Below the pieces are notes generated by a model that saw only the letters and a list, made by a program, of their open reading frames with translations, did not search any database and was not told the DNA's origin. A stretch of 64,000 nucleotides of DNA, taken from the NCBI GenBank assembly GCA_035772785.1, contig JAOCPU010000067.1, forward strand, positions 62,001 through 126,000, given 5' to 3'. The translations under genes and the position numbers were made by a program. Shown one piece after another: positions 1 to 64,000 of the stretch (positions are counted from its first letter, which is position 1; every line of letters begins with the position of its first letter). The stretch comes from Phlebiopsis flavidoalba. Its lineage: Eukaryota; Basidiomycota; Agaricomycetes; Polyporales; Phanerochaetaceae.

Positions 1-1363
1 TCTGCGACACTTGTCCCACCGGAGGATCACCCTCGAACTATATTGCGGTAAGCATAAAATCTACGCATTGACCTTAGACCAAGACGCACCGTGGCCTCAA
101 TATATATCAATTTCGGGAGCGGCGCGGCCCACGTAGGTGTTGTCGGAGGCGTGGATGGGTCCAGGATGCGACTCGCCCGGGCACGTGCAGCGCGACAGGC
201 GTTGGCCCTGGAGGTACGACAGCGCGCCGCCGTTTCCAGGGTCGCCGTTCTCCGTCGCAGCGAGAGGCAGGCTGTTCAGCGTCTGGTTCTCGACTGTGCC
301 TACGTCACACGAGTCGTAGGTGTAGGGCCACTTCGATAGTGTGAGCAAGGTCAACACGATGGATGGCGAGGACGTACCAGTCCTTCGAGACTCGCGCCGT
401 ACCCGGCACGCCCCAAGTTGCCCATCGTCCAAATAGCAGGCCAGAGCCCCATGACATTGTTCGCGCCGGGCAGCACGACCGATGCCTCAACAAGGCCCCC
501 CGAGAAGCAAAACTTGTTCCACGTGGTCATCATGCCGCCCTGGTAGTCGAGGTCGTGCGGTCTGCTTCTGCGAGAGCGTGATCTCGAGCGAGCCGTTGCG
601 CGTCGTGATCGCCGCGGGGTCGTACCACTCCATGTTGCCCGTCTGCCAGTAGTGCAGGTCGACGGCCTCCCAGTACGGGTCGTCGCCCGGGTAGAAGGAT
701 CGCCCGTCCGTGTTGAATTCGTCGCTGAAGACGAGCTCTCCCAGGTTTTGCCGTTCACGTAATCTTGTTTGGTATGCACCTCTTTTGGGGTCTCGAGATC
801 GACGACGAGGCCCCAGTTGCCGGGTATGGTCGGAACCTTCGTGTGTACATATGAGCATGCACGTCTCATTAAACGATAATGTCAAAACGTACCTGACCGC
901 TCGCATTAATACCACCAAGGTTAAAGGCACCGAACGACGACTGCTTGTGCTCTCTGAAGTGCGAAATGATGGGGTACCCGGCACTACCCCACAATTTTAG
1001 CGGGAGTCCGACACCACCGTCCATGCCTACTCACAAGAGCATGCCAATGCCACCAAAAACTATGAGAAGACAACCGAGGTTGGTGAGCCCACGGCCTGTG
1101 AAGATAGTCCCTCCCTGGTCGCTTCTTGCGGTCGCGCCTCGGGTCTGGGTTGTGTAGCTCGTCGTCGGGCTCACGGAACGCGGTGGTGAGATCGCCTCCC
1201 CACGCAGATGGATCCGCAGACATAGAAAACTGATTCGTAGAAGTTTAAGTGTTGCCTTTTGGTCGCGTGGCGCGTGATGCGACATACCTTTGTCTGAGAT
1301 CGACGGTGGAATTGGACTAGACGGCTCATTAGAGCCGGGATAGCGTGATTCGCTTTGTGATCG
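1..1363 (-). CDS. KRE6/SKN1-like: Kre6/Skn1-type beta-glucan synthesis protein, C-terminus cut by window edge
   Basis: Family members are type II membrane proteins of the secretory pathway with a GH16-like domain, needed for cell-wall beta-1,6-glucan. Reading leftwards: cytosolic [13 protein letters not shown] near 1,150; a hydrophobic anchor [15 protein letters not shown] near 1,050; [14 protein letters not shown] before an intron of about 50 bases (GTACGT donor near 885); then [84 protein letters not shown] and [15 protein letters not shown], the start of the family's acidic active-site motif, lies near 100-108. An intron (GTATGT donor near 1,290) precedes [11 protein letters not shown], and an acceptor at about 1,364 shows that more N-terminal exons lie upstream; no start codon was fixed. 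Several frame changes occur, one at the active site. Family assignment is firm. Confidence 0.9.
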
Positions 1364-3086
1364 CTGCAAGAAACGCTTTCAATGATAGATGGAGACGCAA
1401 GAGCCTGCAAAGACGTACAATCGACGCGTTGCTGGGCATGTTGCGTACAGTTGGCGGAGCCCTTGCCTGCGCCGATAGGAGACTGACGGCGGACGGTGAT
1501 TGTGGGATTCGCAACTTCGGGCCTGCTGAAGCCATCTTCTACCACTTCAAAAGGAGCGAAATGGGCGCAGCGCCAGTGCAGGTCTGTGGAGAGAGAGGTA
1601 GGCAGAATACACACAGAGTCAGGGAGAAACGACAGGAGGTGAGAGACAAGAAGAACAAACCAGACTGACAAACTGTCCGCGTCGATTGATGTTTGTGCGG
1701 ACTGTGGGAGCTAGACGCCTGGGCTGGATCGACGTGAACAGCCTCGCTCGCGGACAGAAGGGTCAACGTTCCGTAACATCATCCATCTCGTATTGACCGT
1801 AACCATTGATGAGCGTTGTGGACGTTCACTAAACTGGATGTATTGGATGATTCGGACTTCTCTCACCGCGGCCGCTCGGCTTGGCTGGCGTCTCGGGAGT
1901 TAAATGGGCAGGAGCCGACGTATATCGCGCAGGTGAGTGTATGCGGATATGAGCGAGGTGTCCGAGTCGCATTCTAACCGCGTCCCAGACCATCGCAGCA
2001 CTGCTATAGGGCAATACAAGGCCTTCAAGACGATTAGCATTGCGATTTCGCGAGTAAACAGAGCCCTCACCTCGCAATACTGCTCAGGGGCACCACTCTA
2101 TGCGGAGCGTGAAAATCTGCGATAGCGTCGCAAGTCGCGACCCCATCAGGCACTGTACCCGCGTCCCGATGGCGGATGCATTTCTGACGAGCCGAAACTT
2201 CGTGAGATCCGTGTTCTTTTCGTGGATGAGATGCTCGAGCTGGTTGTCCACTGCGCGCGACGCGATGGACGGTGACGCGACGAAATGTAAGCGACAAGCG
2301 CCCAGTTTGGCCTTTGTCGGCCACGAGCGCACGTGGCGGGTAAGCGCCACACTTTGGAGACGTAACGTTTCGTGACGATCATGGGTTGCTGAGGACTCAG
2401 AAATTCACAGATTATCATTCAAATACGGTAGCTATACATGTGGAGCTGTCATCTAATAAAGGTATGCTCTAGACTTGCGAGCGACGTTGAACTTGCTTTG
2501 AAGTCTGCTTGATATTGACCGGCTTCCAAGGATGAGTGGAAAGCCATACGTCTGCCAGCTCTTCTTCCGGAAATCATGTCTAGCTATGGGATAGAGAAGT
2601 TGGCGGTGAGAAAGCGACCGCCGCTGATTTACACGTCAGTAGCCTGAAAAAGTAATGCTGATGTGCAAGCCATAGCATCGCGTGACTATATCTACCATGC
2701 TTATGCTACCCAGGAGGATATCCTGCTAGATTTCTATGCTGATATTCTTTCGTATCCAAGCAGCAGCATAGGGTAGAATTGACAAAATATATTGCGCAAA
2801 GCTTACCTTTAGTAAATTCCTAGCGAAAGAAAAAGCGACTGTTAAGATGTAAGCCCATAATCTATGTCGTCGCGTATGCCAAGTGAGAAGCAGTGTCAAC
2901 GAGCTATTCTCGTCCTTTTTGACCTTCTTAAGGTTTTCATCGTGAACGCCGGGTAGCCTCACCAAACGTAATCGGAACAGTCGTTGCAAGCAGTCGCTCT
3001 AGGGTCCATACTAATCAGAGAAGTACTGGCGATGTGATTATTAGACATACCGAGAATATAGTACACGGGAGTCATGCAAGGAGCCC
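1364..3086. other. Stretch without a recognisable gene
   Basis: This should hold the upstream exon(s) and promoter of the Kre6/Skn1-like gene, since an intron acceptor ends at about 1,364. Open frames are short on both strands and show no family motif. From about 2,400 to 3,080 the DNA is AT-richer and carries many stops. Confidence 0.4.
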
Positions 3087-3899
3087 ATGAGTGCTAAACG
3101 AGCGTTTGGAAGCTCTCGGTATCAGTCTCGTGCGGAAAGACCACTGAACGTGGGCATTCATTTGAATGGTACTGATGGTATCAATATCATCGGGTTGCGA
3201 GTCGCGGTGACAGGAGTGCTTCGCTTCTGGCATTACGCCACTGGATCCCAGAAGTGGTTAGCTGTCCATGGAGGCTACATTGTCAATCATACAATATTTG
3301 ACCCGAGCACGCACAGGTGATTAGCTCTATCTGCTTGCCATCGCAAACATCTGTGCGCACCGGAGTGGGGCGGAGAAACTGCCGGCAAGAGTCATCGTTG
3401 CGATTGAGATATCCTGGAGATATCTCATCCATCTCTCATCGTAGTGATTCTGCAACAGGTGGCCATACGTATCGCGCATCTCCCGTTGAACAAGATGGCT
3501 ACGGCGTTGTTCACTTGCAAGGGGCATGTCATATGCAGCGTCCTGTCCGGTTTCGGCCGTAATTACAAACACCTCGAAGGAGCTCGAAGTTGCCTTGCGT
3601 GGGGATCTGTGGATTCGGCGATGGCGAGACGTCGACATCTCGGGGGTTTCAGAAGAGTAGCCCTGAATACGCGTACGCCACAGGCGTCACTTCCGGAAGG
3701 TCTTGTGAGCACACCAATTTACGACGCGCGACTTCTGGAGCCAGCCGGCGCTGAGCTAGAACGCCTCGCACAGGCTGAGGCATTATATGTCTACTGCGCA
3801 AAGAATCCTAAGGAAATACACAGACTGAGTCATCACAGTGGCTATTCAGAGTACAGAGATATAAACAGCTTGCCTCACCGCAAACAGGTTTCCGGATGA
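3087..3899 (+). other. Unassigned overlapping open frames
   Basis: Three overlapping plus-strand frames (77, 81 and 151 codons) and one minus-strand frame of 103 codons (3,327-3,638) share this stretch. None has a recognisable domain, signal peptide or clear splice chain. The plus frames change over near 3,317 and 3,444, which could mean a broken gene or chance. I do not recognise the product and cannot choose the coding strand. Confidence 0.15.
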
Positions 3900-4065
3900 C
3901 TGAGTGGAAATCATGCAGAGTGTGCGCTCTCACACCACACAAGCGTAATGAGGATTGTCCGGAAGCTTGTACCTGTATGGAGGCCTGAGATTCAGAACAG
4001 TGCTCTCCCACGAGGGCGCAGGAAGCATTCAAACATCAGCGATAGGGTCGATAGCTCACATGCCA

Positions 4066-4086
4066 CCCCCCCCCCCCCCCCCCCCC
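4066..4086. repeat. Poly-C tract, 21 bases
   Basis: An uninterrupted run of 21 C follows ATGCCA and precedes GACTGGGC. It is by far the longest homopolymer noticed in the window. Its length is prone to error in sequencing and to slippage in the cell. In one frame it encodes polyproline on the plus strand, in the other orientation polyglycine. Confidence 0.95.
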
Positions 4087-4108
4087 GACTGGGCAGGACC
4101 CTTGTGCA

Positions 4109-4933
4109 ATGCCAGAGGACATTGTCGCATCACATTTTGCTTCGATTTTTAACGGCGCGGAGACGGCCGTCGGCCTAACAGCTCGCGGGCACGAGCGACG
4201 ACGGCCGGCCAGCACACCGTCGGGGGTATTCGGAGGGTACGGGGCGGGACTCGGGGAGCAATGTGATTGGACACGTAGTGCGCCGAGGATTGCCGTGACG
4301 GACGCTGGCAACACCGTCGCCCGAAACGCGCCGGGGGCCTGGGAGCTTGCCAATAATTGGGCGGGAACACCTTTATACTTGGTCTTTTGCCTTCTTCCAC
4401 CATTCCTGACTGTCGCTCTGTCTTTTGCCACACGCATTATTTTGCTCATTATCTCGCACATTAAGTCTAGCAGGGAATCGCAGCTCTGCGTTTTCCGCTC
4501 GTCAGTGCTGTCGGCCACCTCAGGTCTACTCACGCAGGAGCCACCCGCACGACTTCGCCACGAGGGCATAGACACCCATATCGGCTCGAAGGGGAGGCTC
4601 CCTGTTCTCTCCTCATTAGCCAGGAGTCTTCGGTGGCGTTTGGCATCATGCTTTATGGCGGCCGAGTCGTCCCACATTCTCTGTCCCTTCGACAAGGTCA
4701 TGGACAAGGCGACGTCCAGTCCCATGTTCTTCGCCACCATGTTCATGATCATTATACTCGTCCTTGGGTATGTCGTGCCTTTTCACACCCGTCTTGGTAG
4801 TGAACCGTCTCATTGTTGTCTCCGCGACCGCATGTCTATCGTCTGCGTGCCGATCTCACTTCAATACAACCTGTCATTTGCTCTGCCTAAACCCCTGAAC
4901 AACGCCAATCACGCGCACGCACAGCCTATCTGA
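4109..4933 (+). CDS. Hypothetical protein, 274 codons, two hydrophobic stretches
   Basis: One of the longer uninterrupted frames in the left half, opening with ATG at 4,109 just after the poly-C tract. The translation has two hydrophobic segments: PLYLVFCLLPPFLTVALSF around residues 88-106, and MFFATMFMIIILVLGYVVPF around 210-229, with long polar stretches between. No family was recognised. A competing minus-strand frame of 238 codons (4,036-4,752) covers most of the same bases, so either or both may be chance. Low confidence that it is a gene. Confidence 0.22.
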   Translation: MPEDIVASHFASIFNGAETAVGLTARGHERRRPASTPSGVFGGYGAGLGEQCDWTRSAPRIAVTDAGNTVARNAPGAWELANNWAGTPLYLVFCLLPPFLTVALSFATRIILLIISHIKSSRESQLCVFRSSVLSATSGLLTQEPPARLRHEGIDTHIGSKGRLPVLSSLARSLRWRLASCFMAAESSHILCPFDKVMDKATSSPMFFATMFMIIILVLGYVVPFHTRLGSEPSHCCLRDRMSIVCVPISLQYNLSFALPKPLNNANHAHAQPI

Positions 4934-5747
4934 CAAACCCGTCTGAAACGTAGTCAGTTTCGAACATACCTCACCGAACAGTCCTTCGCCAACATCTCAC
5001 TCGTCTCAGAAGATCAGTCAATCAAGACGATCAAAGTGACTCAGAGGACAGCGGTGTGCATTTCACGCTCTCGCGACCGCCCATCGTCCAGAAAGGGGCT
5101 GTCGTCGTAACGACTCGACGGCCAGCCATTTCGCTTTGGCCAACTCGTTCTGGCCAGTCCTCACTTCGCACATCAGGGGGGGGTGGGGAGGGGGCAAAGG
5201 AGTATGGAAAAGAATCTCCAAACTCTGTGTTTTAAATAGGCTTTGGTATCACAGAACAATCCACGCTGCTGTCCCTCACCTAACCGGTCGCTCCGGAAGC
5301 AAGGTTCGGACGACAGATTGTACCGCGGTTTTTAATGGTCCTCCTGAAGCCTGGTGGCTTTGTGTCGACATTCGGCAAATGGTGTGCGAGGCGGTCCTAT
5401 TCAAGTCATGGTGGATCGACTCGATGGCCAATTCGAAGGATGATTAGGATGAGAGTGTAGCTCAAGGGAATCCTTGACATGCAGGCGTTTGAAAACGGTC
5501 TCCTAGGTGCTTCGGTGTTGTGTCGGTCCCCTCGCTCATTCCGGCTTTGATTCCATGCTCATATTTAATGTGTATCGTAATGACACAAACGTCTACAGCA
5601 ATAGAACCCGGCCCTGCGCACAAGCCCAAGGTACCCACCGCATAACGGCGAACTGTCGCCTTCCGAGTATCGCAGCACTTAAACTTTCCCTCCTACGCAA
5701 CCGCCGAGCCTATGCCCTAGCGTGCAGCACTAACGCCTCTCCTCCGC
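4934..5747. other. No assignable gene; short open frames only
   Basis: A 103-codon frame at 5,136-5,447 (+) contains a G-rich tract (from about 5,173) and matches no family I know. The right part, rich in short stops, is probably upstream sequence of the coiled-coil gene that follows. Confidence 0.3.
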
Positions 5748-7189
5748 TTGCGCCAATCGGCCCTCTTTACCGCTGCACGTCCATCGCGTCCACCTCAGAC
5801 AAGGCCCTATGCCCATCGTCACGCGCAGCGCCATGCCCCAACCACCCGTCACCCGCCCCCGCCGCCGCCGTTGCTCACGCCGCCGCAGCTCCAAGACACC
5901 GTCGCCTTCGACAGATATTCGAAACGCAGTCGCCCCTCCATCAGTCGCATCCTGCGCAGATCGCGTCGTCCAGTCGCCGTTACGACCTGCGCACGCACTG
6001 TCGACTTCCTTCACCCAGGCGTCCGAGTCGCATGCGTCATCCAGGGCAGACCTCGACGCACACCGGCGAGCGCAGCTCACCGAGGATTGTGGTCCCGCAG
6101 GATGCTCAGTCGAAGACCGACAGACCCTCGAGGACGCGAAACGCTCGCGCGAGGCGCTCAGCGCGAGGCGGAGACGCCTGCGTGCGACCGAGACTCCCAC
6201 CCTCAGCGGAATAGCGCGAGTCTGCGGATCGAGCGGCTGGACAAGGATATTGAGGCGTTGCGGTCGCGGATGGTGGAGGATCGAGAGAGGACGATTGTGA
6301 GTCTGCAGGGCGGAGGCTGGTGAGAACGGGAGAGAGTGTTGGTGGAGGAGCTGGATTAGAAGTAGGCGAAAGAGATCAAGGTGGCGGTAGGATGTAGGTC
6401 CGCGGCTCTCAACAACCGCAACAAAGGTAGCTTGGAGGAGAAGATTGCTGCAGTAGGAGGACGAGGGTGAAAGCGGGCGAAGGAGCAGGCGGAGCTGAAG
6501 AAGCAAGATTCGGGGGGGGCTCTTCTACCCCTGCACGTCGTCAACACGCAGGAGGGAGCGAGGAGGTCGGCTGAGCCCGCCGTCTGGTCGCCCATCGTTC
6601 CCTGCAGCTCACGTCTCACAACAACGACTTCGACGAGCAGATCGACACCGATGGATCGGCTCAGAATCGTGAAAGTTTTTCTCCTCCCGTCATGTGTCTT
6701 GGCAGGCATGACGGTCTTCTTTTCCTCTGAAGCTCGACAGGCTCTCTCTCCACGACCCCGGCAACCTCTCACATTGGATATATATATTTCTAAGCTTCTC
6801 GCGAGACCTCAGGTTCAAATCACTTATCCAGGATTTGAAATCTTCAGCCAAAGCGTAGTGCGTCCGGCTGGGTTTCAGAATTGACCTCACCTACGAACAA
6901 TGTCTTCATAACCCCAGTCCACACACAATCCCGGTTCTCTCCACCTTCAATGTCACCGATGAGCGGTCGTACGGCGGAGCACGAAACCGCACAGATGGTC
7001 ATGGGTTATCTCGCCCCGGGAGCAACGGTCGCTCATCCCTAGCTATCCTCAATCAAGTCAGCACGCGCTCGTTGCTTGCGCCTGGCTTTGCGTGGCTCCA
7101 TGCGCTGCCCCGCATGAAGAAGCCCAAGTTCAGCCCGTGGGACGAGGAGACGGACACGGAGAGCGGCGCGATGGTCGAGGGCCATTAAG
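5748..7189 (+). CDS. Coiled-coil protein of unknown function
   Basis: No family was recognised. The middle encodes a run typical of a long alpha-helical coiled coil: SRADLDAHRRAQLTEDC near 6,040-6,090, EDRQTLEDAKRSREALSA near 6,115-6,165, and RIERLDKDIEALRSRMVEDR followed by ERTIVSLQ near 6,225-6,305. More Lys/Glu/Ala-rich helix follows in shifted frames (AKEIKVA, NNRNKGSLEEKIAA, RAKEQAELKKQ) up to about 6,510. The C-terminus LPRMKKPKFSPWDEETDTES ends with GAMVEGH and a stop at 7,189. The N-terminal part is Arg/Pro/Ser rich. At least four frame changes separate these pieces; some could be introns. Function unknown; a cytoskeletal or scaffolding role would be only a guess from the coiled coil. 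Confidence 0.5.
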
Positions 7190-9146
7190 GGCCTGGTGGG
7201 GAGCTGTGGGTTCCGGTGGTCTAGATGTTCTGTGTATGTATGAGAATACAAGTGGCGGTGGGGGAGGCGGTGCCCGGGCGGCTGCTGGCGAGGGAGACGG
7301 ACAAGGGGAGGGGAGAGAAGAGAGAGAGCTGTCTTGAGCTGCTGATGCAAACGTTAACTATATATTGTCTTATAGCGCAAAGCGAGAATTTGAATGTCAC
7401 AAGTGTACCCCCTGCATCCCGCATCGCCCGTCTGCCCGTGCGTGTGCGTCCGCGGAGCTGATTGGGCGTGCGCCCGCGTCGAGGGACCGCTGCGCAGCTC
7501 CGTCTGTCGTCACACCACCGCACGCGTATCTCGCCTGGCCTCGCGAGAAGCGTGCGCGAAGCACGCTCGCAGCACCCGCCAGGCACGCCCGCGCCCGGAG
7601 GCTCAGGTGTCCTCCCAAGCTCGGACACCATCTTCCACTCGAAAAATTGCCGCGACGCCAAACCGGGGTAAGTTAAGTCTCTGGCCACCCGGGAGCTGTC
7701 TCTGCCTGCGCGAGCTCCGCGCACACCAGTCTCATCACGAAAGCCTGTTGCGAACGCAGAGTCTCGCCACACGCGATAAGCTGCCGCGACCCGCCGCCAC
7801 GAAGATTTAATGGCAGCAGGATATTGCCCTGGGGACGAGGGACCGCTGCTCGCCACCTAATTTCGGACGCGAGGGACCCGCGGAGCGTGCACGACAGCTC
7901 GCATTACGAAGAACGGCCCGTCGTTTTCGAAATGCACTTGACAGTTCAGGCGTTAGGACGGACACGGCAGTCAATCTCCACTGCGCTCTCATGGCACTGG
8001 TGCGCAGACGAGTACCCCCCGGGTAGCCGATGGGACTCTGCGCGGCGGCGAGTGTGGTGTCCTTCACTGACGGACGGCCGCGAGGCACCGAGGTAGCGGA
8101 AAGGTATCGTCGATGCCTGAAAGGTGCTGCAGCGATACGGCCGCGAAAGAAACTGTCATCGGAAGGCTCGATGTGTGAAGATGAGAGATGGTGTGTTTTC
8201 TGGGTCGGAAAGCCAGCTGAGTAATGGAGTCACGAGGACTGGCTCGACACGACTCGAGCGCGACCCTGGATGCGGTTAGTTGAGGACCGGCAAAGTCGAG
8301 GCTGACAATGAGGCACATACATACCTATCATGTGGCAAAGCGATGCACTGAACCGTATACGCAGCGTACATTGCGGTGTTACGAAAGCTTAACTCAACTG
8401 TTGAGTCTAATGACAAAGTTTAGTGCACAAGTAGATGGAGGAAATGGTGAGTTACTCACCAAACCCGAAAGTTACTCCAACATCTACATTTTGGAGACCG
8501 AGTTTGCCGCAGCCATCTAAACCATAGACCACCTACCTGCCAATACGGGGGAACAGATTCACACATCATCTGCCAGATAAACACATAACATCGACTCCTA
8601 ATCCAAAATGGAGAAACACAACACAACAGTCAACTACAACAGACGAGGATAGTACGAAACGAGATGGGGGCGGCGCGGGGCCAGGGGTATAGACAAGCCG
8701 TCAGCTTAAGCGATGTGCGAGGTATTGCAACTGCACGCCACACTACGTCAGCCACATCAAAAAAAGGGAGAAGGGCGACGCACACAAGATGAGCGAAAGA
8801 GATGCTGGGGTAAGGAGCGTGTGTCGGTGCGGATTCAACCGGGGCTGCCTGAGCGCGGGCGTGTACTAAAACAGAGCGAGCAAACAACAGCTGGGGCGCG
8901 TCAGCGGGGTGCGCCAGATCCGACGCGGGAGAGAGATACGCACTTGGTTGTGGGTATCGACAACCCATGTCGACTCCAGCACCAGGCGGTATAGCGACGA
9001 ACGATGGTAGGGGGCGCGGGGCCCTTTGAGCCCGCATGTATGCGGGCTGCCGTGGTCTGGCGACGCACGGGAGTAGACGTATGTAGGTTACGTGGTATTG
9101 TGGGTGGGGTGTGGCGGAAGAGGATGCGGGGCCGTCACGGTGGCGG
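7190..9146. other. Intergenic stretch between convergent genes
   Basis: Lies between the coiled-coil gene (+) and the Psr1-like gene (-), so both 3' ends point into it. Open frames up to 211 codons (7,221-7,856, minus) exist, but they are GC-driven, overlap frames on the other strand and carry no domain motif. I see no gene that I can support. Confidence 0.4.
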
Positions 9147-10976
9147 TTACATTGTTTCGCCGTGTCGGACGAAGGGGTTCAGTATCCCTCGGACGTCGCC
9201 TGTGCCGGTGAGGTCTTCCAAGAACGGGCATAGATCAGTGAGCTCGGTGTCGTGTGGGTCGTTGAACCACGACGAGACGGGCACGGCATTGTGGGGATGG
9301 AAGATGTATGACGCAGGTGAGTTGTCCAGTATGATGGTGTCGCCTACAGGTCTGCCGAGTTGCGACAGGTCCTATGGGGGTGGAAGGTGTCATGGGTCAG
9401 TTCGAAGGGCGCGATGACATAGGAGGGCAGGAACGTGCCTTGACGTAGTTGCCACGGTGGTTGAAGCAGCTTTCTCGGAATAATCGGTGGGCGACGGATT
9501 TCGTTGGGTCGAGCTTGTCTAGCACTGGGTCGGCGTACTGGACGAGAGGAGCTTGGTATATGCGGCATGTGAGTAGGCAGAGGAATCCGCACCTTTGCCA
9601 GACTTGCAGTAAAGACAACGACCTCGTACATCTCGCCCATTCTCTGGAGGAACTTGTCGACACCAGGACGCTTTAGCACGTAGAAGTTGTGCCAGTTGTT
9701 CTCAATCTCAACGGGCACAATATAGTCTGGCGCGGGTACCGGCTGCAAAAGGTCACTATATGCGCACAATGCAGCTGACAGACAACTCACCCGAAGACTG
9801 CTGTGCACCAACGTCTCGTCGAGATCGAGCACAAGACACTTGCGGCCGAGGTACCTGCTGGATATGGCGCGGGCAAGAGCGGGCACGGTACGCCGTCCTG
9901 CATTTGGGCGCGTCCCATCAGTTCAGTTTGCGACGCGTCTCACCGTGGGGGGAATGAGGAAGGAAGCGAGGAACAGGGCACGCACCGGCCCAACAGGTAT
10001 CCCATTTCCGCCCTGCCGAATCAGTCGCTGCTCGTCGTCTTCCCATTCGTCCGCGGCCAGGTCATCGTCCACCGACGATCCCTCCGAATCCGTACCAGGA
10101 TCACTGATGCTCACGCGCACCTCATGCGCCGGCCGGTGCTCCTTGCCTGTCGAGCCTGGGGCCTGTACCGCGCCGGCGGTCAGCCCGTCCGTCTCAGATA
10201 TAGGGAGCAGTTGTGCGGTGGGTGTCGGGGGGGACTACGATGGCGATGTCGTCGGCGGGCGGGACAGGCGTTGTGGATACGGCCAATGGTGGGGGAGAGA
10301 CGACTGTGCCGCGAGGTGAGAACCGGGGAACGTGCGCAGGCGACGATCACTCACTTGTGCTCGACGAGGACGGCTCGTGCTGGTGTTCCGTTGGCTCAGT
10401 CTCCTTCGTGCTCAGCTTCTCAGACAGCTTCTCGGACTCCTTGTCGCGTTGGGTAGACGCGCCCTCTTCGACGTCGACATCGTGTGTGCGGGGAGAGGAC
10501 GTCACGCAGGACGTGCAGATAAATGTAATTTGCTTGAAGAACGAGATCTTGCGCCGTTTCGTCGACTGCTTGCCCTCGAGGCTGTTCCCAGACAGCGATG
10601 ACGATTTGTCCTTGACGGCAGCGGTGGGCTTGCCATTCCCCTTGCTGTTCCTGCGCTTCGAGCGCGACTTTGCGGGCACGGTGATGGAGGACGCAGTCCA
10701 GGAGCTAGTATCCTTCTGGTTGGGTGTGGTTGCTTTCGGGCTGAGGCGGAACCACAGCGGTCGATTCACTTGTCTGGCCGGCGGGGTTTGTAGGCTCTGT
10801 CGCCGCGCTTGAGCCAGGAGCTGCAGAGTCGATCTGGGGTGTACTAGGCACTGCGCGAGCGGGCCCCTGCACCTCCTGGAAACAAGACGATCAGCTGCGT
10901 GTCGTTAGCTGGCCCACGCATGTGGACCACATACCGAAGAGGTGTTATCTGGCGATGGCGCTCCCTCTGCTGACAT
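9147..10976 (-). CDS. PSR1-like: Psr1/NIF-type HAD phosphatase (FCP1 homology domain)
   Basis: Members of this family are protein serine phosphatases using an aspartyl intermediate; yeast Psr1/Psr2 act at the plasma membrane in sodium stress and the general stress response. The catalytic box [13 protein letters not shown] lies near 9,800-9,850, preceded by [19 protein letters not shown] (about 10,010-10,060). Then follow [73 protein letters not shown] and [20 protein letters not shown]. The end is [12 protein letters not shown] with its stop at 9,147-9,149. ATG is at 10,976; exon 1 is 14 codons, with a GTATGT donor at 10,934 and a TTTCCAG acceptor at 10,876. The 150-residue N-terminal region is Ser/Lys rich, as in relatives, and contains a frame change near 10,750; another intron starts after SSSTS near 10,350. 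Several frame changes interrupt the catalytic domain. Confidence 0.9.
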
Positions 10977-11743
10977 CCTGGTGTTGGAGACGGATATGTA
11001 CAAAAAGGAACGGACGGGAAGAGGGCACGCAGGATGGGGTGGGGACCGTTCAGTCCTCCCTGGCCATCGCAGGGACCGACGTCGACGGCGTTTGCGAGAC
11101 TAAAGCGAGGGCGCTTATGCCGCATAGATATCAGGCCGTTTGACAACTTCACATGTCGCGGGGTGTGAATGGCGTTTATTCCGAGGATATTGTCGAGACC
11201 GTCGTGGGGGCGGGAGAGGGCATTATACGGCGAACAGAAAAATACTGGCAGTGAGTTCACCGTTTGTGCGCAGACGAAGCGGGAAGCATGGATAGTCCGG
11301 CCGCCGCGGCGGGCAGTGGGCGGGCGAGGCGCTAGGCGCGATACCAAATTAGGTGATCACATGACAGGGTGGTCCGTGCGCAGGGGCTCGCCCCCTTATA
11401 AGGCGCGCTCCCTGCGTTTATGATCCCATTCTTGTGCTCGGGCACGTACTGTCGCCAGTGAGGTCTTTACCGAGGCACAGTCTTTTGCTGATTGCAAATT
11501 ACACATCCGAACACGTCTGTTAGCTTCGGCTTTCAGCAATTTTTGGAAAACCTTCTTCACATCTTGTGGATTTTGAAAAGGCTTGCCTTTGAGAATGTTA
11601 CGTCACTGTGTACTCGAGATCCGATTCAATAAAATTGATTTCCCAAATACTTTTCTGCGTGCGCTATGAAGTGTGATTGAAAGAGCTCGCTGTTCGACGT
11701 GAGAGTCATCGTAGAGTTTGAAAACATAGTGAGGTTGTAAAGA
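10977..11743. other. Divergent promoter region between PSR1-like and KTI12-like genes
   Basis: Both neighbours are transcribed away from this stretch. It holds no supported gene. A TTATAAGG sequence at about 11,396 and AT-rich DNA from 11,500 to 11,740 are plausible promoter features for the gene that starts at 11,744, but position alone does not prove use. Confidence 0.35.
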
Positions 11744-12880
11744 ATGGCTCTAGTCACCACTCCGGCTATCCCTCAAGCGGCAAGACACGACGAGCAGAAC
11801 AAATCAAGACAGCCCTCGAACATCGTCTGCAAGATCCAGAGTATGCCGGTTCAAAGCTCAAAAGTAGTCCATCTTTCAGACGACACACTCAACATTAAGC
11901 CGTGATGCGTACAAAGGTGCGCACTACAGTCGCGTTCGTACTACTTTCGCGCTCATGTTCTCGCAGATTCTCGTGCAGAAAAGCCTGCGAGAGGTGCCCT
12001 GTTCACCGCTATGCAGCGGCAAATGAGCCAGGACTGCACACTCCCACGATTCTTATCGTCGACGCAATGAACTACATCAAAGGATTCCGGTACCAGATGT
12101 ACTGTGCAGCACGCGAGCTGAAATTACGCGTTTGTACCGTAAGTCGCGACGAGCTGTAGTGCGAAACGTCTCTGAGACGTCATCAGGTGTACGTCGTTGC
12201 GCAGCAAGAACTTTGTAAAGAGTGGAATTTGAAGAGAGAGGATGGCAAAGCGTATGCACCAGAAACGTAAGTCTGTGCCTTGTCCGAATTTCGCGGGAAA
12301 GTCTAACGGCGGCCATGCTAGCCTCGATAACCTGCTCATGCGGTACGAAGAGCCCTCATCGATGGTCGCGCTCGGTGGGACTCGCCACTCATAACAATAC
12401 CGTGGATCGACGAAGAAATTCCAGCAGACGACATCTGGAAAGCGGTCACCGAGGGTAACGTCAAGCCGCCCAATGCGGGCACGCAAGCCGTAGGCCGCCA
12501 CCCCGTTTCTTTTGTTCTCTGCTCAATTTGCGCCCCCACCAGGTACCCAAAGCCCGACGGACGCACTCCTCGCGCCCCTCGAGGCGACCCACCACCCCGC
12601 AAAATCGTCCTCCGCCAATCATGGCCGAGCAGGACCGCCTCAGGGGGCGGGCTCGGCGGGTGCCGTGGCGCTGTCACTGCCGAATGGGCTGAAGCCGACG
12701 TGGCGCTCCCCGCGCGCACGATCACGCTCTCGGAGCTGCAGCGCACGAAGCGGCAGTTTGTGACGGTGAACAAGAAGGCGATCACGCTCGGCACGACGGA
12801 GAACGGGCGCGGTGGACTGGAGCGAGGCCAGCGTGGCGGACAAGTTTGTCGCGTACGTCGAGGAGAACCTCAGGCCGTGA
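11744..12880 (+). CDS. KTI12: Kti12-like P-loop protein of tRNA wobble modification
   Basis: Kti12 is a P-loop ATPase that binds Elongator and is needed for wobble-uridine modification of tRNA. ATG at 11,744 opens MALVT; the P-loop follows one frame over as SGYPSSGKTRRAEQ (11,766-11,805). Then come VVHLSDDTLNIK (11,860-11,900), a GTGCGC intron donor near 11,917, and TILIVDAMNYIKGFRYQMYC (12,045-12,105), which carries the family's second conserved acidic motif. Later pieces are QQELCKEWNLKREDGKAYAP (about 12,205-12,262), DNLLMRYEEPSS, TLSELQRTKRQFVTVNKKAI (12,722-12,782), and the C-terminus DWSEASVADKFVAYVEENLR ending at the stop at 12,878. Size and order match the family. At least five frame changes, some of them explained by introns, interrupt the gene; one lies right before the P-loop. 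Confidence 0.92.
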
Positions 12881-13173
12881 GGCGGGCGCCGAGGCGAGGG
12901 GCGGCGGCGGCGCCGGCGGCGGACCGTGGTGACCAAGCACAGGCTCCGCATCGCGCAATGGGGGTGAACGTTTTAGCTACAGGGGCTTTTTCTCTTGTAA
13001 CTCCAGCGTCGCAATATGGCCCGCCGGGCGTACCTGATCACACAAAAGACGCATCGCCCTTCGGGATCCCATAAAAGGTAACTCTCCTAGTTCATCGCCC
13101 GCCCCTCGCCCGCGATCGAGCCCATCCTCTTTCATCTTATCCGCATCCCGAGGGAAAAACTGGGCCACACGCC

Positions 13174-14769
13174 ATGCGAACGGTCTGCAGCCGTTCGATT
13201 TATGCCCAAGCTCACCTCCCTCTAGCCGTCGTATGCACCCGCATGTCCCCCTCGACGTTCGTGATCCTCGCCGCCCGTGGCCTCTCGCGGGTCAACGACC
13301 ACAAGACGGCCGGCGACATCGGCATCTCGTCGTTCATCCAGATATTCCAGTTGCTCGGTGCGTCGAGCCTCCGATGGGCCTCGGAGGCGTGGTAGCCTGA
13401 CCCTCTGCTCGATAGGGGGCTTCCGTCCTCGCAGGCTTCGTCACGCAGCGCGTGAGGTTCAGCGACTTCACCTCCGTTACGGCACATACGGGAGATAAAT
13501 CTACCACGATTGTATCTCGCGTTGTTGTTCTTCACGGCGTACGTTTGAGTCTAGCCCTAGTTTCTCTGCGCGCCGAGCTCACTCGTTACTTGCAGATGGT
13601 TCTACTTTCTCGTCAGTGAGTAGTGGCTCCCTGCCTGCGGCTACCCCAGTACCCTTATTGACCATCACATAGCCGGCCTTGTTCTGCGAGGCATAGGTCC
13701 CAGCAATGACATCGGACTCTGTACTGCAGGCCTCTACATATCTGCCGGCCTCATACGCGTTGTCGAAGGTGTTTGTGTACCTCTTTCTCGGTGCGCACGG
13801 ACCATCTGCTCTCTAGGTAATTTAACTAACGCCCTGCACAGCTGAGCGAGCGTATGTCGTGTGGTGTCCGACAACAATGGTCCCTCGACATAGAATTAAG
13901 GTCTATATAGTGTGTCTCACGGGCGATTCTGCTATATATCGGGTTATATGCCACCTGTTTTTCTTCTTCGTCGGTGAGTGCAAATGCTGCATTTTGCTTC
14001 CCTTCAGCAGCTAACGACCACCTCGCAGTCCGCATATCTCGCTACGTGAAGATGGAATGTGCATGATCGGTTTCCGGCTCGACGCCGTCATCCTGCTCCC
14101 TCGCTCTACGACGTGTACGCCCCTTTCCTCCCGCCTCCTCACCCCCACTAATCGTCTCACCAGCTTCCCGTGAGCCTCCTCATGACCGGCCTCTTCGTCT
14201 GGCCGCTCGTGCGCACGACGCACTTCTACAGCCCCGCCATGCGCCACATCGCCCGGCGCTCCGGTCACCGCCGCGAGCATCGTCCTCAAGCGTCTCCTGC
14301 GTGAACATCATCGTGCTCGCCCGTCATGCAACGGCCAGGAGCGCGGCTTCATCTGCCTCGTGACCTGGGAAGCCGACGTGCTGCGTCTTCCCCTGTCCCT
14401 CTCCTATGCCCGCGTCACGCTGACTTACCCCGCAGGTGTTCCTCGGCTTCCATCGCCCCTCTTCTGGCTCACCGCGGGCAACGGCCTCCGCCCGATGGTG
14501 TCGGGTCCTCCAGGAGGCCCGCTCGCACCCCGGACAGCGCGAGCGCGAAGCAGCGGCGAGCATTCCAAGCGCGCCGCGACGCGCGCGCTGCATTGCTGCC
14601 CCACCGCTCATACTCCTCCCTCGCGTTCGTCGCGCGCGCCCGAGAATGTCAAGGCAGAGCTCGTTGCCAGACGATCATGACGTACGGCATGATCTAAGAG
14701 GACAGCTCGTCCGCGCTGGGATTTGACAGCCGGGAGGCGGTGAACGTGGTCAATGGGGAGTGCACGTAG
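13174..14769 (+). CDS. Degenerate multi-pass membrane protein, mushroom-type family
   Basis: Best-supported part: LLMTGLFVWPLVRTTHFYSP at about 14,177-14,236, then AMRHIARRS, AASIVLKRLL and VNIIVLA followed by QERGFICLVTWEADV (about 14,330-14,380). This spacing of two helices with a loop ending in a W/C-rich turn resembles the C-terminal half of uncharacterised seven-helix proteins known from Agaricomycetes. Upstream, SSFIQIFQLLG runs into a GTGCGT donor and GTCCTCGCAG acceptor near 13,356-13,435, and a hydrophobic run near 13,660-13,780 may be further helices. The tail SSALGFDSREAVNVVNGECT closes at 14,769. Many frame changes; whether 13,174 belongs to the same gene is uncertain. A minus-strand frame ending LLTDEKVEPSASNE near 13,575 competes in the middle. 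Confidence 0.4.
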
Positions 14770-14785
14770 GTGTTGGTCTCCCCGC

Positions 14786-15114
14786 ATGGATACTGACGTC
14801 GAGTCTGCGGCGGTGCCGTCTGCTGGTGAGCTCGAGGTGAGCTCGTTTCCTTCTGTTGGGTCTACTTAAGCTAATATCATCCCCAGATTGTCGAAAAGCA
14901 CCGTTTGGATAGCGCAGAGGACGAGAAGTACGAATTTGTTAACTTCGACTCGGCCTTCGAGTGGATTGAGGAGCCATCGACAACAAGCATATTTGGTGAT
15001 GCCGTGTATTATACAATCTCCGGGGTTATGGGTTTTTTCACCGGGATTTGGGATGGATTCGATGGACGGCCTTCTACTTTACTCTCGGGTTGGACTGTAA
15101 TTGTTACTGTATGA
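14786..15114 (+). CDS. Small two-exon hypothetical protein
   Basis: ATG at 14,786 begins a 17-codon exon MDTDVESAAVPSAGELE, followed by a 50-base intron (GTGAGC at 14,837, branch-like GCTAATA, acceptor CCCCAG at 14,886). The second exon continues in frame as IVEKHRLDSAEDEKYEFVNF and later FEWIEEP, YTISGVMGFFTGIWDGFDG and LLSGWTVIVTV, stopping at 15,114: about 93 residues, acidic at the N-terminus and moderately hydrophobic at the C-terminus. It starts 16 bases after the stop of the membrane gene, so it could instead be the tail of that gene displaced by a frame error. No family recognised. Confidence 0.35.
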
Positions 15115-15260
15115 TTCAAATATCAGGACTTCGAGTCCCATACTTGTCTTCGACCGCGGCTCGGATTTCGACACATGTTACAGGATTTTGTCTTCGTCCG
15201 CTCGGACTTCTACACAACGACAAAGACACAGCATGTAGAATCACATTCGTGCACACACCT

Positions 15261-15582
15261 CAGGGGGCCCAGCGCTACCGAGCAATCGAGAGAAATCACC
15301 TCGGTGGTTAGCGCCTGTAGAAACGCCCAAGATCAGCGGGACCCCGTGTGCTTGCTTTTCGGTCCAGTGACATGTCTGAGCCTCTGTGTGGCTGTACATG
15401 AATCTTCGTATGTAAGGCTCTCATCGAGGCGTGGAATTGAGCCAGCAGAAGCGTGATTTTAGCAGGACAATGCAGCACGCAGCCACCGTGAAGCATGAGA
15501 TGGCTGGGGTCCAGGTCACGTGGGGTCGTAACCCCCCCACCCAAGGTGATATCAGCGCTTGCGCGCGTGCACCCCCCCTGAC
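15261..15582 (-). repeat. Dispersed repeat copy A (partner at 45,055-45,404)
   Basis: Read on the minus strand, this stretch is nearly identical to plus-strand 45,055-45,404: the two share GTGCACGCGCGCAAGCGCTG, GCTTCACGGTGGCTGCGTGC, CGCCTCGATGAGAGCCTTAC and GATCTTGGGCGTTTCTACAG in the same order. Copy A lacks about 20 bases present in copy B after CATTGTCCTGCTAA. Open frames across it (94 codons here, 86 codons in copy B) are conserved only as a consequence of the DNA match. No poly-A tail or clear target duplication was seen. The two copies lie in opposite orientation about 30 kb apart. Confidence 0.9.
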
Positions 15583-15697
15583 ACACCTCCACCTACATTC
15601 AACAACGGCAAGCCGGCAATCTCAGCTCTCCAGGGCCGCCTCAACTTGCCTCAATCGCCGGACGATGATGGCACCATAAGCCCGCTCGGCCGACGCC

Positions 15698-16217
15698 CCA
15701 GGACCCCTGACAATGGGAGGGAAACCCTACCCCGGCGTCCGTATGAATTTGGGGGGTCGGAGGCCCCCACCCAGCCGGCGAAAATCCGTATCGAAATGCA
15801 AGATTTTGGTCCGGATGGCTACCCGTTTGTCCGTATGTGGTCGGGCGGACTTGGGCGGCAGCCTGCCAAAGTCCGTAAGCATGTCGAGGTCGCTGCTTTA
15901 ATTGGGCTCAGAACCTAATGACATGTCCATCATCTGAGGTTCAACTGATCCAAATCGCGCCGAAGGGAGGGTAAAACCTGCGAGATCAATGTAGAATTGA
16001 TGAGGTAAGAGCTGTGGATGAAGCAATAATGATTGATGTATATTAGGTATGCCCTGGCGAAAGTCCGTATACTGGTCCGGCCGCAGGCCGGACGCCGGCG
16101 AAAATCCGTGATGATTTGGATGCCCAAATTTGACCGCGTTCCGTCCGTGTTCTTGGGGGCGGTTTGGCGTAAAATCTACTGGGGAGGGTTTCCCTACCAT
16201 TTGTCAGGGGGTCCTGG
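15698..16217. mobile_element. 520-bp MITE-like element with imperfect terminal inverted repeats
   Basis: The left end (15,698-15,733) starts CCAGGACCCCTGACAATGGG; the right end (16,181-16,217), read in reverse, starts CCAGGACCCCCTGACAAATG. Both continue into AGGGAAACCCT. The inverted repeats are about 36 bases with a few mismatches and single-base gaps. Inside there are repeated TCCGT-containing words (AAAATCCGTATCG, AAAGTCCGTAAGC, GAAAGTCCGTATACTGG, AAAATCCGTGATG) near both ends, giving subterminal repeats. There is no transposase frame, so the element would depend on one elsewhere. No convincing target-site duplication was found, so exact termini are uncertain. Confidence 0.75.
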
Positions 16218-18008
16218 ACGGCCCCGCGTGCGCACACCTCGCGCGACCGCCCGACGATGTCTCGCTTCGCGGCAGTCCATAATCACCAACGACCCTAGAG
16301 ACTAGATGCCCGTGATTCTCTGGCAGCCCCCGTGGGGGCGAGGGATAACGTCGTCCCCGCAGCACGGCTATGGTGGGCCATAGCCTGCCCGTTCTTCTTC
16401 ACGCCGTGCGGCTTTCGGGGCCAGTCTTTCAGGACACGAAGCGCGATGACGCGAAGTGCCGCAAGGAACGCTTCGTGGTATCATTTTGCGCTCCTTGCCC
16501 GCGCGGTGGGGAGCTCCCACTCTATACTTCTGCAACAGTCTAGGTGTGTGTTGTCTTTTCGTAAAAACGTCGTCGTTTATTCGTACAGAAGAACATCGTG
16601 CTAAATCCGTGGCCCCCAGTCCGTCGTATATACACATCCCGTCATCCCAATGCGTCGAAGATTCGTTAACCGTGAAGAAAGAAGTCAAGAGCGCGGGCGC
16701 GAAGCTCACACCCGCTCGATGGTCTCCACCTCCGCCTTGCAAACCCGTCCGAGTACGGCCGCTTGTTGCACGTCGTAGTACCCCGCCTCTCAAGGTACTG
16801 CCCGCCGTAGGTCGATCAGTCGACTGGTGCTTGTCCCCGCACGCCGCTGTCGTCCGACGGCGTAGGGCGATCGGGCGGGGCGAGGCCGCTGTGATCGGCT
16901 GTGGGCAGAGGTGCCCGACATCCTGGTCGACGTGCGCCGGCGTGATGACTGCAAGAGTGCACGTTAGCATGCGCCGAAATGCAACGAGAGGTCAGGTACG
17001 TACCTCGGGAGGCGTCGGCGAGGATGAAAAAACTCGTGGAACACCGCGGCGAGGAGCGTGGCGGGGATGTTCGCGCGAGCGCGGCGATGGCGGACGTAGG
17101 TCCCGCCGCTCGCCCTGGTGCCGTAAACAGCCCAATCATGGCGAGGCGGGTGCCGAGGTTCACGAGCAGTGTTGGTAGACACTGGAACGCGCGATGAGAG
17201 TGAGAAGGTGAGATGTAGACATGAGATGGCACCCGACTTACGGCCGCATCGGTTACAGCGTAGCCCCAGACCGTCCAGTTTTACCGCTAGCGGCAGGCAT
17301 CTAGCGTCACTATCGGGAATCAGAACGGTATGCGTGCGAGAACGCAATAGGCAAATGGCCGACGATGAACTGGCGCTGGCGGGGCGCGTGCAGGGAAGAT
17401 AGAAAGGTTTTCTCGGTTCGGCGTCCATGCAAGCTACCAGATGACGGACCCCCCGGCCTGATCAAGAAGTACCTGTAGGATAGCGCGTCTCGCGCGTAAA
17501 CGATCAGTTTTTCAGACATCTTGTTGTGTATCCTAGTGTACTCGTCGTATACATACTGCAAAAACGAACTCGTTCCCCGAGGAACACTGGCCGACGATTG
17601 GCACCCGGGGGCGCGATCAGCGCCGAAAAACTTCCCGCGGGTCGTGCCCTGCGGCGCTGAACCATCGTCGATCGCGAATCAAAATTGCCCAGCAGCACCG
17701 CAGCAGGCCTTCGGCTGCCTGGACACGCTTGACGTGAAGTAAAAAGGAACGGACCGAGGCGTTGGGTGGGCGTACCCGGCGTACCTTGATGTTGGTGTTC
17801 ACATTTGACATTATAAACCAGGAGATCGTCGGACCGAGGAATCGCTCTGTGAACTCTTCTGCGCCTTACAATTCGTAACTTTTCCTGCACGCCCTTCGTG
17901 ATGGGTCCGAACTTTTTGACGAGTAGAATCACTGGCAGATCGTGAACGCGTGGTTGAAGTGCCGTAACTCTGAAGTGCTCCGGCCGCAACGTCTAGATAG
18001 AAGGGCAA
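16218..18008 (-). other. Possible broken minus-strand gene, product not recognised
   Basis: Weak signs of a spliced minus-strand gene: RVHDLPVILLVKKFGPITKG near 17,880-17,950; a GTACGC donor near 17,790 with a GTGTCCAG acceptor near 17,728; a GTAAGT donor near 17,243 with a GCGTTCCAG acceptor near 17,185; then CLPTLLVNLGTRLA; and a GTACGT donor near 17,005 with a CTCTTGCAG acceptor near 16,950. The pieces LLVNLGTRLAMIGLF and IPATLLAAVFHEFF are hydrophobic, so a membrane protein is possible. Frames change several times and no family was identified. Plus-strand frames here (up to 240 codons at 16,456-17,178) look like shadows. Confidence 0.2.
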
Positions 18009-20340
18009 GCTGAGTTGTCCGACTCAGGGGCACCAGAACAGCCAGCACTTTACTCCCGACCTAGGGCCAACTAGCAACATGATACCGAAGAGTGTACAGC
18101 GAACCCGAATCTGGCAGAATTGCTGTTGTAATCGGTCACGTTCAGGGTCCATGTTCGTAAATAGAGTCGCAATAGAACATTACTGTGACAAGGAGAAGAG
18201 CCGTCTCTCCCTTATGCCCGATTTGCCTCCGGGCGATGTTACCGGATGACGACTACCAGCCGTAGAACCATTACACCTGTGAGATATTTAGCTCCAGATT
18301 GAGTTTAATAAAATGATCTGTCGAACTACCTTCGTGGCTGCATAGACGTAGAATAACAACGCCCATTGATTACTGTATGTCAGGGTCTGAGTATCGACTC
18401 GACGGACTTGCGAATGGAGAGTTATTAGTGGCTTACCGTCTCAGAACCGCGCCACGGAGTTCCACGAACCAGTGCTCGCGTTCCTGACGGTGACGAATAG
18501 CGGTCACCATGCTTGTGTAGATTTGGTCGGGTCCGTTGTGTGTGTGCACGTCGGCGAGATGGACAAAGTCCCTGCGGGGCAGCTGGTTCAATGATGGTCA
18601 TCTCGATGAAGCTCTGAGGGAGTCGTTGCAAGTTAGCAGAGAAGGCTGGCTGGAGGACGCTCCAGTAGAGTTCAATTCTGAGTTGGACCGACTGATGCCT
18701 CTTTAGTGTACAATGCGCGGTTTAGTTTGGGCGAGAGTGGTGTTTGCGTGCTGACTGGCACCTTGGACCTTTTACGCATTGATCACTGGATCATCTGGGA
18801 ATTCGTCTTCCGCGCAGCGCTCAGGGTGGGGGTCGCAATGGTTCGATGTCGCTCTGGACGCGGTAGCGAAACCTGGGAAATTTGACTTTGTGAGAGACAA
18901 GCATGATCGAGCGTATGTCTTGTCGCTTGATCTCCAGGCAAATCGGGGCCATTGGCATCCCCCCAACGCGCGATGATACCGCAGCCGTTTGCGCGACAGC
19001 GAACCTGACGTTTTCCGTCATTCGCGGTATCCGCTGCCGGCAACCTGTGAACGGCGTCGTAAAACGTTCTGCTACCGTTCGAGTTCGAGATAAGTACGCT
19101 TACCACATTCGCGACCGGCCCAATGGGTGAGAAGCCTCCGTGAAGGGACCGTTTGAAGAACGATTGCCTATTTCGCACAGCAATCAAAAAGCGCCGCCCT
19201 GACAGAGAGGATACCGAGCAGCTGTGGCCTTGGTGGAAGATCTGAACACGCGGAATAAGGAGGCAACTAGGGCAAGTTTAGACGTCTAGAAGTACCTCAT
19301 CTGGGAATGAACCCCTCAACGCTCGGGGGGGGTCGCCTACTCATGTGGCAGGTCATGGGGAGTGTCTCATCTCGGCCAGTTTGAAGCCACCCGAAACGGG
19401 TGAAATGGCAACTGATTAGCTTAATTCAATTGGGTTTAACACCCAACAAAACTGCACCACCAATCGAGAGCGCAGTGAGAATGCGGAACTCTACAGGCGG
19501 AAACAACCGTCCTGCAGCCACGATCGCGCCGCTGACAGAGCTCGCATCCACAAGCATTTATTACTACAGGAATGGGCAGTCTCGCAGAATTCAGAGTTGG
19601 TGTGAACGCTAATTGTTTCGAGCAGCGTCACACAGCAATGTAGGCGACTGCCGCTTTGGACCTAGAAAACTCACCCTAGGGCCTTCACTGGACTTGAACG
19701 GGTGCCATTGGGGCACATTACGGACCTCGCCTCAGACGTACTTCAAATTCCACCATTACCGAGGACGCTTGGCGCTGCTGCAAATTCGGCGCGCACGCTG
19801 GTGTGAGGTCTCAGACAACAATTTGTTCAGTTCTGACCCGGGTGGAACGACAAAGGAGATCGGGACGAGGGAGAGTCGGAAACCGCGGGCACGGCGGGAC
19901 CGTGGCGACTCCGTCCTGCGATTCCGTGGATCATGTGATGGCGACATTTATGTGTCCCGCCCGCATTTGCTGGAGTGTGGGGAAATGTCACGGTACGCCG
20001 GCGGCAGACCGACGAGGTCGCCCGACGCTCCCGACGAACTATCTGCCCATCAAAACGTCGGGATCAAGGTACCGCCATCAAGGCCGCCTATGCAACAAAA
20101 GCGGTCGATAGTGGCTGTCGTGCGGCAGGCCGCTGGCTGGCCACTGCAAGCTGGTGGTCGAACCCTGTCGGGGAGGCCATTTTGCCGAGGCGGGGGTCGG
20201 AAATCCCCGAATGATCCCTTCTTGTTCTCTCGCTCCCCCCGTTCAACATCCTGCCAGGCTGGTCGTTGGCGGCGCCCGTCTGTCCTTGATCGTGAAACAC
20301 CCCCTAACCTCTGCGATTTTCGGCGAATTTGACTGCTCGC
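18009..20340. other. Stretch without a supported gene
   Basis: Contains short frames on both strands (for example 134 codons minus at 18,783-19,187 and 239 codons plus at 19,613-20,332). None shows a domain, a signal peptide or a coherent splice chain. The right end is presumably upstream sequence of the first lectin-like membrane protein gene, but no signal exon was located. Confidence 0.35.
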
Positions 20341-21711
20341 ATGCCCACATTTGTCTTTGACGAATTACTACGGCGACCAGAGGGTCGCAAACAGCACCGC
20401 CGGCGTGCCCAGGACGCGTACCTGCCCGCATGTGGTGCCAGTGGGACCACCATCGGCGGCACATGTCCTGGCGTGCACGACCTCGACCCAACCTGTACCA
20501 ATTACCATCGAACCCCACAACGGGCACAGAATGTGGACTTGGCACACGTAAAGCGACTACAGTCAGTCCCGACGATGCCGGACACCCAGCATTTCATATC
20601 ACGTTTCAACGGTGAGCGGAATGAGGGCTTCCGCCTTTTGGACAGCTGACAATTTTCTGCAGGCACAACCGGGGTCAGTGCATATTGCTTGCTACTAGGT
20701 ACGTGTGGCCCAACTGTTTAGCAACGGGATTACCGATCGTACATGATCGTAACTTTCACGCTCGATGGCAATTTGGTGGGATCGTTCGAGCGCGAACCGC
20801 TGACAGGACTTACTTTTGACGCAATGGACCTAGAACCCACTAACCACGTGGTCGGTTTTTTCCACAACAGGATTGGAAAACAAGAGCACACATTCGTTCT
20901 TCACCGCACGCGGGCGTCAGCAACTCATATTTAGTGTTTGACTACTTCACATACGAGTAGGTTCAATCGGTGTATTGAGTTTTAGCGCGATGCGTTGCGT
21001 TGATATGACACTCGAACCGTGTAGCTATGAGGACCCACGCCTCCGCCTCCGTCGTCCTCGCTGGAGTGCCGTAAGCGGCGCGTCGTCCTACGCAAACCGA
21101 ATCAGGTTCGATGACCAGGCACCGCGTCCGTGCGGCACCTACGTCCCTCCGGCACACCCTTGCGCACGACAAGGCACCATCGAGCACACAAAACGCCCGC
21201 AGGCGCGATTGCGGGCGGGGTCATCGCAGGCGTGGCGGCGCTCGCGCTCGCCGCGTTTCGCGTTCTGGTTTCTTTGTCTACCGCCGGTCGGCGCGGCGCA
21301 AGGGCGACAAGATCATCCCACAGCGCGGGTACTCGCTCGACCAGCTCGACGGGAGCGCAGCATTCCACCGCCGCCCCATGCCGTTCATGGCGGGCATGTC
21401 CGAGGGTCGGCTACTCCGACATGTCCTCGAGTGCGGATGCGCTCATATCGCGCCGCGCGGAACACGGTGGGCGTGGCAGCGCGGCGGGGTCCTCTGTGCT
21501 CTCGAGCAGTGCGCCGTCGACACTGCCTGCGAGTGCGGACGAGAAGCGGGCGCTGCAGGAGGCGAGCCTCAAGAGGATGCACGAGATGGAGCAGCGAATT
21601 GCCGGAGGGAGCGTCGTTGACGCCTACGAAGATCAGAGCGTGCGGGGAGAGATTGATACCCTGAGGTCGCAGGTGGCAGAGCTGACTGCCGCCCCTCCGA
21701 CTGCAGACTAG
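20341..21711 (+). CDS. Lectin-like single-pass membrane protein, plus-array copy 1
   Basis: First of seven paralogs. The pattern in this family is an N-terminal Y-(I/V)-(I/V)-D-D-x-Y-G-D motif, a TWH-type motif, a TFxLDG motif, an (L/M)VFDY motif, a Ser/Thr-rich stalk, one membrane helix and a cytosolic tail. Here: DYYGDQRVANSTAG (20,367-20,410) and DDAGHPAFHITFQR before a GTGAGC donor near 20,612; GTTGVSAYCLLLG between that intron and a GTACGT donor at 20,700; then IVTFTLDGNLVGSFER (20,746-20,793); LVFDYFTYE near 20,934-20,958; a helix-like AGGVIAGVAALALAAF (21,216-21,265); and a tail ending LRSQVAELTAAPPTAD with stop at 21,711. No signal peptide was located. Frame changes occur in the N-terminal, FDY and stalk regions. 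Biochemical function of the family is not established; the outer domain resembles a carbohydrate-binding sandwich only by inference. Confidence 0.6.
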
Positions 21712-22069
21712 GAAGGGACAAGAGGCCAATCGACATTTGAGGAGCCGCCTCCGAGTTACGATGGTCCCAGACGACCTGAACGGAGATCTGATACGTAGAG
21801 ACGTAACCGCGATTGGCATCTTTAAACATATAGCCTTCATCTGTACCCATCTAACTTACAAGCTCTCATAAGTATATCGTACGAGATGCAGTGATACAGC
21901 GCGTCGCCTTACCGATATACCATTGGTGTCATCATCTAGCCACTGATTGACCCAAGCTTTCCAAGATGATCAGGAGTTTTTGAGAAATACTAATAACGTC
22001 AAGGATAACGATAGCGCGCTACGATCAGCTTCTCTCTTTCCTCTAGTTTAATCGTCCAAGCGATTTTAG

Positions 22070-23606
22070 ATGACCCTCTACATCATCGACGATGTGTACG
22101 GCGATTCTCGACCGGGATCTACCTCTCCTCCCACCGCAGTACGTTCTCCTGCACGGGTGGGACCCGCCAAGGGGGAACTGCGCAAACTGCACCCTCAAGA
22201 CAAAATATTCCTGCAGCTATTGATTTTACCAAGGTAGAAAAACGAAACGTGTCATACGGTGACTATGACAGATAGTCAGCCAGAAAATACCAGTGTAATC
22301 ATAAGTTTTGTCGGCGAGTATGTTCTTATTTCCGTTGGAACAGGTGAATTTGACTTGTCCAGGTTTTAGGTACTGCCGCTGTCGCTCATGTATTTCATTC
22401 TACCACCGGACTTGAGCAAATTCAACATCACGTCGTTCATGAACCTGACCTGCGAGATAGACGGAAAATTTATTGTTCTTATGCAAGAGATTCAACTAAT
22501 AAGTCCGAGTGGCAATACAAGCAATCAGTGCCAGGGGTGGTGTGGCGTATGGAATCTTCCACAAGAGGAGCATACATTTCGTCATTCGCCCTTTGCTGGG
22601 AGTTACCCATTCGTATATGGTCTTCGATTATCTTCAATATAAGTGCGTACGGATATCGGCTTGCGAATTTAATGTGGCTGAAAACTTGCATAGTTTCGGA
22701 GAAAAGACTCCTCCTAACGCGACTACGATGTCTGAAGGATCAGAGAGTATACACGCCTCGTCGTCCAGTGTATCGTCATCACCTTCCTATTCTGTTATCT
22801 CCCTTCTTCCTGCTCCTAGTTCCTTCAATGCTCCTCATGCATCTCCGACATTCGATGGACCAACCCGTAGTGCCGTCGCGACGGCAAGCGCCTCCAGTGC
22901 TTTCGGGAGTCCTCCTGTCACCGCGAAGAATTCCAGCACAAGAATTGTAGGGGGTATTTTGGGAGCAATAATAGGGGTCTTGGCTATGGCTCTGCTTGGA
23001 TGCTGTATAGTTTTAGTAAAGCGGAAGAGAGGGGGAGGACCGATCAGCGTACGAACAGCAACCTATGGCTACCTTCGAGCTTTCCTCGCAGAGAAATCCA
23101 CAACTCCACACTAACCTGATCAGATCAGGGACCGCGGCATTTAAGAATGAAGAGCCATACATACTCGACGCAAAAACGACTCGACAGTCGTCGGAACGGC
23201 AGGTAGCTCTAAAGAGTCAGAGATCTTCTCTGAGTACAATCCAGAGCCATCTCGCAAGGAGGGATTCGTGTATAATCAGCATACGCACTCATACGGACCT
23301 TCATTAGAGAGCACGGGGCATCTTCAGGAAGCCTTCCGACCTCAGGCTGTGGACAAAGACTCGGACTCAAAGGCGAGGGGGATAGATTCAAAGACGCGGA
23401 TTGATGGCGTGGGAATTGGCACAGCCGCCCGACGATTGGGATACCACGTGCTGAGTGTGATAGAGGAGCTCGTAGAGTCGGGAAATTCACACGAAAGCAT
23501 GACTTCGCGGTCACAGAGTGACCAGATTCGTGCTCCTACCAGACTCGATGGTACCGAGATCAGCCTCAAAGTACGTGTTGTACGAGTCATTCATAACATC
23601 ATTTAG
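22070..23606 (+). CDS. Lectin-like single-pass membrane protein, plus-array copy 2
   Basis: ATG at 22,070 opens MTLYIIDDVYGDSRPGSTSP, almost the same as copy 3. Across a frame change follow WDPPRGNCANCTLKT, then ILPPDLSKFNITSFMNLTCE with IDGKF (22,394-22,472), and PLLGVTHSYMVFDYLQYK (about 22,590-22,642). The stalk is Ser-rich (SIHASSSSVSSSPSYSVIS, 22,752-22,808) and is followed by the membrane helix STRIVGGILGAIIGVLAMAL and LGCCIVLVKRKRGGG (22,932-23,039), the basic stop-transfer being clear. The cytosolic tail probably runs, with frame changes, to 23,606 and is rich in Ser, Arg and Asp. The spacing to copies 1 and 3 is about 0.4 and 0.7 kb, in the same orientation. This is the copy in which stalk, helix and stop-transfer are best preserved in one frame. 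Confidence 0.7.
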
Positions 23607-24314
23607 GTGGATTTATTGATTTCGACTTTTAGCCTTAGTTTAATACCCATGTGGGAGTGGTTAATCGCTAGGCGGATGTCTAATATAACATGAGTTAGCT
23701 CAGGCCAAATTTAAAAGAAATAGTAGATCTTACGGCAAACGGAACATACATAAAACTGCATGCATGGAATAAAAAACAACGTCGACACAAAATGGCTACT
23801 CTATACAAAAATCGACAACTGCCCTGCCCATTATGTCTCATTAACTTGCGTCTTTTGTAATGATATCTTATGGTAGAGTAACTTCCGGTGGCTTACAGTC
23901 TACGTCAACATGAAATACGTTACATAAATAAACATGAGTCATGACCTCCCCGGAAAGACATATTTCCCTCGAGCTCTTGAGAATTGGTGTCCACCAAGGT
24001 GTACATTGTTATCTTTATGACGGATAGTACTAGCTTCCTACTTCTCCAGTCTCGATTGTGTGAAAGCTTTTTGTGAGGTATATCAAACGGTATAATGTGG
24101 CGTGAAATATTAGTGATAAATGCAGTGTCCTTAGATTCCGAACAAACATGTCGTTTGGGCCTTTCCGGCTACTAGTGAATTGTCTATAGTATAGCCTTCA
24201 TCTTAAAATGTTGCAGGTTTGTGCACAACTCGATATTAATAAATGGTGTCAGGAGTGAATAAAAGCGGCACACCAAGTCTATTAATGGTACACCAGTGCC
24301 AAGTTCATCATAGC
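23607..24314. other. AT-rich spacer between array copies 2 and 3
   Basis: Markedly AT-rich, with stops in all frames and no open frame of note. It holds the 3' flank of copy 2 and the promoter side of copy 3. Confidence 0.5.
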
Positions 24315-25921
24315 ATGCCGGGGCCATCATCTGATAATTCTGAAGGTTACCATTCCTCAACAACAAATATCAGGGCTCGTCGCAGTAGCCCTTTGCTTGT
24401 TCTTCCTTCTCCTCCAAACCGTTGAACGACCAGGACGCTATACTGGAACCCAAGATTCATACTATCTGAATGACACTCTACGTTATAGACGACCAATATG
24501 GTGATTCTCGTCCGGGATCAACGTCCCCTCCACCCCAGTATTACCCTTATCCAGACAATTGGGATCCGGTAGGAGGGACTTGCTCGGGTTGTATACTAGA
24601 ATCAAACCTAGTCCCGCCCATTAACCACACAAGGCGCAAAGAGAAACCTGGCATGCAGGAACCATGACGGAGAGCAAGCCGAATGATACTAGATATCATC
24701 ATCACATTTTTCGGCGAGTTTTTATTTTATTTTCTATTTTGTATAAACAGCTGGCCCTGACTTACGCTGACTTCAGGGAACTCCGCTACTGCTTATTTTA
24801 TCCTGCCGCCTGCAGACATCGGCCCCAACATCACATCGTTTATGAATCTAACCTGTGAGATAGATGGAAATCTCATTGGCGATCCTTATACAAGAATTGC
24901 AAGAGGCGTTAAGTGGCTATATCATCAATCTCTGCCAGGGTGCAGCGTATCCAACCTCGAGCACGCGGAGCACGAGTTCATCATCCGACCTTTATTAGGG
25001 ATTAGCCATTCGTTCATGGTGTGTTTGATTATCTCAAATACAAGTTGGTTCTGGTTCTTGATGCGGAGTTGACGTCAGCTGAAGAATGCCTAAACGATAG
25101 CTTTATTCCACTGGACACGGCATCAAGTATTGAAGCCGTAGGACTTAACACCTCAGTGGCTAGCAGCGCTCCAACTAGTCCTATATCTCCTCCTCATGTC
25201 ACTACGGTCTCTTCCTCTGTCGTCAGCACTTTCAATGCAGTTTCACAATTTAGCGTGCCAGGCGGCATACCTCCTAATTCTCCTACAGCCTCCTCTGTGC
25301 CCCACCACAATGCCTCCACCACTTCCGCTGTGATCAAGCACTATGAAAGGGAGTCTAAAACGGAGAGACTCGCAATCGCCAGTCACTCTCGGAGTAGTGA
25401 TTTCCTTAATCATTGTTCTGGCTGGGGTATTGGAAGTTCAAGAGGAGGAAAAGGGCAAAAGAAGCTATTCAACCCCATCTCAGAAATCGGCGCCATTCCC
25501 GCCGTGTCGGCCCTGCGTCGCCAGACATCATACACAGATTCAGATGGATTCGAGCCCCTAAGATCTGTCGAGTCAATCGCTCTCCGACAGCACAATCCTA
25601 CCATTTCTGTGCCTCAAAATGGAGCCCCCAGCCATGAGGCCCTGTTAAATTCTGTCGAAGGGCGTCGAGAATCGGGTACCGGCCCCGCACCCCCGCTGAT
25701 AAGGGATGTTCGACTGGCGAGAGAGATGGTGGAGAGTACGACCAGGAATGGGACGGCGATGACGCAGCCACTCGTCGGACCTGCACGATCGGTTGGAAAA
25801 ACCTTGTGGCGGAGTTAGAGGGCATGAGTATGACTTTTTGCGTCGACGAGAGGAGATGACACACCCGAATTCCGAGCCCCCGCCTAGTTATCGGTCTGCT
25901 GGATCACAGCACAGACCCTAG
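24315..25921 (+). CDS. Lectin-like single-pass membrane protein, plus-array copy 3
   Basis: A candidate ATG at 24,315 leads, one frame over, into a hydrophobic GLVAVALCLFFLLLQT (24,373-24,420) that looks like a signal peptide. The outer domain follows: MTLYVIDDQYGDSRPGSTSP at 24,469, WDPVGGTCSGCILES (24,560-24,606), ADIGPNITSFMNLTCEIDGN (about 24,812-24,871), HEFIIRPLLGISHSFM and a FDYLKYKLVLVLDAE segment at 25,024. The stalk is Ser/Thr/Pro-rich (25,150-25,340). The membrane helix TLGVVISLIIVLAGVLEVQ (25,394-25,450) lies in a different frame from both stalk and tail. The tail ends EPPPSYRSAGSQHRP with stop at 25,919-25,921. It contains an IGAIPAVSALRRQTSYTDSD segment and many Ser/Arg residues. 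Confidence 0.7.
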
Positions 25922-27352
25922 GTTGGTAAGGCACAACGGATTCGTAACGTCTCGGATTTTGTTGAGTATGAATATGGTCCGTATATATTTATATCAGAGC
26001 TACGTTATCACGCTTGCAAAGGAGTGAGGGAGTGGTAACAAAACAAGTCTTTCCAGTGGTTGTTCAAGTCTCGTAGTGCTTCGAGCGATTGCAGCGTCGG
26101 GATGAAAGGAACCTACGCCATGAACAAGTATGTTCCTGACGCGTTGTCGAACGTCTACGCCCATAAATCAATGTAGTCGTACTCACCACACCTTGGGCAT
26201 CGCCATATTGTGCGTAGTATTCTGGGTTGTTCATTTCAGCGGAGTTCCAGGCTTGAGAGAGTAAGGCATTGTGTGATTTGAGTATCGTGAATCGGGCAGT
26301 TGAGCTATTCAGCGGGCACAAACATCGCATCGTGGGGCTGTACCATCCGTTGTGCACTGCCAAACGTCCATTGTCTCAGTATGTGCCAGTAAGTGGGGTC
26401 ATAGCAAACGATGAGTGAGTGCGAAGATAGATGGGATTGTGGAAGGCTACACAACCATCTCACCTCATCACAGGTGAAACAAGCATACGGGCATGCGATG
26501 CATTCACAAGATTCCTATATTAATGAAGACGGCGAGGTTTACACTGTCTCACTGCTCTGGGGATGCAAAGAGGTAGCAGCGAGATCACTTACGAGACACA
26601 GAGACTACAGTCCCAGCTGAGGATCCTATTGGGGAGCTAGAGAGCATGAGTTAATTGTTTGTACGGCGAGATGTGTCAGCTCTACGGACCCTCGAGCCTC
26701 CCGCCTACGTATCCGGTTCGCTTCATAAGCCCATATACGCGTGCGATCTTCGACTTTCGCCGAAGAGGTAGAGAGATGTGGCCCTGAAGGAAATTTAGCA
26801 TTGGTGATTTTCTCCAGGTCACCAGTCATATATGGGCGGTAGATAATAGTATTCACATATACTGTCAGAGTTTACGACCTGTGTCCACAAGTAGTGTGGA
26901 CGATCCATGGCCAGTGAGCAGGTAGAGACTAGGGAAGTCACGACAAGAGCTCGATCGACTCGGAAAGCAGCGACAAGCCCATCACAAGCGTGACAACGCA
27001 CGTGAGTGATCGTCACGCGCCAATGTGTGACCCTGCCATTCGACAATTTCGACCTCGACTGCGTCAAGCAAAGAGGAATCGAGCTTTGGTGCGTTCAACA
27101 TATTTCTCGACTGATCAATTAATATTTATGTGATCACATTCGTGCTCAGCGCGGCGCCCTGAGCACCCTGTTTTCGTCCCATTCTACCTGTGCGCGTTAA
27201 GATATCGCGACCAGCAATTCAATGCGTGATAGTCGCAGTGCACCACAGGGATCCTGCCCCCCCCTGTGTGGTCCCCCCGCGAACCCACAAAGAGCAATTC
27301 AGATGAGGATGGCGGGCTTGAAACGGATGTTTGGCCACTCTTTCCCTTTGTC
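25922..27352. other. Spacer with relic sequence, upstream of xanthine dioxygenase gene
   Basis: Apart from the tail relic at 26,605-26,760, there is only an unrecognised minus-strand frame of 99 codons (26,064-26,363) that contains a GTGAGT-type donor after EYYAQYGDAQ. The 200 bases before 27,353 are the presumptive promoter of the dioxygenase gene. Confidence 0.35.
26605..26760 (+). pseudogene. Tail-only relic of a lectin-like membrane protein
   Basis: This stretch encodes DPIGELESMS, a stop, then LFVRRDVSALRTLEPPAYVS in one frame. It parallels the end of copy 3, VAELEGMS then a stop, then MTHPNSEPPPSYRSAGSQHR, including the junction in the same place relative to the EPP-x-Y motif. No outer domain or membrane helix of the family was found in the preceding 700 bases, so this looks like the leftover C-terminus of a fourth plus-strand copy. 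The short length limits certainty. Confidence 0.45.
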
Positions 27353-28850
27353 ATGATCATTGAAACAGTCCCACTCCGTACTGCCCACGGCCAAACCTAC
27401 GAAATTTGCGGATTTCTGGCCGAGAGGTTAGAGTTGTCAACCCCGGATGTGCTGTCGAGAGAACAATTTCGAGAGATTGAGGAAACTACTATATAAGGTA
27501 TGGGTTTTAGTTTCCATCGTCAGTACCTCTCACAGCGGCTTGTAGCATTCGATCCTCTTGTTCCGGGATGTGGACGTGAACCCAGAGCAGCAATATGGGC
27601 TAGTCAAGGTATCAAGCCTCTTCTGACCCGCAATGCCAACTTTCACACATGTTGCACCACAGGAATTTGGACCCATCTTGTGAGAGTTACGGACACGGAA
27701 AATAATAAGGACCGGGCAGGAATAAACAGTCCATTCTCCATCCGTACCTTAAGACTACGTCCTAGGGTTCCTCAAGTTACAGCTCATTGGCCATGGAACT
27801 GTCTACGATCACGAAGGTATCCCGGAAGACACATCTCAAACATGCATCTCATCGGAGCTTCCACAAAAACGCACGTCTCGCAGGACGATGAGACAAAACG
27901 GTGTTACTCGCTTCTATCGCTGGCATATGGACGCTTTGCCCTCTATGATCTCGCCCTCCTAAGGTCACCACACTTTATGGCATCTCTGTTCTCAAAGGGA
28001 AACCCCCAGATTGCCGATATGACGATTGTACAGGCGATGAACTTGACTGGTTCCGCTTGGCCTTTACTAAACCGCATTCGTCTCTGGAAAGACCATGTTT
28101 GACGTACTTCCGCCATTGAGCTCAAGAGCGTTTGCGGTACGCTCCCAGAGTTAAATATGCGCCACATCCTTTCATCTGGATGGGCCACTGCACGCGCGAA
28201 GGCGACCGGACTGGGGATCGAGAACGAAGGATTGGAGGTGCCCCTAGATGCACTTCCGCCTTGGGAAGAGTCAAAGGTGCAAATTTATCCGCTGGTACGT
28301 TCGATCTTGTGTCATCTATGCGCTACTTCGTTTGACCTTTCGTGACCAGCTTTGGAAGAACCCGATGACGGGTGGTCTTTCATCTCCAGGCTCACCCCTG
28401 TGGTGCACGCGAGCTCTTCATCGACCCCCCAAAAGTACCCAGAGGAACGTGTGAAGCGAGAAGGTTCTCTATATCCGACGGTGCACATAATTGTCGTATC
28501 TTGGGCTCGTCAGAGAGCTGTTATATCAGCACTGCAGCGGCACCGGAATTGCTCGGCCCTGACGTACGCAAACACATTATCAAAGCTAGTGCATATTGAT
28601 CCTAAGACTATACGTAGCTTTGTCTATCACACCTATGAATGGTATGTATGTATTAATCTGATCTAACGTGAAAAACCAAGTGCTGACGACTCTTCATAGG
28701 CGCGAAAAAAAAAAGACATGGTACTCTTTCACAACCGCGGTGTTTTACACTCAGTTGTCGGTCATGTTGCGGAGGGACAAACCCGTGCTTTTCATCATAT
28801 GACACAATCTACTCGCTGATTCTTATGACGACCCCATCGGTCCCAAACCA
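27353..28850 (+). CDS. xanA-like: Alpha-ketoglutarate-dependent xanthine dioxygenase (TauD/TfdA fold)
   Basis: XanA of fungi is a non-haem Fe(II)/2-oxoglutarate dioxygenase that converts xanthine to uric acid. ATG at 27,353 begins IIETVPLRTAHGQTYEI, then LSREQFREIEET. Later pieces, across frames: DVDVNPEQQYGLVK (27,570-27,611), SILHPYLKTT, QLIGHGTVYDHEGIPEDT (27,783-27,838), RFYRWHMDA (27,908-27,935) with the iron-binding H-x-D, PPKVTTLYGISVL, TAFVSGKTMFDVLPP (28,068-28,115), VKYAPHPFIWMG, ATGLGIENEGLEVPLDALPP with WEESKVQIYPL (28,198-28,296), WKNPMTGGL and FQVHPCGARELFIDPP. The distal site LFHNRGVLHSVVGHVAEGQT then RAFHH (28,724-28,798) gives the second His and the 2-oxoglutarate Arg. DDPIGP marks the end near 28,850; the exact stop is unsure. 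Motif order and spacing fit XanA well. At least seven frame changes interrupt it. Confidence 0.85.
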
Positions 28851-29378
28851 CGAAGACGTCTTGACGTGGGCGTAGTACGCATAAACCACGAAGTCTGGAC
28901 ATTCATTGGGGAGAGATTCCAAGATGGATACACCAATAAGCAGTAAACAAGTGCTGAAACGTATAAAATGACGGAATACCATGGAACCGGGGCGGGGGAT
29001 CCTAGACCAATGTTGGCTGCGTGACGAGAAGTACATGTTGAAAAAACTGGACAATGAATTCTGTGAATGACAGCTATGGTTTGACGTAGGTCCGGAGAGC
29101 GACAATTAATCAAGGTTCCTGCTCATGTCGGTGGCACCTCGGTCCGACAGCCACATTACAAATGCAAGATGAGAAAATTGGAATATCCGTTACATATCCT
29201 ATAGCTTTATAGTTACAATCCGACTGCATATTCTACATTGCTGGTGCCATTAAAATGTTGTGATGCAAACGTTTTATTCCCGGGGGCGTACCCGAATAGA
29301 CTGTAGACCGCGCCCCGTTACAAAGGAGAGCGTTGGGTCTCGAGGAGAAGCGATGATGCCTAGAGAATATATCAGTAT
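28851..29378. other. Convergent intergenic region
   Basis: Separates the 3' ends of the xanthine dioxygenase (+) and ATP sulfurylase (-) genes. A few short minus-strand frames (96-98 codons at 28,809-29,113) overlap the end of the dioxygenase and are not supported as genes. Confidence 0.45.
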
Positions 29379-31071
<1,693 letters not shown>

Positions 31072-31316
31072 GACTGTCGAAGATCGGCCAGTGCGTTCGT
31101 GGGGGACAAAATCAATGGATATGAGATGCTTGTGAAAGCTAATTAGTCTATCCTTGGTGTGTACAAGCGGTGAGATCGATCGAGTACAGTCAGGCCATTA
31201 CCCGTGAAAGCACGAGAAGGACCTGCACGAGGGACATTATGAAATAGGTTCAGGCCATAAGTAAAAGGTGACCCTCTTACTGTCGTCCGCGCTACCAGTT
31301 CAGCTGCTGCTCCCTT

Positions 31317-32470
31317 GGCTTAATTGGTCAACCGCTCCCGTCCGCTTCATATCACGTCGTTCCCACTCCCAGCCGTGTTTCTCCGCATAGCTCGGAGGAG
31401 GATCCTTGACAAGTCGCCTCATGGTCTTCGTCAATGAGGTGCCGGACGTACCGCCTTGGACGGTTTGATGCTAAGTGACAAACAACCCTTGCTCGCCATA
31501 ACGCAGGAAGGAATAGCCGCGACACCAGTTGAGTTAATCATTGTCCGCTTGAAGCCGCGGCACACACGAACTCCGATGTTGAGAATACATCCCTCGTCGA
31601 TGTCGGCGAAACGCAGAACCGCCCGCCGCACGGGCTCCCACCACCACTTCGACGAACCGGCCCGCGGCCTACGGCAGTGGATGGAACGCTTCGTCAGCCT
31701 GCAGAACGTGCCACCTGCCGTCGCCGCAGATGTCGCCACGGTGGAACGCTGCCGACGGGCTGGCTGAGGAGGACCTTGTCAAAATGACAGAACGGGCATG
31801 CTCGCCGCCATGAGGAAGTAAGGACAGGATGCGCGTAGTGCCAGTCTTCGCAGACCTCGACGGTTGAGGGAAGGAAATGGGCCGCGCAGGAAGAAGTACG
31901 AGTTGATACACCAGGCGGTCGCGCCAACCGGGTCGCGTCTAGAGTGAGGGTGAAGATCCGCGTCGAGACGAGATAGGCTGGCGCGGTCCATCCAGCGTCC
32001 GCGTACGCTTCGCGCTGGACCCCTTGGAGCGTTTATGTGTGCCCTGCCAGGAAAGCGCCCATCGCGCGCGACAAGGTAGATCGGCCGCGCAGGACATGGT
32101 AGTCAGTACGCGTCCGAGGGCATACTGGCTAGCTGGGATCGTTGAAAAGGAAAGTAGTTCCACTGGGACGGAAGTACACGCGCTTGCGTGTGCGCACTTC
32201 TTCTGCCCTCTGCTTCTGGAGTGAGGAGGCCTGACCTCACCGTGCACGCGCCTAGCAGGAGTGTAATGACGTCAATCTCTTTTCGCCAGTGGGAATAGCG
32301 AGAGCAGCGATGTTCTCGTGGGTGCGTTCTCGGATGGCATGCCTGTCGAGGTAAATGAACTTGATGTCTTGGAAGTCCGACAGTACGGATGTGGTGAAGG
32401 AAGACCTCGAAACAGGGCTGCCCGTTGGGACATGTAGAGATTTTTGAACACCGTCCAGCATGGAGCGTGC
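31317..32470 (-). CDS. Unrecognised broken gene with PPPSYAEKH C-terminus
   Basis: A chain of minus-strand open segments: DIKFIYLDRHAIRERTHENI (about 32,315-32,375), AFLAGHT and VQREAYADAGWTAPAYLVST (about 31,960-32,030), TVEVCEDWHYAHPVLTSSWR (about 31,805-31,865), and a C-terminus RRLVKDPPPSYAEKHGWEWE then RRDMKRTGAVDQLSQGSSS with a stop near 31,317. The PPPSYA ending recalls cytosolic tails of membrane proteins, including those of the array family, but no membrane helix or other family motif was found. The gene ends about 250 bases before the presumed MET3 start and points toward it. Product unknown; whether all segments belong to one gene is uncertain. Confidence 0.25.
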
Positions 32471-34711
32471 GAACTCGACGGTAGTCTCTGGAAATGTGGG
32501 AATGCGACGTTGCTTTCAGAGGTGGTGATGACCGTTGTTGTTTTGCTTGGTCGAATCCTTGCGGTCCGCGTTCAACGGTTTCTGAAGCTTGAGGTCGTAT
32601 GTGTCATGGTGTTCTGAGTGGTTATCGGTGTACGGTAGTAGGTGGTCGCTGGAGAATAGGTTCTGGCTGGAATGGTGCCGCAAAAGAAGCTGCGTTGCGC
32701 TAGGTATCGTGCATGCAGGAGTGCTACAGGGTCGACAGACGGGCACCCAGCAAGGGAGTCAATGAAAGCGAGCTTTCGTCAGATTCGAGCGCGATGCGTG
32801 CTTAGTCCCATATTGCGAGAAAAGTTACAGACTTTCCCTCGACACTGATCACTGTTTTCTGTACCCTCTGCGCTGGCTGGGCTGTGGCTGAGGCCCCGCT
32901 CAACAAGCGCCAAACTACAATGAGACTCGTAGGGACCGTTTGGATGCGATACTAGTCCTGATAAGTGATCATGGAGCATGCCGGAGTAATACGAGAGAGC
33001 AGTACCAGAGAAACTCACGTTATTCGTTAGGTCCTTCTACGCGTTCCACGAAAAGCCAGCTCGGAGAGTCTGCAGACGTCCCGGAGCGCCGTTCAGAGGA
33101 GGAGAGATTAAGGTGTGGGAAGGTAAGAATCAATAAGAGCGACCAGGATGTGATAAAAAGAATGGTGTTTGAATCCGTCTCAGGGCTTCGAATGCCGTTC
33201 GGACTACGCTTTGCCGTCAGCAGACTGATCAAATGGAAACGTAGGTGGCGTCCATTGACTTACCCCGATGGCACAAGTCAGTAACAAACGCGGCACTGTA
33301 AATCCACTCGAGCGCGAGGTGGCGCGATTGAACTGGTGGGTAAGCACAGAGAAACTAGAGCGAGTTGGGGACTCCGAGCTATTGCTGAGGTCCTAGACGG
33401 GCTTTCGTTCAAAGGAGATTCAACATAGAGGCAGCTGATCTCGATTTCCCTCATTGGTATTTGGCGGCGCACCTCCTCGTGAGCGGGCCCCTTTCTCCGT
33501 CACGCCACGTAGAGTTTGAGCAAAACCTTGCAAGTTCAGCGTTTGAGCGTGTTTGGAACAACTACCAGCCTCATTTGTGACAACCGGTACACCAGCCTCA
33601 GTACAATAGCGAACCCTGACCCGCCGCATATTCTTGTGAGTGTGCCAAACGTTTCTTTTGTCTTAGAGTTAACCTGGTGCCTGCAGCGGACATAGGGTCG
33701 CCATCTTTCGTGCTCAACATGTGCTTCGGCCCTGTTCGACCTTTGCCTGGGATTTCCCTTTCACGCACGCTTGGCTCTGCTAGGAGACATGCACAACCAT
33801 CAACGGTCGTGTGATTTGTGATGGTCAAGATGAAAATCGAAGAACGAGCCCGATGTTGACCGGCAAGTAGACCGGGAGCGCAACATTCATCCGTACCCTG
33901 CGTTAGATTCTACGTGAGCTGAAACCTTGTCACGTGCTGTTTAGCGAGATTGTGTCTGATCTGTGTGCTTCGCCTGGGACTGCATCTATACGCTTGCTCC
34001 ACGAAGTAGTCTCACACACAACGTACCAACTCTGCTCGCAGGATCTCATACGGCCTGTAATGACAGCCGCGCAGCGCAACGGATAGCCTCACTCCTCCGT
34101 TCAGGCCTGCGTTGTGCACATTTATTCGTGAAGGAAAAACAGAGGCTACAACTTTGCAACTGACCGAATTGCAACGTATCAGTTCAGTCTCAAATGTTCG
34201 GGAAAGTGGTAGTCTGGAGACGGACCTTTGCGAAAGTATCCTGATAGACAGAATGCTACGGCGAAAACACAAGTCTATTATCGACTCTCCTCGACCGAAC
34301 AGCGTCTGGTAACTGGGTAGACGTTGATTGAGAAAGCGCGCTACTGCTTTGCTGCCATGGGTAATCATTCCGGCCCCTCCACCACGCCTAATGTCCACAC
34401 TCGTCACCTCTACTCGCTCTCAGGATTTGTAGCCTTCGCGTCCGCAACAACTCCACGCCAGAGATTCCTGGATCCGCTGCGCACTCTGGATACCTACCAG
34501 CCTCTTGCTGGTTGCTGGCTGGACTGCCGGTACATCCTGGTGCTTCTATCTTCTGGTAGTATGCATGAAGTAGCGACGTCGAAAGGACTTTGTCCGGTTC
34601 TTCATGGGTTTGTACCCATCTAGGCCCATCCGAGGTATGAAAAAGCATTTCTATGGGTCCTGCTCTGGGGTCCGCCCATACGTCTCAGAGTGCATATTGG
34701 GCACAAGTCAA
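32471..34711. other. Long stretch without a supported gene
   Basis: Only short frames on both strands (up to 131 codons at 34,012-34,407, minus), with no domain, signal peptide or splice chain. Together with its flanks this is one of the emptiest parts of the window and lies directly inside the accessory island. Confidence 0.4.
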
Positions 34712-36100
34712 TTAGACTCGCCTCATGCCTCGGTGGGCGGCTGCGAACACCTGATTTGACGGAAAACCTGTTCGAAGTACCTCTCGCATTATGTGAAGGA
34801 TCATCTCTTCACGCTGACCTCGGGCCGAGCGATATGCGCAAGTGAACGGATCCGTGGGGGACGGGTCGGACTCTGCGAGCTCTACATCGTCGCCGACGTG
34901 CACCACAAAGTATCGCAAAGCGCCCAAGAAGGGACAACTCCGCCACGACTGCATCCGCCTATCCAGCGGGCCATCGAGGGTGAGATTGATGTGGCTTTGC
35001 CTGACGTGGCTGTCCCCGGTAACCCTGTTGGATCACCGTAGCCTGAGGGGTATGTTGAGTGATGTGTGTCACAGTCTCGTCAGAGTGGCCAAAGAAGTGG
35101 TTTTGGCCATCTCGACATGGGTAGTTGCTGGTCCGATTCCACCCAGAGTGTGATTGGAAAGACGATGTCGGACGTTTGGGGGGGGTTAATCAACTTGGAC
35201 AAACCTCGGTGCGTTTCCCCTGCGCTAAACCGATTGCTGCCTCCTTCGAATCGCGAGGTTGTGTGTTGTGGGACCCTGGGCGAAGAAGCAGAAAGCGCCC
35301 TGGCGCACAAGCCGCCTGGGCAATGGTTGATGACCCGGTGGCTCGGTGAAGTGCTAGTGGGAAAACGGTTGGAACACAGGGGATTGGTGCGTGCGGATGT
35401 CTGTCACCAGTCCGTCGGGTGGAGGAGTCGGGGTCCTCCCAAAGCTGTTACTTTTGTCGGTCACAATGGCCCCAGCAATGGTGAAACTATGCCGGACTAC
35501 TCACTCGTAAGTTAATATAGTGCAAAGCAAATCGCAATTATCGGAGCTATTATGATGAAGGATTGATTGGGTTTGGGGGTCCCCGTCTTCACCCGTGAGG
35601 CCATGTTTAAATGACGAAGGTGTTGTCTCTTTTTGTTCTAGTCCGCTTCTGCTGAACACGACAGCATTATAGGTCCAATCCGAGTCCCGACGTTGTCGTT
35701 TGCCGTTGGTAGGGAATCGTACGATAACTCCGTCTAACTGGGAATGTCATGTTCATCTGGTGAATGATACCGCGGGGGCGTCGGAGTTTGGGAGGAAGCA
35801 AGCAGTAGGCGGTCACCGATGTTGCCTTGAACCCAGGTAAGTCGGATTTTGTAAGCTACCTCTGTTGCTTAACCGCAGTGTAATTGAATGAAATTGTTAT
35901 GCTCGTCAATGGATCCCCAGGATTCACTGTGCATCGAATGCCATGTCCCGTTCATAACTTGCGAGTTGTCTGTCTGTACAGGGATATTTGTCCCCCTGTG
36001 CAACCCGCCGCATGTCGATTGTTAACCGTGGAAACAGGATCCCCCATTGAGCCGTAGCAGGCCAATATACAGCGCATCGGGAGAAGCCGAGCTGGTCCTA
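34712..36100 (-). CDS. Lectin-like single-pass membrane protein, minus-array copy 1
   Basis: Reading leftwards: CGGLHRGTNIPVQTDNSQ then VMNGTWHS (about 35,945-36,018), the family's TWH motif; VNPGDPLTSITISFNYT one frame over; CFLPNSDAPAVSFT (about 35,757-35,800); QLDGVIVRFPTN (about 35,710-35,745). The FDY region is reduced to a trace (LLCTILTYE near 35,510). A candidate stalk and helix are SPSMARWIGG through LGALRYFVVH (about 34,890-34,985), and the tail DVELAESDPSPTDPF ends REEMILHIMREVLRTGFPSN and MRRV with a stop at 34,712. Frame changes are more frequent than in the other copies, and no YGD motif was found, so this is the most decayed full-length copy. The helix assignment is tentative. 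Confidence 0.45.
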
Positions 36101-37063
36101 TTGGTCACCATAAAAGTCGTCGAAGACCAAAGGTTGGCATGGGGTAAACTAGGTCGGATACACGCAGTGCAGTGGTTAAGAGTAACTATATACTTCACTG
36201 GCCATCTGTTCGGGCTTCGCTTCAGATGTGGCTCATAATACTCATCACCATTTCCCGCATTTAGGGTTTGTCTGGACGTCGTTAGATGTCCATGATCTTG
36301 GGGGCGAGGTCGGCCAGAGTCAACTCCGGTTTCTGGACCGTCGGAAGCGTAATCTTTACAACTATCCCAATACACGAAATTGCGTGATACACGTCAACAC
36401 TTACTATCAATCGTGACTCATTATGATTGTAGGCTTGATTCGTGCATGTAACTACCAATGGTGCATCACAGCTGCCATGGCATCAAGAGCAACAATCAAG
36501 ACTGCACTAGTATCTCATTTTGACAGTGCCGGTGCTACCATATGGAGGCCTGTGAGTGCCTACACATCTACATTCTGCTCGCACGCTAATCGCTCGTGCA
36601 TTCTGACGCGCTTTGCTGACCCGAACGTCAAGCTCACCCGAACACTATCAAGAACACATCTTTTCCCCCCACGTTCATTAGAGGAATGTGTTTTTCATCG
36701 AAGAGAACGCTCAGAAGTAAATCGCGCTCCCGACGAGAAAAGCAATCAGAGATCTTTGAGTTGAACATACATACGGACCACAGTTTTCAAGTTGCTCTCC
36801 GGTCCCGTTGCTCAGCTACCACGAGCGTGTCAAATGTGCTAAGGCGAGTACTCTGGTATAGGGTCTTATCTTCGCGATCGAATGGCGTCCTCATACGTTC
36901 GGCAGAACCGAGCTATCGCTGCGCTGTTCATAATTATCTCGCGCGTCCCCATCGCCATCCACAATGCGTCCCTTTCTGTACTAATGGTCTCTGTCGCACT
37001 CTCCGGGCTCCACATACTGGTTGTGTTATCTCTCCTATTCGTGTCCACATTCTTGCCGCTCTC
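36101..37063. other. Spacer between minus-array copies 1 and 2
   Basis: Holds unassigned frames on both strands: 117 codons minus (36,022-36,375) and 113 codons plus (36,423-36,764). The left part should contain the 5' end of copy 1. A hydrophobic plus-strand frame starting at 36,882 overlaps the tail of copy 2 and is probably a shadow. Confidence 0.3.
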
Positions 37064-38308
37064 TCATCGGGAGATGACAAGCGGGGCCTCCTCCCATGGG
37101 GGATCTGTCCGTCGATCTTCACAGGACTTTTTCTGCGTTCCACACACTGGCCGAGTTCCTGCTCGACATCGTAGAGGGTGGTGGCATTGCTGGGGAGCCT
37201 CTCCTCGTCCCTCGCGTCCTTCTACGCCGCCGCATGCAGCAGAATAAGACGAGCCGCGAGCAAGAAGACGGCGACGCCCACCGATGCTGGCACCTACGAT
37301 CAACATGGTTGAGGGGCCAGCTTGGCTGCTTGGGGTGAGGCAGGACGCGTCGTGGGGCCAATGCTCGTCTCGGGCGAGAGATGTTTTGGTACGGTCCTGG
37401 TGAAGATGGAGATGAGCTCGATTTTGTAGGTTGTGGATCTTCCGAAGCTATGGAGAGCCGATGAATATCGACGTTAACAGATCAACTTCAGTGCTCTCAC
37501 TCATATGCAATATAATCAAAACGGAAAAAAACGAGTTACTTTGAAGAAATATTGAATTCGGGTTCCCCGTAAGATTTCGATCCTGAGGAGATATTACAAA
37601 GGTGTGCTCTCCGTTTTCTAGACCGTCTTGTTGAATACAGCGGCGTTATAGGTCCAATCTGTGTCTGATGCCCGCGGCTTGTCGTGTATAATAGGTCCCA
37701 ACGATGACTCCGTCCAGCTCAAAAGTCATGTTCATTTGCCGACGTGATAAAGTGAGAGTCGAGGTTGGGTGGAAGCAAGCAGTATAGGGTCACTGATGTG
37801 CCTATTTAATTTGTAGGTCATATTTGTGGGTCGTATCTGTTTTATATGGGTGAAGCCCGCTAGATTTACTTACCTGTAAATGTAATCGATACGTTCGCAG
37901 GCTCTTCCCCAAACAATCGCCGTAACCGAATGCCAAGTGCTGTTCGAGTAATCCACCTTCGAGTAAATCTATAACCGCTACCGCAATATTCGCAGGCTTT
38001 CAGTACAGCCGGCGCATGTTCCATGAGGGGCATTCCATCGACCCGTCGCTGGCAGGTCACAATCAAGGGCGGCGGTGAGCTCGAGCCTGGCCTCTCTGGG
38101 TCTCCAAGGTGGGTCTCCAACATCGTCGAAGATGTAAGTGGGCATTGGATATGCAAGCTTTGAGTCGCGAGACGAACAGTTTGTTCATGACTTTATACTG
38201 ACACCTGGCCATCTGTCTGATGCTCCCAGGCACCGGGCTTATCAATGAAATTATCGCCGTCTCCATCTCACCGCCATGCATCTGCCCAATGTCAAGATGG
38301 TTGTGCAT
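37064..38308 (-). CDS. Lectin-like single-pass membrane protein, minus-array copy 2
   Basis: The outer domain starts TYIFDDV near 38,130, an altered form of the YIIDDVYGD motif, then RWNAPHGTCAGCTESL, SNSTWHSVTAIV (about 37,930-37,965) and NVSITFTGK ending at a GTAAGT donor near 37,875. WTESSLGPIIHDKPR and SDTDWTYNAAVFNK follow (about 37,615-37,715). A Thr/Pro-rich stalk (TTRPASPQAAKLAP near 37,320-37,365) leads into the membrane helix MLIVGAS and GVAVFLLAARLILLHAAA (about 37,225-37,306), then a basic stop-transfer. The tail continues DEERLPSNATTLYDVEQELG and KSPVKIDGQIPHGRRPRLSS. Frame changes occur in nearly every segment. An ATG lies at 38,308 but is not clearly the true start. Confidence 0.55.
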
Positions 38309-39031
38309 GAGTACGTAGAAGCTTGCCTTCTGTGCTGATTCATCTCACGAACCCGACTTTGAATCCAAGCACAACGGAGGCAATCACATAACTCCCGGTA
38401 CCACCGTTCAGAGGCTTGAGTCGGCGTGTTTCAAGTCAATAACTCAAATCCTCATGTGAAAACATCACCCCTCGGAAAGTGCCCCGGCCGAAACCTTACC
38501 AGAGGAGTGCTTGTATGGCTTGCGGAGGCATGCGCAACCAATACGACCCCACAACCCGACCTCTTCTTCGTCAGTGCTGTAACCCTGTTCTACATTTGCA
38601 AGTGACCTATTACAAACAAAACTAAAAAACGATTTTTTCCACCCTTGCATCATCCCACAGAAACGCAGTCTCGCCTACCGAACGTGTGCTTCATCCCTTA
38701 CCAACTCTATATGTGTCAAATAACTCGGCCATCATATCTTTGTAATTCTCAGGATGTACGCTAGGGTTGCCACTATCGGCTTTTGTGGCGAGGTATTCAT
38801 CATGAGATGAACACGCTACCCACGCTATGTCATTCTAAAACTACAAGCGAAACACCCTGCCTGCTGAAAGGAAACGCCCGAGGAGAGAAATTCATCATCC
38901 GCGCTTGCATCGTCGTGAAGACGGCGAATCTGGTGAGGTTGTCAGCTGCAATATTATAGATTATGAAAATCATACATTCAATTCACGTCAAATAATAGAT
39001 CTACGGGACTAGCGAAAACTCGGGTGGGGGA
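38309..39031. other. Spacer between minus-array copies 2 and 3
   Basis: No supported gene. A 62-codon minus frame (38,465-38,653) is the longest clean one and matches nothing I recognise. Confidence 0.4.
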
Positions 39032-40703
39032 TCATCTCTTCTCGAACCGGATTGCATCTTCATAGGTTGGTAAGACCGAAACTAGCGGCATCCTGTTGCT
39101 CAAGTCTCTCGCTGCCGCGCCAAATCTCGACCAAAGCCCATTTATTCCTGCCCTTAAACCATGTCCATGGCCCGCTGCCCTAGATATCTGGGCCATTCTG
39201 CTGCTCTCTCCGTCACTTGCTGCACCTCTGGATGCCTCCCTCGAGGTCTTTGCCCAACGGAAGCTGCCACGGTCCCCCTTCCCCTGTACGTTCCCACCCG
39301 CGCAATATCGGAGTCAGTTTCTCTAAGAGATTCCTCCTGTTCCATTTGCTCGAGTATCGCAAGAGCGCTGGGAGGTTAGAGGGACCACACACCAGCACCA
39401 GATGAAACGGTCGATCCTGGGCTCCGCAGCTTCGCTTTTTTGAGCGACTGAATTCGTATGCTCAACAGAGTTGTCTCCGGATCCCTCGATCTGGCGTATG
39501 GCCGTCGCGGAAAACGTAGGGGACTGTCGTCGTCCCCCCTTTGACGATTCCTACGGCTTACGATGCACCACGTCGAGAGCAGAATGCTAAGTAGGATAAC
39601 AAGCCCACCCGCGACACCACCTGCGATTACGTCGATATGTGAAGAAGAAGACTTGGACGGGTTTGGGGGATTGATCGAATTCGTGCTGGAGGGAAACTGG
39701 GATCTTTGTGCCTGTCGATGTGGACGTTTCTGATTTTATCGAGGTCCCTAGAGTTGAATTAGAGGCTAAAGAGCTAGGGGCTGAGGAGCTAGAGGCTGAG
39801 GAGCTAGAGGCTGAGGAGCTTGATGGAATTGCACTCGGAGATAGCGGAGGCGTTAGATCCTCGAGTTCAAAGCTGTTACACACAGATTGGTGAGTAACTT
39901 CATAGTCAGACGTCGATCAAGGTACAGCCGTAACTAACTCGTAAGTGATGTAGTCAAAAACCAAGAATGAGCTGTCGGCGTAGAACTGTGCCCCTAAGTC
40001 CCCGTCCTGACCTTGAGGCGATATCGAAAACGTGTGGCTTGTATTTTCCAGTCCTGTTCGAGTAAATACTTTCTGGTTGTAAAGCCATTGGGTATTACTT
40101 GGACTGTCTGGTCTTCTGAAGGAGCCTACGGTTTCTCCGTCCAGTTGAAAGGTCATGTTTGTGGCCGACGTGATGTTCTCCGGGGCAAGGAAAGGTGGAA
40201 GCAGGCAGTACGTGCGCTGACGGATGTACCTGAACTCCACGTTAAATTAGCTCCATCTTCCGGCTAGATGAAGTGAAACTCACCAATAAATGTAAACGTC
40301 ACATTTGTCACCGGTTCTCCAGGATTTACCGTGACCGTATGCCATGTCCCATTCATTGTTTGGGTAGGGTCGATTGCTATGTGGATGTTACTTGCCTTTT
40401 GAGCATTGAGGACATGTGCCGAAAGCCCCATCCCACTGGTGTTCAGCAGGTAAATAAAGCGTGGCGATGGAGAGTTTGAAACCTGGTCTCTGGTCTCCGT
40501 ATACATCGTCGATAATGTATGTTGGGTGGCATGCCAGTCACACACGCGGTGAGCTTCAAGATGCGACGCGCGCGGTCAGTGCACTGTTGCTTTAAAGAGT
40601 CTGTCGCAGGTTATAAATCTCAGCCGGCCTGAGCCTGAATGAGGTGCAACGTTTCCCTGGCACCCACAATCACGGGCGATATGGCAAGCCAAAACACTAT
40701 CAT
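39032..40703 (-). CDS. Lectin-like single-pass membrane protein, minus-array copy 3
   Basis: Best-preserved minus copy. ATG at 40,703 opens MIVFWLAISPVIVGARE, a plausible signal peptide. The outer domain reads PTYIIDDVYGDQRPGFKLS (40,475-40,530), WDGAFGTCPQCS, IDPTQTMNGTWHTVTVNPGE (40,325-40,384) and VTNVTFTFIG before a GTGAGT donor near 40,283. Next exon: YCLLPPFLAPENITSATNMT then FQLDGETVGSF (40,125-40,215), NTSHTFSISPQ, and SSFLVFDYITYELVTAV (39,920-39,975). The stalk is a run of Ser and Ala encoded partly by a 15-base tandem repeat. The helix HIDVIAGGVAGGLVILLSIL with LSTWCIVSRRNRQR (about 39,537-39,640) is unambiguous. The tail ends LVSVLPTYEDAIRFEKR with the stop at 39,032-39,034, comparable to the PPPSY tail end of plus copy 3. 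Confidence 0.75.
39765..39824. repeat. 15-base tandem repeat in Ser/Ala stalk
   Basis: Four adjacent 15-base units on the plus strand: GCTAAAGAGCTAGGG, GCTGAGGAGCTAGAG, GCTGAGGAGCTAGAG, GCTGAGGAGCTTGAT. On the coding (minus) strand they give repeated Ser-Ser-Ala-Ser-type blocks of the stalk of minus-array copy 3. Such repeats allow rapid change of stalk length. Confidence 0.9.
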
Positions 40704-41109
40704 CTACTCAATTTGGACATTGCTCGTTAGATCGACTGATGTTTTAGCAGATCCGGGAGTTTCATCATCGCGTTGTGAGTCTGCGACAAAACCTATATGC
40801 TTAGTCCAATGGTCTGGACGATGAAAAGGTCGCATAGTACTTACTGGGATCTCGAAAGTAACTGCGTGGGCCATGGATGTTTGCTGATGGTAAGAGGAAT
40901 GTCTACCGCCATTCCATGCCGAACATTGTGTATCAATAGTTATCAGGGCTGTGACTGGCGTGCAAAACATTTAAATCATCACATACATCATACTTACTTC
41001 CGTTCATACTTCCGTTTATTTTGTGTCGGGTCTGTCAACCGGGAGATGGGGGCAAGCCTTTCATGCGAATATATAGCTACTGTTGGCTACGATTTCGATT
41101 ATAAATACA

Positions 41110-42510
41110 TCAAGAGAGCTGTTGACGCCATTTCATTTCAATGGTGTCCCATAGGGTTCTATCTGAGATATCCGATGCTAGCGCCTCGAATTGGGAACGT
41201 GACTGAGATTGTGCTTGTACCTCAACACCCAACTGACCCAAAGTCCTTCTTAGAGAATAAGTCATCTCTTTCGCTCTCAAATTATCCACTTCGGGCTGGA
41301 GCGCCGTCTTCTTTCCTCTTTCCTCTTCCGTCTCTCCTCCCGTTCCGTTCGTTTTCCTCTCGGCATTGTTCTCCACATGTGGCAAGATACTGGTGTTATA
41401 GTGATGTGGACATGATCTTCAGCCACGGAGGTCTCGCGGGACGCGGATTATCACGGCTCTGGTGCTGGAGAATGACCCCAGTGCGTGCGACGTATGGGGT
41501 ATCACCAGGTGCCGTCTCTGACTCCGTACTAGATCTGCTGAGAGACGATCCTCCTGCCTCTGGGGGGGAAGTTTTACGGCTCATAGAGCGTGATATCGAT
41601 CAAGGTAAGGAGCAGTATCGATGCTCCCGGAGAAAATACTCCCGCCTATGATGAAGGCCCTCGATTCAGTGTGGAGTGGAGTCATGGCGTGGACATCAGT
41701 TGACCGCGTGCGAGGTTGCCGGGCGATGTAGCTGGATAGGTGAGGGGCGGCAGTGTAAGAAGTAAAAGACTCCGTGAGCGACTAGTTCTAGTGTCCGTTG
41801 ACATCTCGGATATTGCGTTAAAACGAAAATGAGGATGTAGTGATTGTAGAATTTGGAGAGCGCGCACGTGTCTGCGTTTATTTGTTTCATTATCGATTGT
41901 TACTAGATACTGACGGCTACTTACTCGTATAGCGGCATAGTCAAAAATCATAGTGGACGGCGTGGCTTCGGCTCCAGACCCGCTAGGGTTGAGAAGGAGT
42001 TCAAGCACCAGATGGTGTGTTCCTTGTTTTTCAAGGCCTGCGGCGGTAAAAACACCATAGTCATACGTCCAGATCGTTAGTATTGTTTGATGCCCCCTCA
42101 AAAAATCCGTAAGGAGACCCATCAAGCTCAAAGGCTATATGTGTTGGTCGTCCTGCTAAAGATAGGTTGAATGTTGCCCGGTGGTAAAATGGCATAGACA
42201 CTGACGCTGACGCCTTCAATATTATAGCAACATGATTATTTGAGGGTGAAAGTTCGAAAATGAGACATAACCGATGAAGGTGATGTGAATGCTATTTCGT
42301 TCGGGCTCGTGGCGCATTGTGATCGAATGCCATGTACCCATCGTCGCCTTCTCGGGATCGATAGCAATTGGCCAGTCATTTGCCAGGGTACACGTCGAGC
42401 ATGTCCCACCGATAGGGTCCCACTGCGTTTTCAAGATCGAACAAAGGTGCAGGGGATTGCGAACCAGGACGCTGGTCCCCATACACATCATCGATGATGT
42501 ATGCGTTCAT
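41110..42510 (-). CDS. Lectin-like single-pass membrane protein, minus-array copy 4
   Basis: ATG at 42,510 opens MNAYIIDDVYGDQRPGSQSP; then WDPIGGTCSTCTLANDWPIA with IDPEKATMGTWHSITM (42,310-42,425) and NSIHITFIG near 42,270. After an intron: DYGVFTAAGLEKQGTHHLVL (about 42,000-42,060), and STMIFDYAAIRV (41,925-41,960). The membrane helix is not clear; RAFIIGGSIFSGSIDTAPYL near 41,600-41,660 is a weak candidate. The tail KTSPPEAGGSSLSRSS (41,530-41,580) and a heptad-like QPEVDNLRAKEMTYSLRRTL (about 41,240-41,300) follow. Frames change at least five times. It is the outermost of the four minus-strand copies; upstream (42,600-42,720) a possible signal exon ends QLAAPVG before a GTGAGT donor. Confidence 0.65.
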
Positions 42511-43119
42511 ACCAGCTGTGAAGGGTGGGTGGTGCGCGGTGGGAGCAGAGTAGATTATGTGTTCCAATAGGAGTCTTTTATCTTTGTATGTTGCTACTGC
42601 CTCCATGCAGAGAACATTACTCGATAGTACCCCGTTCGTCTTCGAAATGCTGCCATGACAAACACTAAACGAGACATTGACTCACCGACGGGCGCTGCGA
42701 GCTGATCAGTGGTATTAAAACCAGCTGAGAGACTGCATGAGAGATACTTTTAATACCACCCTAGTCAAAAGATTATAAGACAGCACAAGTTGCGACCATG
42801 AGCTAGACGAAGACAAACAAGCAATACTTAGATTGCTCCGGGATACAAAATCGGCTGGCGGCTGATCTCAAAGATCACGGCCGACCCCGAGAAGCGCTTG
42901 AGGCGCTAACGCTAGCCATTCCTGCGTCTAAGTCCCATGGGTGGTACAGAGCTCGACGGTGTGTCTTATTCTGACGCTCAGGTTTTAGGCTGTAGAATGA
43001 TGTAAATAGTGCATAAGTTTTATATAATGGAAATTTTTTTAAGATTTTATAAGTGAAAACTACAGCCTCCAGCTATCTCCAGCAAGCCAAATATGGCACA
43101 CACTGTGTACTTTCGGAAC

Positions 43120-43391
43120 GGGTGAAAACCATCCGCTGTTCCCTTGGACGAAATTCATCCCGCGTACCGGATGAAATTCATCAGGATTGCGGATGGAAAT
43201 CGATTTTTTTCTAAAATAGGCGCTACATGGTGAAAATCATCCAAAATTTTTCACAAATCGTCCCGTGGTGGGCAACCAGCTTTGCGGTGATTTTCACTAT
43301 AGTATGCGTCACACCGGTAACCTGGTTTTGGTGATTTTTCACCCACGTGTGAATCACTCAAGACCGGAAAACCGCGGATGAATTGCATCCA
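43120..43391. repeat. Cluster of near-palindromic GGRTGAAAATCAYCC-type motifs, left
   Basis: Variants of one short word recur in both orientations: GGTGAAAACCATCC (43,121), GACGAAATTCATCC (43,148), CCGGATGAAATTCATC (about 43,168), GGTGAAAATCATCC (43,229), GGTGATTTTCAC (43,286), GGTGATTTTTCACCC (43,330) and CGGATGAATTGCATCC (43,375). Each unit is close to its own reverse complement. Function is unknown; spacing is irregular. Confidence 0.8.
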
Positions 43392-43863
43392 AATTTTGTA
43401 TGATATCACATGGGGAACAGCACTTTAATCACGACATCCCGCATGAGAAAATGTCTGAAAAACCGATAATTTGTAACCCTAGCGTTGTATTTACTACTGT
43501 ATGTACATGTTTGTTTTGCCATCCATTTAGTACTGTCCAAAAATCGACTCCTTGCGGCTGGTTTTTGCGTAAACCCTAGCCTAGCACTTGCGACGTGCAT
43601 AGGTTACCGAATCGTCTCAAAGTACCTTAGACCCACACCAACGAAGTCAGAACTGACGGAGGATGTTCCATGTTATGTGACAAACGTTACCTGACAGCTG
43701 TAGCGGCGCGGAATTGTTCTTGTAACTGAGGCTTGTGCCATCCGAGTGGCCCCGCATGCAGCCCGACGCGGTGTGGGCTGTACTTCTTACACTCAGTAGC
43801 GGGCCGTGTCTGTGACAGAAACTATCAGTAAGTAAGACAGGAGGGCGCAGCCAACATAACCAC

Positions 43864-44307
43864 TTACATCATCTGCCGCTTGCAACCTGCCCCTCCGAAC
43901 GTTTTTGCACAGTCGCGACTCCACAGCGCATGCCTAGTAGCACTTACTGGGTCCTTCTCTGTGTCCTGTTTGAGTCCTTGTCTCTTTTCTGGACCTTTTG
44001 AAAATGAGTAGGACTCCAAGAGCGTTGGAAACACACTGACGCACCAGTGTGTGTCACTGGTCTGTGGCCCAACCGTGAGGCGGCGCCGCGGATCGCTGTA
44101 GCACGCACGACTTAGACGGGGGTTGGGAGGCATGGGAGAGGAGGGCAAGGTGCGGATCATGATGCGTATTCCGACCAACAAAACCTCATATACCATGCGA
44201 GAACCTGGACTGGGAGAATAGCGGTCTGGTAGAGTCCGGTGCGGGCGCAGAACACTGGACGGTGGTTCGAGACGATGACGTCGCACGTCGGTAATATACT
44301 TCCGCAT
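43864..44307 (-). CDS. Hypothetical 147-residue protein between motif clusters
   Basis: An intronless frame with ATG at 44,307 and stop at 43,864. The product is basic and Pro/Arg/Ser rich, with a short hydrophobic part (MVYEVLLVGIRIMIRTL), and matches no family I recognise. Its only notable property is its place between the two clusters of near-palindromic motifs at 43.1-43.4 and 44.6-44.9 kb. It may be a chance frame. Confidence 0.22.
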   Translation of the reverse strand: MRKYITDVRRHRLEPPSSVLRPHRTLPDRYSPSPGSRMVYEVLLVGIRIMIRTLPSSPMPPNPRLSRACYSDPRRRLTVGPQTSDTHWCVSVFPTLLESYSFSKGPEKRQGLKQDTEKDPVSATRHALWSRDCAKTFGGAGCKRQMM

Positions 44308-44645
44308 TTTGGCTCATGAGTGCGTCTGGGACTTGCTCGATTTTTCAGCAGCTTGCGATGCGGACAAGCGGCGTGTAGTCTACCACCTCCAAGCTCCCAG
44401 TGTCCTGACCCGGAATCTTGTCTATTCTATCTTTCCTCGAAAATGGGTGCTGCTGCGATGACTTCCTTCGCAACACATCGTAACACGTAGGGCCGGGTTA
44501 TGTACATTAATCCTCCGCACTTGGCAATGTCACGATCAGCGTCGAGGACTCGAGGGGAGGTCCCCAGCGCAACTTGTATTAGCCATTAGTGTACTGTGTC
44601 TGGCTGGGCACTTGTGTTTGTCTCTGGGATTATGAGTCGTGAGTC

Positions 44646-44872
44646 CGGGTGAAAATCATCCGAAGTGAAGATTGATTCTGTGAGAAAGTGAGCCGACGCG
44701 GGGCTTCACCCGGAAAACCGGATGAAAATCACCCCCTCAAGGAATATCGGCAGAAAATGCAATATATAATATTATTTTATGCAGCATCTGCAAAACGGAT
44801 GATTTGAGAAATCACCCATTTTACGGACGAAAAAAGTGATGTTCTCACCCGCAAACCGGGTAGATTTCACCC
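44646..44872. repeat. Cluster of near-palindromic GGRTGAAAATCAYCC-type motifs, right
   Basis: Contains CGGGTGAAAATCATCCG (44,646), CGGATGAAAATCACCCC (44,719), CGGATGATTTGAGAAATCACCC (44,796; the two half-sites spread apart) and GGGTAGATTTCACCC (44,858). The half-sites GGRTGA and TCAYCC are the same as in the left cluster 1.3 kb away. Confidence 0.8.
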
Positions 44873-45054
44873 GCGCTCGGTCCCATAGTGACAGAGAAGG
44901 CTGCCGGGCGTGTTTGATGCGCTTCGCGTGTAGATGGTGATGCCGAGCGTACCCCAGGGGATTTTCTACGCCCTTAGAGCTTCATGGGGTACGCAAATTT
45001 GGCTGGTGGGAAACGTCAGATGTGGCAGACGAGCGTTTAATCCCAGGCGAAAAC

Positions 45055-45404
45055 ACAGGGGGGGTGCACGCGCGCAAGCGCTGATATCACCTGGGTGTGG
45101 GGGGTGGTTACGACCCCACGTGACCTGGACCCCAGCCATCTCATGCTTCACGGTGGCTGCGTGCTGCATTGTCCTGCTAATAGGCAGGCAGAAGACGTGG
45201 TACCACGCTTCTCTCTGGCTCAATTCTACGCCTCGATGAGAGCCTTACATACGAAAGATTCATGTACAGCCACACAGAGGCTCAGACATGTCGCTGGACG
45301 CCGAAAGCAAGCACACGGGGTCCGCGCTGATCTTGGGCGTTTCTACAGGCGCTAAAGAAACGACCAAGGTGGATTTCCTCGATTGCTCGGGCGCTGGCCC
45401 CCTG
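45055..45404 (+). repeat. Dispersed repeat copy B (partner at 15,261-15,582)
   Basis: Collinear with the reverse complement of 15,261-15,582 over its full length, with scattered single-base differences and an extra block of about 20 bases (AGGCAGGCAGAAGACGTGGT) after CATTGTCCTGCTAA. Outside the stated limits the flanks diverge at once on both sides, so the limits mark a mobile or duplicated unit rather than a larger duplication. Confidence 0.9.
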
Positions 45405-46743
45405 GCGAAAACTCGACTCTATTGCGCGTGCATGGGATACGCACTTCGGGCAGCGTGCAGCGCTCTGCACGCGTTTGTGACCATCAAATTGGTGATTTCC
45501 CTCATGGGTAGGTAGGTATTCTACATCACCTAGACGTGCCATCGCACCGCTGGTGCCCGCGCCCTCCGCTTAGCTGGCAACACTGACGCCCGACACAGTT
45601 GACCGACTGCCCGACGCCCCCGCCGCAGTGTCTGAGGTCCCGCCCCGCCCATCGTAATCCCGGGGTACGCGCTGATTATGTCAGCACCCTCAGCCAAAGC
45701 GCCGGTACCCCGCGTCTAAGATGAGCGTGGAGAATCAAATGCGGGAACTGGTCTGAAAGCGCCCGCGGAATAACTGAGTGAGAATCTATACGGTGACTGA
45801 GGTCAGCGGGGTTTGAACTACTCATCAAGGTATCTTAGCACTCCGACTATCAACAAAAAACAAAAGGGTGTACAGTGTACACTGCTGATAACAGGGCAGT
45901 ACATACTTCTAGACTTTTGATTTGACATGGATGGTCGATATATTTCACAGTATAGGCTTGCAGTTTTTTGATGACTCAGCTTCACATAACAATATTTCAA
46001 AGTTATTACCGAGGCTACTCAATGCAACAAGAGATGGCCATCGCGAATTAGTTTATGTCGTAGGACTCGGCGATTTTGTTTATCATTAAATGCGGGGGAT
46101 GTAGCCGAAATACAAGTATTTTGAAAGTGGTGCCGCGTACTATCTCAACGCAATCGATTGATCTTGCAAATTCGACCCATATGATGGCAATGAAATAGAA
46201 TATTGCTATCCGCAAAGCAGCGAATCAAAGAGGCTTTTGTTGTACGCAGCTATACAGAATACGCACCAGATAATGTCGAAGCAGTGTGACACAAACAATA
46301 CCAACAGCTTTCTGACCAACTTCAAACTGGTCCTAGGTAAAGTTATCGTGCGCGCTTACCTAGGACTGACGTTGTCCGAATTGGTAGGCGCGCATCACAC
46401 GTATTACGCCAGTGAGTGCGCCGTGCGCGCCGGCGCTGTGGTTCCGCCTGCTTTGGAGCCCATCGTCGCTGCCCCCGACCGATTACCGACACCAGCCTTT
46501 GATCACACAAATCGCTTTCTTTAGCGATGCGAGTTGAAGCGCTTGGGCGGGGAAGTCGGGACCGCGAACCTGACGCGATATAGCGAACAAAACCTGACTC
46601 CGACGACGCGCTCATTAATCAGCGACCAACGCGTCCGCCCAACGCTTGTCTCTCCCGTGTCGCGTCGACGTTGCTATCCGCCGCCGTGCATGCTAAAGAC
46701 CTCGTTTTGCTCTCTACTACTTTACAGCTACAGACTACCCGCC
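45405..46743. other. Spacer upstream of AlkA/Mag1-like gene
   Basis: No supported gene. The part from about 45,820 to 46,230 is AT-rich; a 95-codon plus frame (46,237-46,524) overlaps a 90-codon minus frame and neither is recognised. The last few hundred bases should hold the glycosylase promoter. Confidence 0.4.
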
Positions 46744-48639
46744 ATGCCGATTACTCGTTCAGCGTCTTCAGAAAACACGAACTCAGCAGCGGCTACACAA
46801 CCATCCCACGAGCGACACGAACCGCGTTGAGGCCACGGCCCCCAAGACTAACGACAAACGTAAAGCCGCGGCGAAATCGAATCCCATGGGAAAAAGGCAC
46901 GTGTGGAAATGAAGAACTAGAAGCAGCAGAACATCCTGAGGCCCGGCACCATTAAAGGGTGAAAATCCACCGCCAAAAGCCCCCATTAAGCATGTCAAGC
47001 CAGTGCCCACTAGCGGCGGAGCCCATGCCATGGTCCCTAGGCAGAACTCACTTTCTCTTTTGAGGAAGCGAAAAGACATTTGATCGAGGTCGACTCCCGG
47101 TTCGACGATATCTTTGACCGCCTCGGATGCCGGCCTTTTGAGCAGCTCGAGAGGGTGGATCCGTTTAGGTGTGTTCCATCATCCCCTATCCCAAGTGTTT
47201 TGCTTATTTAGTTTGACTTCGCAGAACATTGACCCAGTCTATCTTGTGAGTCCCCACGTGTATCACTACCGTCGTCTCACAAAACTCAATCTTTTATAAA
47301 GAGGACAGCAGATTTCATGGCTCGCGGCGCGTTCAATAACCCACAAGTTCATCAGGACTCTTCGACCCCTCCATACCTGAAAAGCCGACCCCGACTATGA
47401 CCAGCGCCGGTACGTGACATGCATTACGCCCGAAACCTAACCGCGAGCAACTCGTTGTAGTCACGATTCCATTTTTTTCCCACCGCGGAGCAAGTCGCTG
47501 CCATGGATATACCCACTTTGCGTACCGCAGGCCTCAGCCAACGCAAAGCCGAATACGGTGAGACACCTGAGATACCAGCTGCAAGTAGTGTTGAACCACA
47601 CCCTCAATAGTACAAGACCTGGCTTCAAGGTTCGCAGACGGCAGACTCTCGACCGAGAAGGTCATGAATTCGGAAGACGAAGAATTATACGAAATGCTGG
47701 TTGCCGTTCGTGGGAATAGGACGTGTAAGCTGAATAATCAATCCGCGCTCCGGACTATCGCTAATGTTCATGATGTTCATTCTTGACACAGTGGACAGGT
47801 AGGTCTAGCGCTGTTCGTTCGGTTTGTACACTTCCTAACATGACAACATCAGTCGACATGTTCGCGATGTTTTCCCTTCGTAGACCGGATATCCTTCCTG
47901 TTGGTGTGTATTTCACATCCTGCTTCCCAGCACTTCTCCTAACACACACCACAGGCGACGCTTGGTGTCAAAACGGGGTCTCCTCCGCTGGTTCCTCGCT
48001 CTCCACTCCCCTTCAACTCACAACGTGTACAGATCTCTCCACGTAAACTACCAAAACTCCCCGATGACGAACCTAGTCCCAAGAAGGCCCTCCGCCTCTA
48101 CCACCGAGGCGCAGGAACAGTGCAGAGGCCGACGAGGAAGCCCTCCCCGTCCTTGACACGAGGACGGCGAGTCTCCTCTGTCGCCCCTGCTACCCCGAGT
48201 GCAACGTGCCTCAAGGCCGGAAAGGGCAAAGGCAAGGCCAAGAAACAGCCAAGTCGAATGATGAGGACGACGCGGGTGTCATGCCCCGCCGGCCTTTACG
48301 CCGTCGATCAACAAGACGTTGAATATGGCGCCCAGAGACCAAGGTCCCGCCCCGCAGTGCCACAGAGGGCTTGACGATCAGCGCAGATGAAGACGAGGCT
48401 GGAGAAGAAGACGAAAATCAAGTAGGTCGTCCCGTTGGTGTCTGGACGAGCTCGGGATGTTAATGCGATGTCTGCAGGGGTGCATTCTTGACGCCCACCA
48501 GGAGATGCGGAAGAGTTTGACGGCGCCGTGGAAACCGTACAGGAGTATTGGTAGGGCCTCCTTCTACATATCTTTCATACTGCTAATATTGGCCACTGCA
48601 GGGGTGTATTACATGTGGGCTCTGGCGGAGGAAAATTAA
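46744..48639 (+). CDS. MAG1-like: DNA-3-methyladenine glycosylase (AlkA/Mag1, HhH-GPD)
   Basis: Nuclear base-excision repair enzyme that removes alkylated purines. ATG at 46,744 opens MPITRSASSENTNSA and a Lys/Ala-rich leader. The core begins with GQQISWLAARSITHKFIR (about 47,303-47,356), matching the family's Q-Q-(L/I)-S...AA motif; then FFPTAEQVAAMDIPTLRTAG with LSQRKAEY (47,474-47,557), VQDLASRFADGRLSTEKVMN, and the helix-hairpin-helix YEMLVAVRGIGTW, intron, then TVDMFAMFSLRRPDILPVG with the catalytic Asp of GD after another intron near 47,955. RGLLRWFLALHSP, and APWKPYRSIG, intron, VYYMWALAEEN close the protein; stop at 48,637-48,639. A low-complexity Lys/Pro insert lies before the last part (48,060-48,460). 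Introns are visible at 47,558-47,610, about 47,724-47,790, 47,905-47,954 and 48,552-48,600. Several frame changes. Confidence 0.92.
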
Positions 48640-49359
48640 ACCGGCTCGTGCTTGTTCGATTACTCTTCTTAGCAGACAATAATATCCAGCACATATCTAG
48701 GAACTTGGATCTCTTCTTCTCATTCGAAGTTTTCAGCAATATCTTCCACAGCAATGGATTGAATGCACGCTGCACTGTTCGGATATGTTCATTAGAGTAT
48801 ACCTTTCAATGTACGCAGCAGACACGCGACTTGCAGACACGAACTCAGCGAAGACGTGTGATCTTGACATTCGAGCTGGTACGTACATCATGCTTTCATT
48901 AATCTATGTAGTAGCTCAATCACGATGTTACACAGCTGATAATCTTCTGCAGATCCCCGCAGATACGCGACCTCCGCCCAGCGACCCGCCATATACCAAG
49001 AAGTGCTACGCACCTCACAAACTCTACCGAAAGACCACACGTCATACAAACCGGCCGCGATCATATGCACCCCCAGACGCGCTGTCACCCATCAGGCGGA
49101 AATCAAGCCTCGCCACCGTCACGGCCGCGCCCTGGGCCCAAACCCTAGACCGGTATTTTTAGCTCGCGCAGGCCGCTGATAACGGGCCCCTCGACGGCGC
49201 CACCGCCGCCCCTGCGCCTACGCGACCCGCGTCTCCCACGGCTGTCGCACCAGGGCCACATTTCTCGTCGCGGGGGTGCGCATCTTAAGTATGCGCCTGC
49301 GCGCGCGCGGGGGCTGCCCATCTTTTATGTGCTCCCGCTAGTGAGGTGGCTGCGGAGCC
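48640..49359. other. Spacer with unassigned frames
   Basis: A 125-codon plus frame (48,785-49,162) and shorter frames on both strands show no domain. GC rises sharply after about 49,100. The right end is the presumptive promoter of the membrane protein gene at 49,360. Confidence 0.35.
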
Positions 49360-50696
49360 ATGCTGGGCACGGTGGCGAACGCGGAGCTTGCGGGCACGCT
49401 TTTGGAGTGCGGGATGTATGGTGAGTGTGGCGATCTCGAAGAGCGTTTTGTGTGCTGATTTTGGTATGAATGTAGGGCTCTATATGATCATGTTTGTTCG
49501 CACTCTTCATGTCTTCTATAAGAGACATCGAGAAGGCCGCGACGTGTGCGTGTGGCATCCTCGCTGTTTGCCTGGTCATCTTCGCGCTGGTCACCGCTGT
49601 GGGTCTTGCGCCGCTCTCGTAATCGTCCCACTATTGAGCAGACACAGCGTCTAGGCATGGACACGTATATAATATCACTATGGCCCACACCCAATACCCA
49701 GGCGTGCCGGATGCTGCGTCCTGGTACTACTCACAGATTAGCAAAGAGAAGCGGCTCGCGAGAACGACGCCGTACATTATCCTTTACCCTCATATCAGAC
49801 GGTATAATCGTGCGTCCACGATTCTAACTCCTTGTTTCACGCCTTACGAACAACTGCTTCTAGGTACACCGCACCTTCATAGTCTGGAGTCGCAGCTACT
49901 CCGTCTCGCTCCTTCCCTTCATCCTCTTCCTCGCCGACATCGGTGCGCATCTCCTTCCCTCCCACCACCCGCTAACCCCCCACAGGCCTCTCGACCTGGG
50001 AAATCTGGTCCCTTCGCGCAGCTACGCCTCGACGTCCCGCTCATGAAAGCCATCGTGGCGTACCACATCAAATACTTCTACATCGTCACGCTCATGCTGA
50101 ACCTTACCTGCACCTGCACGTCCCCCTCCCTCTCTCCCCTTACGCATGCTGACAGCAGCGCCAGCGATGATCGCATGGAAGATCTGGCGCATCCACGCGC
50201 AAAGTCGCCGCCGCGGAGCCTGCGATCGCGCACATGCGCTTCCGCGGCGTGCTCGCGGCGGTCATCGAGTCCGGTGCGCTGTGCGGTCTCCCTCTCGGGT
50301 TTGTGCGGACGCTGACGGTGCGTAGCGGCGATATACACGTGCTGGCTCGCCGCGCTCGTGGGCACGAGCATCGTGCGGAGCCCGAACACCTGGATCGTGC
50401 TCGACTCGGTGCGCCCCCTTTTCCCCCCTCACGTCCCCTCGTTCTCACCTTTGGATGAACAGATTTGCCCCGTCATCGTACGTAGCCCCGCCTGCGCCTT
50501 TTGCCATATCCACAGAGGCTGTGTATTGACAATTGGCGCGGTAGGGGATGGTGTGTTCTCGACCGTCATCGTCGTCACTCGTCGCGCGAGTGCGCCACAC
50601 ACACGTGGCTCGAGGAACCCGTCTCGGGTGTGGGGCACGGTGGCGATGCGTACCTTTCTCTTGTTCACGAGGAAGCCGGCCGACAGTGCTGAATAG
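49360..50696 (+). CDS. Multi-pass (seven-helix type) membrane protein of mushroom fungi
   Basis: ATG at 49,360 opens MLGTVANAELAGTLLECGMY, then a GTGAGT donor and TGTAG acceptor (49,420-49,472), and ALYMIMFVRTLHVFYK. The second helix ATCACGILAVCLVIFALVTA reads one frame over (49,536-49,600). GVPDAASWYYSQIS (49,702-49,743) is the loop that in these proteins precedes helix three; then come FILFLADIGAHLL (about 49,910-49,960), an intron ending CCACAG at 49,984, KAIVAYHIKYFYIVTLMLNL (50,047-50,107), APAMIAWKIWRIHAQSRRR (50,158-50,214), RFRGVLAAVIESGALC (50,235-50,282), CWLAALVGTSIVRSPNTWIV (50,340-50,400). The end is uncertain, near 50,696. Function is unknown; proteins of this build are numerous in Agaricomycetes and resemble receptors only in topology. 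Distinct from, but similar in plan to, the gene at 13-14.8 kb. Confidence 0.6.
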
Positions 50697-51035
50697 CGTG
50701 AGTGTGGCCGATAGCCGAAGCACGGGTTCTGCGCCACGGCAGGACGTCTGAGCCAAGCTTTCTTGGGTAATATTTTTTTTGTTGGTCAGTGGAGTTCAAA
50801 AAACATGCATTGATAGTTTTTATCATCATAGTAGTGGGACACTTGCGGTATAACGTATTACTGTGTACATCTTGTTCTTCCAGAGTCAAACGTAAACGAG
50901 AACGAGCAGGACGGAGCGGGAGAGGTTCGTGTGAGATGTCTCCCGACCGTGGAGAGACCAGTACAGAGGAGGAGAGACCCAGATGGAGTGAGACGTTGGC
51001 GGGGCACCGATGCGGGCAGTCGAGACCGGGGATGA

Positions 51036-52534
51036 TCACTGTGTGCGAGGGGGATTCCGGAAGCGGACGACAAGGATGGTCACGTTGTCGGTGGAGTAGT
51101 TTGCGGTACGCGTGTTCGAGGAGCTCGTCGGCGGCTTTCTTGGGGTCTGCAATCTGTCGAACAATGTCCACGACCCTGCGCCCTGGTCGTCTACAACGTC
51201 CCACAGCTGGTAGATCAGAGAACAGAAAGTACGTCAGAGAGAAGGCTGTGAACGGGGTGGAGTGCCACGTACCCCGTCACACGCGAGAATCATGAACTCG
51301 TCTTCTTCAGACAGGTCCGTTTCCGTGGTGTACGGCGCTCCGACGACGTATTCCTTCATCGACGAGTCACCGAGACTGCGCGTTACCGCGAGCACGCCGT
51401 TCACACGGCCGCTCATGACGAACCCCGCCCGCGTCCATGATACGCTTCGCCTCCTGCTTGTCCCGTGCCCTTGTGGTCGTACGTGAGGCGCACCGCGCGC
51501 CCCGAGCGGCACAGCACACCACGCGCGTCGCCCGCGTTCGCGCAGTAGAGCACAACGGCGCACCGCGAGGTTGGGCGTGTGGGCGTGTATATGCGCTCGC
51601 GGTCCTTCTTCTCGCGCGCCGCGGCCGCCGCCGTGGGACCCGTCGGCCCCTCCGGCGAGTCTGCTTGGGAGGCACGACGCTGGTGAGACGATGTGCCGAT
51701 GCTGCGGAGCGCATCCTTGAGCTTACTGCGTTTCGAGGTCTTGTTCGACGACTTGCTGCTTCCGTCTGCGCTCTCCGCGCCGCTGTCGTCGTCCCCCTCG
51801 ATCATCTCCGCGGAGCTCGCGAGTGGGTCAAAGTCCGGGGGCAGGAAACTCTGTCGCCCCTCTGCGTCCTCGAGACGTAGGAAGGCGGTGACGGCGGTGC
51901 AGCCGGAGTGCATTTTTTTGCCATCCGACTCTTCTGAGATCTTGGTCAGATTTATATCGACCTCGTGAAAGGTTTTGGTTGAGCACATCGGGGATCGAGT
52001 CTTTATGTGATTTGCGTAGTGAGTAGTCAATGAGGCACTGTGGGAATGAAAGGGGAAGTGCAATAGAGAGCGCGAAGTCTCGGTTTGGTGGGTGGTCCTC
52101 AGGAGCGTACAGCGAGACCTCGTACCAGTGAAAAGTTTTGTCCCACACCATTCCGCCGCATGCTTGCCCGCGTGTCCGTCAAAGATGGCGAAAAAGCCTT
52201 GGCCGTGGATACCCCCAAATGGGGGACATACGATGGAATGTGCGCGTCTTCCATGAATCCGGCGTGGGCCTTTGGATGACGGGCTGTGACGGCACATTTG
52301 AAAGAAAGATGGTCCGGAAACGCATCTTCTGTCGCTCGTGCGCAATGACCACTGAAGCACCACCTGTCTGAAGATGTTAGTTAGCGACTGGTTCAAGAAC
52401 ATGTGTGGCGAGGGAAGCTGACTGAGAGACGGGCGGCACTGTGGGGGGTCTGTGAATGGATTATTGTGAAAAACATTGGCGTTGACGACGAAGGGAAACG
52501 CACTCGAAGACAAGTCGATTGGTACTGGAGACAT
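51036..52534 (-). CDS. PTC1-like: PP2C-type protein phosphatase, Ptc1-like
   Basis: Metal-dependent Ser/Thr phosphatase; yeast Ptc1 dampens the HOG and cell-wall MAP kinase pathways. Motifs in order: AGFMEDAH (about 52,240-52,265, the R/G-x-MEDAH box), [20 protein letters not shown] (52,140-52,205) with the metal-binding DGHx[17 protein letters not shown] (51,870-51,920), an acidic/Ser insert ([20 protein letters not shown]), [14 protein letters not shown] (51,510-51,555), [20 protein letters not shown] (51,345-51,405), [11 protein letters not shown] (51,270-51,305), [20 protein letters not shown] (51,120-51,185), and [19 protein letters not shown] with stop at 51,036-51,038. ATG at 52,534 opens [13 protein letters not shown]; exon structure between it and MEDAH is unclear and the true start may differ. 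The insert between the SGCTAV and ANAGD motifs is long for Ptc1. Ends 340 bases from the convergent membrane gene. Confidence 0.92.
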
Positions 52535-53698
52535 TTGGTTTGAGAAGATGGGAGTTGGGGAAAGAGAGAGAGGAGTTGAGGCTGTGGTAGTTACGAAAGA
52601 ATGGTGGGTGGAGTGAGCTTGGTCGAGACTCGAGGCGGCGGAGCACGCGTCATTTACCTCGGAGCCAACGCGCCGCCACGTGGCGACAGATCTCTGCTCA
52701 GCACCGTGACCACAGCAGCCAGCCGTGCGCGTAAGTAGAGCGGTCTGTACATTATGCCCAGCCACAGTCATCTCACAACCATGGTCAATCTCGCCTCAAA
52801 TAACTCTGCATTTACATGTCGTGTGAACATTCGGTGATCCTTAGCACGTGTGTGCGCTCCGACAACATATGCTTGTTATGGAACAAGAGGCGCCTCGCTT
52901 CGCTTCGGTGGAACCATAGTGAGCTGACCGATGTCTGAGCAAGAGTGGCTCGAGTGATGTACAGACCTGGGAAACGTAGGGCGCGAGACGTTAGGCTACG
53001 GGAGAGGCGGCAAGTGGTCTGCTCCACCTCCTGAGAGTAACGATAATGAAGATGCAGGCGAGAATGGTGAGCATGCAATGAGAACGTGACAGTATATTTG
53101 GCTCTAGGTTACGGTCATTGAACTTTATGCTACGGGGAGAGCTGATGAATGAGGCCTTATTTTCATGACCATGGTGCGGCCACAGCATCCTTTATTGTGC
53201 ACCGCTTGTTGTGTAGAAATAGCACATGGCCCAAGCAGAGCATTGGCCACAACAGCTGTGAGAAGAGCGATCTTTGCGGACTGATGTAATTGGCCATCCC
53301 TTGAGAGTACTTATACAGGTACCGGGCGCACAGGAGAGGGAGATGAGAGGTCAGAAAGAGAAATGAATGGAAATGAAAGAGGGACGCCATCTGCGTAATA
53401 TACGGGTAATCCCATCAACGCGTCGTCCCCCACAAATCTACGAACATCGAAGCGCGACCGAAGAGAAAAAAAAAGTGTGAATAAAGAATCAGAAACACAA
53501 ATATCGCGCAAAGGATGAGCTGAGCTGGAGGGGCGTAAAAAAGGTAAAAATACACAGCTGTGTGACGCAGAATCGATCAGTGCTTCGGACGGTGCCGAGC
53601 TGTTCTCGGTTGCCCGCACAGCGTTTACAGCCAACCATCTCTCCTTCCTCTCACTCGTCACCTCCAATCCACTCGTTCGACGCTCTCGAATCCTGTGG
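52535..53698. other. Divergent intergenic region between PTC1-like and BZW-like genes
   Basis: Both genes start at its borders and run outwards, so it should contain both promoters. A minus-strand frame of 175 codons (53,311-53,838) overlaps the first exon of the BZW-like gene and is treated as a shadow. CT-rich sequence near 53,640-53,690 lies just before the start codon, as is common in fungal promoters. Confidence 0.4.
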
Positions 53699-55470
53699 AT
53701 GTCTACGCCAACAAACCGCTGCAAAGCCTTTCGCTGCAAGGGGTCAGAATCAAAGCCAGGAAAGGCGCTGTAAAGGCCCAAGCTAAAGCACGAGCCCTCA
53801 GGCAAGGAGACCCCATAGTCCCCTCTGTTTTCTTCCAAGTCTCATACTTTCTTTCTGTTTCACAGTATTCAGAGACCAGCTCTACAGTACAATTCGAAAC
53901 TGTTCCCGAGGAGACTTTGACGGATATACTACAAACGATCGCAACTAGTCGCAGCCGGTGGGTGCCAGCTCGAGTTCCTCCAAGTATGCAGATGCCCTCT
54001 TTGAGATCCTCCTCGTCGGTGGCCTCCTCCAGCCCGGAGGCAGCTATCTTCGACGACGGCTGGCTGGACCCCCATCCGCGTTCTCGATCTTCCACGCCAA
54101 AGAGCCCAGTGGAGGTGGCGGACGTAAAGCAATACGTCGACGTTCTCAACAGCTTATCAGGCGGTACGTCCCCCCGATCGCTCTCTCGATTCGTGTGTTC
54201 CCCATGCTCATTGTGTTTCTAGTTTATAAGTACCTTCCAGAGGCCTGCTTGAGCAAAACTCGTTGCCTGGACTACTCCAATACGTCACCGATGGTCCACT
54301 ACGCGGAGCGCGAAAAGTTTGGCCCGTCGCAACCGCGCTCATGATCGCACCCAAGGCCTCGCCGCCTCGGCCTGCCTCCTGAGTCTGACTGAAGGAGCAG
54401 CCCTCGTCAAGAACGGTACGCCTTTCCTCTATCGCCGCCCCACCCTGCTCACACGCAACGACTCCTCGCAGAACGTCGCGGTGAACGTCCATCACGGCAG
54501 ATTCTTCCGGTCTCGACCTGAAGTGACAGTCGATGGAACTCACCTCTGCGACCGCGCTTGCGCAAGGGCGGCGTGCGCGACCTGCTCTGCTCGCGTTTCT
54601 TCGTGCCGAACACTGCGCCACGGCCAAGAACCTCGACGAGCACTTTTCCGCAGCACCGCGGGGCCTGCCGTCAGTTCGCCGATTGTGTGGACCAAGCGCC
54701 AGTAAGTGTGTCCTCAAGGAGGGTCATCATGGCCACCATATGCCGTCGATATGCCGGGCACGAGGACATCGCGATGCTGACGTGGCGTGCGCTTCCCACA
54801 TTAGTTCGGTTTTGAAAAAAAAAATATTGTGGGTGGCTGATGGAGAGTACAGATTGTCGCGTGGCTGGATCAAGTCAGCAGGAGGAGCAGCCCCTCCCTG
54901 ACCAACACGACGCTCGTGCAGTGCATCTGGCTGGGTACCTCATTTCTCCTCCATCGAATGGAGCGCCCGCCAGACCAGAAAGACGAGGCTCTCGCCATCC
55001 GCGAGATCACAGTGCGTCACACACCTCCTCGCATACAACTTTACACTTACACGCCCTCAGAAAATTCGCGGACATCCTCGAACCCTTCTGCAACGGCCCC
55101 AAAACCCGAGGTCGCGCTCATCAACGCCGTGCAGGTGTACTCGTACGAGGACACGCGCATCATCAAGGACGTTCCCCCAGTATTCTCAAGGCGAGTGGCT
55201 ATATGCGCCTGAAATCCCACGATCAACTCGCTCGTTGACGAGGCACAAACAGGTTTTGTACAATAAGACTGTATTTCGGATCAGGCGATCATCTATTGGC
55301 ACCAGACAGGGCTCGAAGCCCCAGGGCAGGCAGCATTTCTTGAATAAACCCACGCAGGCGCTGGTCAATGTGGTGCGTCTATCCGCCCTTTCGCTCATGT
55401 TCTAACTGACGTGTGTATGTGTAGTTCTTGTGCAGGAGCAACCGAGAGCGACGAGGAGGACGATGAGTGA
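53699..55470 (+). CDS. BZW1/2-like (5MP): BZW / eIF5-mimic protein with C-terminal W2 domain
   Basis: Cytosolic translation regulator; animal 5MPs bind eIF2 and eIF3 through the W2 domain and raise start-codon stringency. ATG at 53,699 begins MSTPTN, then, one frame over, ANKPLQSLSLQGVRIKARKG with AVKAQAK (53,701-53,787), FRDQLYST (after an intron ending CACAG near 53,865), QFETVPEETLTDI, SKYADALFEILLVGGLLQPG with GSY (53,976-54,045), KQYVDVLN, LIRRY, intron, NSLPGLLQYVTDGPLR (54,257-54,305), ATALMIAPK, NVAVNV, LKRGGVRDL. The C-terminal part has TTLVQCIWLG (54,907-54,937), FADILEPFCNGPKTEVALIN with AVQVYSYEDTRIIKD (55,065-55,168), VLYNKTVF, GSKPQGRQHFL (about 55,312-55,345) and an acidic tail ATESDEEDDE with the stop at 55,468-55,470. 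Gene order of motifs is complete. Frameshifts are frequent, roughly one per 100 bases. Confidence 0.93.
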
Positions 55471-55877
55471 GCGACCGATCGCAGCACACCAATCTATCCA
55501 CGGATGGATCCCCGTCGCACGACTACCCCCATTTTTCTTTTCTACGACTTTTTTCGATGAAGACTGCCCGTGTCGCCCGGTATGATGTGTCCATAATAGC
55601 CTCTGCATAGCACAGAAAACGAACAGGAAATAAGCGTGAAAAACGCCCCATGTACCTGTGTACATTTCTACGAATCGGAACGTGTTGTGGGCTCTGAGGC
55701 GTTTCGTTGTCGGTGGTGGGGGACTTTATACCCAGCGAACAGAAAGTTCAGGCAGACGTGGGGCTATGGTTACGAGTGTAAACAAACGCAGCGTGTCGTT
55801 CGTCGCAACACAGTTGTAGTCAGACAAGAAAAGGAAGCACGGGCATAGCGAGGAAAGATAGGGAAGAAGAGGGAGGT
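55471..55877. other. Convergent intergenic region
   Basis: Lies between the stops of the BZW-like gene (+) and the Zn2Cys6 regulator (-). Only short frames; nothing recognisable. Confidence 0.5.
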
Positions 55878-58800
55878 TTACCACGCCTCCGGCATGGGCG
55901 GAAAGTCGCCGCTCCACCCGTTTGTGTTCGCCATCTGGAGGAACACGCCATCCGAGCCGTTGATCGGCAGACCCAGGTCGTTCAAGCTCTACAACCCCCC
56001 ACACTCGTCAGCCTTACACTCGTCAGCCTTACACGCTCATAGGGCAAAGGGCAAGGAGAAACGCACCTGTTCCTGAAGCCACAACGGAATCGCGCTGGGG
56101 CTGAAGATGCCGCGCTCCTCGGGCGGCACACGGCATCCCGAGCTCCTCGAGCGTGATCGGCGCGGCGGGCGGGCCGACGAGGCTCGGGTCCATGTACGGC
56201 GGGGACCATGAGCGCGTCCGCCGGCGCGACGGGGATGATCCCCATTTTGCGGCGCAGGTTCGCGAGCATGATGCGCAGCGTCAGCGCGTATCTATGTGGG
56301 GTTTTTGGTTAGTGCGTGAGGGGAGGGAGGGGGGAGAGGAGGAGGCGTACCGCTCGGCGGGCGACGTCGTCAGAGAGGACCTGGGCGAGCTGCTCGACTT
56401 GGGCTGTGATTGCTGCGAGGTCGACCTCCGCGGGGAACAGGTTTCGCCATCTTGAGGAGGAAGAGACCCGAGAAGGCAGCGCGGTGACGAGCGAGTCGTG
56501 GACGGCGTAGCGGAGCGCGGCGCGGTACGTGGGGGAGTTGAGGAGGTTCGAGAGGCACGCGGAGGCTGCGTCCCTTGGGCCTGGAACGCGAGCTCGCGCT
56601 GCTCGAAGGGCATCTTCTCCCACGAGACGCCGCGCAGCGCGACGCAGACGAGCCAGAGCTTGGCGTAGTAGAGCTCGCCGGCGAGGATCTTGCGCGGGAG
56701 CGCCTACAGTCGTCGTCCATCGTCGCGCACCTGCGGGGGAGAGCGCGTTGAGCGGCCCGGCGAGGCAGGAGCGGGGAACCTACGGTGCAGCTCTGTCGTC
56801 GCAGTCTTGCCACCATTTGTCGAGCGCGACGTTGGCGCGCCGGATGAAGGCGAGCGTGTTGTGGTTCACCTGGCCGTTCAGGGGGGAGAAGCGTCTCGTA
56901 GATTTGGGCTGTCCGAGATGGTCAGTTAAGCGATGCATGCGAGCGAGGAGTGCGTACTTTTCTGAGCAATGAGCTCGACCTGCGAGATCAGCCGCACATC
57001 TGTCGGAGACGCCAGTGGGTGCTTCAAGAGGAGTCGGCAGTGCCGAATGGACGACTCGTCCCTCAAGACAATAGGGGCCTTCCCGTGCCCAAGCTCATCC
57101 TAGCAACCTCATATCAGCAGGCACCCTCCAAATTATCCTGAGAGAACGCACTGATGGTCAAACCAATACAGGCAAAGCCATATCCTCGCAGAGACGACTA
57201 CGCCGGCACCGTGAGTATCAGCCCGCTGAGGACGTGCGCGACACTCACCAAGGTTCCGCTCCTCTTCCTCCGTCCTCTTCTTCCCGCCGTCCTCCGCGAG
57301 TTTCTCCAACGCACGATGGAGCCCCAAGTCGAGCGCCATACGCATCGCGTGGCCGCTGGGCAACCACCCGTTCGTGCTCCACGCCGCAAGCAACAACATC
57401 CCTATACTCCCTCAGCATTCTTACCCGCAGCGGAAGGAGGGGTAGAACGCACCTTGGACAGCCTCCTTGCGCACGACGGGCCCAAAGAGCGTCGAGCGCG
57501 CGATGCCCTGGGCCTCCTCGAGCGCGCGGTAAGAACGTGGGCGGGAAGCGGGCCCGTGCCCGCGCGGATCTTGGCCGCGACGGCGAGGATCGCGTCGAAC
57601 GTCCACGGCGTGCGCTCCATCAGCGCCTCGTACGTGTCGTAGCTCGGGTCGAAGAGCGGGATGAAGATGTGGCATCCCGAGAAGAAGCTGGTGAGTCCGC
57701 GTTAGTAGTCTCTAGAGGAGGGGAGGGGAGAGGGGGCAACTTTGCATGTGGTAGAGCTCGCGCGCCTTCGGAGTCGGAGACGAGGCCCTGTGCGTGTGTG
57801 AGCGGGTAGTTGGGGCAGACGGGGTGGGACGCACCTTTTCGACGACGTGAGGAAACGCATTGGCGTGGCGTGGGCTCTTTTTCCCTCCTCGACCTTTTTG
57901 CGCACCCCTTCCCTTCTTGACTCTGTCCGCAGTTATTAACACGTGCAAATGCGAACCGATAGCGTTGGACAGCGCGCACCTGGGGGCGGCGCCGGCTCGA
58001 CGCCGAGGGCGCAGCGGCGGCCTCGGCGGCGGCGTTCGCGGACGCCCCTGGAGCGCCTCGATGGGCGCGTTGAGCGTCGAGCGCGGAGCGTGTCCTCGGA
58101 CTCGTCGTCCGAGGACGCGCGCGGTGCTGGGCACGATGCCATACGTGGCGTACTTGTGTGGCTATGCAGCACCCATAAGGGTGAGCCGCGGCCCTCGTGC
58201 GCACGCGTGGGACGTACCGGGGGCGCAAAAAGCCGGGCAGCGGCGGAAAGACCTTGCCTGCGCGCGGGCTTGGGGCTTCGTACATGTCGGGCCGTGCGGA
58301 TGGGCCCGGAGCGGCGGCATGAGCGGTGCGCCCGTCGCGTGCCTGGTTGTACAGCGATGCCGGCGGCGGGGGCGGCTGCTGGACGGCCTGGAGGATGCGC
58401 TCGAGCATGGACTGCATGCCGATCATCTGGCTCTGCATGACCTGGAAGCGACGTCAGCACGCAGGCATCGCAGTTGCGTCAGAGCACGCACCAGATACTG
58501 GCCCCTCGAGGCGCGAGAGCCGCCTGCCGTAGGGCGGGTCGGGGTCAGGGACGTCGGGCATGGCGACGGGGGAGAGAGAGAGACGCACTCGACGCTGCCG
58601 TTGGCCATCGGCTGGGCATTTTTCTTTTCTGGTTTCTCAAAGACACAGGGCGTGCCGCTCAGCTGGCACCGACGACAAGGAGCCTGGCGACAGCGGACGC
58701 AGATGGGGCGGGCGAGGGAGGAGGCCGGGCCGGGCGGAGGGGCGGGCCAGTGAGTGCTACGCTAGGGGACAGGCAGGGGGCGGCAACGTACGTCTCCTTC

Positions 58801-59055
58801 ACACCGATTCTTGCCTTTCCTGCACGCCGTGCACGGCACGCGCGCTCGCGCTTGGGGGATGTGGCCCGGCGGGATCTGCTGCCGCGGACGAACGACGGCC
58901 GGCGCAGACGGGCCCCTGGCCGCCGCCAGCGCCCGAGTCCTGCGAGGCGGCTGGCGAGATGGGCTGCGCGTGGGCGTGGGCGAGCGGGCTGTCGAGGGTG
59001 CGGCGACACGCTTGGCGGCGGCGCCGTAGCTGCTGTCGGTGGGCGACGCGGACAT
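55878..59055 (-). CDS. Zn2Cys6 transcription factor with fungal-specific regulatory domain
   Basis: DNA-binding regulator of the Gal4-type class. ATG at 59,055 opens MSASPTDSSYGAAAKRVAAP; a Pro/Arg/Ala-rich leader follows. The zinc cluster is split by an intron: RVPCTACRKGKNRCEGD (about 58,795-58,845), a GTACGT donor near 58,793, then CRRCQLSGTPCVFE (about 58,635-58,676), giving six Cys. A linker with SRLEGQY and QMIGMQSMLERILQAVQQ (58,380-58,440) looks like a dimerisation helix. The middle domain shows ARELYHMFFSGCHIFIPLFD then PSYDTYEALMERTPWTFDAI (57,580-57,765), LLLAAWSTNGWLPSGHAMRM with ALDLGLHRALEKL (57,285-57,400), ARIWLCLYWFDHQ (57,145-57,185), LISQVELIAQK, ILAGELYYAKLWLVCVALRG (56,625-56,690), LLNSPTYRAALRYAVHDSLV (56,485-56,545), and the end GWSGDFPPMPEAW with stop at 55,878. 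GC content is very high, and many frame changes occur. Target genes cannot be told; the gene is divergent from the Mnd1 gene. Confidence 0.87.
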
Positions 59056-59782
59056 GGCGGTGGTCGCTGCGGGCGGTGGTGACGCTACCGGGGTGTGGGA
59101 CAACAACAAGCGAGGTCGCCGCCGCCAAAACCTATCGCCCTCGCATCGCGGTCTTGCCTTTTTCCGCGGCGTCCTCGTCGCCCGCCACGTGGGAAGGCTC
59201 TCTCGCGTATATTGGCCCATCACGACATCGCGGGCCACACTTGACCTCTCGCGTTCACACAGCGCAGGCCCCTTTTCTTTGTGCTCGCCATTGGCTGGGC
59301 CGGTGCACCCCATCCTCGGGCCTGCCCGCTGGCGTCCGGGGCATACAGTCGCGGTCAGGGACTAGCTATCACCAGGGATGTCTTCTCGCATAGAGTCTCT
59401 AATCCGACAATGCACCAATACCGTGGTGAGCACCACGCCGTTATTTCTCGCTCGGGTCGACTTATCACGGCCTGCGCCCTTGACAGAACCAGTTGCACTG
59501 ATGTTCTGCCGGTTCTAGAATGCCATACAAGAGGTCACTGCAGCAATTAAGCTCCTTCCGCGCTGACGTCCTTGCACACTTGTTGCATTCAGCTTTCAAG
59601 TGGACTCCAGGTGCAGCGGACGTTCCCGAAGAGGAATCCAAAGTGGCGTCGCACAGGCATTCTGGGAAGCATGCGCCCGCGCGCTGTCACTTTGCATTAG
59701 CCTTTACAGTGCTCGCGCCCGGCCCGCCAGCCCCGCATCTCTCTCCCCACTACCTTCACCCGCACCGCACGACAAGTCTACC
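59056..59782. other. Divergent promoter region between the Zn2Cys6 regulator and MND1
   Basis: Contains no gene that I can support. Both neighbours start at its edges. A CCATTGGC box (reverse ATTGG, CCAAT-type) lies at about 59,287. A CT-rich and Pro-coding stretch before 59,783 is untranslated leader or promoter. Confidence 0.4.
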
Positions 59783-60808
59783 ATGGTCCGTGGCCGGGTT
59801 CTCTGTCCTCGACGGGTCGTCGCCTCCCAGCCCCACGCACAGGCACCCAGAGGTCTCTCGGCGGAGGAAAAGAGGGTTCGCTTGCTCGAGATCTTCCACG
59901 AGACGGTGCGTGCCAAGGACGTGTGACAGCATACGGCGTGCTCGCTATAGCATACGACCATCAGAAAGACTTTTTTCAGTTGAAGGAACTCGAGAAACTG
60001 GGTCCGAAGATGAAGGGGGCATCGGTATGCTCGTGTGCACGCTCTCTCTCCCCAATGACGCTGATGAGGGGGCAGTCTCGCAGTCGGTCAAAGAAGTGCT
60101 GCAATCTCTGGTAGACGATGGGCTCGTGCAGGCAGACAAGATTGGATCGTCAAACTGTACGTTAATTACTGCTACTAGGTATGCTGGGACTGACTATATG
60201 CGCATATATGCAGTCTTTTTGGAGCTTTCCATCCCAACGCGGAGCCATGGTATTGACCTTGGCCTCTATGCATGCTAACTCACCATACATTCCTGTACTC
60301 GCTAGATGCAAAACCGCCTCAAGGCGGTTCAAGAAAGCCAAACAGCGCAAATCACCCAACTCAGGGAAGTCCGTGATGCGATTGAGCTCGAGAAAGCCGC
60401 ACGACCGGAGAGCGTAAAGCTGTCACCTTTCCTTAGTCAAATATTCGTTCATCTGGGCTCACTATCCCTTCCAGCTGGAGCGTATGGCGGCCCTGACACG
60501 ACTGGCAGCTTCTTGAAGCAGGAACTGGACAGCCTCGAGAAAGAACTCGCCCAGTACGGCGCATGCGCACCCGCAAAGATCGATGAAAAGCGGCTTGGGC
60601 CGTTGTGCTCGCCAAGGAAGCTGCTGGTCGCGGTGGACTGGTATGTTTCTGCCCTCTCCAGTCGGGCCAACTCACTCCGAGCGCGTGGCGATATAGACAA
60701 TTATGCTGTCCCTTCTGTCGCACTTTACGCTGGCAGTATGGGGTAGACGCCGCGGACGAGATCAGGAAGTACCTCGGCGTGAGCGACGACTATGAGGACA
60801 TTTGTTGA
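59783..60808 (+). CDS. MND1: Mnd1-like meiotic recombination protein
   Basis: Mnd1 pairs with Hop2 and helps Dmc1/Rad51 strand exchange in meiosis. ATG at 59,783 gives MVRGR, an intron ending CCACGCACAG near 59,846, then APRGLSAEEKRVRLLEIFHE (59,847-59,906), an intron ending CATCAG near 59,965, KDFFQLKELEKLGPKMKG (59,966-60,020), an intron ending GGGGCAG, SQSVKEVLQSLVDDGLVQAD with KIGSSN (about 60,076-60,156), an intron ending ATATGCAG, SFWSFPSQRGAM (60,216-60,249), an intron ending ACTCGCTAG, QNRLKAVQESQTAQITQLRE with VRDAIELEKAA, then LERMAALTRLAA after CTTCCAG at 60,474, QELDSLEKELAQYGACAP, KIDEKR, VVLAKEAA, DNYAV and GVDAADEIRKYLGVSDDYED, stop at 60,806-60,808. This is a winged-helix head plus coiled coil, as in the family. 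The frame is broken in a G-run near 60,015 and at about three further points, but all introns have proper ends. Confidence 0.93.
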
Positions 60809-61107
60809 TCGGTGTGTGCCTGTTTATGTTGTTGTTGCAATGATTATACGCGTCCGCTCTGCATAAACGTGTCTGTGTCTGAACGGTCACGTGCGCCATT
60901 ACGTCACGAGCCAGCGCCGCGCAGGTCATCGCTCCAGCCGCTGCCTGCTCCCACCCCTTGGAGGAGACAAAAGATAGACCAGCCGCCACATACGACTTTT
61001 TACTTTTAACCACCTTGCGCGCGATAGTCTGCTAGCAGTAGTCCGTAGTGTTCTTCTCATCCATACCGCACAAAGTTCTCAATAACCTGGAATAACCCCC
61101 CGGCGCA
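60809..61107. promoter_or_regulatory. Upstream region of the transporter gene
   Basis: No frame of note. It separates the MND1 stop from the transporter start in tandem orientation and so should hold the MND1 3' end and the transporter promoter. No specific element is claimed. Confidence 0.35.
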
Positions 61108-62705
61108 ATGTCAGACGACCCCGGCTCCTCGTTTCTCCGCCACTCACTTCCTCGGCGCGCTCGAAGGCGCCGCTCCGTCCTCCTCACGCTCTTCGCCGGC
61201 TACCTCGCCGACGCGCAAGCGCGAGCCTCATCGACCGCAGCACCGGTGCACCACGTCTCGGCGCCTCTGCACGACAGCTCTTCCTCATGCCCCTGCCTCA
61301 TCGTCGTGCAGATGGGGCCCGAGCTCACCGCGCGCGCCGCCTGCGCCGCCCTCTCGGGATCGTCCCCGCGTGGGGCCTCGCCAGCACGGCTGCTCGCGCA
61401 TGCGCTCGGCTGGGTGGGACATCGTGGCGTGCCTCCGTACCCGTGCGTGGGTCGTCGTTGCGGCGGGCGGCCGCCCGAACACGAGCGCGCTTGCCGCTGT
61501 TGCTGACTCCAGTGCGCTCGCCATCGAATTTGCGCTCGCGATGCACGGGGCGTCCGCTGGGCGTCGCGCGCTTTGCGAAGGACGGCGAGGGCGCGGAGGC
61601 GCTGCTTGCGCGCGCGCAGAGTCTCATTCTGCTGAATGTTGTGGTGCAGCAGACGATCACGTTCCAGGTTGCGCCGTGGCTGCTCAAGTTTGATCGTAAA
61701 GCGGAGGGGAAGAGTGTTGACGGCGACGAGGAGAATGTGGAGAATGGGCCGGGGAGGCTGTTGCCGGGTTCCCCGCGGAGACATAAGGCGAATGTCAATC
61801 CGGTCGTGCAGGATCGCGAGCGGGTTGGGTTGTTGGAGGATCATGACGGTCTGGATTATGGCACGCGAGAGAACGAGGACTTTGCGCAGGCGGTGGAGCC
61901 TATTGCGGACCAGCCGGATATTCACTGGCCGCGGGTGATTGTGTTTCCTTGAGAAACCGGTGAAGAAGACTGTTGGCGCGATGAGCCCGCCGCTCATCGG
62001 TGCCATTATTGCGCTGATCATCGGAGTGAGTATTACAATTCGTTAATGAGCAACATAGTGCTGACTGCCGGACAGTTGACCCCTCCGCTGCATAGCGCAT
62101 TCTACGACGAGGGTAGCGCACTGTACAGCATCCTCACCGTATCAGCAAAGAACCTCGGCAGCCTCTTGTGGGTCTCTCTTTCTTTCACCCACGACAAGTC
62201 CTAACAACCTTCGAAAGTGTCGCTCTGCAAATGTTCGTCGTCGGCGCAGAACTCGCCCTCGTCCCCAAGCGCGAACCCCGGCTTCATCGCCACGACGTAC
62301 TGCATACTCGTGTGGTTCCTCATCATGCCGGGCCTCAGTCTACTTTTCGTCTTCTTGACGGCCGGTCGGGGGATGGTACACGACGTGATCGTCCTCGTAT
62401 GGTGCGTATTTACGTTCGCGTGGGCGAGGTGATGCGTGTGTTAACGAGGGTGTAGGTTCTTGTTGGTGCTCATTCCGTCTGGTCCGTCGGCGATGTTACT
62501 TGCGAATGTCGCGGAGCTTGTCCAGGTTGACCAGGGACCTATTTCTGCATACCTCACTGTATCGGTGCGTACTCATGTTTATGCATATCTTGAATACCTA
62601 TGCTAACGAATATTACTGCTGTAGTATTTCTTTTCGCCTTTAATTGCTATAGTCTGTAGCTTGGGCTTGATGGTCGTAGACGCTGCATCGAAGCGTGCAT
62701 CGTAA
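61108..62705 (+). CDS. Auxin-efflux-carrier (PIN-like) family membrane transporter
   Basis: Member of the AEC transporter family: two bundles of five helices with a polar central loop. In fungi these are little studied; substrates are unknown. ATG at 61,108 opens MSDDPGSSFLRH; SVLLTLFAGYLA (61,174-61,209), VHHVSA, PCLIVVQMGPELTA (61,292-61,333), LLAHALGWVGHR (61,392-61,427) and GRPNTSALAAV belong to the first bundle. LARAQSLILLNVVVQQTITF with QVAPWLLKFD (61,605-61,695) ends it. The loop is acidic (DGDEENVENG). The second bundle: KKTVGAMSPPLIGAIIALII (about 61,961-62,020), LTPPLHSAFYDEGSALYSIL then TVSAKNLGSL (about 62,078-62,166), FVVGAELAL, NPGFIATTYCILVWFLIMPG with LSLLFVFLTAGRGM (62,271-62,375), FLLVLIPSGPSAMLLANVAE (about 62,457-62,515), QGPISAYLTVS, intron, YFFSPLIAIVCSLGLMVVDA and ASKRAS; stop at 62,703-62,705. 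Frame changes are concentrated in the first 500 bases. Confidence 0.87.
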
Positions 62706-62706
62706 A

Positions 62707-64000
62707 TTATTGGGACTTCTGTAGTTGAACACGCGCATACACATCGCAGTAACCATACACGTAATATATTTTCATGCACTTGAGCTTGACCCAGTGCCAC
62801 TGCATCATGAGATCAAGCTCGGCAATTTCTGCAGGCACGGTAGGCCTCTTAGCCCATTCGTGCTCCCAGCCTTCTGGCGGACCCTCCTCGCCCTCTACTG
62901 CGGGTATACCGAATACTGCTGTCGCCCACCAAAGATCATGTCCCTCCAGTGTAGGCTCCCAAATCCACCATGAGCGTAGGCACAATCGCGCGAGGGAACA
63001 TGATGTTCGTGTTCGCGTCCGTGCGGAACGCTTTTGCGACTGTTCTTGGACTCGACGAGGGCGACAGCAAGGACGTCGACGATTCCGCTGACGCCACTCT
63101 TGGATACGACAAGGGCCTCGGAGCCACCTGCCCCGCTGCCTATCATGGTCTCAAAGAACCCGTATCCCTTTGTCTTCGTCCCGCGCTGCGCCGCAAACTC
63201 CCCAACGCCGTCCACCGCGTCGAGATGCCTTCCGTCCCAACGCTGTCCATCCACCGCCCACCCGCCTTCCGCAGCGGCGAGCTTCCTATCCGTCCTCACG
63301 CGATGCACCCTCAAATGCCACATCGGCGCGCCCTCCTGCGGCGGGACAAGCCACGTCTCGACCTCCGTGCCAGGATACGGCCTCCACGTACCCCTCAAGC
63401 ACGCCCCTCAAACCTTGCCTCATCCACCCGCCGCCGACACCGCCAGCCCTCGTCCTCCATATCAATATTCGCAGCCCCCGCGGCGCCCGCCGCGCCGACG
63501 TCCGCCGCCTGCGCGCCCGAGCACTACGTGCGCGGTGTCGCGCAGCGCAAGCGTGCTGTCCGCCCCCTCTTTTTCGCCGGCCTCCTCGAGCCCCGGCCCG
63601 CCGAGCCCGTTCGAACACCGCGACGCCTGTACCGAACGCACCGCCTCGAGTACGCGAACTCCAGGCCGTATTTCGCGGCGGAGTTCTTTACGGCGTACGA
63701 GCAGCGCTGGCCGCTCGAGAGGATGTACGTGTGCTTTGGCGCGCCGAGCGAGGAGTGGGTGGCGATGTGGTAGGGTTTGTGCAGGGGTTTGGAGAGAGGG
63801 TGGTGAGCGCGGGGTAGGGTCTCCTCGGGCACTATGGTCCAGAAGGGGTGCGAGGGCGGCAGAGCGCCCAGGGTGATGAAGGACTTGCAGCACCAGTACG
63901 GCGAGCCGGGCGAGTTGTAGTCTGTTCTCGGTTCATCGCGCCGTTCGGGTAGACGTAGCCGATTCGTGAGCGTCCCGTCGACGTTGTACGCGCCGGCCTG
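62707..64000 (-). CDS. DUF2264-domain protein, N-terminal part beyond the window
   Basis: Runs off the right edge. DUF2264 proteins are alpha/alpha-barrel type proteins of unknown exact activity, probably acting on carbohydrates. Motifs reading leftwards: GYVYPNGA (63,945-63,975), then [20 protein letters not shown] with PSHPFWT (63,838-63,925), a hallmark stretch of the family; [16 protein letters not shown] (63,680-63,735), [20 protein letters not shown] (63,330-63,390), [10 protein letters not shown] (63,290-63,325), [28 protein letters not shown] (62,960-63,020), and a C-terminus [14 protein letters not shown] followed by [13 protein letters not shown]. The stop lies at 62,707-62,709 if the last frame is followed, one base from the stop of the transporter on the other strand; a slightly earlier end is possible. 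Several frame changes between 63,400 and 63,850. Confidence 0.82.

What the first reader, a model, noticed from the sequence alone, without database searches (positions are those of the whole stretch)
20341..42510. Two opposed arrays of lectin-like membrane-protein paralogs around a metabolic core
Seven genes share one plan: a Y-I-I-D-D-x-Y-G-D-type start (clear in four, altered in two, not found in one), a TWH motif, a TFxLDG-type motif, an FDY motif, a Ser/Thr/Pro stalk, one membrane helix and an arginine-rich or PPxY-type tail. Three lie on the plus strand (20.3-25.9 kb) and four on the minus strand (34.7-42.5 kb), so the arrays point at each other with XanA- and MET3-like genes between. 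Local duplication followed by divergence is the simplest reading. A surface-sensing or non-self-recognition role is conceivable, but it is inference only: no function is established for this protein plan.
Basis: partly seen in the sequence, partly recalled or inferred. Interest (0 to 1): 0.75.

Follow-up and report, generated by a model that had tools for sequence, protein, structure and literature searches.

The report
Clustered fungal surface-protein genes without signal peptides
A wood-rot-type fungus carries seven related genes in one spot, apparently for single-pass membrane proteins whose outer part resembles sugar-binding modules; they belong to an old, diverging side-branch of an unstudied mushroom-fungus family, and this branch seems to lack the usual export signal.

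The parts
20341..21798 (+). Gene P1: ectodomain about 20341-20957 (intron about 20612-20662), stalk, membrane helix about 21217-21276, coiled tail, PPPSY at 21748
   Evidence: tail vs P0014, E 2.5e-10; stalk-to-tail vs P0014, E 1.4e-16; 18 frameshift events in the domain alignment, the most of the seven
22070..23606 (+). Gene P2: ectodomain about 22070-22642 (GC-AG intron about 22314-22369), Ser/Thr/Pro stalk, membrane helix about 22956-23015, basic juxtamembrane; no PY motif found; 3' end uncertain
   Evidence: in-frame TAG directly before the ATG
24470..25921 (+). Gene P3: ectodomain about 24470-25040 (GC-AG intron about 24714-24776), stalk, membrane helix about 25379-25438, PPPSY at 25880
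   Evidence: in-frame TGA directly before the ATG; sister of P2
41100..42510 (-). Gene M1: ectodomain about 42510-41930 (intron about 42271-42214); helix only plausible across a frameshift (about 41.66-41.58 kb), Arg-rich stretch about 41.37-41.30 kb, both by eye; 3' end uncertain
   Evidence: no helix or PY motif by scan
39032..40532 (-). Gene M2 (best preserved): ectodomain about 40532-39939 (intron about 40283-40230), Ser-rich stalk with 15-bp repeats 39760-39819, membrane helix about 39636-39577, C-terminal LPTYEDAI at 39073; its ATG is one base out of frame with the domain
36866..38145 (-). Gene M3: ectodomain about 38145-37517 (intron about 37873-37802), membrane helix about 37287-37228, tail similar to P. 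gigantea P0002 with a TYEDAI motif whose LP lies one base out of frame, near 36900
   Evidence: tail vs P0002, E 1.5e-6
34700..36140 (-). Gene M4: ectodomain about 36140-35504 (intron about 35873-35826); no membrane helix found; FDY and the first Cys not seen; an LPSY at 34320 lies beyond the likely gene end and was not counted; 3' end uncertain
29321..31008 (-). MET3 (ATP sulfurylase)-like gene between the two groups; lacks about 440 bp at 30358/30359; nothing ties it to the array

Best explanation
An old birth-and-death cluster of seven membrane-protein genes of an uncharacterised Agaricomycete family, in a Phanerochaetaceae-like fungus. Shown: common ancestry, shared intron, a distinct clade in which no signal peptide is seen, helix in 5 of 7, PY motif in 4 of 7. 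Predicted: a jelly-roll-type beta domain. Inferred: the one helix acts as a reverse signal anchor (N-terminus out, basic tail in), so the domain faces the wall or environment on a glycosylated stalk; the domain binds a glycan of the fungus' own wall, of wood or of a neighbour; the cytosolic coil clusters the proteins; the PY motif recruits an Rsp5/Nedd4-type ubiquitin ligase that removes them from the surface. They would work like Wsc/Mid2-type wall sensors or tethered adhesins, with paralogs diverging in what they bind.
Confidence: 0.42

Rival explanations
1. Ubiquitin-ligase adaptors: the main job is the cytosolic PY tail, which brings Rsp5 to transporters or other cargo, like yeast Ear1/Ssh4/Bsd2, and the beta domain recognises the cargo's outer face.
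For: C-terminal PY motif in 8 of 9 full-length homologs and 4 of 7 window genes; membrane-anchored PY adaptors exist (PMC2810449, passages).
Against: No SPRY or arrestin family among those listed at E up to 1 for the 14 homologs; a PY motif is equally a degradation signal for the protein itself.
Confidence: 0.2
2. Decaying cluster: several of the seven are pseudogenes and only two or three work.
For: Frameshift events in the domain: P1 18, M4 12, M3 11, M1 8, P2 7, against 4 in P3 and M2; M4 has no visible helix, FDY or PY.
Against: Actin has 6 in 335 codons here; the method makes up to 4 false events at 53-67% identity and up to 10 near 35%; seven other family members in this genome show 4-15. 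P1 keeps a tail matching P. sordida (E 2.5e-10).
Confidence: 0.15
3. Intracellular variant: loss of the signal peptide turned the protein round or moved it to an internal membrane, so the beta domain works in the cytosol.
For: Start codon at the same place in 4 of 4 annotated Phanerochaetaceae proteins and in 6 of 7 window genes after bridging (in M2 the ATG is one base out of frame); in-frame stop directly before the ATG in P2 and P3; no convincing leader before the ATG in any of the seven.
Against: Basic residues still follow the helix and the PY motif is kept in that clade; sequons and C-x-x-C are mostly retained.
Confidence: 0.13
4. Non-self or competitor recognition receptors, diversified by selection on the outer domain.
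For: Clustered, divergent paralogs (31-54% identity among the seven).
Against: No strain comparison, no selection test, no effector domain or known allorecognition partner; divergence is equally expected from age.
Confidence: 0.1

Closest known systems
Uncharacterised Agaricomycete single-pass family (Ganoderma P0005, P0006 and the environmental P0004 close to them, Collybia nuda P0003, Phlebia brevispora P0012, Mycena vulgaris P0013; own-genome copies on C9, C21, C43)
   Same: D-D, W, C-x-x-C, T-W, F-x-G signature invariant in 14 homologs; stalk; helix; basic flank; C-terminal PY motif
   Different: A hydrophobic leader precedes the domain in P0003, P0004, P0006 and P0012 (by eye; P0005 and P0013 show none clearly) and, above chance, in 4 of 7 own-genome copies; the window clade starts at M-x-x-Y and is separated by a long, fully supported branch
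Phlebiopsis gigantea PHLGIDRAFT_455630, _455356, _114397 and Phanerochaete sordida PsYK624_139350
   Same: Same clade, same start without leader, 40-62% (P. gigantea) and 43-58% (P. sordida) identity to the window domains; the three P. gigantea proteins come from a contig of the same length (353,910), so probably one scaffold
   Different: Fewer copies recovered (the searches are capped, so a lower bound); order and neighbours could not be seen
Yeast Wsc1-type wall sensors
   Same: Ectodomain / Ser-Thr region / one helix / cytosolic tail (PMC9024836, passages)
   Different: PAN/Apple-fold WSC domain there, predicted jelly roll here; no PF01822 match listed for the 14 homologs
CBM35/CBM6 carbohydrate-binding modules
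   Same: Predicted jelly-roll arrangement
   Different: No Pfam CBM match listed, 5-18% identity in the 50 structural alignments, binding site not examined

Membership tests
Agaricomycete D-D/TWH/FDY single-pass family | ectodomain signature and common ancestry | tested here: met
Agaricomycete D-D/TWH/FDY single-pass family | stalk, one helix, basic tail with PY motif | tested here: inconclusive
   helix in 5 of 7 and PY in 4 of 7 window genes; assembly errors blur the rest
Agaricomycete D-D/TWH/FDY single-pass family | N-terminal signal peptide (not universal in the family) | tested here: not met
   a convincing leader before the ATG in 0 of 7 window genes and in none of 4 annotated clade members; outside the clade it is clear in 4 of 6 database relatives by eye and in 4 of 7 own-genome copies. 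Hence 'variant', not plain member
WSC wall sensors | WSC domain PF01822 | tested here: not met
   not among the families listed at E up to 1 for 14 homologs
CBM35/CBM6 | jelly-roll fold | tested here: inconclusive
CBM35/CBM6 | sequence family match | tested here: not met
   no Pfam CBM family listed; profile search of PDB sequences listed none among 33
CBM35/CBM6 | carbohydrate binding | not testable with these tools
   needs a binding assay
Rsp5 membrane adaptors (Ear1/Ssh4) | PY motif | tested here: met
   4 of 7 window genes; 8 of 9 full-length homologs
Rsp5 membrane adaptors (Ear1/Ssh4) | SPRY domain | tested here: not met
   not among the families listed at E up to 1 for 14 homologs

The most novel reading that the evidence does not exclude
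A Phanerochaetaceae-specific, signal-peptide-less set of glycan-reading surface receptors, exported by N-tail translocation through their single helix, kept as an old clustered repertoire that diverges by birth and death to tell own from foreign hyphae or walls.
Probability: 0.07. Interest if true: 0.78.

Novelty: new variant of a known kind. Interest (0 to 1): 0.42.

Why it matters
The parent family occurs in several mushroom-forming and wood-rot fungi, has no Pfam family above cut-off in the scans made here, and seven term searches aimed at it listed no paper on it (listings only). Its plan (glycan-module-like head, stalk, helix, PY tail) makes a testable proposal for how these fungi read or grip their surroundings. 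The leaderless clade poses a clean cell-biology question: how a folded domain of about 170 residues would cross the membrane without a leader.

Tried and rejected
Decay of the array as shown by frameshifts: rejected as unproven once actin showed six events of the same kind. A large palindrome around 30.4 kb, suggested by the opposed groups plus an inverted repeat at 15.26-15.58 / 45.06-45.40 kb: rejected, the repeat is dispersed (12 places on 11 contigs) and no other left-right DNA match reached E 1e-3. A hidden signal-peptide exon: P3 has an in-frame TGA between the nearest upstream AG and the ATG; P2's TAG could itself serve as an acceptor, so it is not excluded there. Leader test: 4 of 7 other own-genome members show one (at most 1 of 200 shuffles as high), 3 of 7 do not stand out (20-26 of 200); of the window genes five have no candidate and M1 and M3 weak ones (11 and 32 of 200). 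Long-branch artefact in the tree, of which the tool warned: rebuilt without Collybia and Mycena, the clade stays 100/99. An eighth copy at 26.6-26.75 kb: only 19 nt (E 0.12) and a PPAY-like stretch; left open. Pfam on the family: best TM_ErbB1 24.2 bits against a cut-off of 27.1, which reflects the helix. The PDB sequence profile search has a top row of E 2e-7 (8pjs_A) with no stretch passing on its own and otherwise mostly helix or coil matches; not used. XanA by TauD: no hit in the window, though frameshifts could hide it. The first two protein searches scored only the candidates sharing most words (7993 and 7990), so family lists are lower bounds. Figures labelled 'distance from C-end' are miscomputed; I used the printed last 25 residues. 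The frameshift aligner was allowed GCGA donors because I had seen them in P2 and P3, so it is no independent proof of GC-AG introns.
Full report
Setting. The window is contig C67:62001-126000 of a 36.28-Mb, 129-contig assembly. Its nearest protein relatives are in Phlebiopsis gigantea and Phanerochaete sordida, both Phanerochaetaceae, so I take the source for a fungus of or near that family; this is inference. I call the plus-strand genes P1-P3 (20.3, 22.1, 24.5 kb) and the minus-strand genes M1-M4 (42.5, 40.5, 38.1, 36.1 kb).

Assembly quality. In the same genome actin, read against yeast actin, needs six frameshift events in 335 codons while its residues are otherwise normal (first seen). 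Frameshifts in the array therefore say little. The aligner itself makes 0-4 false events at 53-67% identity and up to 10 near 35%. The seven window domains need 18 (P1), 7 (P2), 4 (P3), 8 (M1), 4 (M2), 11 (M3) and 12 (M4); seven other family members in the genome need 4-15. P1, M3 and M4 may be damaged, but that is not shown.

The observation. Segments of all seven loci match another of them; ectodomain tblastn marks these seven places and no more in the window at E up to 0.01. The aligner puts an intron at the same place of the domain in all seven; in P2 and P3 it has a GCGAGT donor, in the others GT. After bridging, 17 columns are invariant across the seven genes plus five homologs and identities among the seven run from 31 to 54%; TWH, DG and FDY are in 5, 7 and 6 of 7. 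Membrane helices were found in five of seven and the PY motif in three by scan plus one interrupted by a base.

What family. The first search (read-through M2) gave 4 hits, the profile search 12 (three of those 4 and nine new), the region search 3 (one new): 14 distinct proteins. P. gigantea (3), P. sordida (1) and four environmental pieces begin M-P-T-Y-(I/V)-F-D-D; in three of the environmental pieces (P0009-P0011) sequence before that Met exists but is not conserved between them. The other six (three Ganoderma or Ganoderma-like, Collybia, Phlebia, Mycena) are outside that clade; four of them show a leader by eye. In this genome a Phlebia query finds further members on C9, C21 and C43; of the seven that I modelled, four have a leader above chance and three do not stand out, while none of the seven window genes has a convincing one. 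A P. sordida query also raises many weak stalk-plus-helix matches elsewhere, which I did not count as members.

Tree. In 24 ectodomains the 12 of the leaderless clade form one side of a branch with 100/99 support. P2+P3 100/99; P1 with P0014 99/95; M2 with P0002 and P0001 85/88; M3+M4 90/51; M2, M3, M4, P0002 and P0001 together 80/89; M1 unplaced. The tool warned of long branches; without Collybia and Mycena the same groups have 100/99, 100/99, 98/96, 95/87, 91/69 and 93/90. Since frame-bridging could pull peptides towards their template, I also swapped templates: the clade (100/100), P2+P3 (100/97), P1+P0014 (88/82) and M2+P0002+P0001 (92/88) stayed; M3+M4 and the five-row group did not; M1 moved next to P2+P3 (93/88). 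P1's tail, not used in the tree, matches P0014's tail (E 2.5e-10) and M3's matches P0002's (E 1.5e-6). So the cluster's lineages predate the split from those genera, and only P2/P3 is a clear local duplicate. P. gigantea's three proteins come from a contig of one and the same length, probably one scaffold, which suggests clustering there as well.

Topology. P2 and P3 have a stop codon in frame directly before the ATG, and clade members of two other species start at the same residue, so the missing leader is likely real. The basic flank, the kept PY motif, the C-x-x-C and about twofold sequon excess (27 against 12 in the window domains; 48 against 26 in relatives outside the clade; 7 against 5 in tails) argue, not strongly, that the domain is still exported, which would need the helix to act as a reverse signal anchor. 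Neuregulin as a precedent is recalled; of papers on type III proteins I saw only the listing.

Function. The most economical mechanism is a Wsc-like plan: head that touches the wall or a foreign surface, glycosylated stalk, helix, clustering coil, ubiquitin-controlled turnover. Only the plan is evidenced. A PY adaptor, a decaying set, a cytosolic variant and a recognition repertoire remain as rivals in that order.

Surroundings. The MET3-like gene (29.3-31.0 kb) aligns with three other MET3-like loci, all of which hold a stretch of about 440-530 bp that is missing here at 30358/30359; an HxAH pattern is found in all three and GRDHA in two of three, neither in the window copy. PF01747 finds C2 twice and C60, not the window. 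PP2C (51.4-52.8 kb) and KTI12 (12.3-13.1 kb) pieces were the only Pfam matches among ten window pieces scanned. Nothing ties these genes to the array.

Verdict. A real, old gene cluster, new as a described variant (no leader seen, so far found only in Phanerochaetaceae and environmental pieces), in a family on which seven aimed searches of open-licence papers listed nothing. Interest is moderate: good biology to test, no demonstrated mechanism.

Noticed in passing
window 29321-31008 (-), break at 30358/30359; other loci L001, L002, L003/L004: Four ATP-sulfurylase (MET3)-like loci in one fungal genome; the window copy lacks about 440 bp of its middle while keeping both ends.
   Followed up: partly
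window 15261-15580 (+) and 45056-45404 (-): Dispersed repeat of about 300 bp, 12 places on 11 contigs (78-100% identity, two of them short pieces), perhaps a small transposable element.
   Followed up: partly
whole assembly (actin C102:41046-42163; RPA135-like C26:151.8-152.9 kb): Single-base insertions and deletions in essential genes: probably an unpolished long-read assembly; any pseudogene call here needs a control.
   Followed up: yes
C9:706.8 and 786.8-794.3 kb, C21:410.4-413.3 kb (also a weak hit at 285 kb), C43:283.9-284.5 kb: Other clusters or singles of the same broad family; four of seven modelled have a clear leader.
   Followed up: partly
window 26600-26760 (+): Possible relict of a family tail: 19-nt match to the P3 tail and an EPPAY stretch; not significant.
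   Followed up: partly
window 22314-22369 and 24714-24776 (+): P2 and P3 both have a GC-AG intron (GCGAGT donor) where the other five have GT, fitting their sister relation.
   Followed up: partly
P0006 (Ganoderma boninense); P0001, P0002: The UniRef name 'Siderophore exporter MmpL4' of P0006 looks like a misannotation; P0001 and P0002 seem to hold retained introns.
   Followed up: no
window 51416-52795 (-) and 12331-13071 (+): PP2C phosphatase and KTI12 pieces flank the region.
   Followed up: no
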